Source: Cymbomonas tetramitiformis (taxonomy: Eukaryota; Chlorophyta; Pyramimonadophyceae; Pyramimonadales; Pyramimonadaceae). From it: 64,000 nucleotides of DNA. Each line of letters opens with the position of its first letter. Within the stretch, counting starts at the first letter, position 1. Positions 1-64,000 of this stretch are shown here, piece after piece. Where the stretch lies: assembly GCA_001247695.2 (NCBI GenBank), contig LGRX02026996.1:62001-126000 (forward strand). Direction: 5' to 3'. The notes beneath the pieces were generated by a model. It ran no database searches and was not told the DNA's origin. It saw only the letters and a program-made list of their open reading frames with translations. The translations under genes were made by a program, and so were the position numbers.

Positions 1-1089
1 GCTTTGGCATATGACCCCAACTAGGATTCTTAGTGGTGTATAGATAGGCAGTACCTACGCTGAAGATCCTACGGCCTAAATCTACCCTGCCCACAAAGAT
101 TTCAGGCTCTGGTAAAGCAGGTAGGAATGTGAAATAGGATTGATTTAAACAGCGGTATACAACACACCACAGATTTGAGATCTAACTACGGCTGACGCCA
201 GGATGTGGGATTTGGATTGCCGAACCATCCCACGGCCCCACGAGATGGGTTCGAACCGTCAAAAACAGCAAAGATGGGACCGCTGATGAAAAAAAAAAAC
301 TATCAGGGGGGAAAATGAGTTCATTGGTTTTGTCCCTAGTGGGATTCAACCTGAATCAACCAAGCACGTGCAACTTAAATATACACTTGCAATACTTACG
401 GGATTAGTATGGCAAGGTCAAGTTATTTTGTGCAATGCTTATGAAAAAATAGGGCAATCACTTGGCCCTCTTTACAGGCTTATTCTCTAGTTCTGATTTC
501 TTAGTCAACCCTTTTGCGGATGCAGTTGATGCAAGCTCCCCTACCATTTTGTGGCATGGCGAACGATTGCACGCACTTTACCATCGAAATGCCCCACTGC
601 CCTCTATCGCTCCACACCCTTCACACTTCCTTGCAGGTGCTAATGGCATGTCGTCCCCGCCCTTGGCATCTTCACTCGCATGCTCAAACGCAGGAGGGGC
701 AGAAAGGACGGAAGAAAGCTTCTCTATTTCTTCCTGATTGTCTTGAGGGCTTGATCGTGACAAACTTCTAGGACTTCATGCTTGGCGCGACTATTTATTA
801 CACCGTGTATCAATCTGCTCAACCATCTAGTCACCTCAAATACCTTTCCTCTGTTAGTAACCCCTTATCAATGCATTTGTGCGTATTCTGCAGGTCATGC
901 TATACTCACACACTGTTTTCAACGTTCTTAGCTATTCGCGTACTTTATACTCCTCGGGATACGCGTTGTTGCATATGCATACTGTGCACGCGATCGATAC
1001 CAGCGGGATGTGTGGTAACCGAAACCAGCATATGGCAACTTATACAATATATAACTAGTCTAGATGAATATAGGCCGCGTGCGGATGAT
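1..1089. other. Intergenic, no supported gene
   Basis: Mixed AT-rich sequence with short overlapping open frames on both strands, none with a recognisable domain or convincing splice structure. A GGTTCGAACC motif near 244 resembles a tRNA T-loop or Pol III B box, but no cloverleaf surrounds it. Confidence 0.5.
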
Positions 1090-1205
1090 ACTGATAGCTT
1101 CAAATTCGACCCAAATGTTTTTGATAATGGCAGTTTCAATTTTGACCCGAAGGATTTTGCTGTTGGCAGTTTCCATTTCGACCCACAAGATTCTAGTGCT
1201 CCCTC
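1090..1205. repeat. Three 36-bp repeats, open on both strands
   Basis: Three successive 36-bp units read on the plus strand as a 12-residue motif (SFKFDP, SFNFDP, SFHFDP followed by six variable residues). On the minus strand they read as a Leu/Lys-rich 12-residue repeat. Because the period is a multiple of three, open frames persist on both strands. The longest plus-strand frame (778-1338) has no other recognisable feature, so it is uncertain whether this is protein coding. Confidence 0.55.
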
Positions 1206-1269
1206 AATGCTAGGCCGTTTAGACATTCATCGAGCATTAGATTTCTCATCGGTTTCAAGACGGAATCGC

Positions 1270-1275
<6 letters not shown>

Positions 1276-1308
<33 letters not shown>
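1276..1308. repeat. (GT)n microsatellite
   Basis: An uninterrupted run of about 16 GT dinucleotides, preceded by a short AT run. Confidence 0.95.
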
Positions 1309-1311
<3 letters not shown>

Positions 1312-1339
1312 CGGAAAATCGCCGCGGCGGTCTGTTAAG

Positions 1340-2346
1340 CAAGAAGCATTTGCACTACATGCGGTTGACATGCGGCACGGATGGATAGTGGAACCTACGA
1401 ATCTGGTGCAGCTGCATGCTGCATAATCAACTTGTGATGACGGCTGCGGCTGAAACTATGCGATGAGGGCGCGTTTCCAGCCGGGGGTCTTGGTAGGGAA
1501 GTGCGTGGTGGCGATCGCGGGGTATCTCTTTGCGTCAATGATGGAAGGTGTTGCTTGTGGCAGTCACTAGGTCTTGAGAGAAAGAAAGGGCTACATAACC
1601 TTCCTTTGGTTGTCACCGATGGGGGTTGTGATTGCACTGCGGCAGTAGCCAACATACCGTGGCTGGATACTGCGCGGTGGGAAGGCCGAGGTGAATGAAG
1701 GTCCTGATTGGTGGAGCAGAAAGCTTCGGTGTATGAGCAAGAGACGGGCGCATATCGTTGTGTAGCAGGGCGCAAGTTAACGGACTTGTGGTAATTAACC
1801 GGGTCAAGGCTGACGGGCCCGTATGCGCATTGATCCGGCAAGCAAGGCGTCACCGGTTTGGATGCACAACTGCCCAGCGTTGACCACGAGATAACATCTT
1901 CTAGCAAATCCCGCGTTCCAGTGAAATGTGGGCAAATGGTCATTGGCCGAGCAGATCCGACTCTTGATGGGGGAAGGCTTGTGCACATCCAGCTTGCATT
2001 TCCACTCCTGCTTGATGACCGTGACGATATCATCGATGACGAAAGGTCCTGCAAATTCACGTCAATTCACCCACGCAGCTGTCGAACATCGGTGTGGCAC
2101 CGAGCCTGCTGGTTCTCCTCGGGCATTAGCCCTCTTCTGTGGCCCCATCGGCCGCGCGGAGCTGATCGACGCGGTGCTTTGACCGGCGACTTCTAAGCTT
2201 GACGAAGGCTCGAGCAGCTACCAAACAGATCACGGCCAGTTCACCTCCGTGCCTTCAGATCTGAGCACGCCCGTGGAACTGCTTCGAGCCGAGCCACCCG
2301 GCCCTCACAGCTGTGGTATGCTGCCTTAACCTGCATGCGGTGGATG
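1340..2346. other. No confident gene; ambiguous ORFs
   Basis: A 221-codon minus-strand frame (1395-2060) and a 112-codon plus-strand frame (1858-2196) overlap. The minus-strand frame is Ser/Pro/Arg-rich with no domain. The plus-strand frame is faintly like a retroelement protease region but lacks a D[ST]G active site. Neither is called as a gene. Confidence 0.4.
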
Positions 2347-3432
2347 CCTCAGCTGGTGTGGAGAAGAAGCCTCACCTGTGTGGGCGGCGTGAATTCTATC
2401 GAAGTGCACTGCACGTGCATTGTATCATGGCGGCTCTGCTTGGCATCCCGCAGCAACGGGGGCGCCCCGGCAGAGCTCGACAGATGGCTTCCCTCGAGCG
2501 CAGGCCGGTCCAGGAGATAGCGCGGAGTCAACTTCAGCCCAAGCACTTTAAGCGACTCATGCAATATATCGTCCTGGGATTTGGACCAGGCGATGCCGGT
2601 GGACCATCCGCGCATGCTGCTGAGCGAGCCCGACTCCTGCAACCGTCGTCATCCGCTCCCTGGTCAGCACTCAGGACGACAGAGCGCCCTGCGTTCTTCA
2701 CTTTCATCCAATCAAAAGGGGATGTTCAAATCAGCTGCATTCTATTTGTACTCTGCTCTAAAACCACATACGTCGAGCACTCACGCCCGATGAAATGCCC
2801 TTGTTGCCGATGATCACTTTTGAGCATTTCCCATAACCAGATTCAAACCTTCTTCCACCCCGAGTCCTCTCTCCTCGCTCCTCCCAACCCCTCAGCTGGT
2901 GTGGAGAAGAAGCCTCACCTGTGTGGGCGGCGTGAATTCTATCGAAGTGCACTGCACGTGCATTGTATCATGGCGGCTCTGCTTGGCGTCCCGCAGCAAC
3001 GGGGGCGCCCCGGCAGAGCTCGACAGATGGCTTCCCTCGAGCGCAGGCCGGTCCAGGAGATAGCGCGGAGTCAACTTCAGCCCACGTACTTTAAGCGATT
3101 CGTGCAATAAATCGTCCTGGGATTTGGACCAGGCGATGCCGGTGGACCATCCGTGCATGCTGCTGAGCGAGCCCGACTCCTGCAACCGTCGTCATCCGCT
3201 CCCTGGTCAGCACTTAGGACGACAGAGCGCCCTGCGTTCTTCACTTTCATCCAATCAAAAGGGGATGTTCAAAGCAGCTGCATTCTATTTGTGCTCTGCT
3301 CTAAAACCACATACGTCGAGCACTCACGCCCAATGAAATGCCCTTGTTGCCGATGAGCACTTTTGAGCATTTTCCAAAACCAGATTCAAACCTTCTTCCA
3401 CCCCGAGTCCTCTCTCCTCGCTCCTCCCAACC
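2347..3432. repeat. 543-bp tandem duplication
   Basis: Two head-to-tail copies, 2347-2889 and 2890-3432, differ by only a few substitutions (for example TATATC versus AAATC near 2567/3110). Both begin CCTCAGCTGGTGTGG and end TCCTCCCAACCCC. Several frames stay open in both copies and give near-identical predicted peptides, which is a consequence of the duplication rather than evidence of coding. Confidence 0.9.
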
Positions 3433-3602
3433 CCGTCTGCCTTTGCATGCCCTTCAATACCGGGCCGCGCCTCCCAGCATCATACTTTTGGGAGGGCCAG
3501 CGTGCACATTGCCGATGAAGATGAGACTATATCCGATTCGAGAGATGTGCCGCCGGCCAAACTGAGGCTTATGGAATCAAGAAGTGTTGAGCCGAAACCA
3601 TT

Positions 3603-4226
3603 TTATTCATAACACCTTTCCACATTCAAAATGCAATGTTTATTAATATCTGGGTTCGTCTTATTGCTCGGTGATCCCACACTGCTCGAGTGGCAAGCGA
3701 CTCGTGGATCTCCCCAATCTGGGGGATGTTGCGAGCCTGGCTCTCGGGCTGGGCCGCGCCTCACAATCGCCGGGAAGGGCAGGGGGCGCACCAGCACGGA
3801 CTGCCATGCCGAGCATCCCAGGGGGCTCTGCATCAACTCCCAGGAGCCGCTGGGCAGTCGAGAGTACAAACCCATGATCCCGTCCATGTCTTTCTCTAGG
3901 TGCCACTCCCGCCACGAGTAGCGTAAGTCGTCATCCCTCCGCGCGTCTTCTTGTCTGGCCGGCGAACGGGCCCCAGCCGCCGCCGCCGCCGCAGCCCTCT
4001 CCTCTGCACGCCGGGCAGTCCAGAGACAGAAGGGTCCCGAGCCCTCTTTGCTCGCACCTTGATGTCTCCACGGCATATGCACTGGGATCTTCCGCCGGGA
4101 CTGAGCCTGAGATCTTTTGCGAGGCACAACTGAAGCGCACGCACATGCCGAATCCAGCGCACAGCAGCTTGGCCCACATATCTCGCTTCTTGCCATACAC
4201 GCCTCTGCCAACAACCACACCATCAC
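3603..4226 (-). CDS. Hypothetical ORF, uncertain
   Basis: A 207-codon minus-strand frame with a central alanine run followed by a charged Trp-containing stretch (WREWHLEKDMDG). I recognise no domain. Other frames over the same bases are also long, as expected for GC-rich DNA, so coding status is doubtful. It could be one or more exons of an unrecognised gene. Confidence 0.2.
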   Translation of the reverse strand: MMVWLLAEACMARSEICGPSCCALDSACACASVVPRKRSQAQSRRKIPVHMPWRHQGASKEGSGPFCLWTARRAEERAAAAAAAGARSPARQEDARRDDDLRYSWREWHLEKDMDGIMGLYSRLPSGSWELMQSPLGCSAWQSVLVRPLPFPAIVRRGPAREPGSQHPPDWGDPRVACHSSSVGSPSNKTNPDINKHCILNVERCYE

Positions 4227-4289
4227 TTGTCAAGCGAAGCGCCGAAGAGCAAACAGACATTCCAACAGGCTATGAAGAGCCTAAGGGCG

Positions 4290-4850
4290 TCCAGCCAATC
4301 GCCCAAAGGCCAGTAGGCGTTCACGACCAATCACCTTAAGGCCTGCAGGCCAACAGCCAATCACCCGAGGGCCTGCAACCGTCCAGCCAATCAGCTGAGG
4401 GCTTGCAGGCATCCAGCCAATCACCTGAGGGCTTGTAGCTGTTCAGCCAATCACCCGAGGGCCTGCAGGCATCCAGTCAATCACCTGATTCCTAGAGGCA
4501 TCCAGCCAATCACCCGAGGGCCTGCCGCCGTCCAGCCAATCATCTGTGGGCCTACAAGCGTGCAGCCAATCGCTTGAGGGCTTGCAGGCGTCCAGCCGAC
4601 CACGCGAGGGCCTGTCGCCGTCCAACCAACCACCAGACATCCTGCAGCTTTCCAACCAATCACCGGACAGCATGCAGGCGCCCAGCCAATCATATGACGG
4701 TCCGCAGGTATCCAGACAATCTTTTGAGAGTCCGCAGCTTTCCAACCAATCACCGGACAACATGCAGGCAGCCAATCAACGAACAGCCTGAAGGCGCCCA
4801 GAAAATCATATGAGGGTCCGCAGGCGTCCAGCCAATCACTCAAGGGCCCA
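4290..4850. repeat. 30-bp minisatellite with CCAAT in each unit
   Basis: About 18 degenerate copies of a 30-bp unit resembling GTCCAGCCAATCACCCGAGG followed by GCCTGCAGGC. The period is a multiple of three, so both strands show 10-residue periodic open frames (for example VIGWMPAGPR on the minus strand). Most units hold CCAAT or ATTGG. Confidence 0.85.
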
Positions 4851-5719
4851 TAGCATTTGAGCAAGGCGGAGAGGCTCTACAGCCCAGTATGTGGCTACCA
4901 TGCGCAGGCGCCACCTGCAGCCATGCAAGAATTTGAAAGAGGTTCGTGTTGCAGTGGAATCACTACGATGCATGAGGCAGAGAGAGAGGGCGAGGAAGAT
5001 CGGATATGGAATCACCGATCATCAAGGTGAAAATGTCTCTTGTGGTAACACTCTCCATATGTAAAGCTAAGTTGTGTGGCGTGTTGAATATCAATCTGCT
5101 TTGATTTCATACCCCTTTGAGGAGAAGCGCTCACCGTGCTTGCAGCCCTCCTCGCATAGACAGTCATCGGACGGTGCGCAGCACTCAGGGCCGCACGCCA
5201 CTCCATTGTCCAAGCACCTAGCTGCCCAAATCCAGGCTCCCTTAGAGGCGAGTGCACAGGTAATGCCTGACATGGGAATGAAACCAGTCGCAGCCCCCTA
5301 TCAACCCTCTATCGGCCATTGCCTGTGCATACAACACCCTCTGCAGAGTGGGGGAGTCTTTTGCTCGAGAAGCGCCGTGGAATGGAGACACCACCTCAAC
5401 TTCTATACGAAGACATCTCATCTTCGTCACCTTCATCTAATGAAGGCTTCAAAGCAAGAAGCCGCACCCGCCCGCGTCGAGCCAGCCGGCTGCGGCGGCA
5501 CCGGCTGCACAGGGGCTGAAGATCGATGGGAGTCACTCCGGCGCACCGTGCTGGCACTCGGTCGTATCCCTCCTGGAGCTGCGGGAGGTATCAAGCTGAC
5601 GGTTTGAAAGTCCACTCTCCTTGCACAGTGCTGCGCCCATCCATTTGATCCCCATCGTTCACAGCAATAGATCACCAAAAGAGTGTGGAGGTAATGAGAA
5701 AGGGGGCAATAGTTAAATT
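4851..5719. other. No recognised gene
   Basis: A 177-codon plus-strand frame (5074-5607) and opposing frames occur, without domains, and none is preferred. No tandem repeat or inverted repeat stands out. Confidence 0.4.
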
Positions 5720-5825
5720 GAAAGTGGTAGTGAGGAGGGGAGTCAGAGTGCTATTGTTCGTGACAATGAAAGTGGTAGTGAGGAGGGGAGTCAGAGTGCC
5801 ATTGTTCGTGACAGTGAAAGTGGGA
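5720..5825. repeat. 48-bp direct repeat, just over two copies
   Basis: GAAAGTGGTAGTGAGGAGGG and the following 28 bases occur at 5720 and again at 5768, with a partial third copy at about 5816. Confidence 0.8.
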
Positions 5826-5887
5826 GAGGACGTGGGATAAAGAGAGAAAGTGGGAGGTGGGACTGAGAGTAGCTATGAGAGTATGAC

Positions 5888-6409
5888 TTAGAGCGAGGTA
5901 GAGCTTTGGACAATGACTATTGATGCTGGGACTGGGATTGGAGGCGGGTGGGACTGTAGCACACCGTGTGCGAGGCCCTTGCCTTCCTCAATATTCGTGG
6001 GCGCGAGGCCCTTTCCTTCCTCCCTAATCAAGTGCATGTGGCCGGGTTTTCCCGGCTGAATCTGGAGCTTGAAGATATCAGGCTTGGCCTCTTTCTCGGG
6101 CTCGGGCCTAGGCTCGGGGATTTCAGACTGAAGCTCGAACTTGGAGATATCAGGCTTGGCCTCTTTCTCGGGCTCGGGCCTAGGCTCGGGGACTTCAGAC
6201 TGAAGCTCGAGCTTGGGGATATCAGGCTTGGCCTCTTTCTCGGGCTTGCGCCTAGACTCGGGCTTAGGCTTCAAGATGGGCACATTTTCGGTCCCTGCAC
6301 TAGTGTCAGACGTGGTGAAGTTGCAGCTGTCGTGGGAGCTGAGCATGTCAAGTCGAGCCTGAATGGAGGGGCTGATGGGCGCGCTCCCGTGCCTGACGCG
6401 TCCGCACAC
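5888..6409 (-). CDS. Hypothetical protein with 24-residue Pro/Glu/Lys repeats
   Basis: A 173-codon minus-strand frame. Its middle part is a 72-bp tandem repeat (about 6064-6260) encoding a 24-residue unit around EPEKEAKPDI, followed by a short Leu/Gln segment and a Pro/Arg-rich tail. The repeat starts recur at 6074, 6146 and 6218 on the plus strand. Such acidic/basic proline-rich repeats suggest an extended, disordered region. No catalytic domain is visible and the real exon borders are unknown. The coding call rests on the repeat keeping frame on this strand. Confidence 0.35.
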   Translation of the reverse strand: MCGRVRHGSAPISPSIQARLDMLSSHDSCNFTTSDTSAGTENVPILKPKPESRRKPEKEAKPDIPKLELQSEVPEPRPEPEKEAKPDISKFELQSEIPEPRPEPEKEAKPDIFKLQIQPGKPGHMHLIREEGKGLAPTNIEEGKGLAHGVLQSHPPPIPVPASIVIVQSSTSL

Positions 6410-6821
6410 CCCAAACCCACCACCGTCATACCAACTCCCGCACGGCCTTGGTGCTCGAAGGCGCAGGGCAGGGTTGGCCGGCGTGCATCAGCCACCACGA
6501 TGTGTTATGACCTGGCGAGTGATGCAACAGGGCGCCCTGGTCGGTATCGTGGACCAGATCTAGGGAGCGTTCCGTGTGCGTGTTCAAGGGAGTGAAGGCA
6601 GTAACACACTCTGAAGCGACGATGCGCGGAGGCGATGTTGATGTCGGGGACAGCTTGAGGACTTTCTTCGCCTGCTCGTCGGGGTCTTTCTTGTTTGGGG
6701 CATGCTTGGTGCCCATGAGCCTGAAGCAATCCATATCGACCAGGCGCACCGTTCATTTATCTCGTCCCCCAAGTCTCTGACCCCGCCGAGTAAGTGATTA
6801 AAAAGCTTCGTCACACTACTA

Positions 6822-7286
6822 CTACCAAAACAAGATTCCCATTTCGCAGCGTTCCTCCGTCGCACCACGCGACGCCCTTGTCCTCAAAGAAAGATTGTCT
6901 GATGTCACCCGAGAGAAAACACACCCAGAGGCTGCGCGCGCGGGGGCTGACCCGAGAAGCTTAATTTTTTTCCACATGTTTCTCTTCTTCTTGACTTCCT
7001 CGGTTTCATTCTCCTCGCTGTGCTCGGCTTCTTCACGTGCATTCCATATCAAGTTCACGATATCGCCCACGTCCACGGAACCTATGTACCTTCGCTCTGT
7101 TGTCCGACCCGCAGCAATTTGTCGGGATCTCTGAGTGTGTTCCTGAATACCAAAAATACTGCGCCGGCGATCTTTGCTATGAATGGCGTCCGCGAGAGGA
7201 GGAAGGTTGTCGCACGCATGATTCGTGCCTAACTCTAACAACTCACTCTGCCTCCTATGCACTTCAGCCCCGGCCGAATCAATCAT
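6822..7286 (-). CDS. Hypothetical charged ORF
   Basis: A 154-codon minus-strand frame with a highly charged stretch (EEVKKKRNMWKKIK) that could form a helix or a nuclear localisation signal. No family is recognised. It could be an exon of the same transcription unit as the minus-strand repeat ORF downstream, but no splice model was established. Confidence 0.2.
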   Translation of the reverse strand: MIDSAGAEVHRRQSELLELGTNHACDNLPPLADAIHSKDRRRSIFGIQEHTQRSRQIAAGRTTERRYIGSVDVGDIVNLIWNAREEAEHSEENETEEVKKKRNMWKKIKLLGSAPARAASGCVFSRVTSDNLSLRTRASRGATEERCEMGILFW

Positions 7287-7289
7287 TGC

Positions 7290-7799
7290 AGCACAACTGC
7301 TTTGTCGTACTCATTAAGCCATACCTCAAGTTCCCTTCAAACGCAATGGAAATCCGTAGGATTTCTTTGAATATTACCGAAACGGAACCAGCCTGACCAG
7401 AACTCTCAGCGAGTGTGCCTGGTAACACCGACCCCTCGCGCTCGGGACGGTGTCATTCATATCCTATCAGAATCTTGACAAAATTGCCTCTGTACTGAAG
7501 GGTATGCTATGTCGACAACATTTGCAAAATACGAGTTTAGTACAAAAAATATACACGATTTCAGAACCAGCAAATATATACATTATATACATTGTTCCGA
7601 AGAGTTTCCTGGCATGGCACGACCACTATACGACTATACGACCTAATTGCGATATTTAGATTTACGTTCATGCTATACCCAGATTTGGCTGACCGTCAGC
7701 CGATTGAGAAGATCCAAGAGCTCAGAGTTAAAACTGCGGGTCGGAGAAGCGCAAACTTTGGGCTTTATTCCTTTGGGCTCAGGCCCGTCGTTGTATCTC
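7290..7799. other. AT-rich spacer
   Basis: AT-rich sequence with only short ORFs. I see no gene, repeat array or regulatory motif that can be defended. Confidence 0.5.
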
Positions 7800-8655
7800 A
7801 TGAGAAGTTAAACCACGGTCTTGAAACCGTGGTTTAAACCAAGGTGTCATCACTGCGTTTCGCGGACACGATGAAAATAATTTTCGATCGGACGCTTCGG
7901 TTCGGTTTTTTGATCGTGAGACCCGAAATTTCGTGGTTGAGACTGTGGTTGAGTTCAACCAAGGTCTCCTCGACCATGGTCGAGTTTCGTGGTTGAGTTC
8001 GACAAACCTTGGTTAGCGAAGGAATATTTTGTACACGTCTGCGACAGCGTGTGAGCCGACGTGTCTCGTTACGTGAGACAGTTTTGGACCGTGGTTGAAC
8101 TCAACCACGAAAATCTCGACCACGGGGGGGGACTCGGACGAGATTTCGTGGTTGAACTCAACCACGTTTTGTCGAGTTCGTCAGCCATCGTCATCCAGAT
8201 GCAGCAGATGTAGAATTGAAAAATTAATTTGGGAAATCCACAGATCGACTCGAATGACGCGCTCGTGTAACCGAGATCGGAGATGTCGAAAAATTGTACG
8301 CGACTCCACGGAAGAAACCGACTCCCAGTATTGAACTCCCGAAAAATCGCAAACCGAATTCGACGACATCTGCTGGCATCGTGATGACATACCGTGGTTG
8401 AGACCGTGGCGGTTGAGACCGTGGTTGAGATCGTGGTTGAGTTCAACTACGAAAAGTCGAACTCAACCACGAAAAATCGAAATTTCGTGGTTGAGTTCAA
8501 CAACCACGAAATGGACGCTGACGCGACGCGGATATCACCCCCCCACGTAGGCAGAATATTCCGGGGATCTATTCCAAACCGTGGTTGAGTTCGACAAACC
8601 GTGGTTGAGTTCGACCATGGTCGAAATTCCGTGGTTTAAACCTTGAACTTCTCAT
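7800..8655. mobile_element. Foldback-like element rich in inverted repeats
   Basis: The left end reads ATGAGAAGTTAAACCACGG. The reverse complement of the right end (8629-8655) reads ATGAGAAGTT, seven extra bases, then TAAACCACGG, so the termini are inverted repeats apart from a short indel. Inside are at least ten copies, in both orientations, of GTGGTTGAGTTCAAC or its variant with GTTCGAC, some fused into perfect palindromes. No transposase is encoded. A target-site duplication is not obvious. This fits a non-autonomous foldback-type DNA element. Confidence 0.6.
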
Positions 8656-9045
8656 CAATCTGGTTTGGGAATTTCGACTACATGTTGGTCTGTCGCGTTT
8701 TTGATCACGGCGATTTGATTGGTTGAAAAATTCTGAAAAGCGACATGCCGACATGCGACAGGGTCCGCATTATCTTTTTTGGGTCTATCTATACATTATC
8801 TCTGCATGTCTTCGAAAACTGAGAGTTTTCTGATTTGTGACAGGTGACTGGAAGTATGACAGTCACCGGGAACCGATCTGAAAACTGAGGTTTTCTAATC
8901 CGTCGGAGGCCATAAGAGCCGTCTCAGTGACTGAGAAGGCTTCTTGCCGTGTTCTGATTAACTGTGTGGAAGTGTCTCCGTAGTGTTCCGTAGTGAGAAT
9001 TATTCGGTGATTACGTAGCGTAGTTGAGAATTTATCCTTAATTCA
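8656..9045. other. Leader sequence upstream of gag-like ORF
   Basis: Contains two similar short hairpins built on GAAAACTGAG and GTTTTCT near 8815 and 8880, and short direct repeats such as CCGTAGTG. No ORF is present. It may be the 5' untranslated part or LTR of the gag-only element that follows, but its other end was not identified. Confidence 0.4.
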
Positions 9046-9906
9046 GTGTGTAGAATGGAGTGGTACACGGACGCTGAGAAATGCCAGCTCAAGATTAAGG
9101 ATTTGGAGGCGCGACCTCAATATGCGGCAGCGATTGTGGCTTTTGGTGACGGAGAGCAGCTTACGCCTGAGCAGGAGAAGCTGATGGTCCAAATGGGTCG
9201 TTTTACCAATCGGTTGGCGCAATTGTTGGGGGACGCGACTCAAGCGACTGGGAAGCGTGGGCGCCCTTGGGAAATGCTTGTGGACCTGGAGAACTTTCCA
9301 AGGTCTGACCGTGTGTAGCTGACCAGGGCCACGAACGAGAAGGACAAGGACAAGGGGCTGCGCAAGCAGTACGCTGAGGTCCAGCACCACTACGTCGCTC
9401 ACGTCACGACGGTGGCAGCGGTGAAGGACGTTCAACAACTGGTGGTGGGTTTGGAGCTGCCTGAGGACGCGATTAGGGCCCTTGAGCGTGTGGTGGACCT
9501 GGCTGAGAAGGGCAGGGAGCGAGCACGAGCTCGTGCCAAAATGCTGGCAATGGTTAGCGACAAGGGGCCTGAGTTGGGTTGGCCGATGTGCGAGAAGTTG
9601 GAGTTGCGTTCATATGTTGACAACGAGGAGGAAGACAAGGCGATGCGAAAAGCCGAGAAGTTGGTGAAGGCGGAGAAGCAGGTGGCTGTTGCTGCAGCAA
9701 AACAGCGCGACCAACCGAGGGGGATTCCGGCGGGGGAACGTTTTTCTTATGAGCATCCTGTTGTGAATGTACCTTCTCCACCTATGCCCCAAGGGGGTGT
9801 GAGGATCCAGTGCTGGAATTGCCGCCAATGGGGGCACCACCAGAACGAATGTGCCCTGCCTCGCCAGAGCGGCGCTGGTCGTGGCCGTGGACGTGGTGGA
9901 TTTTGA
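9046..9906 (+). pseudogene. Gag-like protein with CCHC zinc knuckle, one in-frame TAG
   Basis: One reading frame of 287 codons, interrupted once by TAG at 9316-9318. Coding character (charged, helical, Lys/Glu/Arg-rich) continues on both sides of the stop without a frame change. The C-terminal part has CWNCRQWGHHQNEC, a CX2CX4HX4C zinc knuckle typical of retroelement Gag nucleocapsids, followed by a Gly/Arg-rich tail. No protease, reverse transcriptase or integrase follows in the next 1.5 kb, so this is a gag-only or truncated element. The TAG could be a recent nonsense mutation or a suppressible stop. An internal start at 9412 could give the C-terminal half alone. Confidence 0.75.
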
Positions 9907-10057
9907 TTGTGTGGCCATGAGTGCCGTTGGCCATGAGTGCCGTTGCCGTACGTCGGCGTGTGTTCACAATGAACTTTGGTCTGTGCGGAATTGCCAGACG
10001 TAGGAATGGACCTGGAAAACCCTAATTTGTATGGCGTGATGCCGTCGTAAGGTTCGG

Positions 10058-10267
10058 CATGCCAACCTTGCTTGGGTTCGAACCCAACCACATCTAACTC
10101 ACAACATTTGCGTATATTTGTCTTCAATACTTATGCAAAGTTATAGGAGCATTGCGTTAGGATAAGCCTTAGGCAGATTTATCTTTTTGGGTTATGGCGC
10201 TTTGTTTCCGTCTTGGGGTGTGGAAGTCGAGGTTGGTCATGCCAACCTTGCTTGGGTTCGAACCCAA
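10058..10267. repeat. Repeated 30-bp motif with tRNA T-loop-like core
   Basis: A 30-bp sequence ending GCTTGGGTTCGAACCCAA occurs at 10058-10087 and 10238-10267, exactly 180 bp apart. Its core GGGTTCGAACCC resembles a T-psi-C arm or Pol III B box. No acceptor stem or anticodon arm could be matched, so it is not called as a tRNA. Confidence 0.6.
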
Positions 10268-10309
10268 ACACACCGAAGTTAACTCCAAAGTTGGAAGAGA
10301 ATGTTATAG

Positions 10310-10470
10310 AAATATAAATATATCAAGGTTCGGTATCGATTGTCTGATATTCTGATACCATCGATATATCAGAATATCAGGATCAATTGATAGTGAAGTT
10401 GTGCACTATCAAAATATTGGAATCGATTGATCCCACTAATCATTTATCAGAATCGATTGATGACAAATTG
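10310..10470. repeat. AT-rich region with ATCGATTGAT-type repeats
   Basis: Several copies of ATCGATTGAT and ATATCAGAATATCAG in both orientations, likely able to form hairpins. No gene is present. Confidence 0.55.
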
Positions 10471-10539
10471 AAAATAATAAAAAAACTATCAATACCACGC
10501 GGAACATCTGATACCGAGTTCAAGGAGGGGATCTACAGG

Positions 10540-10700
10540 TCCTTGTAGGTCCCGGTCGAGGTCCCGGTAGGTCCCGGTAGGTCCCGGTAGGTCCCGGTAG
10601 GTTCTTATTGTAGATCCACGTAGGTCCCTCTAGGTCCCTGTAGGTCCCTGTAGGTCCCTCTAGGTCCCTCTAGGTCCCTTTAGGTCCTTGTAGGTTCACG
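10540..10700. repeat. 10-bp minisatellite (GTAGGTCCCN)
   Basis: About 15 copies of a 10-bp unit. The first block is GTAGGTCCCG and the later block TAGGTCCCTN, separated by a short diverged stretch. Confidence 0.9.
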
Positions 10701-11605
10701 GGGGACTAGATATCCAGTATTGCCCCCTGTATGACATTCCTCGATGCATGTGACAGATGACTGCGTTATTCGGCTCGAGACCGCGAGTCACAGCGATAGA
10801 GACCGCGAGCCACGTGTTAGTGCTACCAGCGAGACACGTTACGTCTGAGAGACACTTTACGTCTGTCAATTAGCCGTACTCGTACAGCCGTGCATAGCTC
10901 ACGTAGCATAAGCTACTTAGACTCTCGTACTCTTATATGTTATATCTTTTACAGTCACATATCTCACGTTTCAGCCTCATATTTTTGCTTACAGCGATAG
11001 TTATAAAACACCGATATACAGAATATTCTACCATGTATGTGTTTCAAACTATCTATTAGGTTATGATTTACCACGACGCACCACTGCTTTTTCTGATCTC
11101 ACTCCCGATTTCAAATTAGCCGCCAAACGCGTGTTGAACTGGCAGTCAGCAAAATTATTTGATGATTGCCTTTTGCGGTTGAACTGACACTCCGCAGGTC
11201 AACCCGGCGTTAATTCTACATTGTTTTTACCTTTTATGATTGGGAATTCTTTTACGATTGCCCTCTCGGCCTTTCATTTAACTTCAATGTGAAAGCGCGT
11301 CCGTTAATCATCGCATCGCTCTGCCAAAATTTGAGGGACGCCTTAGATTTTAGGTAAATTACGAGCATTTGCGGTGGAAGCGCTGGCCAATTTTTTTTGA
11401 AAATTACGAAAACTTAACAAAAATCTTCATCTACAACCCTACGAGAACGACAAGCGCAACATCGTCACCTTCACCAACTCCAACGGACTGGAAGGACTAC
11501 CATGTCGTCGTTCACACCTACAACAACACCGGGATCCCAACCACCAACTGAAGAGCGTACGTAACTCACAAGCTCAACGACGTTTATTTACTTCACGTCA
11601 ACCTC
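10701..11605. other. No gene; probable 5' flank of Copia element
   Basis: AT-rich, only short ORFs. It may hold the 5' LTR or leader of the decayed Copia element that starts downstream, but I could not match it to a 3' LTR copy. Confidence 0.35.
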
Positions 11606-13694
11606 TTGCGACATCTCCAACGCTCGAAGAAATCTCCATCACGACCAACGCCCTTCTCCAAGATGTGCATGCGCTCACCGCCACCGTCGCTGAGCTCTCC
11701 ACCACCCTCGCCTCGCTTGGATCAGCATTTCAACGCTCATCTGCCCAGACCGACGAGATCTACGGGAATTACGTCACGAAGGAGGAACTCAACGACATTA
11801 ATCAACTCAACGAGACTGTCATCAACGACCTCATCAAAGTACGAGACGAGTGCAAGGACGCCACCTTACTGGCTCGCACTCTGGCGAGTAGAACTACTTC
11901 ATCTTCGACGCCATCTTCAGTCGTCATTACTTCGGACAAGCGATGTTTGACACCACGAAGGAATTGGAAACTATTCCAGAAGTAACGCCATTGGAACAAT
12001 CATCGAGATGGCCAAGCACTTCCCCCAACCAGGATCAAGCACATCATGGACGACAACACCAGCGCCTACAACACGCGCTCCACTACCCCTGACGTCGCTC
12101 CACTTCTGAAACAGCTGAAGACCGCCTACTACGCCCTCACCGATATTCACGAGCGTCAGCAACAACGAGATCTCCAATTGAACTTTCTCACCACGGGCGG
12201 CGACATTGTCTTCAAGAGATTCTGTGACGCCCTGACCCGTGTCCTCACCGCCACTCGACCTGGCCACGCCCCAGCACTACTTAATCTTCAACGCCGACTG
12301 AAGGACGAAGCCTACGACGGTATCTCCAATGGTCTTCTGGCTCAGCTTCTCCTTGCGGCTACTTGTGGCAACACACAAATTGTGTTGTCACAAATTGTGC
12401 AGAGCTCCCCGCAGGCTCAAGTGGACGGGAGACTGCTGTTACTTCACGTACACTGCCGCCTGATTACCTACCCCCCCTCCCTGGACAACTCCTTCCTCAC
12501 CAAGGCCAAAGCCCTACGGATCTCTGAGTCCGAGGACCCCGCCGTGAAGCTCAACACCTTCACCACCCTCATCGGCAACCACAGGCAGCTCCACCCCGCC
12601 TTCTCTGGACAGCAGGAGCAGGAGGTCCTCATTGAGATCTTGCGGGCCTCCCAGGACTCGGCTGAGCACCTGTTTTCCATCCCCCTGTACTTCGAGGTCA
12701 TCCGTGCCTACGACGAGGAGAACCGCTTGACCTCCTCTGGCTACCCCGGTGGTCTTCAGAAGTTCATTGACCATCGGGAAGGTATGGTACACCCAGGGCT
12801 CTGCCCACCATTCCCAGCTCCCTGGCTCTTCATCCCGCCCCCGAGCTGCCTCCATGACGGGGGAAGTCCGTGAGGGAGGGCGCGGCTCGGCTGACAAGGC
12901 CAAGCAGAAGGACAAGCACCCTAACGGGAAGGGCGGCAAGGGAGGCAAGGGGGGCAAGGGCGCACATCTTCGGACTATCACACCACCCCCATCCAGGCCC
13001 CGCTCACCACTACGGGGCGGCACCAGGAGTGACGTCCTCGAGCACGAGAAGGCCCTGTACAAGGCGGCCAAGCTCAAGCACTCCGGCTCCACCAACAAGG
13101 ACTCCACCCCCTCTGGCACCTGGCAAGGCCTGAAGTTCACCCCCTCCGACCCCAATGACAAGTCCATTGGCCACCCCTGCCGCTCCTGCAAGTTCAAGCA
13201 CGGCAAGACCGTCACCCACTCCCTCGGCAGGTTCGGATGTCCCTGCACACTGGCTGAGAAGGCCGACATGTGGATGAAAGCCGGCCCCCCTCATGCAGCC
13301 AGACCTGTGTTTCCGCCCCCATCCCCTCACACCCACACCCCCTGCCCCCATCCCACACCCCTCCGGCAGGTGCATCGAACAGCCACCGCGGCCGAGGCGC
13401 GACCCTCCGGCAGAGGGTCGCACAGCTCAAGGCAGCCACCCCCTTTCTACAGTGCACCATCCGGCTAAACGATCGACTTCCAGGCAGACCAGGAGTTTGA
13501 GGAGACTGAGTGGCCCGCCCTCAACAGTAAGCCCTGGATCCCACAGATCTCTGGCCCGTCACCTCACCCACCTCCCTCGGCTTCGGCCAACCACTTCTCC
13601 CCCAACCCCTTCAGCTCTCTCTCCCCCTCCGCGTCTCCACCCGACACCCACTTCTCCTTCCCCCAGCCGGAGCCCCCCTCCCTCCTTGCCTTCA
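11606..13694 (+). pseudogene. Copia-type gag region, frameshifted
   Basis: A coding-like stretch spread over frames. A coiled-coil segment (about 11620-11940) with heptad-like Leu/Ile is followed by a long alpha-helical Gag core at 12046-12800 (LLKQLKTAYYALTD, then LNLQRRL). After a shift of frame near 12780 come a Gly/Lys-rich spacer and a Cys/His cluster (CRSCKFKHG, later CPC) that may act as a nucleocapsid finger. A Pro/Ser-rich tail runs to the DNA-transposon insertion at 13695. At least two frameshifts are needed to join these pieces. Assignment as gag rests on order: it precedes protease-integrase-RT of Copia type on the same strand. Confidence 0.6.
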
Positions 13695-14766
13695 TGGCTA
13701 CTATCCCATGGTCCTTGTGGGAGGACCATAATCGATTATGGTCCTCCCACAAGGACCAATGTTGCAAGAATTTAATTGGGCATTGGTTCGGATCTAGCAG
13801 GCGCGCCCAATGATTTTTAGTATCAATGGGACATATATTAATTACTTCGATGCTTGGTCCGGCCTGGATCCACCCAATATATCCATGGCGTTCGCACTTG
13901 CGACAAGCACCCTCAACTTTTCAGATTGCATTTTTTCTGAAAATTCAAAAAGGCACAAAAAGATACGATGTCTTCAATAATTTGTTGGGAATAGTATGTG
14001 CAGGCTACACCTGCGTCCATGCGATCATATCGATCTTATACACATGTCCCCATCATATTTGGGTCATACGTCATCTTGGAGTGCATATATTGGCCATCTC
14101 TAATGCTTATTAACAACCGTACACCTTTTTAGTCGGTTTTTTAGCCGGAATGGGATAATCGGTGCAAACATGACCCATTATCCACGATGCCCGCTAGAGT
14201 GCATTCACAGTGTAGTAGGAGCGTATGGTGCTTAAACTTCTGAAGTATATCCATAAAATGATTTTTGGAAAGCTTAACATAAGCCATATGGGCAAGTATG
14301 TGAGCGATGTGCACTCGTTAGCTTGACGCGAAGTGAAAATTAGAAGTGCAAAAATCACAAAATCCTTATTTCACTCGGGAGTGATCAGCCGCCACGGTAA
14401 ACGAGAGAGATGGCGACTAGAGTGTGGACTATCCAACTAAGTTTTCATATTTGGTCATAAACTCAAGGTGTGCGACCATGCGCGGCCAACACCGCGCACC
14501 ATGCAACCGCTAGGACGGTTAAAGACTATGGTCCTTGTGGGAGGACCATCTTTTTTTCGACGATTTCGATAAAAAACATATCAAAAGCGCACCCTTTAAG
14601 CACGCCCCTCTAGCACACGCGTGGACGATCCTGTAGGGGAAATTATTCAATTGACTCATAAATATGATGCCAAAAGCACGTATACGCCTCAAAGATCCAC
14701 GTGGCACTCATAATAGTCATCGCGCGTTGGTCCTTGTGGGAGGACCATGAATTTGGATAGTAGCCA
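13695..14766. mobile_element. Non-autonomous DNA transposon, 1072 bp, copy 1 of family A
   Basis: The element starts TGGCTACTATCC and ends with its exact reverse complement, giving a 12-bp perfect terminal inverted repeat. It is flanked by a TTCA duplication (13691-13694 and 14767-14770). Just inside the left end a near-perfect 50-bp hairpin is built from TGGTCCTTGTGGGAGGACCA and its complement. Single copies of the same motif recur near 14525 and 14730. The interior is AT-rich and encodes no transposase. It is closely related in ends, hairpin and length to the element at 16508, and is inserted in the Copia gag tail. Confidence 0.88.
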
Positions 14767-14804
14767 TTCAGGTACTTCGACACCGTCACGGCTACAGTAC
14801 TGAC

Positions 14805-15175
14805 TTGAGGGAGGACCCCGACCACGAGGACCCCTCTTGGGAGAAGACAAAGCGGCAGAGGAAGCGGGACAGGGAGAAGCAGAAGAAGGCCAGGCAACAG
14901 CAGCAGAGGCATGACCGGCAGCACCAGGCAGCTGAGTCACTGGCTTCGGCCAACAGCACCGCCACCGCCCCAGTCCAGACAGGCATCACCGTGGACTGCA
15001 ACACCGAGTGCCCCGTACCTTACTTGACCGACCTCCTGACCGGCAGCACCTCAGTGGCATCCACCATCTCCGAAGACACTCTGGACACTGCCACCACCCC
15101 TCCCACCACCACCCCTCCCACCTCCCGGCCCTTGCCAGCTGAGCCTCAGGCTATTGGTATCCCCCCAGCCACCAC
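14805..15175 (+). pseudogene. Copia linker ORF, basic coil then Ser/Thr/Pro-rich
   Basis: After the family-A insertion a frame of about 125 codons resumes. It has a Lys/Arg/Gln-rich helical segment (KTKRQRKRDREKQKKARQQQ) and then an Ala/Thr/Pro-rich stretch that is cut by the MITE at 15180. It belongs to the region between gag and protease of the same Copia element. It has no recognisable enzyme motif; the basic segment could bind nucleic acid. Confidence 0.45.
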
Positions 15176-15179
15176 AATT

Positions 15180-15441
15180 CAAGGTAAGGTTTGCGCGGAG
15201 TCCAAAAATGCAAAAACTTTTCAAAATCTAGATTTTGAGATACGAGCGATTTAAGTTTGCGCTTAAGTATGGTTAAGTATGGGGGGTGACCGAGCGGTAT
15301 CGACCATAACTTTTCATTCACGTGGTCAATTTGATACCTGAAGTGCGCAATATGTACAGGGTGTACCGGGCAACCTATTTATCAAATAAAAGATTTTTGA
15401 AAAGTTTTTGCATTTTTGGACTCCGCGCAAACCTTACCTTG
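15180..15441. mobile_element. 262-bp MITE, copy 1 of family B
   Basis: Long, nearly perfect terminal inverted repeats begin CAAGGTAAGGTTTGCGCGG and extend about 45 bp on each side. AATT flanks both ends (15176-15179 and 15442-15445). As AATT is its own complement it could also be the tip of the repeat, but the second copy at 50289 shows a clear 4-bp duplication. The interior shares TATGGTTAAGTATGGG and CTATTTATCAAATAAAA with that copy. No coding capacity. Confidence 0.92.
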
Positions 15442-15608
15442 AATTGCACCTGCCACTGCATCCGTTCATACTGCAGTGCCTGGGATGGGGATGCATTGGG
15501 AGGGCACGCATACAGGCCGGCTCCACAGTCACTGCTGCCGTATACACCGCCGCACCACAGCCTAGCTGTAACACTCCCTCGGTCACACGCACCCTAGTAG
15601 CCATTGCC

Positions 15609-16442
15609 ATGCACTGGTTCTCCTTCACGGTTGCTGTGCTTCTCACACTTTTGCACATAACACTGACATACACATTCTATATGTCACCTCGGCCGGCTAC
15701 CACCTTCTCACAGCCGGCCTCTGCCAGTGCTTCGGCATCGGCCAATGCCTCCACACAGCCAGCCTCCGGTGGTGCCACGGCACCGGCTACTGCCTCACCT
15801 CAGCCGGCCTCCGGTGGTGCCACGGCACCGGCTACTGCCTCCACACAGCCAGCCTCCGGTGGTGCCACGGCACCGGCTACTGCCTCACCTCAGCCGGCCC
15901 CCGGTGGTGCCACGGCACCGGCCATTGCCTCGCCTCAGCCGACCTCCGGTGGCCTTGCCGCACCAGCTACTGCCTCTCCACAGCCGGCCTCCGCCAGTGC
16001 TACGGCACCGGCCAACCACACGCCACATTTGCCCTCCGGTGGTGTCACCGCAGCTCCCACCACACTCAGTGAGCCAGCAGCTGCCTCCACACCGCCCCTT
16101 GGACACAGTGCCGATGAGGCGCTTGTGGGCACACCCACCGATCACATCGTCTATACTGACGGTGCAACCGCCGCTGACACCCCTACACCTCTCAGCACTG
16201 CTCCTGAGGCCGACACTACAGTGGCCTCTGAGCAACCGCCTACACCCCGTGCCCCTGACAGCTCCCCAGCCCCCTCGGATGATACACCATACCCCGGGCT
16301 TGAGAGTCTTGGCCAGTGGGCCGATGTCTCCGAGTCAGACTGCGAGTCAGGCACCGAGGGCTATCCGCCCCAACACACACCTCCTCCTCCAGTATCCGAC
16401 ACTGACGGTACGGTGCCTGCTCAGCCCATCCACTGCCGATAG
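15609..16442 (+). CDS. Membrane-anchored Ala/Pro/Gly-repeat protein inside Copia element
   Basis: The chosen start (15609) opens with a hydrophobic segment of about 20 residues (FSFTVAVLLTLLHITLTY) typical of a signal anchor. A 15-residue, 45-bp repeat of the type QPASGGATAPATASP follows, about seven times (15756-16020), then an acidic Ser/Thr/Pro-rich tail. The frame is open back to 15408, but that part lies in the MITE. The architecture resembles an O-glycosylated stalk or cell-wall protein. Its position between gag and protease suggests either a captured host gene, an envelope-like ORF, or repeat expansion in a linker. The stop at 16442 lies just before a second transposon insertion. Confidence 0.5.
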   Translation: MHWFSFTVAVLLTLLHITLTYTFYMSPRPATTFSQPASASASASANASTQPASGGATAPATASPQPASGGATAPATASTQPASGGATAPATASPQPAPGGATAPAIASPQPTSGGLAAPATASPQPASASATAPANHTPHLPSGGVTAAPTTLSEPAAASTPPLGHSADEALVGTPTDHIVYTDGATAADTPTPLSTAPEADTTVASEQPPTPRAPDSSPAPSDDTPYPGLESLGQWADVSESDCESGTEGYPPQHTPPPPVSDTDGTVPAQPIHCR

Positions 16443-16507
16443 GGCAACTACACTGGCTACAGCGGGCACCCTGCCTGCATTGGTGGACACTGACCGGCTG
16501 GCTGCTA

Positions 16508-17590
16508 TGGCTACTGCCCCGCAGTCCTTGTGGTAGGACCAAATCGACGATTTGGTCCTACCACGAGGACCATTGTTCCGATAATTTAATTGGCCATCTC
16601 CCGTGATTTGTGGTGTCTAACCAATGAAAGGTGGTATATATAGGTCCTATATTAATTTATTTGAACGCTGGTTTGGCCTATATCCATCCCATATATCCAT
16701 GACGAACGCATTTCAAACCTCTACACTCAAAGTTTTCAAAACGGATTTTTTTGGAACATTCCAAATTTGGAAAATTAGTGACTCATCTTCAATATTTTTT
16801 TACCAATCATATATCAACACTACACCTGCGCGGATACCATCAAATTGAACCTATACATATGTCCCAATCATATTTGGGCGGTAGGTCCGGTTGGAATGCA
16901 TATATTGGCTCGTTGGCTCGTTGGCTTCCCCTCTAATATATTGGCTCGTTGGTTTCCCCCCTAAAACAGTGGTCACGCGAGCTGACCAGCCAGCCATCAT
17001 AATTGCTTGCTAGAGGGCATATATCGCAAGGTTGGTGTGTGCGGCACATTAAATCTTCAAGTATATATGTATTGCGAATTTCTGAAAGTCTAACATCATC
17101 CAAATATCTTATTTTTCGACTGGCGTGTACATTTTAGAATGGATGAATGTCAATTTCTAAAGTCCGAAATTCGCTAAATTCGGAATTTGCATTGTGTTGA
17201 ACATGCGCTATGCTGAAATAGAGCGGAAATGATGATGAGGGTGCGAAGTAACCGATTCAGTTATCTTATTTGGTCATAAACTCAAGATGTATAACGATGA
17301 GCATCACCGTGAGCCCCCCATGTGACTCCTAATACTCAAAATAACGGTGGTCCTTGTGGTAGGACCACCATTTTCTTCAAGCTTTTGGTGAAATTACACC
17401 CCTAAAGCGTGTCGTTCAACCACACACCTAAAGTCTCATGGGGGCCGCCGCTATAAGAAATAAAATTCATTTAACTCATCATAAACATCATGTGCAAATG
17501 TTGCCTGTGCCTCAAATAGTCGATTTAGTGATCGAAACCGCAATTGCCCATTGGTCCTTGTGGTAGGACCATGAATTTGGGTAGTAGCCA
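16508..17590. mobile_element. Non-autonomous DNA transposon, 1083 bp, copy 2 of family A
   Basis: The ends are TGGCTACTGCCC and the complement of TGGCTACTACCC (11 of 12 matching), flanked by a GCTA duplication (16504-16507 and 17591-17594). A subterminal hairpin of TCCTTGTGGTAGGACCA and its complement lies at 16522-16573. The same motif recurs near 17348 and 17552, mirroring copy 1. Shared interior phrases include TATATTAATT and CCCAATATATCCATGG versus CCCATATATCCATGAC. No transposase is encoded. Confidence 0.88.
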
Positions 17591-17911
17591 GCTACCTCAG
17601 ACACACACATGCAGCCCCCGGTCCCGTCCACAGTGCAGGCCTGTGCCGTCACACCGGATTTCGACTTCCCTCCTGTCCATGAATCTCAGGTACTCAGGAG
17701 GACACCTCGGAGACCACTACTATGTGGAAGCAGTTCATGACAGACACCTCGAGCTGCACTGACACACCCCGGCCCCGGCCAAACAGCTCACACCCTCCAG
17801 AGCACTCTCAGTGGGATTTTTCAGTTATGCCATCTCCCTCCTTCCATCAGCTTAATCAGTTCCTTGAGAACTACAGCCTAACACACCCCTCATATCGCAC
17901 CGACGACCCTG

Positions 17912-20596
17912 ATGAGGATTGGGCCCAGTTTGAGGTCTTTGATGACCACCATTTGGGCCCCACAGATCAGCACTGAGGTCTACGACCCTGCGGTTGCAGT
18001 GCCGTGGGGAGAGACCTCAGCTGCACCGACGGTGCCCCGCACTGTCTGTCACCACAGCACACCGGTGTTCCTCCCTCTGCTTGGGAAAGGCCGCCGTGCC
18101 TCTACTAACACGCACGGACAACTCCTTGTAGATTCAGGAGCCTCACATCTCCTCCTGAATAACAGGGAGCTCTTCGCTGAGTTGTCCCCGTGCACCTCCA
18201 GCATGACTACAGCCTCAGATAAGCATTACAGGCCTCACAGTGTCGGCACAGCCTCCCTTGATTTCCAGTACATCGACGGCAATTGGATCACACTCCCATT
18301 CATCCAAGCCTTCTATGATCCAAATGCCCCAAACCTCCTCTCAGTCCGCCAGATGCTCAGACACGGGGCCCGCTCCCCTGACTTCATCGACCACACGTGG
18401 CACCACGGTGCTTCCCTCTTTGACCTCTATGCCACTGGCAGAGACTATGTTGTCCACCCCAGCAGCTGGCGAGCCACCCCGTCTGCCCACTCCATCGCAC
18501 AGAGGAGACCCCTCCTGCAGCCTGCTCCCTCAGAGCTTGCAGAGAAGGGCACGGTTGACTGGATGGTTGCTAGGTCCGCCTACAGACAGTTTGCCCAGCA
18601 CAGTCCACACGGCTATTGTGACACAGACCTCTACACAGACGGCATCCCCTGCCCACGGGGTAACACACAGTGTCAGCAGTACTACTCCCTCCAGGACCCT
18701 GCTGAGGACCATGTCTGGTGCGGGCGCTCTTTCTGGGCCAACCCGCCCTTCATCAACTCCATCATCCAGAGGATGTTGATGAAGATGCTAGAGGACTTCT
18801 GGTTAGACCCTAATAACACCTCATACACGGGGTGTCTCCGGAAGTCACCATCCGCAGCCTGGTGGCCACTCACCTATCACTTTCAGGAGATAGCCACCAT
18901 CCCAGCAGGCACATCCGGCTTCTTCTCCCGCCCTCGCGCTGGTACCTACTCCCCCCAAGACCTCACAGATGCAGGAGAGGAGGGCGGTGCTGACCGTGTA
19001 TTCATCCAGGGGGCTCCGTTCGACACCACCATCCTTTTCAAGGATGCCACCACAGTCCCCAGGATTGACCCTCATCAGTACCTCCATGCCTGTCTGGGCC
19101 ACTACTCACACCAGTACATTGCTCACCTCTTCTCACAGGGGCTTCAGTTTGCAGTACCCAGACGACACCTCTCCATGAAGACACTCAGGACTATCCTGTC
19201 AGGCTGCGGGTGTGCTCATTGCAACACCTGGAATGCCAAACGCCCAGGACCCTTCAATGTATTTGACAGAGCCAACCGCAGACCGCCTCCGGCTTTGCCA
19301 GCCGACCACCGGCATGTCAAATGGGAACAGTCCGAGCCATTCCGGCACATATTTGCTGACATTTGGGGCACATGCAAACCCCCTGGCTACGACGAGTCAG
19401 TCTTCATCAGTGCCTTTAAGTGCCCCGTCTCTAAAAAGGCCTTCGGATTTGCCTCGCCTTCTAAGGGAGGCCAACACTTCCACCTCCAGTCTGTCCTTGA
19501 TGACATTCAGTCCCACGGCTTCACACCAGAGACCATCACTTTCCACACAGACTGTGCCACAGAGTACGCATCAGAGGAGATGAAGACATTGCTCCGACAG
19601 TACCGCATGCGTCACGAGACTGGTCCGCCATACATGCACGAGTTCCAGGCTCAGATTGAGGTGCTCTGGAGAGACATGCAGAAGATCATGAACAGCACCA
19701 TGCGCACATATGATGCCCCGCTGTACTCATGGCCTCTTGCTGCACTCCATGCCATTAACACAGTCCTCAATGTTATGCCTAACAAGCACATTGGGATGGA
19801 CACACCTCATCTCAGATACACTGGCCGTCACTTCGACTACACCGAGCTCCGGCCCTTCTGGTCCGAGTGCAATGTCTGGCAGGACCCCGCACAGCGCTCT
19901 AAGGCAGGAGCCAACGCTGACACTTCGGCTAAGCTCCAACCTAAGAGCAAGCCATACCGCTATGTCGGGAATCTCACACCAGGCAACTATCTACTGTATG
20001 CTTTGACACATGTGAAAGGGAAACTCAAGGCTCTCTCTAAGCCTACGTCTGTCACTGACCCTGATCTCATGGCTAAGACACTTGCCAACACTCACAACAC
20101 TCTGGCTGATCCCGCCTCCACAGCTATCTTCACAAAGAAGTTGTACCCCATCCGACGCCCCACAGCCTTCTCCTCCCCCGACATCCTCGAGCTTGCATGC
20201 AGCACCCACGAGACAGAGACCTTTGCATATGTCAAGGTCCAGTGTGCTAAACTCAGACATCCGGTCTGGGTGAAGCTCATACCCTATCTCCAGCTGGCCA
20301 AGAGCCACTATGCCACTCTCATCAGCTTCCTCAAGCACAAACACAAACATGGGGCACCTAATGTCTTTTACCCGTGTTTTGCTATGTGCTCGGCTAGGCC
20401 AACCGACCGGCAGAGGTATCACCCTGCAATCATCGTGTCTGTATGTAGACCATACGCCTCAGGTCCAGCACAGATATCAGGTGTACTTCGACTCTGCAGA
20501 CTCACACTCCACCTAGTATGCAGACACCGATGCTGTCATCATCTCCCCAGTGAGACCAGAAGGCCATGCTCCTTGCCCTCAGAGACGCAGACTTAG
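17912..20596 (+). CDS. Copia Pol: protease, Dam-like domain, integrase
   Basis: A continuous frame of 894 codons; the true start may be upstream or internal. An aspartic protease site LLVDSGASHLLLNN lies near residue 70, and a Copia-type NLLSV motif near 130. Residues about 225-330 form an inserted domain with W-x-N-P-P-F near 275 and DPNNTSY after it, matching the layout of phage-type Dam N6-adenine methyltransferases. The integrase follows: an HHCC finger (HACLGHYSH, then CGCAHC), D near 481 (FADIWG), D near 545 (FHTDCATEY) and E near 582, with about 35-residue D-E spacing. The order protease, integrase, RT places it in Copia (Pseudoviridae-like). The Dam-like insertion is unusual. Confidence 0.88.
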   Translation: MRIGPSLRSLMTTIWAPQISTEVYDPAVAVPWGETSAAPTVPRTVCHHSTPVFLPLLGKGRRASTNTHGQLLVDSGASHLLLNNRELFAELSPCTSSMTTASDKHYRPHSVGTASLDFQYIDGNWITLPFIQAFYDPNAPNLLSVRQMLRHGARSPDFIDHTWHHGASLFDLYATGRDYVVHPSSWRATPSAHSIAQRRPLLQPAPSELAEKGTVDWMVARSAYRQFAQHSPHGYCDTDLYTDGIPCPRGNTQCQQYYSLQDPAEDHVWCGRSFWANPPFINSIIQRMLMKMLEDFWLDPNNTSYTGCLRKSPSAAWWPLTYHFQEIATIPAGTSGFFSRPRAGTYSPQDLTDAGEEGGADRVFIQGAPFDTTILFKDATTVPRIDPHQYLHACLGHYSHQYIAHLFSQGLQFAVPRRHLSMKTLRTILSGCGCAHCNTWNAKRPGPFNVFDRANRRPPPALPADHRHVKWEQSEPFRHIFADIWGTCKPPGYDESVFISAFKCPVSKKAFGFASPSKGGQHFHLQSVLDDIQSHGFTPETITFHTDCATEYASEEMKTLLRQYRMRHETGPPYMHEFQAQIEVLWRDMQKIMNSTMRTYDAPLYSWPLAALHAINTVLNVMPNKHIGMDTPHLRYTGRHFDYTELRPFWSECNVWQDPAQRSKAGANADTSAKLQPKSKPYRYVGNLTPGNYLLYALTHVKGKLKALSKPTSVTDPDLMAKTLANTHNTLADPASTAIFTKKLYPIRRPTAFSSPDILELACSTHETETFAYVKVQCAKLRHPVWVKLIPYLQLAKSHYATLISFLKHKHKHGAPNVFYPCFAMCSARPTDRQRYHPAIIVSVCRPYASGPAQISGVLRLCRLTLHLVCRHRCCHHLPSETRRPCSLPSETQT

Positions 20597-21385
20597 ACCC
20601 CGCAGACTTCCCGAGTGATGCCTTCATGGACGAGCTAGACCCCGCTACATACAGACAGGCTCAGGTTAGCCCTAATTGGAGAAATGGCACAAAGCCATTG
20701 AGTCAAGGATTGACGGCATACTTCAGCCAGACAGGGCCGATCCAGTCACCGCCTTCCCCCCAGGCTCCACCGTCCTCCCCAGTAAGTTTGTCTTTAAGCT
20801 CAAGAAGCTGACAGCCGGCTCCCTTGACAAGTTCAAGGCCAGATGCACCACCAGAGGAGACATGGACAGCACCTTCTATGAAGAGGCGGAGACCTTTGCC
20901 CCTACAGTACACCTCAGCTCACCACCTTCAGACTCCTCCTAGCGCTCTGCCTGACACACAGACTCATGCCATACCACTATGATGTCTCTCAGGCTTTCCT
21001 CCAGGCTCCAATACCCGAGGATGAGCGGTACTATGCCAGGTTTCCGAAGGGATACGTCCATCCCCTAGGATATGTAGGTGCCTATATGAAGAAGGCACTC
21101 TACGGGCATCGGACCAGACCAGCGGGTGCCTACTGATGCCGCTACTCGCTGTGCTAAGGTGGCCGGAGGGGTGGTGGATCCTGACCTGCGGGTTGCGCCC
21201 CGCTCCACTATGGGCACGATTGTGGCGCCACCAAGCACATCTTCGACTCTATTATGAAGGTGTTCACCGAGGATGATGATGGTGACCACCGTGGTGACCA
21301 CTTTGGTGACCACTTTGATGACTCCATCCCCGATCTGGACTCGGGCTCCGACTCGCATGAGGATGATGATCCCGAGGCTTGTCAG
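20566..21385 (+). pseudogene. Copia reverse transcriptase / RNase H remnant
   Basis: The RT N-terminus is readable in pieces: WHKAIESRIDGIL, then LPSKFVFKLKKL, KARCTTRGD and ETFAPTVHL. After a frameshift near 20930 come RLLLALCLTHRL, YDVSQAFLQAPIPEDE and KKALYG. The catalytic YxDD region is absent: the sequence jumps near 21140 to a short piece ending GATKHIFDSIM, resembling the TKHI motif of Copia RNase H. The C-terminal tail is acidic and His-rich. The gene is therefore dead by internal deletion and frameshift. Confidence 0.75.
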
Positions 21386-21677
21386 CAGGGAAAATATCTT
21401 CCGTTGAGCTGGTACGGCCCCAAATCAAAATTCCTTTCGGGCCGCCTTCGGGCCGCCCGGTCCAAACTACAAAATGCCCGCCGCAGGCGCGAAAATTTTA
21501 ATCTTAAGTATGTGAAAATACAAAATTCGCAAAAAAATCATCAAAATTTTTAGAAGTTTGCGCCAAATTGGTTCGGCCCCAAAGCAATTTCTCATTCGGC
21601 CCCTCTTCGGCCCGGGCCTCATTTTGGCGACTCATTTCGGCCCGGGGCCGGCCAATTGGGGTAAGGTATCTTCCCTG
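21386..21677. mobile_element. 292-bp hAT-type MITE
   Basis: The ends are CAGGGAAAATATCTTCC and the complement of CAGGGAAGATACCTTAC. An exact 8-bp duplication CTTGTCAG flanks the element (21378-21385 and 21678-21685). An 8-bp duplication with CAGGG ends is characteristic of the hAT superfamily. The interior has alternating CGGCCC-rich and AT-rich parts and no ORF of note. It interrupts the 3' end of the Copia element. Confidence 0.9.
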
Positions 21678-21685
21678 CTTGTCAG

Positions 21686-22010
21686 GTTGGACTACGAGTG
21701 GATATCTTGACAACCTACCCGCCGTGATGATCAAATGAGAACAGACGGGGCAACATCCCGATATCACTAGAGCTGGAGGGGCACCATTCCCTAAAAGTGC
21801 GTGGCTGTGACACACTAAACGGGCACCATACCCATGAATCGGCATTAGCTAGACAATCACACTTTAGAAATTAGAAGGGGTATTGGAATCTGCAGTGCCT
21901 GCTGATCAGTTTGGTGTAAAGCATGACTGTCTAGGCCTTGTACACGAACACGCCAGGATGCTCAAACCCTGAAGAAACCCTGAAGAAACCCTAAAAACCC
22001 TTAGATCTAG
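21686..22010. other. 3' tail of Copia element and flank
   Basis: Short continuation of Copia pol after the hAT MITE (a frame reading SGYLDNLPAVMIK then stop), followed by non-coding sequence that may include its 3' LTR. It ends in GAAACCCT direct repeats just before the LTR element at 22016. Confidence 0.4.
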
Positions 22011-22015
22011 ATATG

Positions 22016-22256
22016 TGCGAGGAAGACAGATACGCTGTCCGGCTAAGCTTGCTAGGAAACAAACTGATAATCACATAAACAGTGTCTGGCCGGAGCTTTA
22101 TGCTCTCGGAAACCCAGACAGTAATAATGACTGTACTACTGTACTGTACTACTGTACAGTACAGTGCTAGGATGTCACGGACACGAAACGGAAGCAGGGT
22201 CAGGCTAGGGGCTAGTCAGAGCCCATAATAACTAAGCCTAAACCCGAAGTCCAGCA
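22016..22256 (-). repeat. 3' LTR of gag-only element
   Basis: 241 bp, TG...CA, with an internal run of TACTACTGTACTGTACTACTG-like repeats that can fold as a hairpin. Confidence 0.93.
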
Positions 22257-22441
22257 CACCACCCGTGGGTGTGACTACCTAGCAAAGCAGGTACAGTACA
22301 TACAGCCACGAGACATAAACAAACACCTAACATTCACTTCGGTGGAAACCGATCACTTCTAGCTGGGTGCCGGGGTCTCTACCCGGTCATCCCACTACTG
22401 GGCTAAAGCTAATCAAGCTGCCAGGATGAATTGCAAGAAAC

Positions 22442-24616
22442 TCAGCCACTTTGAGGCTGGTCAGCAGAGCCGAGTTCAGCGGTTGGGATGTAAATACAGA
22501 AGAGTCCCGAAGTGAAATGCAAGCTGTCTGTTGTAAATTGAGCACCACCAGACCCAAGTGGGCAAGGCGGTTCCACAGCAGAGGGTAAATCAACTGAAGA
22601 ATTCTGATAAATAGGATCCCACGGTGGTCCGAACTTTGAAGAAAGACATGTAAGAACTCGATCGTCAGGCGGCCAATCACGGATGTCCAGAAAGCCAAGT
22701 GGCGGATCCGAAGCAAAGAGATCTCCAGCAGACCGATGGACGGTGACTCCGGGCTCAACCAGGCCCCTGTCACCACCGCCCACGGCAACCAGAGATGCCG
22801 TAGCACTGGCCAACAGAGAACAGCAGAGCACTGAAGACATCAAGGCACACCGGAGAAAACCCGGCGGAGCCCGTGGACGAAACATCGGAGCTGCAAGTGG
22901 CGATGCTCCCCTGTCAGAGTCATGGTCAGGAGTGCCGAAGGAGTCAAAAGCAACTTGCCGTCCGCCGTCAGAGCCATCGTCAGAGCCTTGGTCGTTGTCA
23001 GAGCCTTCAGAGCCAATGTCAGAAGTCTCAATCGTCATGCCAGCAAACAGCGGAGCCGGTGTAGTGTCGCCAAGCCGGAGCGATGGGACAGAACCAGCCA
23101 AGCCGAGAGAGCCAGGCACAGCCACTGGTGGGTCATGAGCCGTAGGCACACCACCAGCCACGAGTGCAGAGGGATCCCGAACCGCAGGCGGTGGCGGAAT
23201 CGAACCCCGTGCACCCGAGTGGAATGTGGCTAGAGGAAAGTGAGCCACGCCGTCATCGTCAGCCGCCGCATCCCGAGCGGAAGCCGCCGCATCCTGAAAG
23301 TGCCGCAGAGACGTGGGCTCAGCCGTCACAAAAGAATGCGCCGACAGCTCGCACACCTCTGGGCGACCCTCCATCGTGCAGAGCGACTCGAAGGCGTGCT
23401 CATCCCCCGCGTCATAGAAACGCTGGAAACGAACAGCCAAGCAGTCAGCCTCGTAGTCTTCAACCGCACCACAATAGTGGGCAGAGTGAAGACCGCCGTT
23501 GGGGCATTCAGCATGCCAGTGCTTCAAACCACTTTGTGCACACACCGCATTCTTGCAGTGGGGCACGAAGGCACCACTCTTCTTGTCAAACGAGACAAGA
23601 GGAGCGGTGCCAAGCGGTTTAACACCAGCACGATGATGCTTAGCAGCAGAGCGGGTAAGGTGCTTGCCCGCAGGCGGAGGCCCTTCCCGCTTCTGCCGCT
23701 TCAGGTCACGAATGTCCTGTTGCATGCGCTCCAGCTGCTTCTGCAGACTGGACAACGCCGCAGCCAGGTCAGACGCGCCATCGCCGAATGACAGAGCCGA
23801 AACAGGAGTGTCAGAGACTTGCAGGCCGTGGCGGAACTGCTCCCGCACACGAGCCTGAATAGTCAAGAGAGACACGCCTTGCCGCTGGTCAGCCCGAGCC
23901 AAGGAATTAGCCAAGTCACGGTACAATGCCGAATTGCCGAGAGCCTTAAGAAACTGCCGCTTCACCGCGTCCTCCGGCAAGTTGTGGGAACGCTGAACGT
24001 CCCGCAACAGGCCATTGAACTCGCGGATGCCACGGTCAGGATCCTTGCTGCTGGGGATGCGGACCGCCAGCAGCAACTCAAAAGAGTCAAAGGGTTCCGA
24101 ACGCTCCTGGAGCATGCGCACCACCTCAAGGGCAGCGCGCTTGCCATCTCCAGGAACGTCGGACCCAGAGGCCTCAAGCCAGTCTCGGGCAGGCGAGCCA
24201 GGGCGAGCCAGGAATGTCAGAGCCGAGAGCAGCAGTTCATTCGCCTCATGCCTGGCCTCAACTGTCATGTCAGTCAAGTCAAACAAGGGAGCAAACGCCG
24301 TCGACTGCAGCACAAACTGCGTGCGGAGCTCATGCATTATCTGTGAAAAAATGTCCACAGCGTCGGTCTCCGTTCCCGCAAAGCGCTCTGATTTGTCGCC
24401 CAGAATTTTAGTGGCAACGGTTTTGGCAATTTTCCGGTCGAAACTGTCACGAGCCAATTGCCTGCATTTGTCCAAAATCTCTCTTGCAGCTGCGGTGGTC
24501 GGAGCCGGCAGCTGCGGCGTGTGAGGAGTCGCAGCATGCTGCGCACCGACGTCATCAAAAATTGTCTCTAATCTACGGACGCGAGAACGCGTCGATCTAT
24601 TTGCTGTGGTCACCAT
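22442..24616 (-). CDS. Gag-like polyprotein of the gag-only element
   Basis: 724 codons on the minus strand, starting at the ATG at 24614-24616, about 435 bp inside the 5' LTR. The N-terminal half is mainly alpha-helical with a Gag-core feel (SFDRKIAKTVATKIL, FNGLLRDVQRSHNLPEDA). It is followed by a coiled coil near residues 285-310 (LSSLQKQLERMQQDIRDLKR). A Cys/His cluster (CKNAVCAQSGLKHWHAEC) then resembles a zinc knuckle: C, C, H, H, C. The C-terminal third is acidic and Pro/Ser-rich, with a hydrophobic segment near residue 600. No enzyme motif is seen. It probably packages element RNA while a relative supplies Pol. Confidence 0.8.
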   Translation of the reverse strand: MVTTANRSTRSRVRRLETIFDDVGAQHAATPHTPQLPAPTTAAAREILDKCRQLARDSFDRKIAKTVATKILGDKSERFAGTETDAVDIFSQIMHELRTQFVLQSTAFAPLFDLTDMTVEARHEANELLLSALTFLARPGSPARDWLEASGSDVPGDGKRAALEVVRMLQERSEPFDSFELLLAVRIPSSKDPDRGIREFNGLLRDVQRSHNLPEDAVKRQFLKALGNSALYRDLANSLARADQRQGVSLLTIQARVREQFRHGLQVSDTPVSALSFGDGASDLAAALSSLQKQLERMQQDIRDLKRQKREGPPPAGKHLTRSAAKHHRAGVKPLGTAPLVSFDKKSGAFVPHCKNAVCAQSGLKHWHAECPNGGLHSAHYCGAVEDYEADCLAVRFQRFYDAGDEHAFESLCTMEGRPEVCELSAHSFVTAEPTSLRHFQDAAASARDAAADDDGVAHFPLATFHSGARGSIPPPPAVRDPSALVAGGVPTAHDPPVAVPGSLGLAGSVPSLRLGDTTPAPLFAGMTIETSDIGSEGSDNDQGSDDGSDGGRQVAFDSFGTPDHDSDRGASPLAAPMFRPRAPPGFLRCALMSSVLCCSLLASATASLVAVGGGDRGLVEPGVTVHRSAGDLFASDPPLGFLDIRDWPPDDRVLTCLSSKFGPPWDPIYQNSSVDLPSAVEPPCPLGSGGAQFTTDSLHFTSGLFCIYIPTAELGSADQPQSG

Positions 24617-25051
24617 GATGAAGAGACAGGGGAGGAGGTTGAGCTAAACAGGGAGATGGTGTAGGAACGCTTACAGCGGCCAGACGGCTTGCAGAAGCCT
24701 CAGAAGTACAGATTAAAATCCACAGGTCGTGAGCGGAACCATGAGAGCGGCCAAATTCAGTTACGCGTGGAACGACCTCGCCGGAGCCAGCGGCGCACGA
24801 AACAGAATAACCCTCGCTGCGACGATGCTTCCGTAAAAATAAAATAATCCGTCACCAACTGATCTCCTGTGCAGCGAAGGCGAGCACAACGCGTGCCGCC
24901 ATCACTGCCAAGCTAAAAGGCCATACCGTAAGGATCCACCACCGCCCAAGTGGGCGCTCAACCCCTCCTACGTCCTACTTAGCCGAACATGGCAACAGCA
25001 AGGCGCTGTGCCATCATCAGAATCACCGGAAAGCCGGTGCGGCCTATAACC
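24617..25051 (-). other. Leader of gag-only element
   Basis: Untranslated leader between the 5' LTR and the Gag start. The bases next to the LTR, read on the minus strand, are GGTTATAGGCCGCACC and occupy the primer-binding-site position. I could not match them to a particular tRNA 3' end. Confidence 0.5.
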
Positions 25052-25292
25052 TGCGAGGAAGACAGATACGCTGTCCGGCTAAGCTTGCTAGGAAACAAAC
25101 TGATAATCACATAAACAGTGTCTGGCCGGAGCTTTATGCTCTCGGAAACCCAGACAGTAACAATGACTGTACTACTGTACTGTACTACTGTACAGTACAG
25201 TGCTAGGATGTCACGGACACGAAACGGAAGCAGGGTCAGGCTAGGGGCTAGTCAGAGCCCATAATAACTAAGCCTAAACCCGAAGTCCAGCA
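25052..25292 (-). repeat. 5' LTR of gag-only element
   Basis: 241 bp, one mismatch to the other LTR. It should hold the element promoter; no TATA box was assigned. Confidence 0.93.
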
Positions 25293-25297
25293 ATATG

Positions 25298-25676
25298 TAG
25301 ATATGCTGAACTAATCGTGGCCGTTGGATCATATGATGACCAACGGCAAGACACAATGCGTAATAGCTCGCGGCCCATCTTCTGAAACTAAGTGGGCCGG
25401 ATAGTTCATCGGCCCATCGCAGTCGTTATGAACTCGACAGTGACACGTATGAATCTTAGTTCGTGAACTTTCATTTAGTTTGCCCAATCAATAATGATTG
25501 GGCGCTAGAGTTCGCGGCGTTTCAAGCTGCGAATTGCTATATATTTTATGAATGAAAGTTTACGCTCGCTTTTTCAAACTCGACCCACCGTTGAATTCCA
25601 ACACTCCGGAGACCAAAGCCTTCGGAAAGCGATTTTTTCATAGTTTAGATTTTTTAATTCTCTGTGATAGTCGGAA
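25298..25676. other. AT-rich flank, no gene
   Basis: No ORF or repeat recognised between the LTR element and the MITE. Confidence 0.5.
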
Positions 25677-25834
25677 CAGTGTTGCAGAAATCTGACGGGT
25701 ACTACCGGTACGATATCGACGGCTGCCAGTGGATAAGAAGACCTTAAGTATTATGGCCCATCGAACGGCTGCCGGTAGCTAAGGGGCATCACCACCGGGA
25801 GCTACCAGTTACACGTCAGATTTCTGCAACACTG
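25677..25834. mobile_element. 158-bp MITE with 21-bp perfect inverted repeats
   Basis: The ends start CAGTGTTGCAGAAATC and are perfectly inverted over 21 bp. The interior is short and itself partly self-complementary around CTACCGG/CCGGTAG. The flanks (GTCGGAA and GTCCGGA) look like a decayed duplication. The CAGTG ends suggest hAT-like origin, but the class is unsure. Confidence 0.8.
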
Positions 25835-26966
25835 GTCCGGAGGTTACGAGCTTTATCCGTCGAGAATCGCGCGATCGGCCGCGCAGAGGCCGAAGCTCGT
25901 AACCTCTCGCTCTGGGTCTGGCATGCCAACCTCCTACCTGTCGTGTGAGAGTCTCCAGTCTGCAGTCTCCGATTCGTATTGGTAAAAGCTTCTATTGAAA
26001 TCTCACTCGACTGTTGTGTTCGACTGTTCGTGTTGAAGACTTGAACTGTATGTGTTGAAATCAAATGTTCAGACGGACGTTTTGTTCTGCACTGCGAGTG
26101 ATTGATCTACTCGGATGCAGAGGATTCTGGGTGGCGATTCACTTCACTTTCCAGATAGTATAGCGAAATTTGACTGAGTCGTCTGGCTATTGGCGGGCAT
26201 ACATTCCGCCTTCGCTACGTTCATGGGCCGAAGATGCCCATACACGTTGAACCTGGGCGCCGGAGGAGGCCACAATCTGCGCTGGCTCCTCTGACACGCG
26301 ATGCCCCTGCCGGTGGGCTGTCTATCATGCTGCCAAAAGCTATGCGCTTAACGTTACGGGTTGGCGCGTCCATTTGTGGAACTAGGTTGTTTTTCGCAAG
26401 TGCACGTCTTAATACTGCACGGTGATATTGTGGAGTGACACGGCCTGCATGGGGATGTACTTCCATGTTCCTCCTCCTCCGTATATCGCTTTCGCTCTGA
26501 GCAATTCATAATTATTTTCTGAGGGTTGCAGCCATATCTTTCGTATTCCTGAAGCGCTCGTGATTTCCTCACTTGCATGGTTGCAGATCAATTTTTGTTA
26601 CCTTCCCCAGCGTGGCAGCGGAAAACGAACGTGCAACCTGGTCGACCGCCGCGCCCACCCTTGTGCCCATTGAAGGCAGAGAAATCCTTGCCGAGTCGAT
26701 CTTTCAGCGCTTGCGTGAAACCTGAAACCTCGGCGTGGACCGCTATGCTATCGCAAGGGGAAACGAATCTTCAGGTACACACGGCAAACCCCGCACGTTG
26801 CATTGAGGGGACTTGCGCCCCTCCGCCCCGCTCGCTTACGAGTGATGCACGAGTCGTCACCGCACTTCATGGAACTCTGCCACCGCACTGAGCTGGGGGA
26901 GAGCAACGTGCGAGATGGCATTTGGTCCATTGACTGACGCTCGGCTCGCGGGATTGTTCACGGCAG
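25835..26966. other. Gene-poor region upstream of FN3/F-box gene
   Basis: Short unconvincing ORFs on both strands. It may contain the promoter and first exons of the plus-strand gene that follows, but no start was identified. Confidence 0.35.
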
Positions 26967-29900
26967 GATGCCACAAATTCTCGCGAGAACTCGCGCGAGA
27001 GCAATAGTGAGGAAGGCGCGCGCGGCCAGCTGTCCCCGACCCGCCAAATTTCCTCGAAAGGCTCCCAGGGAGCCAGCAGCGAAGACGACCTGGAGATCGA
27101 TGAGGTAGACCGGGTTGGCGCCGCGGGGTCCCCCTGTTTGCAGTGGCCCCGCGCGGTTTTGTGAACGTCCCCATACGCTACAGGGCTCATGCGGCCCTAT
27201 CGACATGCTATGAGTTTCTTCGGCTCACCACCGGCCGCCAGGGAAGCTCATCCGCCCATTCACCCTCGCCAAGGGTACAATGTGTGCGTTACTGGTCTGT
27301 TCCGCGGTCCTCGGTGGAAATCGCGCGCGCGTGTGGCAATACTGTCCGTGGCGCCTGTCTATGCGAAGTGCAGCTGACGCCCCATCCCTCTGCTGGCAGG
27401 AGCTGGAGGTACCGGAGTCGTGCGGGGTCGAGGACCTCGAGGGGAGCGGCAGGCTCTCCTTGCAACCCAGTCAGCTCACGCTGGCTTCTGGCGGCAAGGA
27501 GAAAAAGAAGAAAACAGCGCGTAGGTGTGACCCCCGCCGACAGGCAGAGCATGGGTCCGCGCCGCGAGTGGGTGTGGACGGTGTCATCCGCTCACCAGAG
27601 TGAACATCGCTGGGCCCAGCACCATGCTCCCGGTGACGACCACGGGGATCCAGTGAACATCGCTGGGCCCAGCACCATGCTCCCGGTGACGACCACGGGG
27701 ATCCAGTGAACATCGCTGGGCCCAGCACCATGCTCCCGGTGACGACCACGGGGATCCAGTGAACATCGCTGGGCCCAGCACCATGCTCCCGGTGACGACC
27801 ACGGGGATCCAGTGAACATCGCTGGGCCCAACACATAGAGGCTGAGGCTTATGGGATGTGGGCGAATACGTTGCATTGTGGCGCACAGATGGTCTGCCCT
27901 TAGGGGCGCCCTGTCTAAGGTTGTCGATCCTCGACCGACCCCCCCGGAGGTCCTCGCTGTGTCGCCGAATGGCGCCGAGGTACGCCACATGGCACTCTCC
28001 CCTTCACTGGCACTGGGTTGCGCGCTGGGGGCTGAGCTGGCGCCACGGTGCCGCCTCCATGGACACATCAGCACGTGGCCGCAGGAAGAGGCAGGTTGCG
28101 CGCTGGGGGCTGAGCTGGGAGCCGGGACGGGGCGCGCCCGGGGTGGGGGCACAGATACGGTGGGAGTGCCAAACGCCGGCACAGTTTGCGGTGGAGGTGC
28201 GGGCCCTGGCAGGGCGCAGGTGGGACCTCGCTGTGGAGGGTGTGCCCTGGAACGGCGGGCGGGGGCAAGTGCACCTGAGCCTGCCCCCTCTCACCACAAG
28301 CTATGTGCGGGTGTACCAAGTGCTCAAGGACGGCCGCCGAGGGTACTGCAGCCGCGCGAGCATGGTGTCAACTGAGGGCGCCGAGCCTCCCAAGGTGGGG
28401 GTGCACCCCCTGCACGGCCACCTCTAAGGAGGCAAACCCCCTTCTGCATATAAGCTCCCAACACGTGGACTCTCCTGAGCGCGCATCCCTGCAGAGAGGG
28501 ACCACATTCCCTCGAAATCCTAGGAAGCACACTGCCCTACGCGTCCGTCTCTACGGCTTGGGACCACCTTCCCATCAAACCATCGGAGGCGGACCTTCCT
28601 GCATGATTGTGCATCGCAACGGGTGGGGACATGGGGACCACCTTACCTTCAAACCCTCTAAGCAGGGGACGCCCTGTGCGTGCATCTCAGCTGGTGGGGA
28701 CCACATTCAGTCAGCCTCTAAGCAGGGGACCCACCGGCAGACAGAACTCTACGTTAGGAGGGGATTTAGGTGAGATGCCTGGGCAATGCGCGATGTCTAA
28801 ACTGCACGCGCGCAAGTCCGCCACGTCAGCGCCTTGAGGGGAGGGCGTCGCGGGCGAGGTGGGCTTGGCAGGAGCGCGGCGTGCAGCCCTGGGAGCTGCA
28901 GCGGCTGCGGCGGAAACGCAGGGATAGCCGGGGCGGCTCCCGGGGCAAGATGACCCTTCTACAGGATGTATGCCTCGCCTCCTGGCACCCAGCCATACCC
29001 CGCCCCTCCGCCCCTCGCTGTCTACACGCCCAGCAAGTTGCGCCGAGGCGCGACGCCGCAGACAGCGTTACGCGCGCAAGGCCCCCCTTCTCGACGCCTG
29101 GCCGTCGACGCCCCCGCCTCACGTGATCCCCCAGTCTCAGTCTCAGTCTCAGCCTCCCCGCAAGAATGGCTCGAGTGGTCATTTCAAACTTTTCCACAGA
29201 TGACCGCTCGGGACCTGTGCAATTGAAGTTTCTGCCAGAGGAGCTGGCAGTCAGTTCTAGTGAGCACAGGGATGCAGCCGTGGCCCCCGGCTGTGGCCGA
29301 CTGAGGGTCGAGGGGCACCGGGGAGAGCCCCTCAGGACATATCCCAGGGCTTCGAGTTCACGATGCCGGAGAGCAAGGCGGAGGAGGTGGAGGAGGAAGG
29401 GGACTGCGAGGCAGCACGGAAGGTCGGCCTTCACTCCGCCCAGCCATCTTATTCGCGGGGCCTTGGAGTAGACTCGCTTCTGGTCGGGCAGCAGGAGGCT
29501 TTCTTACGGTACGGCCGCAATCCAGGGCGCAGCAATGGCTCTCATCAACGGCTGAGGCTTGCATGCCTCCGATTGGGCAACACACATTCGACTGTGCTGT
29601 GCTCTTCGCGGTGGACTTTCTGTTAAACAGTCATCTGACTATGCTGCGTGCTATGTGGTCAGTGATACAGCAGACTGTGCCCTCCTGTTCCGGAAAGCTT
29701 GTAAGCCTTCGGGGTGGATGTGCCCTAGTGTCGGTCCTGGCGCCGCTCGGGAGCACGGGCACGCGATGTTCGTTCGGCCGACTTCCCTGGTGTGCTGGGC
29801 ACCATTCGGATCGGCGGGCCGCGCAGGCGAAGGACGATTATGAAATGAGAATACTGCGCGAAATGGAGGGGGTAAGGATCAATCCTGCCTATCTGTGCAC

Positions 29901-30700
29901 TCCGCAGCCCTGAACCCCCCCCCACTGCCACTTCGAGCCCCGGAGGTCGGAGGGTCGGCGGAATGGGTTTCCTCTCGTCATCCGCGTGTTCTCTGGGCCC
30001 TCTGACGTGACCGACCTAAGATGGCAGCCACCGTCCACGTCCTCCCTGTGACCGTTTGCCGCACCATCCGACGGATGAGGTGAAGCTCTTGGCATGGGGA
30101 TGGTGCAGGGTGTGGAGACTGAGGAGGAATTGGAGAAGTGCGAGCCGAGCCCACCAGCAGCACCGCCACCACCTGTCGTGGGCCCGGCGTTGGACCTGCT
30201 GCCGGACTCTCTGCTGGTGTACCTGCTCTCGAGGTGGCGATGCATCTGCCTTCTCAGCGGGAGGGGGGGGCTGTGGGGTGGGGTGCCTACCCTTTGGGGT
30301 GCCTGCCCTGTGGGGTAGGTGTCCTCTGTGTGGTGCCCCCTGTGGCTATGCCTTAATCGGGGAGTGTGCACGGCGTGCCGGTTTTTGGGCACGCGCCGAG
30401 GAAGCCATCCGCCTGAATCAGTGCCTCGTGGAGCGCGATCTAGTGGGTGTCCTGCAAGCCAGGCGGCTGTCTGACCCTTCGGCGGGTGCGCCCGGATCAG
30501 GTTCGGCCTGGAGGCGCAGGACCTGGCCGCGGTGTCCATGCTCGGGACGCGCTTCCGGCGGCGCGCGCGTGAGGAGCTGGTAGGCGGCAGCCAGCTGCAG
30601 ATCTCCGCCTTCTACCAGCAGGATGAGCCTTCCAACACCATCTGGCACGCCCCCGGCCCGCCCTCAAGCCCGCTAGCGTTGGGCATTGTTGTGCTGGCTG
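26967..30700 (+). CDS. Multi-exon gene: acidic region, FN3-like domain, F-box
   Basis: Exons are inferred from AG/GT borders with a shared phase 0. 26967-27104: Ser/Glu-rich, ends DLEIDE. About 27400-27520: ends KEKKKKTAR. 28155-28394: 80 codons resembling fibronectin III, with FAVEVRALAGRRW and YVRVYQVLKDG. From 28830: basic WELQRLRRKRR. 29336-29422: TMPESKAEEVEEEGD. 29827-29871: KDDYEMRILREMEG. 30109-30233 joined to 30501 onward: an F-box rebuilt exactly across the intron (LPDSLLVYLLSR then FGLEAQDLAAVSMLGTRF). F-box proteins normally tether substrates to SCF ubiquitin ligases through Skp1. The same strand and phase-0 style continue into the RCC1 exons from 32089, so both parts may be one protein. 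The start codon was not identified. Confidence 0.6.
27599..27832. repeat. 53-bp minisatellite, about 4.4 copies
   Basis: Units begin TGAACATCGCTGGGCCCAGC at 27601, 27654, 27707, 27760 and 27813 and are virtually identical. As 53 is not divisible by three, all three minus-strand frames appear open. It lies in an inferred intron of the FN3/F-box gene. Confidence 0.95.
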
Positions 30701-31022
30701 CCGCATAAGCTGCGTGGGTACGAGCTGCGGCACGCACGCTCCTCCGGCTGCGCCCCAGCTTGCTCCCAGCGGTGAGCAGCCGGAAGCAACCCGGGGCGAG
30801 GCCCACTCGCGTGCGGGAGTCCCAAAGTCAAAGGGGGTAGACGAGCGAGGAGCGATTTGTGCTGGGCCGAGGGGGTTGTGGGTGCAGGCTGTCGGTTGTG
30901 GAGGCCGCAGCAATGGAGGCGGTCAGTATCCAATGTCACTGCTGGCACCTCGGCCAGATTAAGGTCCGCTCTCGGCATGATCTGGCAGCCCTTGGCACGA
31001 TCTGCGCTGACACGCACACAGG

Positions 31023-31484
31023 CGCCTCCTGCGGTCGAGAGGCTTGAGCGCACCGCGGGCCTCTCCTGCGGTTGAGAGGCTTGAGCGCACCGCGGGCCTC
31101 TCCTGCGGTTGAGAGGCTTGAGCGCACCGCGGGCCTCTCCTGCGGTTGACAGGCTTGAGCGCACCGCGGGCCTCTCCTGCGGTTGAGAGGCTTGAGCGCA
31201 CCGCGGGCCTCTCCTGCGGTTGAGAGGCTTGAGCGCACCGCGGGCCTCTCCTGCGGTTGAGAGGCTTGAGCGCACCGCGGGCCTCTCCTGCGGTTGACAG
31301 GCTTGAGCGCACCGCGGGCCTCTCCTGCGGTTGAGAGGCTTGAGCGCACCGCGGGCCTCTCCTGCGGTTGAGAGGCTTGAGCGCACCGCGGGCCTCTCCT
31401 GCGGTTGAGAGGCTTGAGCGCACCGCGGGCCTCTCCTGCGGTTGAGAGGCTTGAGCGCACCGCGGGCCTATCCTGCGGTTGCGG
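31023..31484. repeat. 37-bp minisatellite, 12 copies
   Basis: Twelve units starting GCTTGAGCGCACCGCGGGCC recur every 37 bp from 31042 to 31449 with only scattered changes (GACAG for GAGAG in two units). All minus-strand frames are open through it, an artefact of the period. It lies between the F-box and RCC1 exons. Confidence 0.96.
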
Positions 31485-32088
31485 ACTCGAAGCGAATGGA
31501 TGAGCGTGCCCGTGAGGTTGCCCACGAATGCATGCCGTGTCCCATGTCTACTCCCCCACGATACTGCCACCTTGTTCTCCGCCACGTGGGCTGCTAGAGG
31601 TCAGCACGGGGTCCTCCCAGGTGCCATGGCCAGGGCACGGAAGTGCTTCTCATCCGGAATGCTGGATGGTGGCGGGGGGGTCACGGCCAGCGGAAGGGCT
31701 CCGAGCGGTGGGTGAAAGTCTTGCACTATACCTCCAACGCAGTAGTGCGGTGGAACTCGCGCGGAAACCAGGCACTGGCGGCAAATGAGGTTCTGCCGCC
31801 AAGCCCCTCTCCTTCTGCCATCTGCTTCGCTTTGCAACCATCCCCGTCTCCGTAACCCTTCTACCCCAGCTGATCAACAGTGACTGCCCTTGTCGTTGAT
31901 ACCCCCCCTCCCTCTCGTCCCAGCCCGTCTCCTAAGCTGGTATGGCCATCCATCTGACGTGGATGGTGCGCAGGCCGCATGGCGTGCATGACACCATGGC
32001 GTGCATGGCACCACCCGAGAGGGCGCCGCTGCAAAGTGCCGAATGCGACGATTGGGGAAAAGCGGGCTTGGCGGGGGGGGCGGAGCAG

Positions 32089-35000
32089 GAGTCCACGGTG
32101 CTCGGCTGCGCAAATGGCCAGGTATACTCGTGCGGGCGGAACACCAATGGGGAGGCAGGGCACGGTGACAACAAGCCCAAGCCGGTCCTCGAGCTCGTGC
32201 ATGCTCTCCGAGGGGGGCCGCGCTCTCGTATCCGCCAGGTATCTCCTCAAGCGCATTGTCTGAGGAGTCTTCCCATGGAAGACGGCCTACAGCTGCTTCT
32301 TCCCCACTGCCCGCCGGCGTGCGGACCGGTGGTCCCCAGGAGGCCAGCCGGCATCAAGTGTGCAGGTTGGTGGTCCCCAGGAGGCCAGCCGGCACCGGGT
32401 GTGCGGGTTGGTGGTCCCCAGGAGGCCAGCCAGCACCAGGTGTGCGGGTGTTTCCCATCACATATTGCCTTGCACCCTTGATGTATCACCGCAGGGCAGC
32501 GGGCAACAGCGGAGGTGGGCGATGAGGCGTGGTGGCGGGGTGGAACAGGTGAGCGCCGGGCACAACTTCTGCATGCTGCTTTCGGGCGCGGGGGAGATTG
32601 TCTCGTGGGGGCTCAACGCACACGGCGAGCTCGGGCATGGTGACAAGACGGCGCGCAGCACCCCGGTGGTGATCCGCGCTCTCCAGGGCACCTCCGTGGC
32701 ACAGGTGGACCCCTAGATGCTCCTCTCGCCACACACACACGCGCGCGCCCATCCAGTGAGGCTCAGGGAGCTGAGGGGTGGTCATGCGCGTAGGCTTGGT
32801 GGTGGAGAGATGGCTCGCGCAGCTCGGGGGGCAGGGATGAGCCGAATTCAGGCAACAGTCAGCAGTGCGCCGGCGGTGTGGGTGCAGAGGGGCTCGGGTG
32901 GCTCAGTGAGGCTTAGGGGGTTCCCATTTTTCACTAGTGAGCTCCGGAGAATCCGGATAAGTGTCCCGAAGTGTGTGCTGAATCCTTTGATCCCCGGCGT
33001 GGGTACATAGTGCAGCCGGTCTTCTGCGGCTACGGGGTGCCAAAGGAGTCGGTCCAAGGATAAGCACAACACGCACACACTGTATCTGTCTTCTGTGGCT
33101 AGGGGGTGCCAAAGGAGTCAGTCCAAGGATACGCACACACACTTTATGGTCCAAGGATAAGCCACACACTTTGTGGTGAAGTAATGTCAAAGGAATCGGT
33201 CCAAGGATAAGCCACACACTTGCTTCCCTTACTTCCCCCTCCCGCCGCCGCCGCCATGTCTTTGTGAGTCAGCAACCTGAAGCATCAGCATCGCATCTCC
33301 TTGCTTCAGCTGTAAAACACTTGGTGTCCCCTCGGGGTGAGCTCCCACCGCGATTTAAATAAAGGGTCCCCCTTGTGCCCCGCTTGTTTTAAGTAAAGTA
33401 CCCAGGCCTGGTGCCCCTGTCTCTGGAGTAGAGGATTCTCCCAATACCCCGCCTGTTTTAAGTAAAGCACCCAGGCCTGGTGCCCCTGCCTCTGGAGTAG
33501 AGGATCCACGCCTTGTACCCCGCCTGTTTTAAGTGAAGCACCCAGGCCTGGTGCCCCTGTCGCTGGAGTACAGGATCCACGCCTTGTGCCCGGCCTGTTT
33601 CAAGTGAAGGACCCAGGCCTGGTGCCCCTGGAGGGTTGGAGTTGGAGCCACACAGGGCTGTGCGGTCAGAGAGGGCGTCCTCCGAGGAGGCGTGAGGCAA
33701 GGGGAGGGCGGGAGTGGTGGTGACTTGCTGCAGCTGTCAGCGGGTGGGAACCACGCGGTGGCAGTTACCCAACACGGGGAGATGTATGCCTGGGGGCACA
33801 ATGCGAACGGGCAGCTTGGACTTGGCCAGACGGTGAGCTACACTAAGCCACAAGTGGTGAAAGGGGACGCCTGGCGGCTGCTCTTCACGCGGCCCCACCA
33901 GGTGTGCTCACCCGCCTACACCCACCCTGCCCCCCCCCACAGGCTTCGACCACAAGGTGCTGGACAGTCTCTTGCATCTGAGCCAGCGAGGTCCTCTTTC
34001 CCGCTTCCGGGGGAGGCGGCCGAGCCCCTCGCAAGCGCATTCTGAAGCAAGAAACGGAGAATGTGGCATGGGGGACGCCTGAAGGGGGAGGAGCGCACAG
34101 GAGCATGCGCGAGGCGGTGACGGATGGCGCAAAGGGACGGGCTGCAGGTATCGTGCGGAAGTTTCCATACTCTTTTGGCGCTCGAGGACGGCTCGGTGGC
34201 CGTTTGGGGCAAGGGGATGCGCGGCGTGCTCGGCGGCCAGAGCTCCTCCGATGCCCTCGCCCCGCAGCTGGTGGAACCCCTGCGCACCCACAAGGTGAAG
34301 GACCCCTCCGCGGCAACCCTTGCTCTGCCATCCCCTCTCGTTCCCCTCTGTGCTCCAATGTTTCGAACCTGCGATCCGTGAGGAGGTGGTTAAGATGGAG
34401 AGGCGGGGGGTGACCACGCAAGCATGCGGGTTGCCGGTGCCCCTTCGCTGGGATCCTCCTCTCACGTAAAGGTCCGCGTATGTGTAACCGCACCTCCGTG
34501 AAACCCTGCAGCTCGCCGCAGCGGGGTATCCTAAGCCGGCGTCGGTTCGTGGAGTGGAATTCATCCGCTTGCGCGTGTGCGCTGCTCTCGCTTGCTCCAC
34601 GCTCGCCCTCGGTCAGTGCTAACTCCAGCCACGGAGACTTTTGTGCGCTCATTTCTGCGCTCGCCCTCGGTCAGTGCTAACTCCAGCCACGGAGACTTTT
34701 GTGTGCTCGTTTCTGCGCTCATGGGTACTGCCTCCGCCTTCAGGGTTGCTGGGTGGGCCTCTGGTTGTGCTTGCTTGGCGTTCTCTATGCGCACTCATCC
34801 ATGCATCGATTTGTCTTGCCACGGGGGCGTGGTACGGCCGGGCTGTAACGAGGATGGAAGGAAGATGGAGATTGAGCGCTTCGTCCATGGTGTGTACAGG
34901 TTGTGCATGTGGCGGCGGGGGCAAAGCATTGCATGGCACTGACGGCCGAGGGAGACGTCTACACCTGGGGGAGTAACGAGGATGGTGCCCTTGGGGTTGG

Positions 35001-37044
35001 GTCGTCCGAGGAGAGCGGCCCTCATGATTTTTCTTCATTCCCCCACGCTGTGCTCACCTCGTGCCGGGTGGTTCAGGTGTAGCAAACTCTCCACCCGAAC
35101 CCTTCGCTTCCAACCATCGATCACCTCTGTGGAGCCATGTTTGAATGCTGGACCCATAATTTATCGTCAATCGATGCAGCATATTCTGCCGCTGCCACTC
35201 GCAAGGGTACAGCGGAAGGCCTCTCATGCAGCATCCCTCCAACCGCGTGCCTTCGCCACTTTCTGCTTTGAAACCCGAACTGAAATGGCAGGGCAGTCCG
35301 CGCACAGTGAAGCAGAACTGCGGACTTTGGTTCAGAGGCACGGCGGCGTGGCTGTGTTGATCTGTGAGGAACGGTCTCTGGAGCAGATATCAGCGGGACG
35401 CGACTTCTCCCTGGCCATAACCGCCTTCGGCCTGCTGTACGCGTGGGGTACTAATTCGGTAAGTTCGGGATTGCGATAGCACGTGTGCATTTTGCTCCCT
35501 CTCCTGTGATTGGGCGTGCTGAAATCGATCAGATTGCAACAAGTAAAAGTCGACAAATCACTCTCCGGCATGCTGCCAACTGTGCCTGATCGCGGAGCCC
35601 CCGGCTCAGCATCTCCTGCACGGTGCCCTCAACACGCGCACCGCAACACAGAGGGCGTGAGAGTGTTCGGCCGTACGCGTTCTCTCCGTCGTGGCAGGGG
35701 ACAGCACACGTGGCTCGGCCCCGGACAGGCTGTTTTGCTGATGACTCATCTCGCTTGAATCGGTCGATGCTTGAGGCGCGTTGCGGGGTAACCTAACCCG
35801 TGCGCCAAGCGCGGCGCACTGATTGGGCAGCCCGGAAGTATGATACACGCCGGAGAGGGGGAGGTCTCGGCGCAGAATGGGGAGCTAGGCACTGGGGACT
35901 CGAGGCCTCGCGATACTCCGACCATGGTGACCGACTTCGAGTGTGACAGCGCCTCGGTGCTCATGGCGGCAGCCAAGCGGCAGTCCAGCAGCTTTGCGGA
36001 CCAGGCTAGCAAGCAGCATTGGACGTGTGGCCCCACTCCTCCCATTCCCTCATGTCCAGCATCGTCTCTGGCACCCATACGCAGCCAGTCATGTCGGATT
36101 CGGGAATGAATGACATTGTTGATCTGACGAGACATGAACATCTCCGATCATCATCGATAGCAAGCGGATCGATCCTCAACGATCACCTCAGTATCCCTCA
36201 CCGCACACCTCACTCCTCACCTCACCTCACCTCACCTCACCTCACCTCACCTCTCACCTCGCCTCGCCTCACCTCGCTCGCCTCACCTCACCTCGCCTCA
36301 CCTCGCACCTCGCGCCTCACCCCTCGCGCCTCACCCCTCGCGCCTCACTCCTCGCGTCTCACTCCCCGCGCCGCACTCCTCGCGCCTCACTCTCACGTCA
36401 CTCCTCACCTCGCAAAGCATGGACAACCTGCAACGCGTTTTGGGGGTTTTCAGTGTTTTGAGCGCATTATTATGCCAAATCTGCCAACCACGAGTGTTTA
36501 AAATGTTTGTAAATGAAAGGAGTGGCTGTGTAAGTTTGCAATGTGTGCGATCGGATCAGGAAATTCGCAAGCCGCGAAGCAGAAGGGAGCAGTAGCCTGA
36601 ACTGGCAGAGGATTAAGGTCGGTGGCCCAGGCAGCTCCGTGACTCATGCAGATGCCGAGCAAGAATGATGTCAGTCTGGGGCAATGCTTCCAATTGAGTG
36701 CCTCGATCTTTGGAAGGCCTTCCGGAAGGCTGCCGAAGTGGGACGAGGTCCAACCTCTCAGAAATTACAAATCGTAAACGTCTTGCGGTCAGGCGGATTT
36801 ATGGCCTGTGATTGCCCCCCAGAGCTCGAAGGGCATTCATGGTGTGAGCGCATTGATTGGCATTTCTTGACACAAGGTGCACATATGTGTTTTCGCAGGA
36901 CGTCGTGGCAGGGCACACGATGTCGATGTACGTGGCTTACAATGGAGACCTGTACACTTGTGGGACAAACTCAAATGGGGAGCTTGGGCATGGAGATACT
37001 CGGATGCGCCGCACTGCCTCTGTGGTACAAAATTTGCGTGCTAG
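32089..37044 (+). CDS. RCC1-type seven-bladed propeller, intron-rich
   Basis: Seven RCC1 repeats in order, each with a Gly-rich core such as SAGxxH then WGxNxxGxLGxGD. Exons inferred: 32089-32238, 32549-32704, 33734-33901, 34148-34294, 34900-35076, 35387-35458 plus 35876 onward (one blade split after WGTNS), and 36899-37044. All start in phase 0, and most borders are clean AG/GT. Sample cores are YSCGRNTNGEAGHGD, VSWGLNAHGELGHGD, YAWGHNANGQLGLG and YTCGTNSNGELGHGD. Seven blades is the full RCC1 number. RCC1 folds act in Ran exchange, chromatin binding or ubiquitin-related scaffolds; here an upstream F-box on the same strand favours a substrate-binding propeller. The 3' end after the last blade is not defined. 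Confidence 0.8.
32330..32455. repeat. 41-bp repeat, three copies
   Basis: TGGTCCCCAGGAGGCCAGCC recurs at 32330, 32371 and 32412, in the intron between RCC1 blades 1 and 2. Confidence 0.9.
32970..33225. repeat. Dispersed repeat, copy related to 52.05 kb
   Basis: Begins TGAATCCTTTGATCCCCGG, then GGGTACATAG and degenerate units with CCAAAGGAGTC and GTCCAAGGATAAG. The same opening and unit theme occur at 52046-52560. It lies in the intron between RCC1 blades 2 and 3. Confidence 0.75.
33330..33640. repeat. 69-71-bp minisatellite, four copies
   Basis: CCCAGGCCTGGTGCCCCTG recurs at 33401, 33470, 33541 and 33612, with CTGTTTTAAGTAAAG before it. It lies in an intron of the RCC1 gene, just before blade 3. 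Confidence 0.9.
34600..34716. repeat. 58-bp tandem duplication
   Basis: CGCTCGCCCTCGGTCAGTGC and the following 38 bases occur twice in a row, in the intron between blades 4 and 5. Confidence 0.9.
36195..36420. repeat. (CTCAC)n / CTCGC-rich low-complexity tract
   Basis: A pure CTCAC run is followed by degenerate CTCGCGCCTCAC units, all pyrimidine-rich on the plus strand. It lies in the intron before blade 7. Confidence 0.9.
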
Positions 37045-38800
37045 GTACGCTTGAAATTTGCAGATTACTTCACCCAAGTCTATATTCGTCCTTCGGGTGC
37101 ATGTATTGAAGGCAAAGCAGTGGCTCAGGGTTGCGGAGAAGGTGTATTGAATGGCAGGTGGCTGAATGACCAAAGGAGCGGCAACACTGGATATGTAGTG
37201 TCTAGAAAGTAGTTGTTCCTTCAATCGCGAATTCACAATGGGAAGGGTCGAATGCTGATCCACTCCTCATGGACAGTGTCCATGGCTGTTCATTGTGATG
37301 CGAAAGTATCTGACGACGGGATGAGCCGGAATGGTATCAATATGATATGACCCCGTTATATTTTGCTCTGAAATTTCTGATGACGGTAAGGATTGGTACG
37401 GGCGTCATTAGGGTATGACTACGTGATGCCTACATAAGACACGAACTGCAATAGGTATGATATGCATGGAACGCCTTTGTGAATGTGACAAACATAATAA
37501 AATGAAATATCGCAGCTGCATGGATAATTTGCTGAAGCATACACATGTAGTAAGGACTAATGAAATAAAATTTGGAACCTCGTTGATGGTGGTTGCAACC
37601 ACACGACCTTATTTTGCAGGATGGAGGATCCTGCTTTGGATGGAGGATGAGCTTTGTCACAGCCTCAATAGTTAGTAACAACGTAGTGCGGATCTGTGTC
37701 ACTGTCACTCTGAACCCGAAGTACTTTGCGCTTGTTTAAATGCAAATGTGATAGCGAGTGTATAACTATTGATGATGCAGAACACGTGCGAATTCCTCAT
37801 CGGATGATGTCTGCATGCTCCTTATTTTATCATGATGTTCGTGTGAAGCAATATACTTGAGCTAGGGATAAAAGACCGGAACGGAATAACTTGATAAGTT
37901 AAGAAACATAACGGCTGTCCCGAACTTATCTCGGAGTCGTGCCTAGGGTTTACAGCTATGCCTGATGACTGTCGGAGTCATAGTCTGGTACTAATGTACG
38001 GCTAGGGACTACCTACTTGGGGTCTGATCGGAGACCATAATAATGCCACCCCTAGGCGGCAAATCTAACATATTCAGTGCGAAGTGCTCAGCACACCTGG
38101 TGGCTTCATACGGTCCAAAGAAACACACATAGACTCCTTTACTACTATGAGCGCATTCCTACGTACCAACCATACCGTTGATGTTCTCGTTCGTGTTCGC
38201 GTGTCGACGTGGAGGTGTGCAACTGCTTCAAGATGTGTTCCTTCTTAACAAAGTGGGTCGTCGTGTGTTCGTGTCCCGAACATCCTCGTAGTAGCCGTCG
38301 GTGAGAGTGCGGTCCAAAAACTTATCTCTAGGCAAGTGGACCTTCCAATCCGGCTTCTGGAACTCAAACACCCCGCCAAGGGTGAAAGGAGCCATCGCCA
38401 AAGGGGCAACGATACCGCCGCATGGGGGGGGATGTTGAAGGCGGCTTGGTCCACGATGTTCGGTCGTGCATCAAAGCACCGCCCTCTCCTCGCCCGCCGT
38501 CTCAACGCTAGGCACCTCCATCCCCACTGTGGACTACGTACTTCACCTTGTTCACCACATATCGCGATAAAGCGCATTGAAGTACTTGATGCCATGCGTG
38601 TACAATATGTTGTATAGGCTACGCATGCTACAGTCGGAACCCCTGCCCCTATAATGGATCTAACACCTTAGCACGCGTCCCTCAACAATCGATTCTCACT
38701 CGTATTCCCACGAGGAGCATGCGAGTAGCGACATCGTAGTGCACGCATGCCCCTCGTAAGAGAGAAATATCGTAGAATGCATTTGAAGTTATGAGCAATT
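37045..38800. other. Gene-poor AT-rich region, possible LTR relic
   Basis: No gene recognised. The stretch near 37900-38070, containing GACCATAATAATGCCACC, weakly recalls the end of the gag-only LTR (GCCCATAATAACTAAGCC) and may be a diverged solo LTR; I could not define ends. A 116-codon minus-strand frame (38245-38595) has no domain. Confidence 0.35.
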
Positions 38801-40105
38801 CTTTCAATTTCCGAGACGAACTACTAAAGAAAACGGTGTATTGCAGAAACGTAATTCCTGGAAAATCGGCTGTACGTCGGTTTTTGCAAGATAGCCACTT
38901 TGCAAGTTACACACGGAGGGCCTACCGGAGCGTCGACGCCGTCCGCTGGATAAACCGAGGGCCTACCGGAGCGTCGATGTTATCCGTTGCCGCTCGACTT
39001 CCGGATGACATGGAGACAAGAGACTTTGGCGGTCAACGTGGATGGGCTGGGGTGATGCGCGTCATCAGAGATCGGCATTTGAGGACGATTCGTGCTGAGT
39101 GTGCTGGCGGGGATGGGCTGGGTCGGCGGATGGAATCAGACACCCAGAAGGTGGGTTGCGATGCAATGGCGCTGGCAGGCTGGCGGCGGCCCTCCAGGCC
39201 CTCGAGGTCCAGCCTGGAAAGCTTGATATCACTGGTGAGTAGCGCGGGGGTGGGCTCAGGGGTTGCCGCGATGCGCCTGCGGAGCGTGGTAGTTATGAGG
39301 GGGGCGCATAACGGCCGGCTGGGTGGGGGCACCGCAGAGACAGGGGCGGAGGGCGCCAGAGTTGATTAGAGGGGAGGGGTGCGGGTCTGCTGTGTGCGGG
39401 GGAGGGACGCGCGAGGGAGGCCAACGCATGCAATAGCATAGGAGAGGACAGCGCAGCAACGCCCGTGAAGGTGCTGACGGCCTCCATAAGCTCCTGCAAC
39501 TTACGACCAATCATAAGAAGGCGGAGAGTAGTGAAGCGTACGCGCAGCGCTGCTGAGAACGTCACCAAGCCCTCGGGTGCGCGCTGAGCGGTGGCGAGTG
39601 ACGCACAGGCAGCGGCGGGTGGTGCCGAGAGCGATCGGCGGGCGAGGTGGGGGGCACACGCGGAGCGGTGTTGGGACGGGCGGGAGGTGGAAGGCAGACA
39701 GTGATATCGGAGGTGCCGCACCGGCCGGAGCTGCAAGAGGCACTGGCAGCCCCTGGCTGCGAGCGTTGGCAGCTTAGCACTGACTAAACGTACAACAGTG
39801 GGATGGGGTTGGTGCGGTGGTATGAGGCGCATCCGAGGGCTGCGAGCGGTTCGTGAGGACTCAATGCAGCGGTGACGATCGTAGAGACAAGCGCAGATGG
39901 CACCGGGGCGGACACGTCTTAGGGGAGCGATAGTGATGATGTGCGCATGCCCTGTGTGCGCCCCCCGCAGACCATCTGCCCCACGCGGTCGGTCTCGCCC
40001 GCTCCTGCTGCACAACCCCCACTGACTCCCCATGGCGCACAATGGCCGTGGCGCGTCTGCCAGCGAGGCGCATCGAGACCTGATTCGGTGCGGTCGGAAT
40101 TGTAA
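38801..40105. other. Uncertain GC-rich stretch before F-box exon
   Basis: Contains a short duplicated phrase GAGGGCCTACCGGAGCGTCGA at about 38916 and 38957. A plausible exon near 39150-39236 is bounded by CAG and GTGAGT, but its frame cannot be fixed. The long minus-strand frame (39293-40474) is judged a composition artefact. Confidence 0.3.
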
Positions 40106-43100
40106 ATGTGCTCGATGCCGTGCATCAGGCATGGGCGACGCAGCGGGGGAGACGCGCCACGCCGCCAGCGAGCATGCGAGCTCCAGCGGCGATGGCGTGT
40201 GCGCAACGAGGCACCAGACGACCATAGCTACCGAGCGGAGGAAGAGGGCTTGGTGGCGGTGATTGGTGAGGCGCTGTTTACGCGAGTGTTGACCAATCCG
40301 GAGCTCTCCCTGCGTGACCTCGCGCGTATGGCGCGTGTGGCGCGCGCCTGGGCCGGGGTGGCGAACACCGCTCTCGCGCTCTGGGCCCTGGCGGCGCACG
40401 CATCCGACCTCCGCGCCTGCCGGAGCCTCGATCCTCGCAGCTGCCGCGGTGTCTCCAGCGGTGTCTCTTGCCACTCTCTCGGAACTGCCCGCTCAGATTT
40501 CTGCATGCACGCCAAGGCGCTCGCTGTGCCTTTTGAGCCGGACGCCGTACTACGGCAAGTCGCAAGCAGCGCCTCACGCCGCAACGCTGTCATCGATGCT
40601 CCTGCGAGAGTGCGTCACCGCGCGGACCGCTGCGCTCCAGGTGCGGGAAGTCCCCTTTGATGGACGCGCGTCCGCGCGACGTATTTGTGCAGTGCATGCG
40701 CTTCCAGGAGCAAGTCGGACTCCCGCGCCGGAGCCCCTTGTGGATGGGCGTCTTTTGAAGCGCGCTCGGGCTGTCCTTGGCGCTGTGTCCCCTGTGTCCG
40801 GCGTTTAGATCTGCGTTCGATTACGCAAGTGGCACGCCGGCGGTAATTCATTGCGCGTGCGCGCGACGCCGCATGCGAAGCCGGCGCCGGCGGTGATTCA
40901 TTGGGCGTGCGCGCGACGCCGCATGAGAAGACGCGTTGTGCATCTCAGGTGCTTGGCAACCTCGGCGAGATTGCACTGTCGCATGTGGGGGCAATGGGGG
41001 CACTGCTCGAGGACATTCACGACACGGCACTCGACAGGATGCCCGCAGAGGATTGCCCAGCTGACTACGCTATTGTGATCTCCGGCGAGCGATTTGCCGT
41101 GCTAAATGCAATCTGGGTGCTGGCGCCGGTCGATTGCTCCAGACGCTTTATCTGATCCGAAGGCTGCTCTCCATCCACACCTCGTTAACCCCTAACCCGC
41201 TGCTGGAATTACTCGCAAAAAATAGTCGTTTTACAAATGCGACACGTTTATAGTCTATGATATCTCGGCAAGTGTACGCGATTCCACATATGTTTAACAC
41301 CTCGTAAAATGTCATTTTGAGCTATCGCATGCATGCATATATAATATATGCGCCGATATATCGCTGATATACAAGCAAAAAAACACGCTTTTCAGGAATC
41401 GAAAATTCGAGTGATCGAAAAGTGAGTCCGCACAATCGCTTACTCGAGTACTAGGTCACCCCACTATCATAAAACAATCGCCCATAGTGTTGTTTTGAAA
41501 TGTTTAACTAGTTGGGGGCTTAAAAGCATCAATATATCGATATCAGGGCGAAATATGGTGAAACAAACACCAAAAAAACAGAAAAAAACATCAGTTTTCT
41601 AATGTTTCCCATACTTAAGACCATTTTGGGTGTTTTCCTGGAGAAAATGAGTATTAGAAGAGTATATGTGGCCTACGCGAGTGCACACCAATCAAATACG
41701 ACAGCAAACACTAAACAAATGCATACCTGCCGATGGTCTACATGTGTTTACATGTGTTCCACGATTTTACGCACTTTAGGACTATTTTTATTCAAAAGCC
41801 ACCAAATGAAAATGACAACTCGCAGGATTTTCCGTATGTTATAGTTGCACGTAAGTGAGATATATAGCTTTGATATATATGCAGAGTAGGTTATCGAGCC
41901 TTGGGGATGCATATGCACACAGCCTTGTAAAGCTTGGATGGGCGATTCCGACAAGTTTCGTCGCCGCAAGTGGCCGATTTGTGACTTTAAAAGCAAGTCG
42001 CTTGTTAGGATATCCTAACGCACAGCGGAGGAGGGGTTAATCCAGCCCTTCGATCCAAATGCCTGCAGTGCGGTGACGACCTGGTGAGCATGGTTTCGCT
42101 GCTGCAGATGTCCAATTTGGGGGACAGCCTCACAGTGCTCTAGGTAGAGGAGATAGCGCAGCCTACCTAGAGGATGCCTGCTGGTACCTGAGGTGGTCGA
42201 CAGTGTGTGCGCTGGATGGTCTAGGCCCTCGGAAGATTGCTCCACACCTGCCAAGGGTGGCGGAGCTGGTGGGAGATTTGTGCAGCGTGGTGGGTGTTGC
42301 TGCGATGACGGCCATATAATCAAGGCCGCATATCAAGGGCTTGCCGCTCCGCTCGCGCGGATCTTGGCAGAGCAGTACTTCAGGCGGTACGCGTACGACG
42401 AGCCCGACTTCGAGGACCAGCCGTTCCTCGAGTATCCCGACGAGTATGTCTACGAGCTGCTGCGAGTCTTGAGGATGATCACACATAGGGGGGGGCGCCG
42501 AGGCCCATCTCGGTGGCCTCCTTGCGACCTTCGGAGACTTTCTTGTAGCTGACAAGTGCGACGTTGTTACCTTGGATTTAGTGATGGAGGTGCTGGAGCC
42601 GCTAGAGGACCTCAGTGGGCTTTCTTCACGCGCCGCGCAGCTTGTCGACTTCCTCAGTTGGGAGAGCAGTGAGTACGACGACTTACGGAGCTCCGTGCAG
42701 CAAAAATCGTGGGTACTCTCGGGCGGCATGTGAAAATCGACGATGTCGTTGCAATTCTGGGATCCGACGAAGACGAGGTAAATCGGTCTGCCGATAATGC
42801 CATGGCCGAGCTCGCACAGTATGTCCAGGCTTCCCACATAGAGAAAGTGGCGTGCCTGTTACAGCCTGGGAGTACGCCTGCAACGAAAGTGTCGGCCTTA
42901 AACGTGTTGAGACGCCACCAAGATCTACTTACAGCTCCGCAGGTGGCGGCCATGGTGGCGTGTCTCGACCCGTCGGAGGAGGATACGTGAATGGAGTGGA
43001 ATGCTGTGCAGTATGCAGCCGAAGAAGCACTGCAAGAAATTGGAGACGCCGCGGAGTCGCAATTCGAGGCCCGTCTGTGCCCTGGCCAAAAGCAAAGACA

Positions 43101-43186
43101 CGCAAGTGCGGAGTGCGGCAAAAAGGTGCTCGGGAGCATACATACTCCAGCTGCGAGGTCAAGCATATATACTACTCAAGCATTAG
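40106..43186 (+). pseudogene. F-box / HEAT-like repeat gene, apparently disrupted
   Basis: The frame at 40245-40395 reads FTRVLTNPELSLRDLARMAR then VARAW and LWALAA, resembling an F-box. Downstream pieces look like HEAT/ARM helices. 40949 onward, after CTCAG, has VLGNLGEIALSHVGAMGALL. About 42360-42480 has FRRYAYDEPDFEDQPFLEYP. 42709-42990 has ADNAMAELAQYVQ and LTAPQVAAMVACL. 42991-43186 has AAEEALQEIGDAAE and, after a frame change, ALAKSKDTQVRSAAKRC. An in-frame TGA at 42988-42990 and the frame change suggest decay, though unseen introns are possible. It ends where the Gypsy element begins, so insertion may have broken it. HEAT proteins usually act as scaffolds. Confidence 0.45.
41160..42000. 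other. AT-rich stretch, possible intron or insertion
   Basis: Markedly AT-rich between two blocks of HEAT-like exons, with ATATAT runs and no ORF of interest. Ends with inverted repeats were not found. Confidence 0.4.
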
Positions 43187-43254
43187 TGGTCATACTACAC
43201 GTACACAGATTGGACGCAGTGACAATGACGGCACATGATTAATAATACCGAAAG

Positions 43255-44574
43255 GTGCCCGACAAGTTATTCAACGGTCAAATCGTTTCCCTTTTAGGGC
43301 ACACAAATATGTGTCGACGGCATTTGTCCATAAACGACACACGACTGTCACATGACGAGCAGACGCCAACTGAGTGGACCCTCAAGTTTCAGGACTTCTG
43401 GGGTGAGGAGTACAAAAAGGAGATGACGACTGCCCTACCGAACATCGATGGACTCAGACATGACCCCCAAGATGAAGCCAACATTAACCTGGACCCTGAG
43501 CTGAGCAAGAAGGGGCCTCCCTGCCAGCGCATCTACAAGAAGTCTGCAGAGGAACTCCGCCAACTTCGAGAACGCGTGGAGACTCTGATGTCCAAGGGCT
43601 ACATCCGACCCTCTTCCACCAGCCCTTATGCAGCTCCCTGTTTGATGGTCCCTAAACCCGGGAACCCCAAGGAGCTGCGACTGGTGATCGATTACCGGCT
43701 CCTCAACCGCCAGACAGTTAAGGACAAGTATCCTCTCCCAGACATCCAGATGATGTTCGACGAGATGCAGGGTGCGAAGTTCTTCTCTTCATTCGACGCG
43801 GTGGATGGCTTCTGGCAAGTACCGATGGCACCAGGAGATGTCGAGAAGACCGCCTTCACCACCCAGATGGGGTCATATGAGTGGTTGGTCATGCCGCAGG
43901 GGCTGCAGAATTCGCCGTCTCAGTATCAGCGACGGATGCAGCGGGCCTTGGGCCATCTCCCATTTGTCCGGATCTTCATCGATGATGTGGTCGTCTTCAG
44001 CAACACCGCTGCAGAGCACTACGAGCACGTCAAGCAACTGCTCCTGACATGCAGGGAGAAGGGCGTCTTCCTCAAGAGGTCCAAGTGCCAACTGTTGAAG
44101 AAATCCTTGCGGTTCCTTGGCCACTGTATCTCCGCAGATGGCTGCAGACCCCAACACGACAAGGTGGCTGCAGTGAGGGACTGGCCCGAGCTGGAAACGG
44201 TTACCCACGTCAGGCAGTTCTTGGGCCTGGCGGGGTATTACCGCAGGTTCATCCACTGCTTCTCCGAGATTGCTCAGCCTCTCACCCGGTTGACCAAGTC
44301 GGACGTGCCCTGGGAGTGGGGTCCCATGCAGCAGTGGGCCTTCGAGGAGCTGAAGAAGGCCCTCACCTCAGCGCCAGTGCTCGCCTTGCCTAACATTAAG
44401 GGTGCCGCAGACGGCACGGCACCTTTCGTGGTACAGACGGATGCTAGCGGCATCGCTCTTGGGGGAGTACTGATGCAAGACAATGGAGATGGTCTTGGAC
44501 TGCGCGTGATATATAGCATACGAGAGCCGCCAGTTCTCAGCCGCCGAGCAGAATTACCACACCGGCGAGCGTGA
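43255..44574 (+). CDS. Gypsy-type reverse transcriptase and start of RNase H
   Basis: 439 codons; the first Met is arbitrary because gag and protease are missing upstream. RT motifs are in order: MVPKPGNPKELRLVIDYRLLN, YPLPDI, FFSSFDAVDGFWQVPM, FTTQMGSYEWLVMPQGLQNSP and the catalytic FIDDVVVF near residue 240. FLGHCIS, then FLGLAGYYRRFI follow. RNase H begins with FVVQTDASGIALGG near 390. The frame then ends early: at about 44510 the expected YESRQFSAAEQNYHTGERE continues in the next (+1) frame. Order RT-RNase H-integrase marks a Ty3/Gypsy element. Its 5' part is truncated at about 43250. Confidence 0.92.
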   Translation: MPDKLFNGQIVSLLGHTNMCRRHLSINDTRLSHDEQTPTEWTLKFQDFWGEEYKKEMTTALPNIDGLRHDPQDEANINLDPELSKKGPPCQRIYKKSAEELRQLRERVETLMSKGYIRPSSTSPYAAPCLMVPKPGNPKELRLVIDYRLLNRQTVKDKYPLPDIQMMFDEMQGAKFFSSFDAVDGFWQVPMAPGDVEKTAFTTQMGSYEWLVMPQGLQNSPSQYQRRMQRALGHLPFVRIFIDDVVVFSNTAAEHYEHVKQLLLTCREKGVFLKRSKCQLLKKSLRFLGHCISADGCRPQHDKVAAVRDWPELETVTHVRQFLGLAGYYRRFIHCFSEIAQPLTRLTKSDVPWEWGPMQQWAFEELKKALTSAPVLALPNIKGAADGTAPFVVQTDASGIALGGVLMQDNGDGLGLRVIYSIREPPVLSRRAELPHRRA

Positions 44575-47500
44575 GCTAGGTGCTCTACACCATTGCACCA
44601 CCGTTACCTGGCGGCATTACCTCATCTTCACCAACTTCCGCATCCAGGGTGATCACCGCCCCCTTGAATGGCTGATGGAACCTGGCAGGGAGCTTAGCCG
44701 CAGACAGGCACGCTGGTACATGGATCTGGTGGAGGTGGGAGTCCCGAGAATGGAGTACATCAAAGGAGCGCTGCTGCTGGTACCGGACGCCCTGTCCAGA
44801 AGACCTGACTTCAAGGACAAGGACGTGCGTGAGGGGTTGAAGGAGGCAGGGGTGATCGACCCCACCTCAGATCTACCGAAAGACCCCCTGGCAACGCTGG
44901 AGTCTGAATACTTCTCCAGCTCACCACCCGCAGCTCATCCCCACTGGGCCCAGACAGTTGACTGTTGGCTCTCAGCAGTGGAGACCCTCTCCGTGGCGGA
45001 ACAGGCCATGGACATGGGGGAGACCATCGCTCTCGTTAACCCGAAGCTCTATAAGGGAATGAAGGAGGATCACCTCGACTTCGACATGCCTGACTGGCCT
45101 GCAGCTGATGGCGCGAAGCCGGTAAAAGCTCCACACGAACCCCCTGATAGAGCTCCACCCCAGATAAGGATAACGAGGAGTATGTCACGCGCTGGGAAGG
45201 TCTCTACGACCCCAGCGCCTCCGCAGTTGGCGTCACCGAAGACGCGAACACCTACGTCACGAGCTGACGCATCAGAGGCGCCCACTGAGAAGGTGCCAAC
45301 GAGCTCACCAACCCCGCAGCAGGCGCCCCAACAGTCAACTCCATCCCCGGTCCTTCACCCACAGAAACGGCAGGCTCCCCCAGAGGACTCACAGAATTGG
45401 CGTGTCCGAGCAGAGTACTCCTCGAAGTACGCCGAGAAATTTGGACCCTTCGATGTGGACGCCTGTTGTGACTTTGGCGGCCGCAACAGACAGGCGGATA
45501 GATTCTGGACAGACTGCCTTTCAGAGAAATGGAGGGGCCTTCGGGTTTGGTGTAACCCTCCATACAACTCCAAGTGCATTACTGTGGAGGCGATCTTGAA
45601 CAAGTATATCGCAGAATGGAAGGCAGACCCAGAGAACACCTCAGCAGTATTCGTTCTACCAGATCACCAGTCCAAGCTCCCCGCGTGGCGCAAACTTTTC
45701 AGAAAGGCCAATATGCAGATTGTGGAGGTCATCCCTACTCACGATGACAAGGGCGAGCCCAACCAGTTCTTCGAGAACCCAGATGGGAGGGCCTTCGACC
45801 TCCGCTGGCCTGTTCTGATAGTACACGCCCCTCCCGCCAAACCACAACCAGCACGCGTGAGGCATCCGCGAACAGCCCCCGCTGTGATAAGGACAGGTGA
45901 GGCGGCAGACTTCAGAGACGCAGCCTCCCAGCAGTCGGACTCAAGGTTCCTGCGCGCGTTGAAAGCGGAGTACACCCGAGAGGGGACACTTCGCTCACTA
46001 AGAGAGAAAGTGAAGGCGGCGCCACACCAATGCCTACAGGACTTCAGGCTGGTGGGTGAAGTGGTTTGGAGAACCGCAGCAGGGAGATATCAGTTGGTGC
46101 TGGGGGAGGACTCTCCACTTCGAGAAGTAGTGATTCGCCATGCTCATGAGTCATTGTCCTCAGGCCACACTGGGCGAGACAAGACTCTGGAGAGGGTGCT
46201 GCGACGCTTCTATTGGCGTGGTGCCGCGGAAGATGTGGGCACTTGGGTTGCATCCTGCGCAGTGTGCCAATCAGTGAGGCCGCGGGGAACTTACCCGGAT
46301 GGGTTGCTAAACCCTCACAGCATCCCGAACAGGCCATGGCAGGATGTCGCGGTGGACTTCGTCACCGGCCTGCCGGTATCAGAGAGGGGCAATGATGCTT
46401 TCGTGGCCTTCACCTGCAAGCTGACGAAGATGGTCCACGTTGTGCCGATGAACTTCGGTGACAGCTCCGCGGCTGTGGTGGCCAGAATCTACTTTGACTC
46501 GGTGTGGCGCTTACATGGCGCGCCTATGAAGATTGTCTCTGATCGTGACCCGCGGTTTCAAGATGCTTTCTGGCAGGAACTCATGAGACTGATGGGTGTG
46601 AAAGTGGCTCGTACCACGCCGTACAACCCTCGGTCTGACGGCCAGGCGGAACACAGCAACAGGGTTATTGAAGACATGCTCAGGTCCTTTGTAGACGCCA
46701 ATGTGGAGGACTGGGATCTGTTCACCACTAACGTGGAGTTCGCGATCAATGACTCCAGGAGTGAATCTACTGGCTTCACGCCGTTTGAGCTGGTGTTCGG
46801 GTTCTCGCCGCTGTCGCAGTTGGACCTTTTCCTGGAGGCCGCACAGTCCACCGCTGGACGACGAACTGGGGGAGTAGGCACCGCACACGAAGTGGCTGTG
46901 AAATTTTCGTCGCAGCTGCGGGACGCCAGGCAGCGGTTAGAGCTGGCTCAACAGCGACAGCGCGAACAGTTTGATCGCAGACACGGGCAGCGGGAGTATG
47001 CTGTTGGAGATCTGGTCTGGATAGAGGCGAAACACCTTACGGAGAAGGTGATGGATCGCTCCATCTGTAGGAAACTGACCAAGCGCTGGCATGGACCAGT
47101 TCCTGTGACCGAACGCTTCTTCAGCGATGTACAGATGACCATGCCAGAGGCCGACAGAGGAGCTCCAGTAGCCTACCGCCTACGCCTCCCTCCTCACTGG
47201 CGGATTCACGACGTGTTCGCTCAACATCGCCTCAAACCGTACACCAGCGGTCAAGATGCTTTTGCCGCACGCGATCACCTAGCAGTACCTGAAGAAGTGG
47301 TAGTGGACGGTCAGAAGGAAGCACACGTTGAGCGCATCCTTGCACGTCGAGTGCGGTCTGTTCGAGGAAAGGAGGTGGAAGAGTGGAAGGTTCGCTGGAC
47401 TGGCTACTCCAAAGCTCACGACCAATGGAGGACGCGTGACAAACTTGAACGCGGAAGTCCACTTCAACAACTTCGTGAATTCGAGCAAGCGAGACTGCAC

Positions 47501-48235
47501 ATGGAAGCGCAAGTCCGCGACGAAGCCACTCGGCGACGCGAGCAGCGTGGCCGCCACTCCGCTCAAGCCGGAATGACACTGGCCCACCTCATCACTAATC
47601 CCTGCGATGAACTGGACCAGCTCGAACAGATGGAAGATGATATCCCCCTGCCGTGGGAACGCCAAGAGCGCGTGGAAGATGGGTCGCTGGCACTGGTGAC
47701 AGAGCTGCTGGCAATACAGACAAAAACAACCCGCACGCCCAGGATTCTCGTACTTTTCAGCGGTACTGGCTCAGTAGAGAGGGAATTCCTAAATTGCTTC
47801 CCCTCCGCCTCAGTAGTGACCCTCGACTCCGGGCATATCTGGCAACCCACTCATGTGTGTGACATCCTGCAATGGGACTACAGACAATACCCGCCTGGAT
47901 TCTTCGATGTTATTTGGGCAAGTCCCCCCTGCAGGCAGTACAGTCAAGCGCGCACCACTGGTGGACCCCCTGACCTTCCCCAGGCTGACAAAATCGTACG
48001 ACGAGCATTGCAGATCATTGACTACCTGGAGCCAAAACATTGGTTCATGGAAAACCCCAGAGGTCGCTTCCCTAACGCGCTACGGCTTCGCCCTATGATG
48101 CGCCAGCTTCCCCCACCGCTGGTGTGTACCTACTGCATGTACGGTACGCAGTACATGAAACCCACCTGCATATGGACGAACTCAGCACCACCCTCGCCCC
48201 TGCTACGCTGTACTACAGTAAACACTCGATTTTAA
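44507..48235 (+). CDS. Gypsy Pol C-part: RNase H end, Dam-like MTase, integrase, chromodomain, C5-MTase
   Basis: The frame is open from about 44507; the first Met is at 44675, used for numbering. Upstream lies the rest of RNase H (NYHTGERELGALHH, ending DALSRRPD). Near residues 255-385 is a phage-Dam-like domain: FGPFDVDACCDF, RVWCNPPYNSK near 292, then VFVLPDHQSK. The integrase has a zinc finger near 489-540 (HESLSSGH, CAVCQ), D near 560 (VDFVTG), D near 622 (SDRDPRF) and E near 656 (GQAEHSNR). A chromodomain lies near 885-940 (EWKVRWTGYSKAHDQWR). From about 1020 comes a cytosine-5 methyltransferase fold: VLFSGTGSVEREF (motif I), WASPPCRQYSQ (motif IV with catalytic Cys) and ENPRGRF (motif VI, ENP rather than ENV). 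The stop at 48235 comes from a MITE insertion. Confidence 0.9.
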
Positions 48236-48383
48236 GAAAACAGGAATTTTAGGTCAGCCTAGCAAGTTTCTTATTTATATAGAGATCTTAAATATGGAGT
48301 GTTGTGTGTTAAATATTGTGAAGAAATCAAAAAAGCTGGCTACTTTCTTATTGGCGGGTTTTCTTATTACTGAGTGATTACTG
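48216..48383. mobile_element. 168-bp Tc1/mariner-type MITE
   Basis: The ends CAGTAAACACTC and the complement of CAGTAATCACTC are inverted, and similarity continues through TAAGAAAAC on both sides. TA lies at each border (48214-48215 and 48384-48385), the target duplication typical of Tc1/mariner. It encodes nothing. Removing it with one TA lets the upstream methyltransferase frame run on to a TAG at 48562-48564, adding about 60 codons including a YPVPALLRQLF stretch that fits a C5-MTase C-terminus. Confidence 0.85.
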
Positions 48384-48385
48384 TA

Positions 48386-48564
48386 CTTCAACACCGTGTG
48401 CGTGCAGATGGGCAACCGGTGCTCATCCAGAGACTGCTCAGCTTGGACCTCACCCGCAGCAGACTGGAGCAGGTCGATCTGCGAGTGTATATCCCGTGCC
48501 AGCACTCCTGCTACGACAACTTTTCCGACATCTACGCCTCCGCGACACTGAAGACCCGCTTTAG
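48386..48564 (+). pseudogene. Severed C-terminus of the Gypsy C5-methyltransferase
   Basis: Read in the frame restored by excluding the MITE, this gives the C-terminal segment of the methyltransferase: a Cys/Arg/Trp start, a His/Pro-rich middle and RSASVYPVPALLRQLF before the stop. C5-MTases end with an arginine and proline-containing helix in this position. In the present sequence it is cut off from the catalytic domain. Confidence 0.65.
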
Positions 48565-48738
48565 ATTCCAAGTGGCACCCTTCTTCTTGAAAGTGGTGCC
48601 CTGGTAGCGGCAGGCAAACTATGCTCGAAGAGGAACCAGAGAACCTAAGAACTGGAAAAGCAAGGAACCAGAAAACCTAAGAACTGGAACTTAGATGGGT
48701 ACCTTAGCGGAGTGATCCCAGGAGGTAGACCACTCCTA

Positions 48739-48750
48739 AGGGGGGGAGAG
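48739..48750 (+). other. Polypurine tract of Gypsy element
   Basis: AAGGGGGGGAGAG directly precedes TTGTGCCCGG, the usual order of polypurine tract followed by the TG start of a 3' LTR. Confidence 0.7.
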
Positions 48751-48751
48751 T

Positions 48752-49450
48752 TGTGCCCGGAGGCACAGCGTGAGCCGATATGCCTATGCGTCCGTATGTG
48801 TGTCATCGGGGGTAATCTGGGATTGGCACGATGACAGTGAAATTGGGCTTGAAATCACGATGAGAATGAATACCAGATGTCCGGGGTATGACAGTATGAC
48901 ACTATGACACTATGACAGTATGACAGTATGACACTATAGTAGTATGACAGTACTGTGGGGGGTGTCATCGTGGAACTCAGTCAGACCCTCGAAGAATGGT
49001 CAGATTCGCATCGGGGTTGAAAAGACAATGAAATCGAATATCAGATATTAAGGTTATGACAGTATGACAGTATGACGCTATGCAGTATGACAGTATGACA
49101 GTACAGTAGTATGACAGTACTGTGGGGCAGTCATCGTGTCAACCTGTCGGCATAACATCTGAATCGAGAATGACGAATCGGAATTAGAAATGAGATCGGA
49201 TCGGGAACTGAACGTTGAGCCGAAGTGTGACATCGGCTCTCGAGTGGTTGACCCTGCAACCTGAGTGACGAGTGAATAAGTAGAGCACTTGAGAAGTGTT
49301 TAGCCTTCAGAACTCGGAACCGAATTATCGTTTGTACCTCAATCTGGCCCTGATCCAGTATATTATAAAAATCCGAATTGTGTACCTTTGCACGTTCAAT
49401 CAAAAACATATCTCCGAGCATCTGTCGTCGTGCCCCTGGCACAGCCATGC
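48752..49450 (+). repeat. Probable 3' LTR of Gypsy element (end not fixed)
   Basis: Starts TGTGCCCGGAGGCACAGCG after the polypurine tract. It contains two related blocks of TATGACAGTATGACACTATGA-type decamers (about 48890-48960 and 49055-49120), each ending AGTACTGTGGGG. No 5' LTR exists in the window to set the right end, so the end coordinate is a guess. Confidence 0.5.
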
Positions 49451-50288
49451 TAGGGTATATATGCCATATGCCACTTACAAATGGTCGGTTTTATTTTGTC
49501 TGTAAGCTAACTAGCGGCGTCCAAAGTGCCGCCCAGGATAGATTTGTTACATATCGTTTACATATGCATCCGCCTACCGAGACAGTGCAACTTATTACAT
49601 GAGTGCTAGCATCGATATTGGTACAATTTCGGTATTATTTGGTACGAATTTCAGATACGGTCAGAGACCTGTTATCGTATATTACACCATTGTATACTGA
49701 GAGCGGGTGCGCCTCATCACCACAATTTTAAACAGCGCACGTTATTGTGCGCATTCATTAATATCGGTGCCATCCAACTTCGCGTCCGTAAATCGCCATT
49801 GCAGCCTACTCGTATGCCCCGCCCGCGCCGGGTAAAGCGTCGCATATGTATGTGCCTTATAATTAGTCATGTACATGTAAATCGCCTTCCGCGTTTACTA
49901 TCGGATACCCCTGTTGCTTTGTGCATGCCAGTCGCTTTGTACTTTGTACTATACGCCAAAATGTAATTGAATACTTTTAAATTGATTAAATTAAATAGCT
50001 AGGGCAGGAGCTAGGCTGACAGGGCCCATCTGCTAAACCAACGGTGCAATCCTTATACACGAGATTGGCACCCTAGTAGTGACCACACGTAAACGCAACA
50101 GGCAATGATGTCCTGCCAAACAGCTAAAAGCTATCGTGGTCACAAGCCAGATTGAAGATTGCAGATGTCCCTGATGGAGTCGGAGTACTCGGTGTAGCTG
50201 AGTGCCTCTGCCCAATGTCGTCGAAGATATAGCTTGGAGCCGCCCCGCTCACGTACGCGAGGCGGGTCCACCAGGTGTGTACGTAGAT
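49451..50288. other. No recognised gene
   Basis: AT-rich, short ORFs only. Confidence 0.45.
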
Positions 50289-50550
50289 CAAGGTATCATT
50301 TACCGGAGGTCAACATCTGCAGAAAACCCACATTTTCTAGATCTCGAGATATGTGCGTTTTTAGTCGGTGCTTATGTATGGTTAAGTATGGGCGATCGCG
50401 GAGCAGTATTTACCATAACTTCTCCATACCTCAACCACTTTTCTCCCTGACGTGCATAATGCATTTGGATAGGTTCGGCCAATCTATTTATCAAATAAAA
50501 CTTTTTGGTGGTTTTTGTGCAAATGCTGACCTCCGGTAAATGATACCTTG
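50289..50550. mobile_element. 262-bp MITE, copy 2 of family B
   Basis: Inverted ends begin CAAGGTATCATTTACCGGAG and match over about 33 bp. Exact AGAT duplications lie at 50285-50288 and 50551-50554. It has the same length as the copy at 15180 and the same internal phrases (TATGGTTAAGTATGGG, CTATTTATCAAATAAAA), while the outer arms beyond CAAGGTA differ. It has no coding capacity. Confidence 0.92.
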
Positions 50551-51155
50551 AGATGTACTCAAGGAGATGAGAAAGCGATGGGAGCGAGCGAGCAACGTGT
50601 TAGAGATGTGATATGCGATACGGTAGCGCGCGCGCGGGGGGATTGTGCGGATGTCGTGTGGAAACGGTGTCGTTGGTGTCGTGAGCGGTCAAGTCGGTCG
50701 GCCCCCAATAGCTGGATGTGTCCTCGCAAATCTACACCACTGGCCCGAACCCGCAACGATGCTTACCGCGAGTCCCGTAATCGAACTCTGTGATCAGCGG
50801 TACCACGTGCCTTCTGTAAGCCCCATGATGCCCTCCGTACTGCCAACCAAGGGCGCACGCGCTCAACTCATCCCGGTGCTAGCTTAGCCTGGCATAGCAC
50901 CAGACATGTTCCAATGAACCCCCCCGAAAACACTGGAGGAAAGGGCATGGTCGACGTGTTTGAGACATCATGCCATGGCTTTGTTTTACACATATGATGA
51001 ATCGGTCATATGTTCGATGTCATAAATTAAAAACGCAAAGCATATCCTCTCACTTCAGAATATGCCTGTGTAAAATATGTCAATGCTCTTCAAAGTAAGT
51101 ATATCTCAGCAAATGGCACAATAAAACCCTGGCTGTATGCAACTTATTCTACAAA
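50551..51155. other. No recognised gene
   Basis: Only short ORFs. The last part is probably the 3' untranslated region of the minus-strand ORF that ends at 51156. Confidence 0.4.
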
Positions 51156-51662
51156 TTATTCGTCTTCCCCATCGTCCAGCGGTAGGGGCACATTTGGGAA
51201 TATCGACATGTTCGTGGGATCCTCTTGGACGTCCATACCGGTGCTAGCATGCACAATTTGCCAATGTTTATTCATGGACAGACTAGGCACCAGGTGCAGA
51301 TCTGCCCGTAAAACCAAGCTATCTGCAGACTCAATTCGAAATGTGCCAGTACCATGAGCTGGTTGCAAATCTAGCACAAGCTCGACAATGCCGGTGTCAT
51401 CGTCGGCCAGGTCGTTTACCGCCACCACAATGCACGTATCAAAGTGCAACTCATCCTGCGCGTTTGTGGACCTAATCCTCACAGCTGTTTGCCCAACGAC
51501 CACCTCCAGCTTTCGATATTCATTTTCATCACCGATTGCCCCAGCATACAGCTCCCCATATGCCCCGTGCGATGCTTTCTTCAAGATGGTTTGCAACCTC
51601 ACGTTGCTACCTACACGCTTGCCGTTGTTGTTCTTGCGCTGCGTCTTCATCAAATCCCACAT
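51156..51662 (-). CDS. Hypothetical protein, terminal exon with acidic tail
   Basis: 168 codons on the minus strand. The 5' border ATGTGGGATTTG directly follows a splice acceptor-like GGTGGCAG, so this may be a last exon rather than a complete gene. The composition is that of a real globular protein: alternating hydrophobic strands (YRKLEVVVGQTAVRIRS, TCIVVAVNDL, GIVELVLDL) suggest a beta-sandwich. It ends with an acidic tail (PLDDGEDE). No family was recognised. It could be the 3' end of the DEK_C/SWIB/AT-hook gene on the same strand, or an independent gene. Confidence 0.5.
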   Translation of the reverse strand: MWDLMKTQRKNNNGKRVGSNVRLQTILKKASHGAYGELYAGAIGDENEYRKLEVVVGQTAVRIRSTNAQDELHFDTCIVVAVNDLADDDTGIVELVLDLQPAHGTGTFRIESADSLVLRADLHLVPSLSMNKHWQIVHASTGMDVQEDPTNMSIFPNVPLPLDDGEDE

Positions 51663-52045
51663 CTGCCACCAACCCCTTCAACTGTCTTTGTGCCACCTTG
51701 AGAAATAGCCAGACTGATTTGCCCCCGCCTGAGAAGGGGACAGCTAGAGAAACCTGTAGAGGCTCGGGTATAACACGTGATGGGAACATCGACAGCAAGG
51801 GCCTTGACATGGACCACACGAGGAGTACACACAATGAGAGACGGCAGGAGCGCCTGAAGGGCCAATCACCGCAGTGAGCATAGGATACGCGGAGCTCTAT
51901 CCGTGCCCCATCACTGATGCGGTGCATCGTGCATAAGCCATTGATTCAAAGTTAAAACATTAAGGCAAGTAAGGGAGTTTCCCAACACCCTTGACCCGTG
52001 CGTTCCGTGGTCACACCATGAGTCCACGAAAACACGCATACGCCG

Positions 52046-52560
52046 GAGTGTGTGTTGAATCCTTTGATCCCCGGTATGGGTACATAGCGCAGCCGATCTT
52101 CCGCGGTTACATCGCGCCAAAGAAATGGATCCAACGATCAGCCACGCAAACGCAGCCGAGCTTCCGCGGTTACATTACGCCAAAGAAATGGATCCAACGG
52201 TCAGCCACACGCAAACGCAGCCGATCTTCCGCGGTTACATCGCGCCAAAGAAATGGATCCAACGGTAAGCCACGCAAACGCAGCCGATCTTCCGCGGTTA
52301 CATCGCGCCAAAGAAATGGATCGAACGATCAGCCATGCAAACGCAGCCGATCTTCCGCGGTTACATCGCGCCAAAGAATGGATCCAACGATCAGCCACGC
52401 AAACGCAGCCGATCTTCCGCGGTTACATCGCGCCAAAGAAATGGATCCAACGGTAAGCCACGCAAACGCAGCCGATCTTCTGTGGCTAGATGCTTCAAAG
52501 GAATCGGTACAAGGATGAGCCCCACACCAGCGAGCCGACATTCTGTGGCTACATGTTGCC
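52046..52560. repeat. 63-bp minisatellite, about seven copies
   Basis: Units around CGCAGCCGATCTTCCGCGGT and AAGAAATGGATCCAACG recur at 52089, 52152, 52217, 52280, 52343, 52405 and 52468, then decay. The opening TGAATCCTTTGATCCCCGG is shared with 32980, so this is a dispersed family with local amplification. The period is 21 codons and open on both strands. Confidence 0.9.
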
Positions 52561-52603
52561 GAAGGAATCGGTCGAACGATAAGCCAAACCCACTTACAAA
52601 TAC

Positions 52604-52850
52604 CTTTGTTTCTGGAGCAGGCGGCTCAGGATCCTTCGTTTCCGCAGCCGGCGGCTCAGCATCCTTCGTTTCCGCAGCCGGCGGCTCAGGAACCTTCGTT
52701 TCCGCAGCAGGCTGCTCAGGATCCTTCGTTTCCGAAGCAGGCGGCTCAGGAACCTTCGTTTCCGCAGCTGGCGGCTCAGCATCCTGCGGCAATCCCTGCA
52801 ACACACAAGGCTCAGCATCCTGCAGCAGTCCCTGCAACACGCAAGAGCTC
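52604..52850. repeat. 30-bp coding repeat (10-residue EPPAAETKDP)
   Basis: About six units of 30 bp, GCGGCTCAGGATCCTTCGTT plus TCCGCAGCCG on the plus strand, encode the minus-strand decapeptide. It is inferred as part of an exon. Confidence 0.85.
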
Positions 52851-55800
52851 ATGTAGTCTCCGGGACTCCCTGGCCGAACCACCGATTGATACGTGAATCG
52901 CGACACAGCTTCGGCCTACAACAACAACCTACAGTCCAGATCGTCGAACTGGCTGCAGCATCCAAAAATCTACGGTGCATAGGTGCCTGACAACCCCCCC
53001 ACCCGGAAAATGTGGTGCCGACATGCCTGACACCCCCCTCCGAGCAAATGTGGTGACCAGATGCCCGGCATTCCCCCTCGGAGCACATGTGGTGCCCAGG
53101 TGCCCGACAGCCAGACCAACCGGAGCACATGTGGTGACTAGGTGCCCAACAGCCAGCCCCCCCGACACATGTGGTACCCAGGTGCCTTAACCCCCACTCG
53201 GGCACATGTGGCCACAGCTCTCCGTATCACGACTTGCGTTAGTGGCGAGTTTGAGCAGCGATGTGCTTTCGAAGGCGACTGAACACTCGGCGGGTTCGCC
53301 GCGTGTTCTGCTGGCGTGGTTGCGAGGAAAGTTCAAGTCTTTCCGGTACCTTGCGTGGTCGGCCTCTTTTTTTCTGCCGGGGAGGGGCTTGGTTCTTCAT
53401 CTTGGCTTCCGGTGGATCTTCAGGCATGGGTGGCGTTGTGCACGCCCGTCGACTCGGCCCAGGCGTGGTGCTGGTGCGTCTTCCAAGGCATCTCGGGTGA
53501 GCTGCACTGCTTCTTCTTCAACCTGCAAATCGGAATCACAAACATCGGTGAACTCATGCTTATCTCCTACCCCTGGACGGTTCACAGGCGCCTGACAGCC
53601 CCATCATGGAGCACATGTGGTGCCCGGGTGCCCGACAGCCAGACCAACCGGGCACATGTGGTGACTAGGTGCCCAACAATGGCCCCAGACACATGGTGCC
53701 CAGTTGTAACCCCACTCGGAGCACATGTGGCCACAACTCTCCGTATCACGGCACGTTAGTGAGTTTGAGCAACGATGTGCTCGAAGACGACAGACACTCG
53801 ACGGTTCATCGCATTCTGCTGACGTGGTTGCGAGGGAAAGTTTCAGGAAGTCTTTCCGGTACCTTGCGTGGTCGGCCTCTTTTTTTCTGCAAGGGAGGGC
53901 TTGGTTCTTCATCTTCGCTTCCGGTGGATGTCGAGCCGTGGCGGCGTTGTGCACGTCGACTCGACGGGCGTGGTGCTGGTGCGTCTTCCAAGGCATGTCC
54001 CGGGGGAGCTGCACTCGCTTCCACTGCTTCAACAACCTGCAGTCCACATCGCAAACATCGGTGCGACTCATAGGCACCTACCCCTGGACGGTTCACAGGC
54101 GCCTGACAGCCCCCCATCCCCAGAGCACATGTGGTGCCCAGGTGCCCGAACCCCCCCCCACCCGGAGCACATTTGGCCACAACTCTCCGTATCACGGCAC
54201 GTTACTGAGTTTGAACCAACGATGTGCTCGAAGACGACAGACACTCAACGGTTCATCGCATTCTGCTGACGTGGTTGCGAGGGAAAGTGTCAGGAAGTAT
54301 TTCCGGTACCTTGCGTGGTCGGCCTCTTTTTTTCTGCCGGGGAGGGCTTGGTTCTTCATCTTCGCTTCCGGTGGATGTCGAGCCGCGGTGGCGTTGTGCA
54401 CGCCGTCGACTCGACGGGCGTGGTGCTGGTGCGTCTTCCAAGGCATCTCCCGGGTGAGCTGCACTCGCTTCAACTGCTTCAACAACCTGCAATCCAGATC
54501 ACAAACATCGGTGCGACTCATACGCATCTCCTACCCCTGGACGGTTCACAGGCGCCTGACAGCCCCCATCCTCGGAGCACATGTGGTGCCCAGGTGCCCG
54601 ACAGCCAGACCAACCGGAGCACATGTGGTGACTAGGTGCCCAACAGCCAGCCCCCTGGCATGGTGCCTAGGTGCCTTAACTCCCCCCCACTCGGAGCACA
54701 TGTGGCCATAACTCTCCGTATCACGGCACGTTAGTGAGTTTGAGCAACGATGTGCTCGAAGACGACAGACACTCGACGGTTCATCGCATTCTGCTGACGT
54801 GGTTGCGAGGGAAAGTTTCAGGAAGTCTTTCCGGTACCTTGCGTGGTCGGCCTCTTTTTTTCTGCAAGGGAGGGCTTGGTTCTTCATCTTCGCTTCCGGT
54901 GGATGTCGAGCCGTGGCGGCGTTGTGCACGTCGACTCGACGGGCGTGGTGCTGGTGCGTCTTCCAAGGCATGTCCCGGGGGAGCTGCACTCGCTTCCACT
55001 GCTTCAACAACCTGCAGTCCACATCGCAAACATCGGTGCGACTCATAGGCACCTACCCCTGGACGGTTCACAGGCGCCTGACAGCCCCCCATCCCCAGAG
55101 CACATGTGGTGCCCAGGTGCCCGAACCCCCCCCCACCCGGAGCACATTTGGCCACAACTCTCCGTATCACGGCACGTTACTGAGTTTGAACCAACGATGT
55201 GCTCGAAGACGACAGACACTCAACGGTTCATCGCATTCTGCTGAAGTGGTTGCGAGGGAAAGTGTCAGGAAGTATTTCCGGTACCTTGCGTGGTCGGCCT
55301 CTCTTTTTCTGCCTGGGAGGGCTTGGTTCTTCATCTTCGCTTCCGGTGGATGTCGAGCCGCGGCGGCGTTGTGCACGCCGTCGACTCGACGGGCGTGGTG
55401 CTGGTGCGTCTTCCAAGGCATGTCCCGGGGGAGCTGCACTCGTTTCAACTGCTTCAACAACCTGCAGTCGAGATCGCAAACATCGGTGCGACTCATACGC
55501 ATCTCCTACCCCTGGACGGTTCAAAGGCGCCTGACACCCCCCCATCCGGAGCACATCTTAGTGCCAAGGTTAATACAGCCTCCCCCACCTGGAGCACATG
55601 TGGTGCCCAGGTGCCCGAACCCCCCCCCACCCGGAGCACATTTGGCCACAACTCTCCGTATCACGGCACGTTACTGAGTTTGAACCAACGATGTGCTCGA
55701 AGACGACAGACAGTCAACGGTTTATCGCATTCTGCTGACGTGGTTGCGAGGGAAAGTGTCAGGAAGTCTTTCCGGTACCTTGCGTGGTCGGCCTCTTTTT

Positions 55801-57252
55801 TTCTGCAAGGGAGGGCTTGGTTCTTCATCTTCGCTTCCGGTGGATGTCGAGCCGCGGCGGCGTTGTGCACGCCGTCGACTCGACGGGCGTGGTGCTGGTG
55901 CGTCTTCCAAGGCATGTCCCGGGTGAGCTGCACCCAAGGCACCTTCGACAGGACCCATAAGGTCAGCTACACTCGAGGCGCCAGTCAAGAGGGGCACCGA
56001 CCCTGCCACTGAGGCACCGTCTACGAGGGGCACCGACCCTGCCACTGAGGCACCGTCTACGAGGGGCACCAAACCTGCCAATAATACGGCTTCACAGGGG
56101 TAAACCTGTTTGAACTACACCTCTAATAACCTTAAGAGTTTTGAGTATGACTTCTGTTGTGGGGTCTTAGGGTTCAGGTCCAGGCCTTCAGCATTCAGGT
56201 ATGGCGTACTCGGAATAAGTTTTCAGGATTTCAGCAGAAGCAAAGGCCAGTCTCGCGCCGAGTAATGCCTACACCCTCGTACCTGCGCGCTGTGGGCGCA
56301 TGTGCTGGCACAGCTGTGCCACGAGGGAGTAGCAGTCCAAGGGGTCTCTAAACACCTCTGCCAGGATCTTGTCGAGCCGAATTGTCGAGACAGAGATACC
56401 ATCCGTGCGCCGCACTGGCGGTGCTCCTAGCTTGCGAAAGTGTATGTACCTCCACAGAAGCTCCAGCACCTGCTCAGTCACGCCTCCCCCACGTCGTCGT
56501 GCCTCCAAACGGTTCGTCTCGACCTCGAATGTGGTCACCACCTCTAGGCGCTCTAAGCTGGTACATACTTTAGAAAAATGATCAGTTGAAGGCAAGTATT
56601 TGGGCTTCTATTCCATACGAACTTCCATACCTCGCGCGCCTCGCAGCAACATTTTTGATGGTAGAGGCGCTACCTTCGGCTTTGATGTCGGGAACTCAGA
56701 GGTCGTCGCGTTGGAATGCGTGGACAGAGCTTGCCAGATCGACGTCAGTGCCTCCAGTAGTGCGGGCGAGAGCTCGCATGCCCCTGAAAGTGTCGGGACG
56801 GTTGCGGCCAAGGACCTGCCAACACCTTTTGGGAAATCTTACATTCCAGCTCCCTGTTCTGAACATACCGCACGGTTAACGGACAGAAGAACAGACAAAG
56901 CATATGGCAGCTCGGAAGCACGTTCGAAGCGCAGCACTTTGTGCCAAAACGGGCATATTCACCTTTCACTTTCACCCTGACGACTTCCTATCAGAAAACG
57001 ATCCACCTGCGGGCAGCATCGAGTAGCAAACAGTCAGTCGCACTCGAACGCACCTTGGTAAGCGATTATCTCAAAACACCTTACCTCACTCTTTATAAAC
57101 TGTTTGCGATGATTCAAGCAAGACGATGTTTCTTCTTCAAGCTTGGATCGCAGTTCCCTGGTCGTTGTTGATTGCAGATCTGATTCTGCCAAGAGGCGAT
57201 GTAATCTGCCGGCCAGCTCCTCGTCTGACAATGTGCAAGGAGACCGTTCCAT
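52604..57252 (-). CDS. DEK_C / SWIB-like / multi-AT-hook chromatin protein, multi-exon
   Basis: Minus strand, exons inferred. 57252-57085: starts ATG; 56 codons match a DEK C-terminal domain (LSDEELAGRLHRLLAESDLQ, then KQFIK), with donor GTAAGG. About 56850-56631: helical, ending KMLLRGAR before GTATGG. 56557-56283: SWIB/MDM2-like, with VLELLWRYIHFRKL and IRLDKILAEVF. Then six tandem exons (about 55950-53350), each with an AT-hook KKRGRPRK directly before a donor GTACCG. Last, 52870-52604: Pro/Glu repeat EPPAAETKDP, ending at a GTATTT donor. DEK_C plus SWIB is a plant-type chromatin-remodelling architecture; AT-hooks bind the AT minor groove. Whether all exons form one mRNA is inference; the SWIB match and the middle exon are the weakest parts. 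Confidence 0.55.
52985..53215. repeat. CACATGTGGTGCCCAGGTGC repeats, 40-50 bp apart
   Basis: Five or six degenerate copies of a phrase with ACATGTGGTG and AGGTGCC. The same phrases recur in the introns between the AT-hook exons. Confidence 0.75.
53350..55950 (-). repeat. Six tandem AT-hook exon units, with a 975-bp higher-order repeat
   Basis: A landmark TGGTTCTTCATCTTCGC (first copy TGGTTCTTCATCTTGGC) recurs at 53390, 53902, 54349, 54877, 55324 and 55818, i.e. spacings 512, 447, 528, 447 and 494. Units 53902+54349 are repeated almost exactly as 54877+55324, a 975-bp duplication. The inferred minus-strand exons are 53863-54036 (174 bp), 54310-54486 (177), 54838-55011 (174) and 55285-55461 (177), all phase 0 at both ends, plus diverged copies at each edge. 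Each carries a SEDEEPSPP acidic stretch followed by KKRGRPRK. Confidence 0.88.
55985..56085. repeat. 36-bp repeat
   Basis: GAGGGGCACCGACCCTGCCA and CTGAGGCACCGTCTAC recur two to three times. Confidence 0.85.
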
Positions 57253-60200
57253 CTTGTATCGCTAACCTCAAAACCACGGTACAGAGATTGTATTTCCGGC
57301 GAGAAGATTGCTGTAACAGAGGCTCTTCGGGAGTCCAATACTAAGAGGAGATTTAGCCGGAAGCAAACATTTTCGCAGGTTCCGACAACCGCGGCCAGAA
57401 TCTGCTAAAGTGAGGTCGTTGGGATTGTTGATATTGTGCTGCTGTGTCTCTCTCGTTCTAGCGAGTGAAAATCAACTTTCAAAGATCACCTGCGTTTGGC
57501 CTCATAGACTGAGTAATAGAGTGAGCACATCGCGGCCTGCACCGCGAGATCGACTTGAGAATTGAGGGCACTAGAAGTAGAGAAGTTCCTCACACATTGT
57601 ATCAGGTATACCCCCGCTCTTCATGTTTCGGAACTATGGCAAATTAGCCCGTCAATCAAAACTCCGTGGCCGACTCGAGTAAACGGGAAACGGGAGCCCC
57701 TAACGCTACGCTGGCGCTGGCGTGGGCCACACCAGCCGAGAGCTGAGGGCTGGAGGGAGGGTTTCCACCGCACTCACCAGATGATCAATAGAGCTCTACA
57801 GCCAGCTGCCAGGTGTTGAAAGACTTCAGTTCAACAGTCGAGTGAAATCTGAAATATAAACTTATTAAGTCGCTATGACCTAAATAGGGCGCTACTTTAC
57901 ACAGATCATCTGCGATTTATTGAAGTGAAATGAAAATAGCAAACTACGTGTCACTACCTGAGTTCTGTCGTGTGACATCCGATAATATCGATCGTCGGGA
58001 TGCGGATGCCTCGACCGATCTGACACTCACACGAAACGACGAAAGTGTGAAGAGCTGATGGTGATGGGATAGGGTTCCCTATCGAGTAAACGGTTTGAAA
58101 AAATAGGCTCAGCCGAGAAAACATTTCGAGCAGAAGACAACCGAGACTGTACAGTATCCGTTTAAACAGGAGAAACCGAGGGCGTACGCTACCCCGTGGT
58201 GCTGCTTCCGCTACTATTCGTACTACAGTAGCGCGAGCGTCGCTTGGAACCTGAAAAACAGTGCAAACGGCAAACGACGCTGCCATTGTTTTCGTAGTCA
58301 TGATGCATACCGGGCACAGTAATGTTTTCTCGTTACAAATCTCTACATGCATAGGTTTCACGACTTTCAGAACACGAGAACAGATGCCTACTACAGTTAT
58401 TGCCCAGAAAAAACGGAAAACGTACGTTACGGCCTTAAAGTCCGCTGAGCACAGTTTACTTTACGAACTTCCAACGAGGTAATCTTCTGCCGACAAGATT
58501 TCGCCACGAAGTGTTTCGCCTTGCTTGTGCAGGAATTCAAGTATTTATTCTCGTTTTAGCTCCCTGAACTTCCTTTGACGGGGTCGCGTCGCAGGTTGAG
58601 TTTTGGATTGAAGAAAGCACGCACGAAGACTGTTTTTCAAGTTTCTGCGCGTAAGATTGATCGTATTATCCCTGCAACTCTACCACAGAACATTTTATTC
58701 TCACTCGTATAGTCTTACACAAGAATGTCTCGCGCGTCAGTGCTTGGCTCAAGTGAAATCCCCTTCCGAATTCCGAATCACTTGCTTCCCTGAGGAGCTG
58801 TCAAAAAGGCATTCTTGTTCTACTCGCACGCAGCCTGCGGTTACTAAAGTGCTGCCAGTTTTATCAGACGTTTGCGGCCTTTTTGTGTTAGTCTTGCAAA
58901 ATCGACCCAGCAACATAGCGACTTCGCGCCCACCGGGTCGGCAAGTGGAACTGCACTAAGCCTGTCGCCTGCCTCGGTGCTGAAGCACAGCGACGGACTG
59001 ATCGCCTCAATGTCATTCCAAGCAGGAGGCAAAGCGGAGAGCCCTTGCGAACTATGGGAGACTGACGCCCAGGGCATACGATGGAACTCTCAGGATATTG
59101 CAGCCGCGACAGGTCTGCCGTGACGCTTTTCGCCCCACACGTGTTTACTCAGCAGGTTGCAGATTAATACCCGTAAGCTGGTTTTATCTATTCATTTCGC
59201 AACATCTTCATTGCGGCTTATGTAGTAATAACAGTGTTGATAGGTTCTGGTCGAAACTGTTCCCCCAGCCACTTGACATAGCCGACGTGCGCGTGACTCA
59301 GGGGGGGCCGTGGAGAAACCGGGTATTGCGGCGGGGAGCATCTGTACGGATACGCGGGTATTGCAGCCGGGACAGTGGATGCTCGCTCTTAAGGTAAACT
59401 TCCATAATGTGGACGCTTCCATTCACCCCGCTTTCTCCTGCCTTGGCGCGCCTCCCCAGGCATTCTCCACTACTGCCTGCCGGCCTGAGCATTCTCCACA
59501 TCGTCGACTGCCTGACGGCTTGGGCAGCATCCACTGCCTCTGTCTTTTGATTCAAAAGGATACAAATATGATTTCGCCTTTCGAAGCAGTTCGCAGATAG
59601 CACAACTCATCGGAACCAAAGTCCGTAGTCTCTCATGGGATTCTCTTAGTTCTGACTTGGTGGAATCTGAGTTGGATCTGCTGACCTGTGCGGCCACAGA
59701 CGTGATCCTGCAGCCGCGACCTGAAGTTCAGGGTTTCAATCTCTACTGCACACTGCTCTGATATTCTGAAGTTGTTCAGGGTTTCAGCTGTCCGCAGTAC
59801 CTCGCCCGCTGTATCCGCTGTGATCCGTTGAGATCTGCAGAACCTACACTTTCCAGTATTTCTCTTTCAGGGTGACTGCCTACTCTGTACTTCGGGAGCC
59901 CCCCCTGCGAGTGTCCAGCTCTACTTCTGGGGGGCTGCCTACTCTGTACTTCGGGAGCCCCCCCCTGCGAGTGTCCAGCTCTACTTCTGGGGGGCTGCCC
60001 TGTCTCTAGCTCGCAATCAGTTTTCGTTCGCGTACCTGTGAGTCGTATGCGTAAGTAGATTAGCGGGTCTAGAGCACAGCAGCTTGGTGTGGCTTACGAA
60101 GCTCGGTACAGCGGAAGCCAACACTGTCCGCTTTCGTATTCCGGCACACTGCTTCGTACCATTTCTCATCAAGTCCGTGACATCCTTGGTCCACAGTTCA

Positions 60201-60435
60201 ATACGCTTGGATCTGTCATTTTTTTACAGAACCAGAAAACACTTGAACCGCGCCCTGATTGTCGGATTACTTCTGAAATTGGAGAGACAAGGTCAGGACG
60301 TTCTTCAAAATACATGAAACATTCCTCCCTCCCCGTGCTGCCTCCGGCTTCGCAATCCTTTCGGCCTCACTAGTGGAGACAGACCTACCTTTCTGTATGA
60401 TACCTGGATATATGAGCAGATACTCACACAGGCAA
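57253..60435. other. Long gene-poor region
   Basis: AT-balanced sequence with only short ORFs and no recognised domain. It contains a 59-bp tandem duplication at 59876-59999 (CTGCCTACTCTGTACTTCGG and following bases). It may include the promoter of the minus-strand DEK_C gene at its left end. Confidence 0.45.
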
Positions 60436-60439
60436 ACTG

Positions 60440-60880
60440 CGATCCCGAAATGGTGGTGGCGATTCCGTCTCACCCTCATAGGGCTCCCCCCACCGTGCCG
60501 CCACAGCATGTAATACCAAGCTCGCGGTCCGTTGTACCTTGAGGTACCGAAGCACCTGCTTCAATGTGGTGTTGTGAGAGGAGCCAAGATGCAGACCTTG
60601 GCAACCCCAAAGAGACAGTCCACCCGTAAGCACCTTGCTATTAGCCATTGAGCTTTAGGAAGCTCGCCATGTCTTGCCCTGAGGGGCGAGGCACAGAAGC
60701 TCTTGAGGTAGAGTGCCATGCTCTGCGTCGTGGGAGCTCCGTCGTGCCGCAACAGGGGCCCAACTTCGACGGGCACGAGTACCTCACCCAAGCAGCGGAC
60801 ATCGGCGCCGTAGGTAAAAAGTAGACCGCTCCGTTTCTGCATCCTTTGCTTATGTTGTTTGATCCAAACCGGGGCAGCAC
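60440..60880 (-). pseudogene. Copia reverse transcriptase remnant
   Basis: On the minus strand, one frame reads RVDCLFGVAKVCILAPLTTPH and the next frame continues TLKQVLRYLKVQRTASLVL. Together they match the segment between RT and RNase H of Copia elements, where a TRPDIA-like phrase, PTTxHW and VLRYLKGT follow one another. A frameshift separates the halves and nothing else of the element is legible. Confidence 0.6.
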
Positions 60881-60941
60881 TCTGAGTGCGAGTCGGACAC
60901 TGGGGCTACACTATCTTCAATGTTATGCCAAGCGAGGGTCG

Positions 60942-61229
60942 CTCCCAACACGACTGCAAACACAGGGTCTAAGTGAGCTCTCTTTGGCCGCTTCCAACAC
61001 GACTGCAAGCACAGAGTCTAAGTGAGCTCTCATTGGCCGCCCCCATCACGGCTGCAAGCAGGGTCTAAGTGAGCTCTCGTGGCGCTCCCATCTCGAATGC
61101 AAGCACAGGGTCTAGTGAGCTCTCGTGGCCGCCCCATCACGACTGCAAGCGCAGGGTCTAAGTGAGCTCTCATTGGCCGCCCCCATCACGACTGCAAGCG
61201 CAGGGTCTAAGTGAGCTCTTATTGGCCGC
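60942..61229. repeat. About 50-bp minisatellite, six copies
   Basis: Units contain CACGACTGCAAGC, AGGGTCTAAGTGAGCTCTC and TTGGCCGCC with length variation of 42 to 53 bp. Confidence 0.9.
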
Positions 61230-61311
61230 AGGGGCAATTGGCAGCCAGCCTGCACCCCCTGACTGGTGCGCACCGTCCCGAGCTGGGGGAGTTAATAGTG
61301 TCATCATATAG

Positions 61312-61447
61312 CGCATGTGGCAGCCTCTGCAACAGTCTCATCTAGCTGTTCGCTGATTGGTTGACACCTGTTGGATCAGCGCAAGTGACAGCCTCTGCAA
61401 GAGTCTCGTCTAGCTGTCTGCTGATTGGTTGACACCTGTTGGATCAG
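61312..61447. repeat. 68-bp tandem duplication
   Basis: GACAGCCTCTGCAAGAGTCT and the following CTGATTGGTTGACACCTGTT occur twice. Confidence 0.9.
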
Positions 61448-61744
61448 GATCCTCAGGTAATGCACGTTAAAGCCGGCGGCGGAGGGTGAATGGCTGCAGG
61501 GCGCTGGGGTATGTGCGCGTGCCGGACACACTGGTTGCACTTCAGGTGCCCCTCTGAGCGTCTCTTCCCGGAGGCCGGCTCCTTCCAGCTCGGCGCTCCT
61601 GTGTTGCAAGGTGCATCCTCTAGGGTCAGGGCGCAGTCATCGCGGCAACTCAGCGTCATCTGGAGCTGCGACGCTGGGGGCCGACAGCGGCGCATGAGGC
61701 GCCCTGACGCGTCACCCAGGCCCTCGGGAGGCGCCTCGGTGTGA

Positions 61745-61850
61745 TGCAGGCGCAGGTGAGGTGCTTGGGGTTGTGACGCGCGCGCAGGTGAGGTGCTTGG
61801 TGTTGTGATGCGGGCGCAGGTGAGGTGCTGGGGGTTGTGATGCGGGGTCT
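61745..61850. repeat. 35-bp repeat, three copies
   Basis: GCGCAGGTGAGGTGCTTGGG plus GTTGTGACGCG recur three times just before the first MurF exon seen. Confidence 0.9.
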
Positions 61851-61857
61851 GCAACAG

Positions 61858-63624
61858 GATCTTGCTCGCTTGATCCGGCGAAGGTATGGGCAGAGCGGTG
61901 CGGTGGTGGGAATCACCGGGAGCGCGGGTAAGACCACGACTCGCGCCATGACGCAGCTGGTGCTGCAGGGAGGGCTGCTATCTGGAGCGGTGCACGCCAC
62001 CCAGGGCAACATGAACAATCATGTAAGCCTGCGTAGCCAACATTCCCTAATGCCCCCGCGGCGGCCCCGAAAAGGCCGCGTGTGGTGTCTGGTGTTTGCT
62101 CTCGATACAGGCTGCAATGGTCTATCAGTCTTTCGGGCCAGTATAATGTTGCAAGGGGGTAACATTATATTTCTAGGGTGTTATAATCTTTTTCAGAGGC
62201 TATATATAAGGCTATATATATATATATATTGCCTTATATAGGGGGTTACACTCGCCCTGCAGGCTTCAACATTAGCTACCTAAGGCCGTTGCAGTGCCGG
62301 GGGTTCCCGCCGACATTCCATGGGCTATAATGAATGTCTCATGAGCGGCGATCGGTGTCGCTACCACCGATGCGCGCTGCAGCGGATGTCTAGGGTTACG
62401 TTAGGGTTACGTTACGTTAGGGAAGCTGCAATCTGTGATCTTGGGAGGCGACTGGGATCCGTGTATTCGGCTGAGTCGGGGAGAACTTCAGAGGGGGATG
62501 CAGGCAGCGTGTGGCCGAAGGAGGCGATACATGAGGTGATGCGTGATGCAATGCTGGGTGGAGAGCGCAGATTGGGGTTCCGGTGACGCTGCTGCAGCTG
62601 CCAAGCGACAGCGCAGCCTGTGTGCTGGAGATGGGCATGAACCACTTTGGTGAAATTGCCCTCCTCGCGGACATCGCCCGTCCCAACGTATGCGCCCGGA
62701 TGTGTGGAGTCTGCTTGACTCCTGCAGGTCCTAGGCCGCGCCCTTCCACAGGTCTTAGGTCTTAGGTTTTAGGCCGCTTGACTCCTGCAGGTCCTAGGCC
62801 GCGCCCTTCCACAGGTCTTAGGTCTTAGGTTTTAGGCCGCTCGACTCCTGCAGGTCCTAGGTTGCGCCCTTCCTTGCCTCCACAAGCGCGGGCTGGACTT
62901 TTGTGCCGCGCGCTCAGTAGCACCCCGTAGATCCGCACATACGCACCCCTTGCATGTCATCATGCGCCCACGTGCGCAGGCCCGCTCTACCTCACGCTCC
63001 GCCGGATACTGCTTCGATTTCTGTGCGGCAATGTTCTGGTGGCCTGCTCCCGGGCGGTTTCACACCCGTCGTGGTCATTAATCAAGTCGTGGTCATCGGG
63101 CATTTAGGATCGTCCCGAGGTAAAGGGGTGAGGCGCAGATCATGTGTGGAGAGAGAGAGAGAGAGACAGATGCGGTGTGTCCACAGCTTCCTGGGCGGAG
63201 TGGTTGGAACAGATTCGGCTCATCACGAATGTGGGGCCGGTCCACACCGAGGGTGTCGGGGGCATCGATGGTGTGGCGCGGGCGAAAGGGTGAGCTCCCC
63301 GCGATGCGCGGCGGCCGTATTTGAAAGCATCTGGGAAAACGTTGGATCTTTGATCCAGTGGCCATGCTCAGCGGGAGTCCTGCCTGCTGGAAATGTTGAA
63401 TATTTACATGAATTAGGTTTGCCAGCTGTCTCCTCTGTCGTGTTTTCGCGACTGCAGGTTGGACCAGAGGGCGGATGGTGGTACCCCACGTGGCTGATAC
63501 CGCGCACGTCACCGCAGGGAGCTCTTTGACAGCGCTCGGGAAGGGGACATCTGCGTCATCAATGGCGACGATCAGCGAGTGCGGGGTTTGCAAATCCCCG
63601 AAGCCGCTCGGGTTATCTCATTCG
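61858..63624 (+). CDS. murF: MurF (UDP-MurNAc-tripeptide D-alanyl-D-alanine ligase), partial, multi-exon
   Basis: MurF adds D-Ala-D-Ala to the UDP-MurNAc tripeptide, using ATP. Exons: 61858-62022, 62571-62687, 63213-63289 and 63518-63624. Exon 1 has the P-loop VVGITGSAGKTTTRAM and ends GNMNNH. Exon 2 starts IGVPVTLL in frame, making the MurF GNxNNxIGVP signature, and carries EMGMNHFGEIALL. Exon 3 has ITNVGPVHTEG and ends within AKG. Exon 4 completes AKGELFDSAREGD and gives INGDD, then ends VISFG at a GTAACG donor. All three joins keep the reading frame. The N-terminal substrate domain and the C-terminal domain are missing: upstream exons were not recognised and the window ends. In green plants MurF serves plastid division or plastid peptidoglycan, so a transit peptide would be expected further upstream. 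Confidence 0.88.
62180..62235. repeat. (TA)n-rich tract in MurF intron 1
   Basis: TATATATATATATA within repeated GGCTATATA phrases. Confidence 0.8.
62715..62860. repeat. 63-65-bp repeat in MurF intron 2
   Basis: GACTCCTGCAGGTCCTAGGC recurs at 62715, 62780 and 62843 with CTTAGGTCTTAGGTTTTAGG between. Confidence 0.9.
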
Positions 63625-64000
63625 GTAACGCGGCACATCTCTCTTCCGATCGTATCCTCACTGCCATATCCTGGAGAGCGCAATCGCTCAATCCCCGGAC
63701 GTCGTCCTGGACAAAAGTGTTGTGTGCCGTCTTGCTGGCGCAGGGCTTGGGCGCCTAGTGACGCGGATGCTTGGATCTGTCCAGGAGTCGCTGTCCCGAC
63801 GGATCGCGTGATTGCGTGGGGCCGTGGTGCAGGTACGGCCGTCGGATGTCACGTGCGGATGCAGAATGTGCATGCAGCGGGACCGGCGGGTGCGGTGCCG
63901 TCCTGACCCCTCGCCACCCAACCTTGCTCTCCCTGACCGGCCCCTGCAGACTCTTCTGTCTCCACCAATCAGGAAGCGTTTGGTGTATTGGGGTTGGGCC
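63625..64000. other. Intron or unassigned sequence after MurF exon 4
   Basis: No further MurF exon could be assigned before the window end. The next exons should carry the D-x-R-region of the Mur ligase C-terminal domain. Confidence 0.4.

Follow-up and report, generated by a model that had tools for sequence, protein, structure and literature searches.

A decayed Ty3/Gypsy-type retrotransposon copy from a family with two methylase-like domains and a chromodomain in Pol

Retroelements with a single captured DNA methylase are already known. In the available parts of the report on KnitGypsy-Dnmt3 of Klebsormidium nitens (de Mendoza 2018, PMC5890265), a C5 methylase is encoded within the ORF of a Gypsy-type Pol, as in the element described here; in yeast KnitGypsy-Dnmt3 showed no detectable activity, a result which its authors call inconclusive. 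CG methylation in yeast was demonstrated for SymbioDIRS-Dnmt3 (PMC5890265). As far as the accessible text goes, this element and Dam-bearing DIRS elements hold a DNA-methylase domain in Pol together with reverse transcriptase (RT), again as here, and a 2025 paper names LTR Copia and DIRS for methylase captures (PMC12344493). Chlamyvir chromoviruses (PMC6317226, PMC3350952), as described in the portions available, are green-algal Ty3/Gypsy elements whose Pol bears a chromodomain, like ours, and a Cymbomonas chromodomain pol gene is described as related to them (PMC10675990).

Here we analysed 64,000 nucleotides of Cymbomonas tetramitiformis DNA (the window, to which all positions refer). An initial annotation had proposed a single Gypsy element with adenine and cytosine methylase-like domains and a chromodomain in Pol. 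These domains are supported by profile HMMs, by structure models and by many relatives with one long ORF. The architecture is real, but it belongs to a diverse family.

Layout and decay of the window copy

The window element is a decayed, 5′-truncated Ty3/Gypsy-type retrotransposon copy bearing a chromodomain. Judged by the nearest named proteins, its host is most likely C. tetramitiformis or another, closely related prasinophyte. The features of the copy are as follows.

43348..44511, + strand: first surviving part of Pol, RT and the start of RNase H, frame 1, inside ORF 43246-44574 (PF00078, 1.3e-32; PF17919, 3.9e-13)
44510..48235, + strand: second part of Pol, 1241-aa ORF; the reading frame changes near 44511 and is frame 2 here
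44513..44731, + strand: remainder of RNase H (PF17917, 5.1e-16)
45386..45802, + strand: Dam-like adenine methyltransferase domain (GPFDVDACCD, WCNPPY)
46112..46630, + strand: integrase, H2C2 zinc-binding region and rve core (PF17921, 2.9e-17; PF00665, 1.9e-5, below cut-off)
47162..47242, + strand: integrase C-terminal SH3-like domain, SH3_Tf2-1 (PF24626, 1.4e-8)
47324..47485, + strand: chromodomain (PF00385, 4.8e-7, above cut-off)
47732..48217, + strand: C5-cytosine methyltransferase domain (FSGTGSVE, SPPC, ENP, YCxYGxxYxKPTxIWTN)
48215..48384, no strand assigned: 170-bp MITE-like insert with 13-bp terminal inverted repeats (12/13 match) and ACT on either side, splitting the C5 coding sequence
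48385..48561, + strand: end of the C5 domain, its final 59 codons, in frame 1

The copy is dead, with its 5′ end missing, a frameshift and a C5 end split by the insert. Along ORF 44510-48235, profile HMMs placed RNase H, Dam-like, H2C2 and rve integrase, SH3_Tf2-1, Chromo and DNA_methylase in that order, and the ORF ends before the C5 domain does. RT and the end of C5 lie in other frames than this ORF. Since the copy is broken, domain order has to be judged from relatives, and there it holds. One of them, P0064 (2492 aa, about 98% identical to the window copy), is intact and has all the domains; the first part of Pol is 97.9% identical to its residues 816-1202, the second 97.7% identical to residues 1202-2434, and the final 59 codons 100% identical to residues 2434-2492.

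By sequence comparison the integrase matches Ty3 Gag-Pol and PFV integrase, and the chromodomain lies at its C-terminus, the position that defines chromoviruses. A DIRS origin was rejected, the integrase being of DDE type (H2C2 plus rve) and the matches listed up to E 10 including no phage integrase domain. No protease or Gag was found around this 5′-truncated copy, and neither a repeat search nor blastn of the flanks revealed LTRs; there was no plasmid match either. CpG depletion is slight (observed/expected 0.75 in the element against 0.84 in the window, with per-kb quartiles of 0.73-0.95) and leaves no clear methylation footprint; CpG and GATC counts in the element were uninformative.

The two methyltransferase-like domains

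The Dam-like domain matched PF05869 significantly (E 2.8e-7, 30.8 bits against a cut-off of 28.1, residues 290-361 of the 1241-aa ORF), in line with the assignment to an adenine methylase family; its NPPY, first placed near residue 292, is in fact at residue 349. PHROGs likewise returned a DNA methyltransferase family (phrog_111, 2e-11, residues 285-385), and NCBIfam TIGR01712 scored 23.3 bits, far below its cut-off of 97. Among viral contigs, 8 Dam loci matched at 35-46% identity; phage records held no match for the domain, and Foldseek with its model returned no significant match.

The C5 region contains FSGTGSVE, SPPC and ENPRG, as first annotated, and thus motifs I, IV (PPC) and VI (ENP), together with a C5 methylase fold. 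It also matched PF00145 (1.4e-4), as had been suggested, yet at 21.8 bits, 0.2 bits under the Pfam cut-off of 22. Relatives fall on both sides of that cut-off, with P0064 (24.5) and P0027 (23.5) above it and P0012 (20.0) and P0016 (17.2) below. PHROGs returned another DNA methyltransferase family (phrog_757, 5.8e-15, residues 1068-1229); NCBIfam TIGR00675 gave 15.1 bits, far below its cut-off of 100.7. The AlphaFold model of the domain matches DNMT3A and M.HhaI, DNMT3A being nearest among PDB chains, and no DNMT3 sequence matched at E 10; the C5 tree was built without DNMT3 sequences. Closer in both model and sequence is a protein of Tetraselmis virus 1, a putative cytosine DNA methyltransferase and the nearest viral structural model; at 218 aa it is compact like the C5 domain (39% identity) and, unlike that domain, is encoded by a virus gene outside any retroelement. 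Matches were also found in phage records (11, at 28-33% identity) and in viral contigs (42 loci, at 24-40%). The C5 domain is of a compact type that viruses also have, and may have been shared with algal giant viruses, not acquired from a host DNMT.

Relatives and retention of catalytic motifs

In intact relatives a single long Pol or Gag-Pol ORF comprises protease, RT, RNase H, Dam-like domain, integrase, chromodomain and C5; P0012 and P0064 have the protease-RT-RNase H-integrase order, of which the window copy retains only RT-RNase H-integrase. The same order as in the window recurs in relatives from several sources, some clusters having 31-76 member sequences. Intact P0064 and P0012 hold both methylase domains, and some relatives have no recognisable second domain. 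Among 120 RT relatives listed, drawn from 503 RT matches, both domains were found in 46, the Dam-like domain alone in 29, C5 alone in 1 and neither in 44; the Dam-only count is slightly too high, since our HMMs overlooked an N-terminal C5 domain in P0154 that Pfam detected (3.4e-8); several Dam-only entries and some of the 44 may be truncated, the latter including Cymbomonas gene models with just protease, RT and RNase H listed (P0065, P0075). The hosts are probably largely algae. One locus found in the genome-contig search, labelled as a Verrucomicrobiaceae MAG, has a retroelement Pol and no LTRs in the 4.5 kb covered (L051); it is presumably a mis-binned contig.

Divergence of both methylase domains tracks that of RT. 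As linkers also co-vary with RT (rho 0.22-0.53), co-variation alone is no proof of function. The RT tree retained 74/176 proteins (those of 1350 aa or more with RNase H, integrase and just one strong RT); like the C5 and Dam trees it is a quick tree with several long branches, so that counts of gains are weak.

Motif retention was scored in 46 elements. Thirty-eight were selected for the order RT-RNase H-Dam-IN-C5, a chromodomain by our own HMM and near-full-length domains, chromodomain-less elements being excluded; that HMM also labels P0025 and P0027, which have no Pfam chromodomain match. The other eight came from 26 apparent Dam-only elements and were picked for a chromodomain and a long C-terminal tail, the remaining 18 staying outside the comparison. 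By profile-profile comparison these eight tails are decayed C5 folds: in four groups the probability of a match to the C5 profile was 92-97%, whereas IN, RT and Dam reached no more than 1.2% and column-shuffled controls (20 in each of three groups) no more than 1.7%. Their C5 was scored as lost by definition and verified afterwards: PPC is absent from all eight.

Both catalytic motif sets are present in 29 of the 46 elements, C5 alone in 9, adenine alone in 3 and neither in 5. Dual catalytic motifs are thus common, but not indispensable, in elements with both folds. Motif loss, which would have refuted the original proposal had it been family-wide, is partial: at least one set is lost in 17/46. 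Since five of these lack both sets and the folds are kept, catalysis is dispensable in some lineages; together with the relatives that have no recognisable second domain, these losses mean that possession of both activities is no fixed property of the family.

Possible roles and comparison with known systems

The best reading, to which we give an even chance, is a Ty3/Gypsy lineage that methylates either the cDNA it makes or its new insertions, its activity, substrate and benefit being presumed. Pol would bring both putative writers into the replication complex. The Dam-like domain adjoins RT and RNase H and could modify nascent cDNA; C5, tethered to the integrase-chromodomain module, could methylate either intasome-bound cDNA or the fresh insertion. 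On reaching the nucleus and chromatin, the element would then already bear adenine and cytosine marks like those of the host; these may conceal it from foreign-DNA recognition or set its chromatin state.

A chromodomain-steered C5 might instead act as a mobile chromomethylase on insertion-site chromatin, silencing the new copy or spreading 5mC, with less harm to the host. The commonest architecture, with integrase, chromodomain and C5 consecutive (32/176 proteins), fits this proposal, as does the variety of chromatin readers, chromodomain, PHD or Tudor, among relatives, in which domain order varies too. The best PDB sequence match of C5, not significant at E 0.23, is what we take to be maize chromomethylase. 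However, some elements carry C5 N-terminally, distant from the integrase end, and in the chromodomains of the window copy and P0064 only W and Y of the presumed HP1 cage are kept (2/3), the first position being A. We regard this alternative as possible and on the unlikely side.

The Dam-like domain could also be an RNA methylase, for example of a cap-adjacent adenosine of the element RNA, leaving C5 alone to act on DNA. In structure comparison its fold is nearer to the RNA cap-adenosine methylase CAPAM than to DNA Dam, so the substrate could be DNA or RNA. CAPAM acts on RNA and phage N6-adenine methylases on DNA; both are stand-alone proteins, unlike the Pol-fused domain here. An RNA substrate seems unlikely to us.

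More doubtful is the possibility that catalysis has been lost from either domain, or from both, and that Pol retains them to bind DNA or chromatin. Loss of the adenine motif in 14/46 elements and of the C5 motif in 8/46, with eight decayed C5 tails, would agree with it; against it, the 29 elements retaining both sets include P0064, and SPPC, ENP and YC..G....K.T are invariant across a 21-sequence C5 alignment. An assembly chimera or chance motif match, which the broken copy and the one Pfam score just under cut-off might suggest, was rejected as next to impossible, being contradicted by P0064 and P0012 and by the recurrence of the architecture in 32/176 proteins from several sources and in large clusters.

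In a speculative and rather improbable scenario, an old, diverse guild of marine-algal LTR elements with a two-mark kit (adenine and cytosine writers and a reader, in more than one domain order) would write the paired 6mA/5mC pattern used by prasinophyte hosts and thereby let new copies be taken for host chromatin; reciprocal decay of the writers into pseudo-enzyme folds would be adaptation to one-mark hosts.

A family of genomic parasites may thus write DNA marks on its own copies. Why a methylation-silenced parasite would encode DNA methylases is a standing question, which becomes a comparative experiment, as there are natural variants in which the two motif sets are intact, in which just one is, and in which none is. 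The C5 domain also links algal retroelements to an enzyme of an algal giant virus. In the parts of PMC5890265 available, the methylase of KnitGypsy-Dnmt3 is Dnmt3-type and host-derived, whereas the compact C5 here is nearest to a viral enzyme; that text mentions no adenine methylase, and the word chromodomain is absent from it. DIRS elements, in the accessible descriptions, have a single methylase each and a tyrosine recombinase, in contrast to the two methylases and DDE integrase here. For chromoviruses, the word methyltransferase is absent from the available text of PMC6317226 and PMC10675990 and occurs once, within a reference, in that of PMC3350952. The initial annotation knew of no described element with both methylases, and the literature we searched likewise contained none, nor any lineage that unites two different base-methylase folds and a chromatin reader in one polyprotein.

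Methylase folds inside Pol

Both methylase folds are encoded inside Pol alongside reverse transcriptase (RT) and integrase. The Gypsy copy was traced in the window by tblastn with P0064, an intact relative, and by reading its ORFs:

43246-44574, + strand: RT and start of RNase H, upstream of the following ORF and in a different frame
44510-48235, + strand: second part of Pol, a 1241-aa ORF
43348-44511, frame 1: copy piece 1, 97.9% identity to P0064
44513-48217, frame 2: copy piece 2, 97.7% identity
48215-48384: 170-bp MITE-like insert between pieces 2 and 3, inside the cytosine methylase (C5) coding sequence
48385-48561, frame 1: copy piece 3, 100% identity

The initial annotation placed a Dam-like domain, integrase, chromodomain and C5 in one Pol frame. 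Pfam confirmed this order in ORF 44510-48235 (RNase H, PF05869 Dam, the zinc-binding and core parts of integrase, an SH3 domain of the Tf2-1 type, chromodomain, PF00145 C5), but the insert splits off the end of C5. The predicted PF05869 match proved significant, exceeding the curated cut-off (E 2.8e-7), and the chromodomain matched at E 4.8e-7; PF00145 was also matched (E 1.4e-4), but 0.2 bits short of its cut-off. PHROGs labelled both regions DNA methyltransferase (Dam-like 2e-11, C5 5.8e-15), and the NCBIfam phage N6-adenine and dcm models matched weakly, far under their cut-offs.

The insert ends in 13-bp terminal inverted repeats (12/13 matching) flanked by ACT on each side; a search of the window with one pattern for a second copy of these ends found none. 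Gag, protease and LTRs were sought around the copy and not found. Given these missing parts, the frame change and the insert, the window copy is dead, and function is readable from relatives only.

Other features were recorded in the window:

17882-20596, + strand: second LTR-type Pol, Copia-like and unrelated to the Gypsy copy (Pol_BBD, rve and SH3_retrovirus, 3/3 under cut-offs)
22442-24643, - strand: 733-aa ORF with no Pfam match at E 0.1; by eye it looks Gag-like
52088-52586 and 52572-52811: tandem arrays, periods about 63 and 30 bp
53710-55925: longer repeat from a repeat search, spacing about 447-528 bp

The Copia-like Pol has a low CpG observed/expected ratio (0.50) and carries, between Pol_BBD and integrase, a Dam-like insertion with NPPF that matches PF05869 at 9.4e-5, under the cut-off. 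Judged from sequence, a Dam-like domain seems present in two kinds of LTR element within 64 kb.

Relatives carrying one or both methylases

Searches with the Dam-like region returned 10 proteins, with the C5 region 59, and with the RT of P0012, a related protein, 503, 120 of them listed. The nearest named proteins are from Cymbomonas tetramitiformis; named relatives also include one protein each from Pseudoscourfieldia marina and Polarella glacialis, and many further relatives are from JGI, ENA and other collections. With custom HMMs (E < 1e-4), both methylase domains were called in 46 of the 120 RT matches listed; 29 carried the Dam-like domain alone and one C5 alone. The remaining 44 had neither, a class taking in land-plant and pseudoscorpion proteins and some possibly truncated Cymbomonas models. 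Full-length relatives, which the initial annotation had proposed collecting, do exist: the order protease-RT-RNase H-Dam-integrase-chromo-C5 occurs in 32/176 proteins examined, as single ORFs or gene models, with P0064 (2492 residues, protease match from residue 594) among the intact kin.

A Pol of the same kind lies at 1-4513 of NHEN01000032.1, filed as a Verrucomicrobiaceae MAG. Read by eye, the last part of a Dam-like domain is followed there by integrase, chromodomain and C5 with all motifs, and another long ORF starts about 330 bp after this Pol. This contig is probably mis-binned eukaryotic DNA.

Constraint, decay and reshuffling

Among 38 members chosen for full domain order, median pairwise identity was 0.51 for RT, 0.58 for RNase H, 0.48 for integrase, 0.48 for C5, 0.38 for Dam, 0.36 for chromo and 0.15-0.25 for linkers, and both C5 and Dam distances tracked RT distances. 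SPPC, ENP and YC..G....K.T did not vary across 21 aligned sequences.

Eight apparent Dam-only elements, chosen for tail length from 26 such rows (P0110, P0111, P0115, P0117, P0119, P0125, P0128 and P0130), end in tails that profile-profile comparison assigns to a decayed C5 fold with 92-97% probability, against ≤1.2% for the IN, RT and Dam profiles and ≤1.7% for column-shuffled controls. They lack the C5 catalytic motifs, and 5/8 also lack the adenine motif. Counting these eight, 29 of 46 elements with both folds retain both motif sets; nine keep the C5 motif only, three the adenine motif only and five neither. The decayed tails count against a fixed dual function. On a 74-row RT tree, 4 changes are needed to explain where Dam is present; for C5 the number is 14, raised by truncated models and by the decayed domains.

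Architectures also vary. Some relatives carry PHD fingers after the Dam-like domain and before integrase: P0025 and P0027 (Pfam), and P0026, P0096 and P0142 (custom HMM). A separate Gypsy RT clade (P0158, P0161, P0168) has an N-terminal C5, a C-terminal Dam-like domain and, after integrase, a Tudor domain (PF21743, PTM/DIR17-like). The order is integrase-C5-Dam in P0038 and RNase H-C5-integrase in P0044, and C5 precedes RT in P0034. Of the four rows with an N-terminal C5, three cluster by themselves in the C5 tree (99%), separately from the C-terminal type (85%), within which the fourth, P0120, falls. Since N-terminal C5 forms a separate group and orders vary, the pairing was probably either assembled repeatedly or shuffled from element to element, a reading kept tentative by long branches.

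Possible roles and known elements

Putative targets of the methylase domains are cDNA, RNA and the insertion site. Adjoining RNase H, the Dam-like domain would suit cDNA or template RNA; C5, behind integrase and chromodomain, would suit the intasome or chromatin at the target. According to PMC12695648, gene bodies carry 5mC in the prasinophytes Micromonas and Ostreococcus, and in genes that are active 6mA takes its place at the first nucleosomes. By analogy with this division in those two genera, the host of an element encoding both writers may be one where each mark carries meaning. Any benefit of the marks to the element is our guess.

For SymbioDIRS enzymes, de Mendoza and colleagues (PMC5890265) demonstrated CG methylation in yeast and proposed that the cDNA is self-methylated. 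A search of the openly licensed PMC literature found no retroelement with both methylases. The element belongs among methylase-bearing retrotransposons, a known kind, and its pairing of both methylases would be a new variation.
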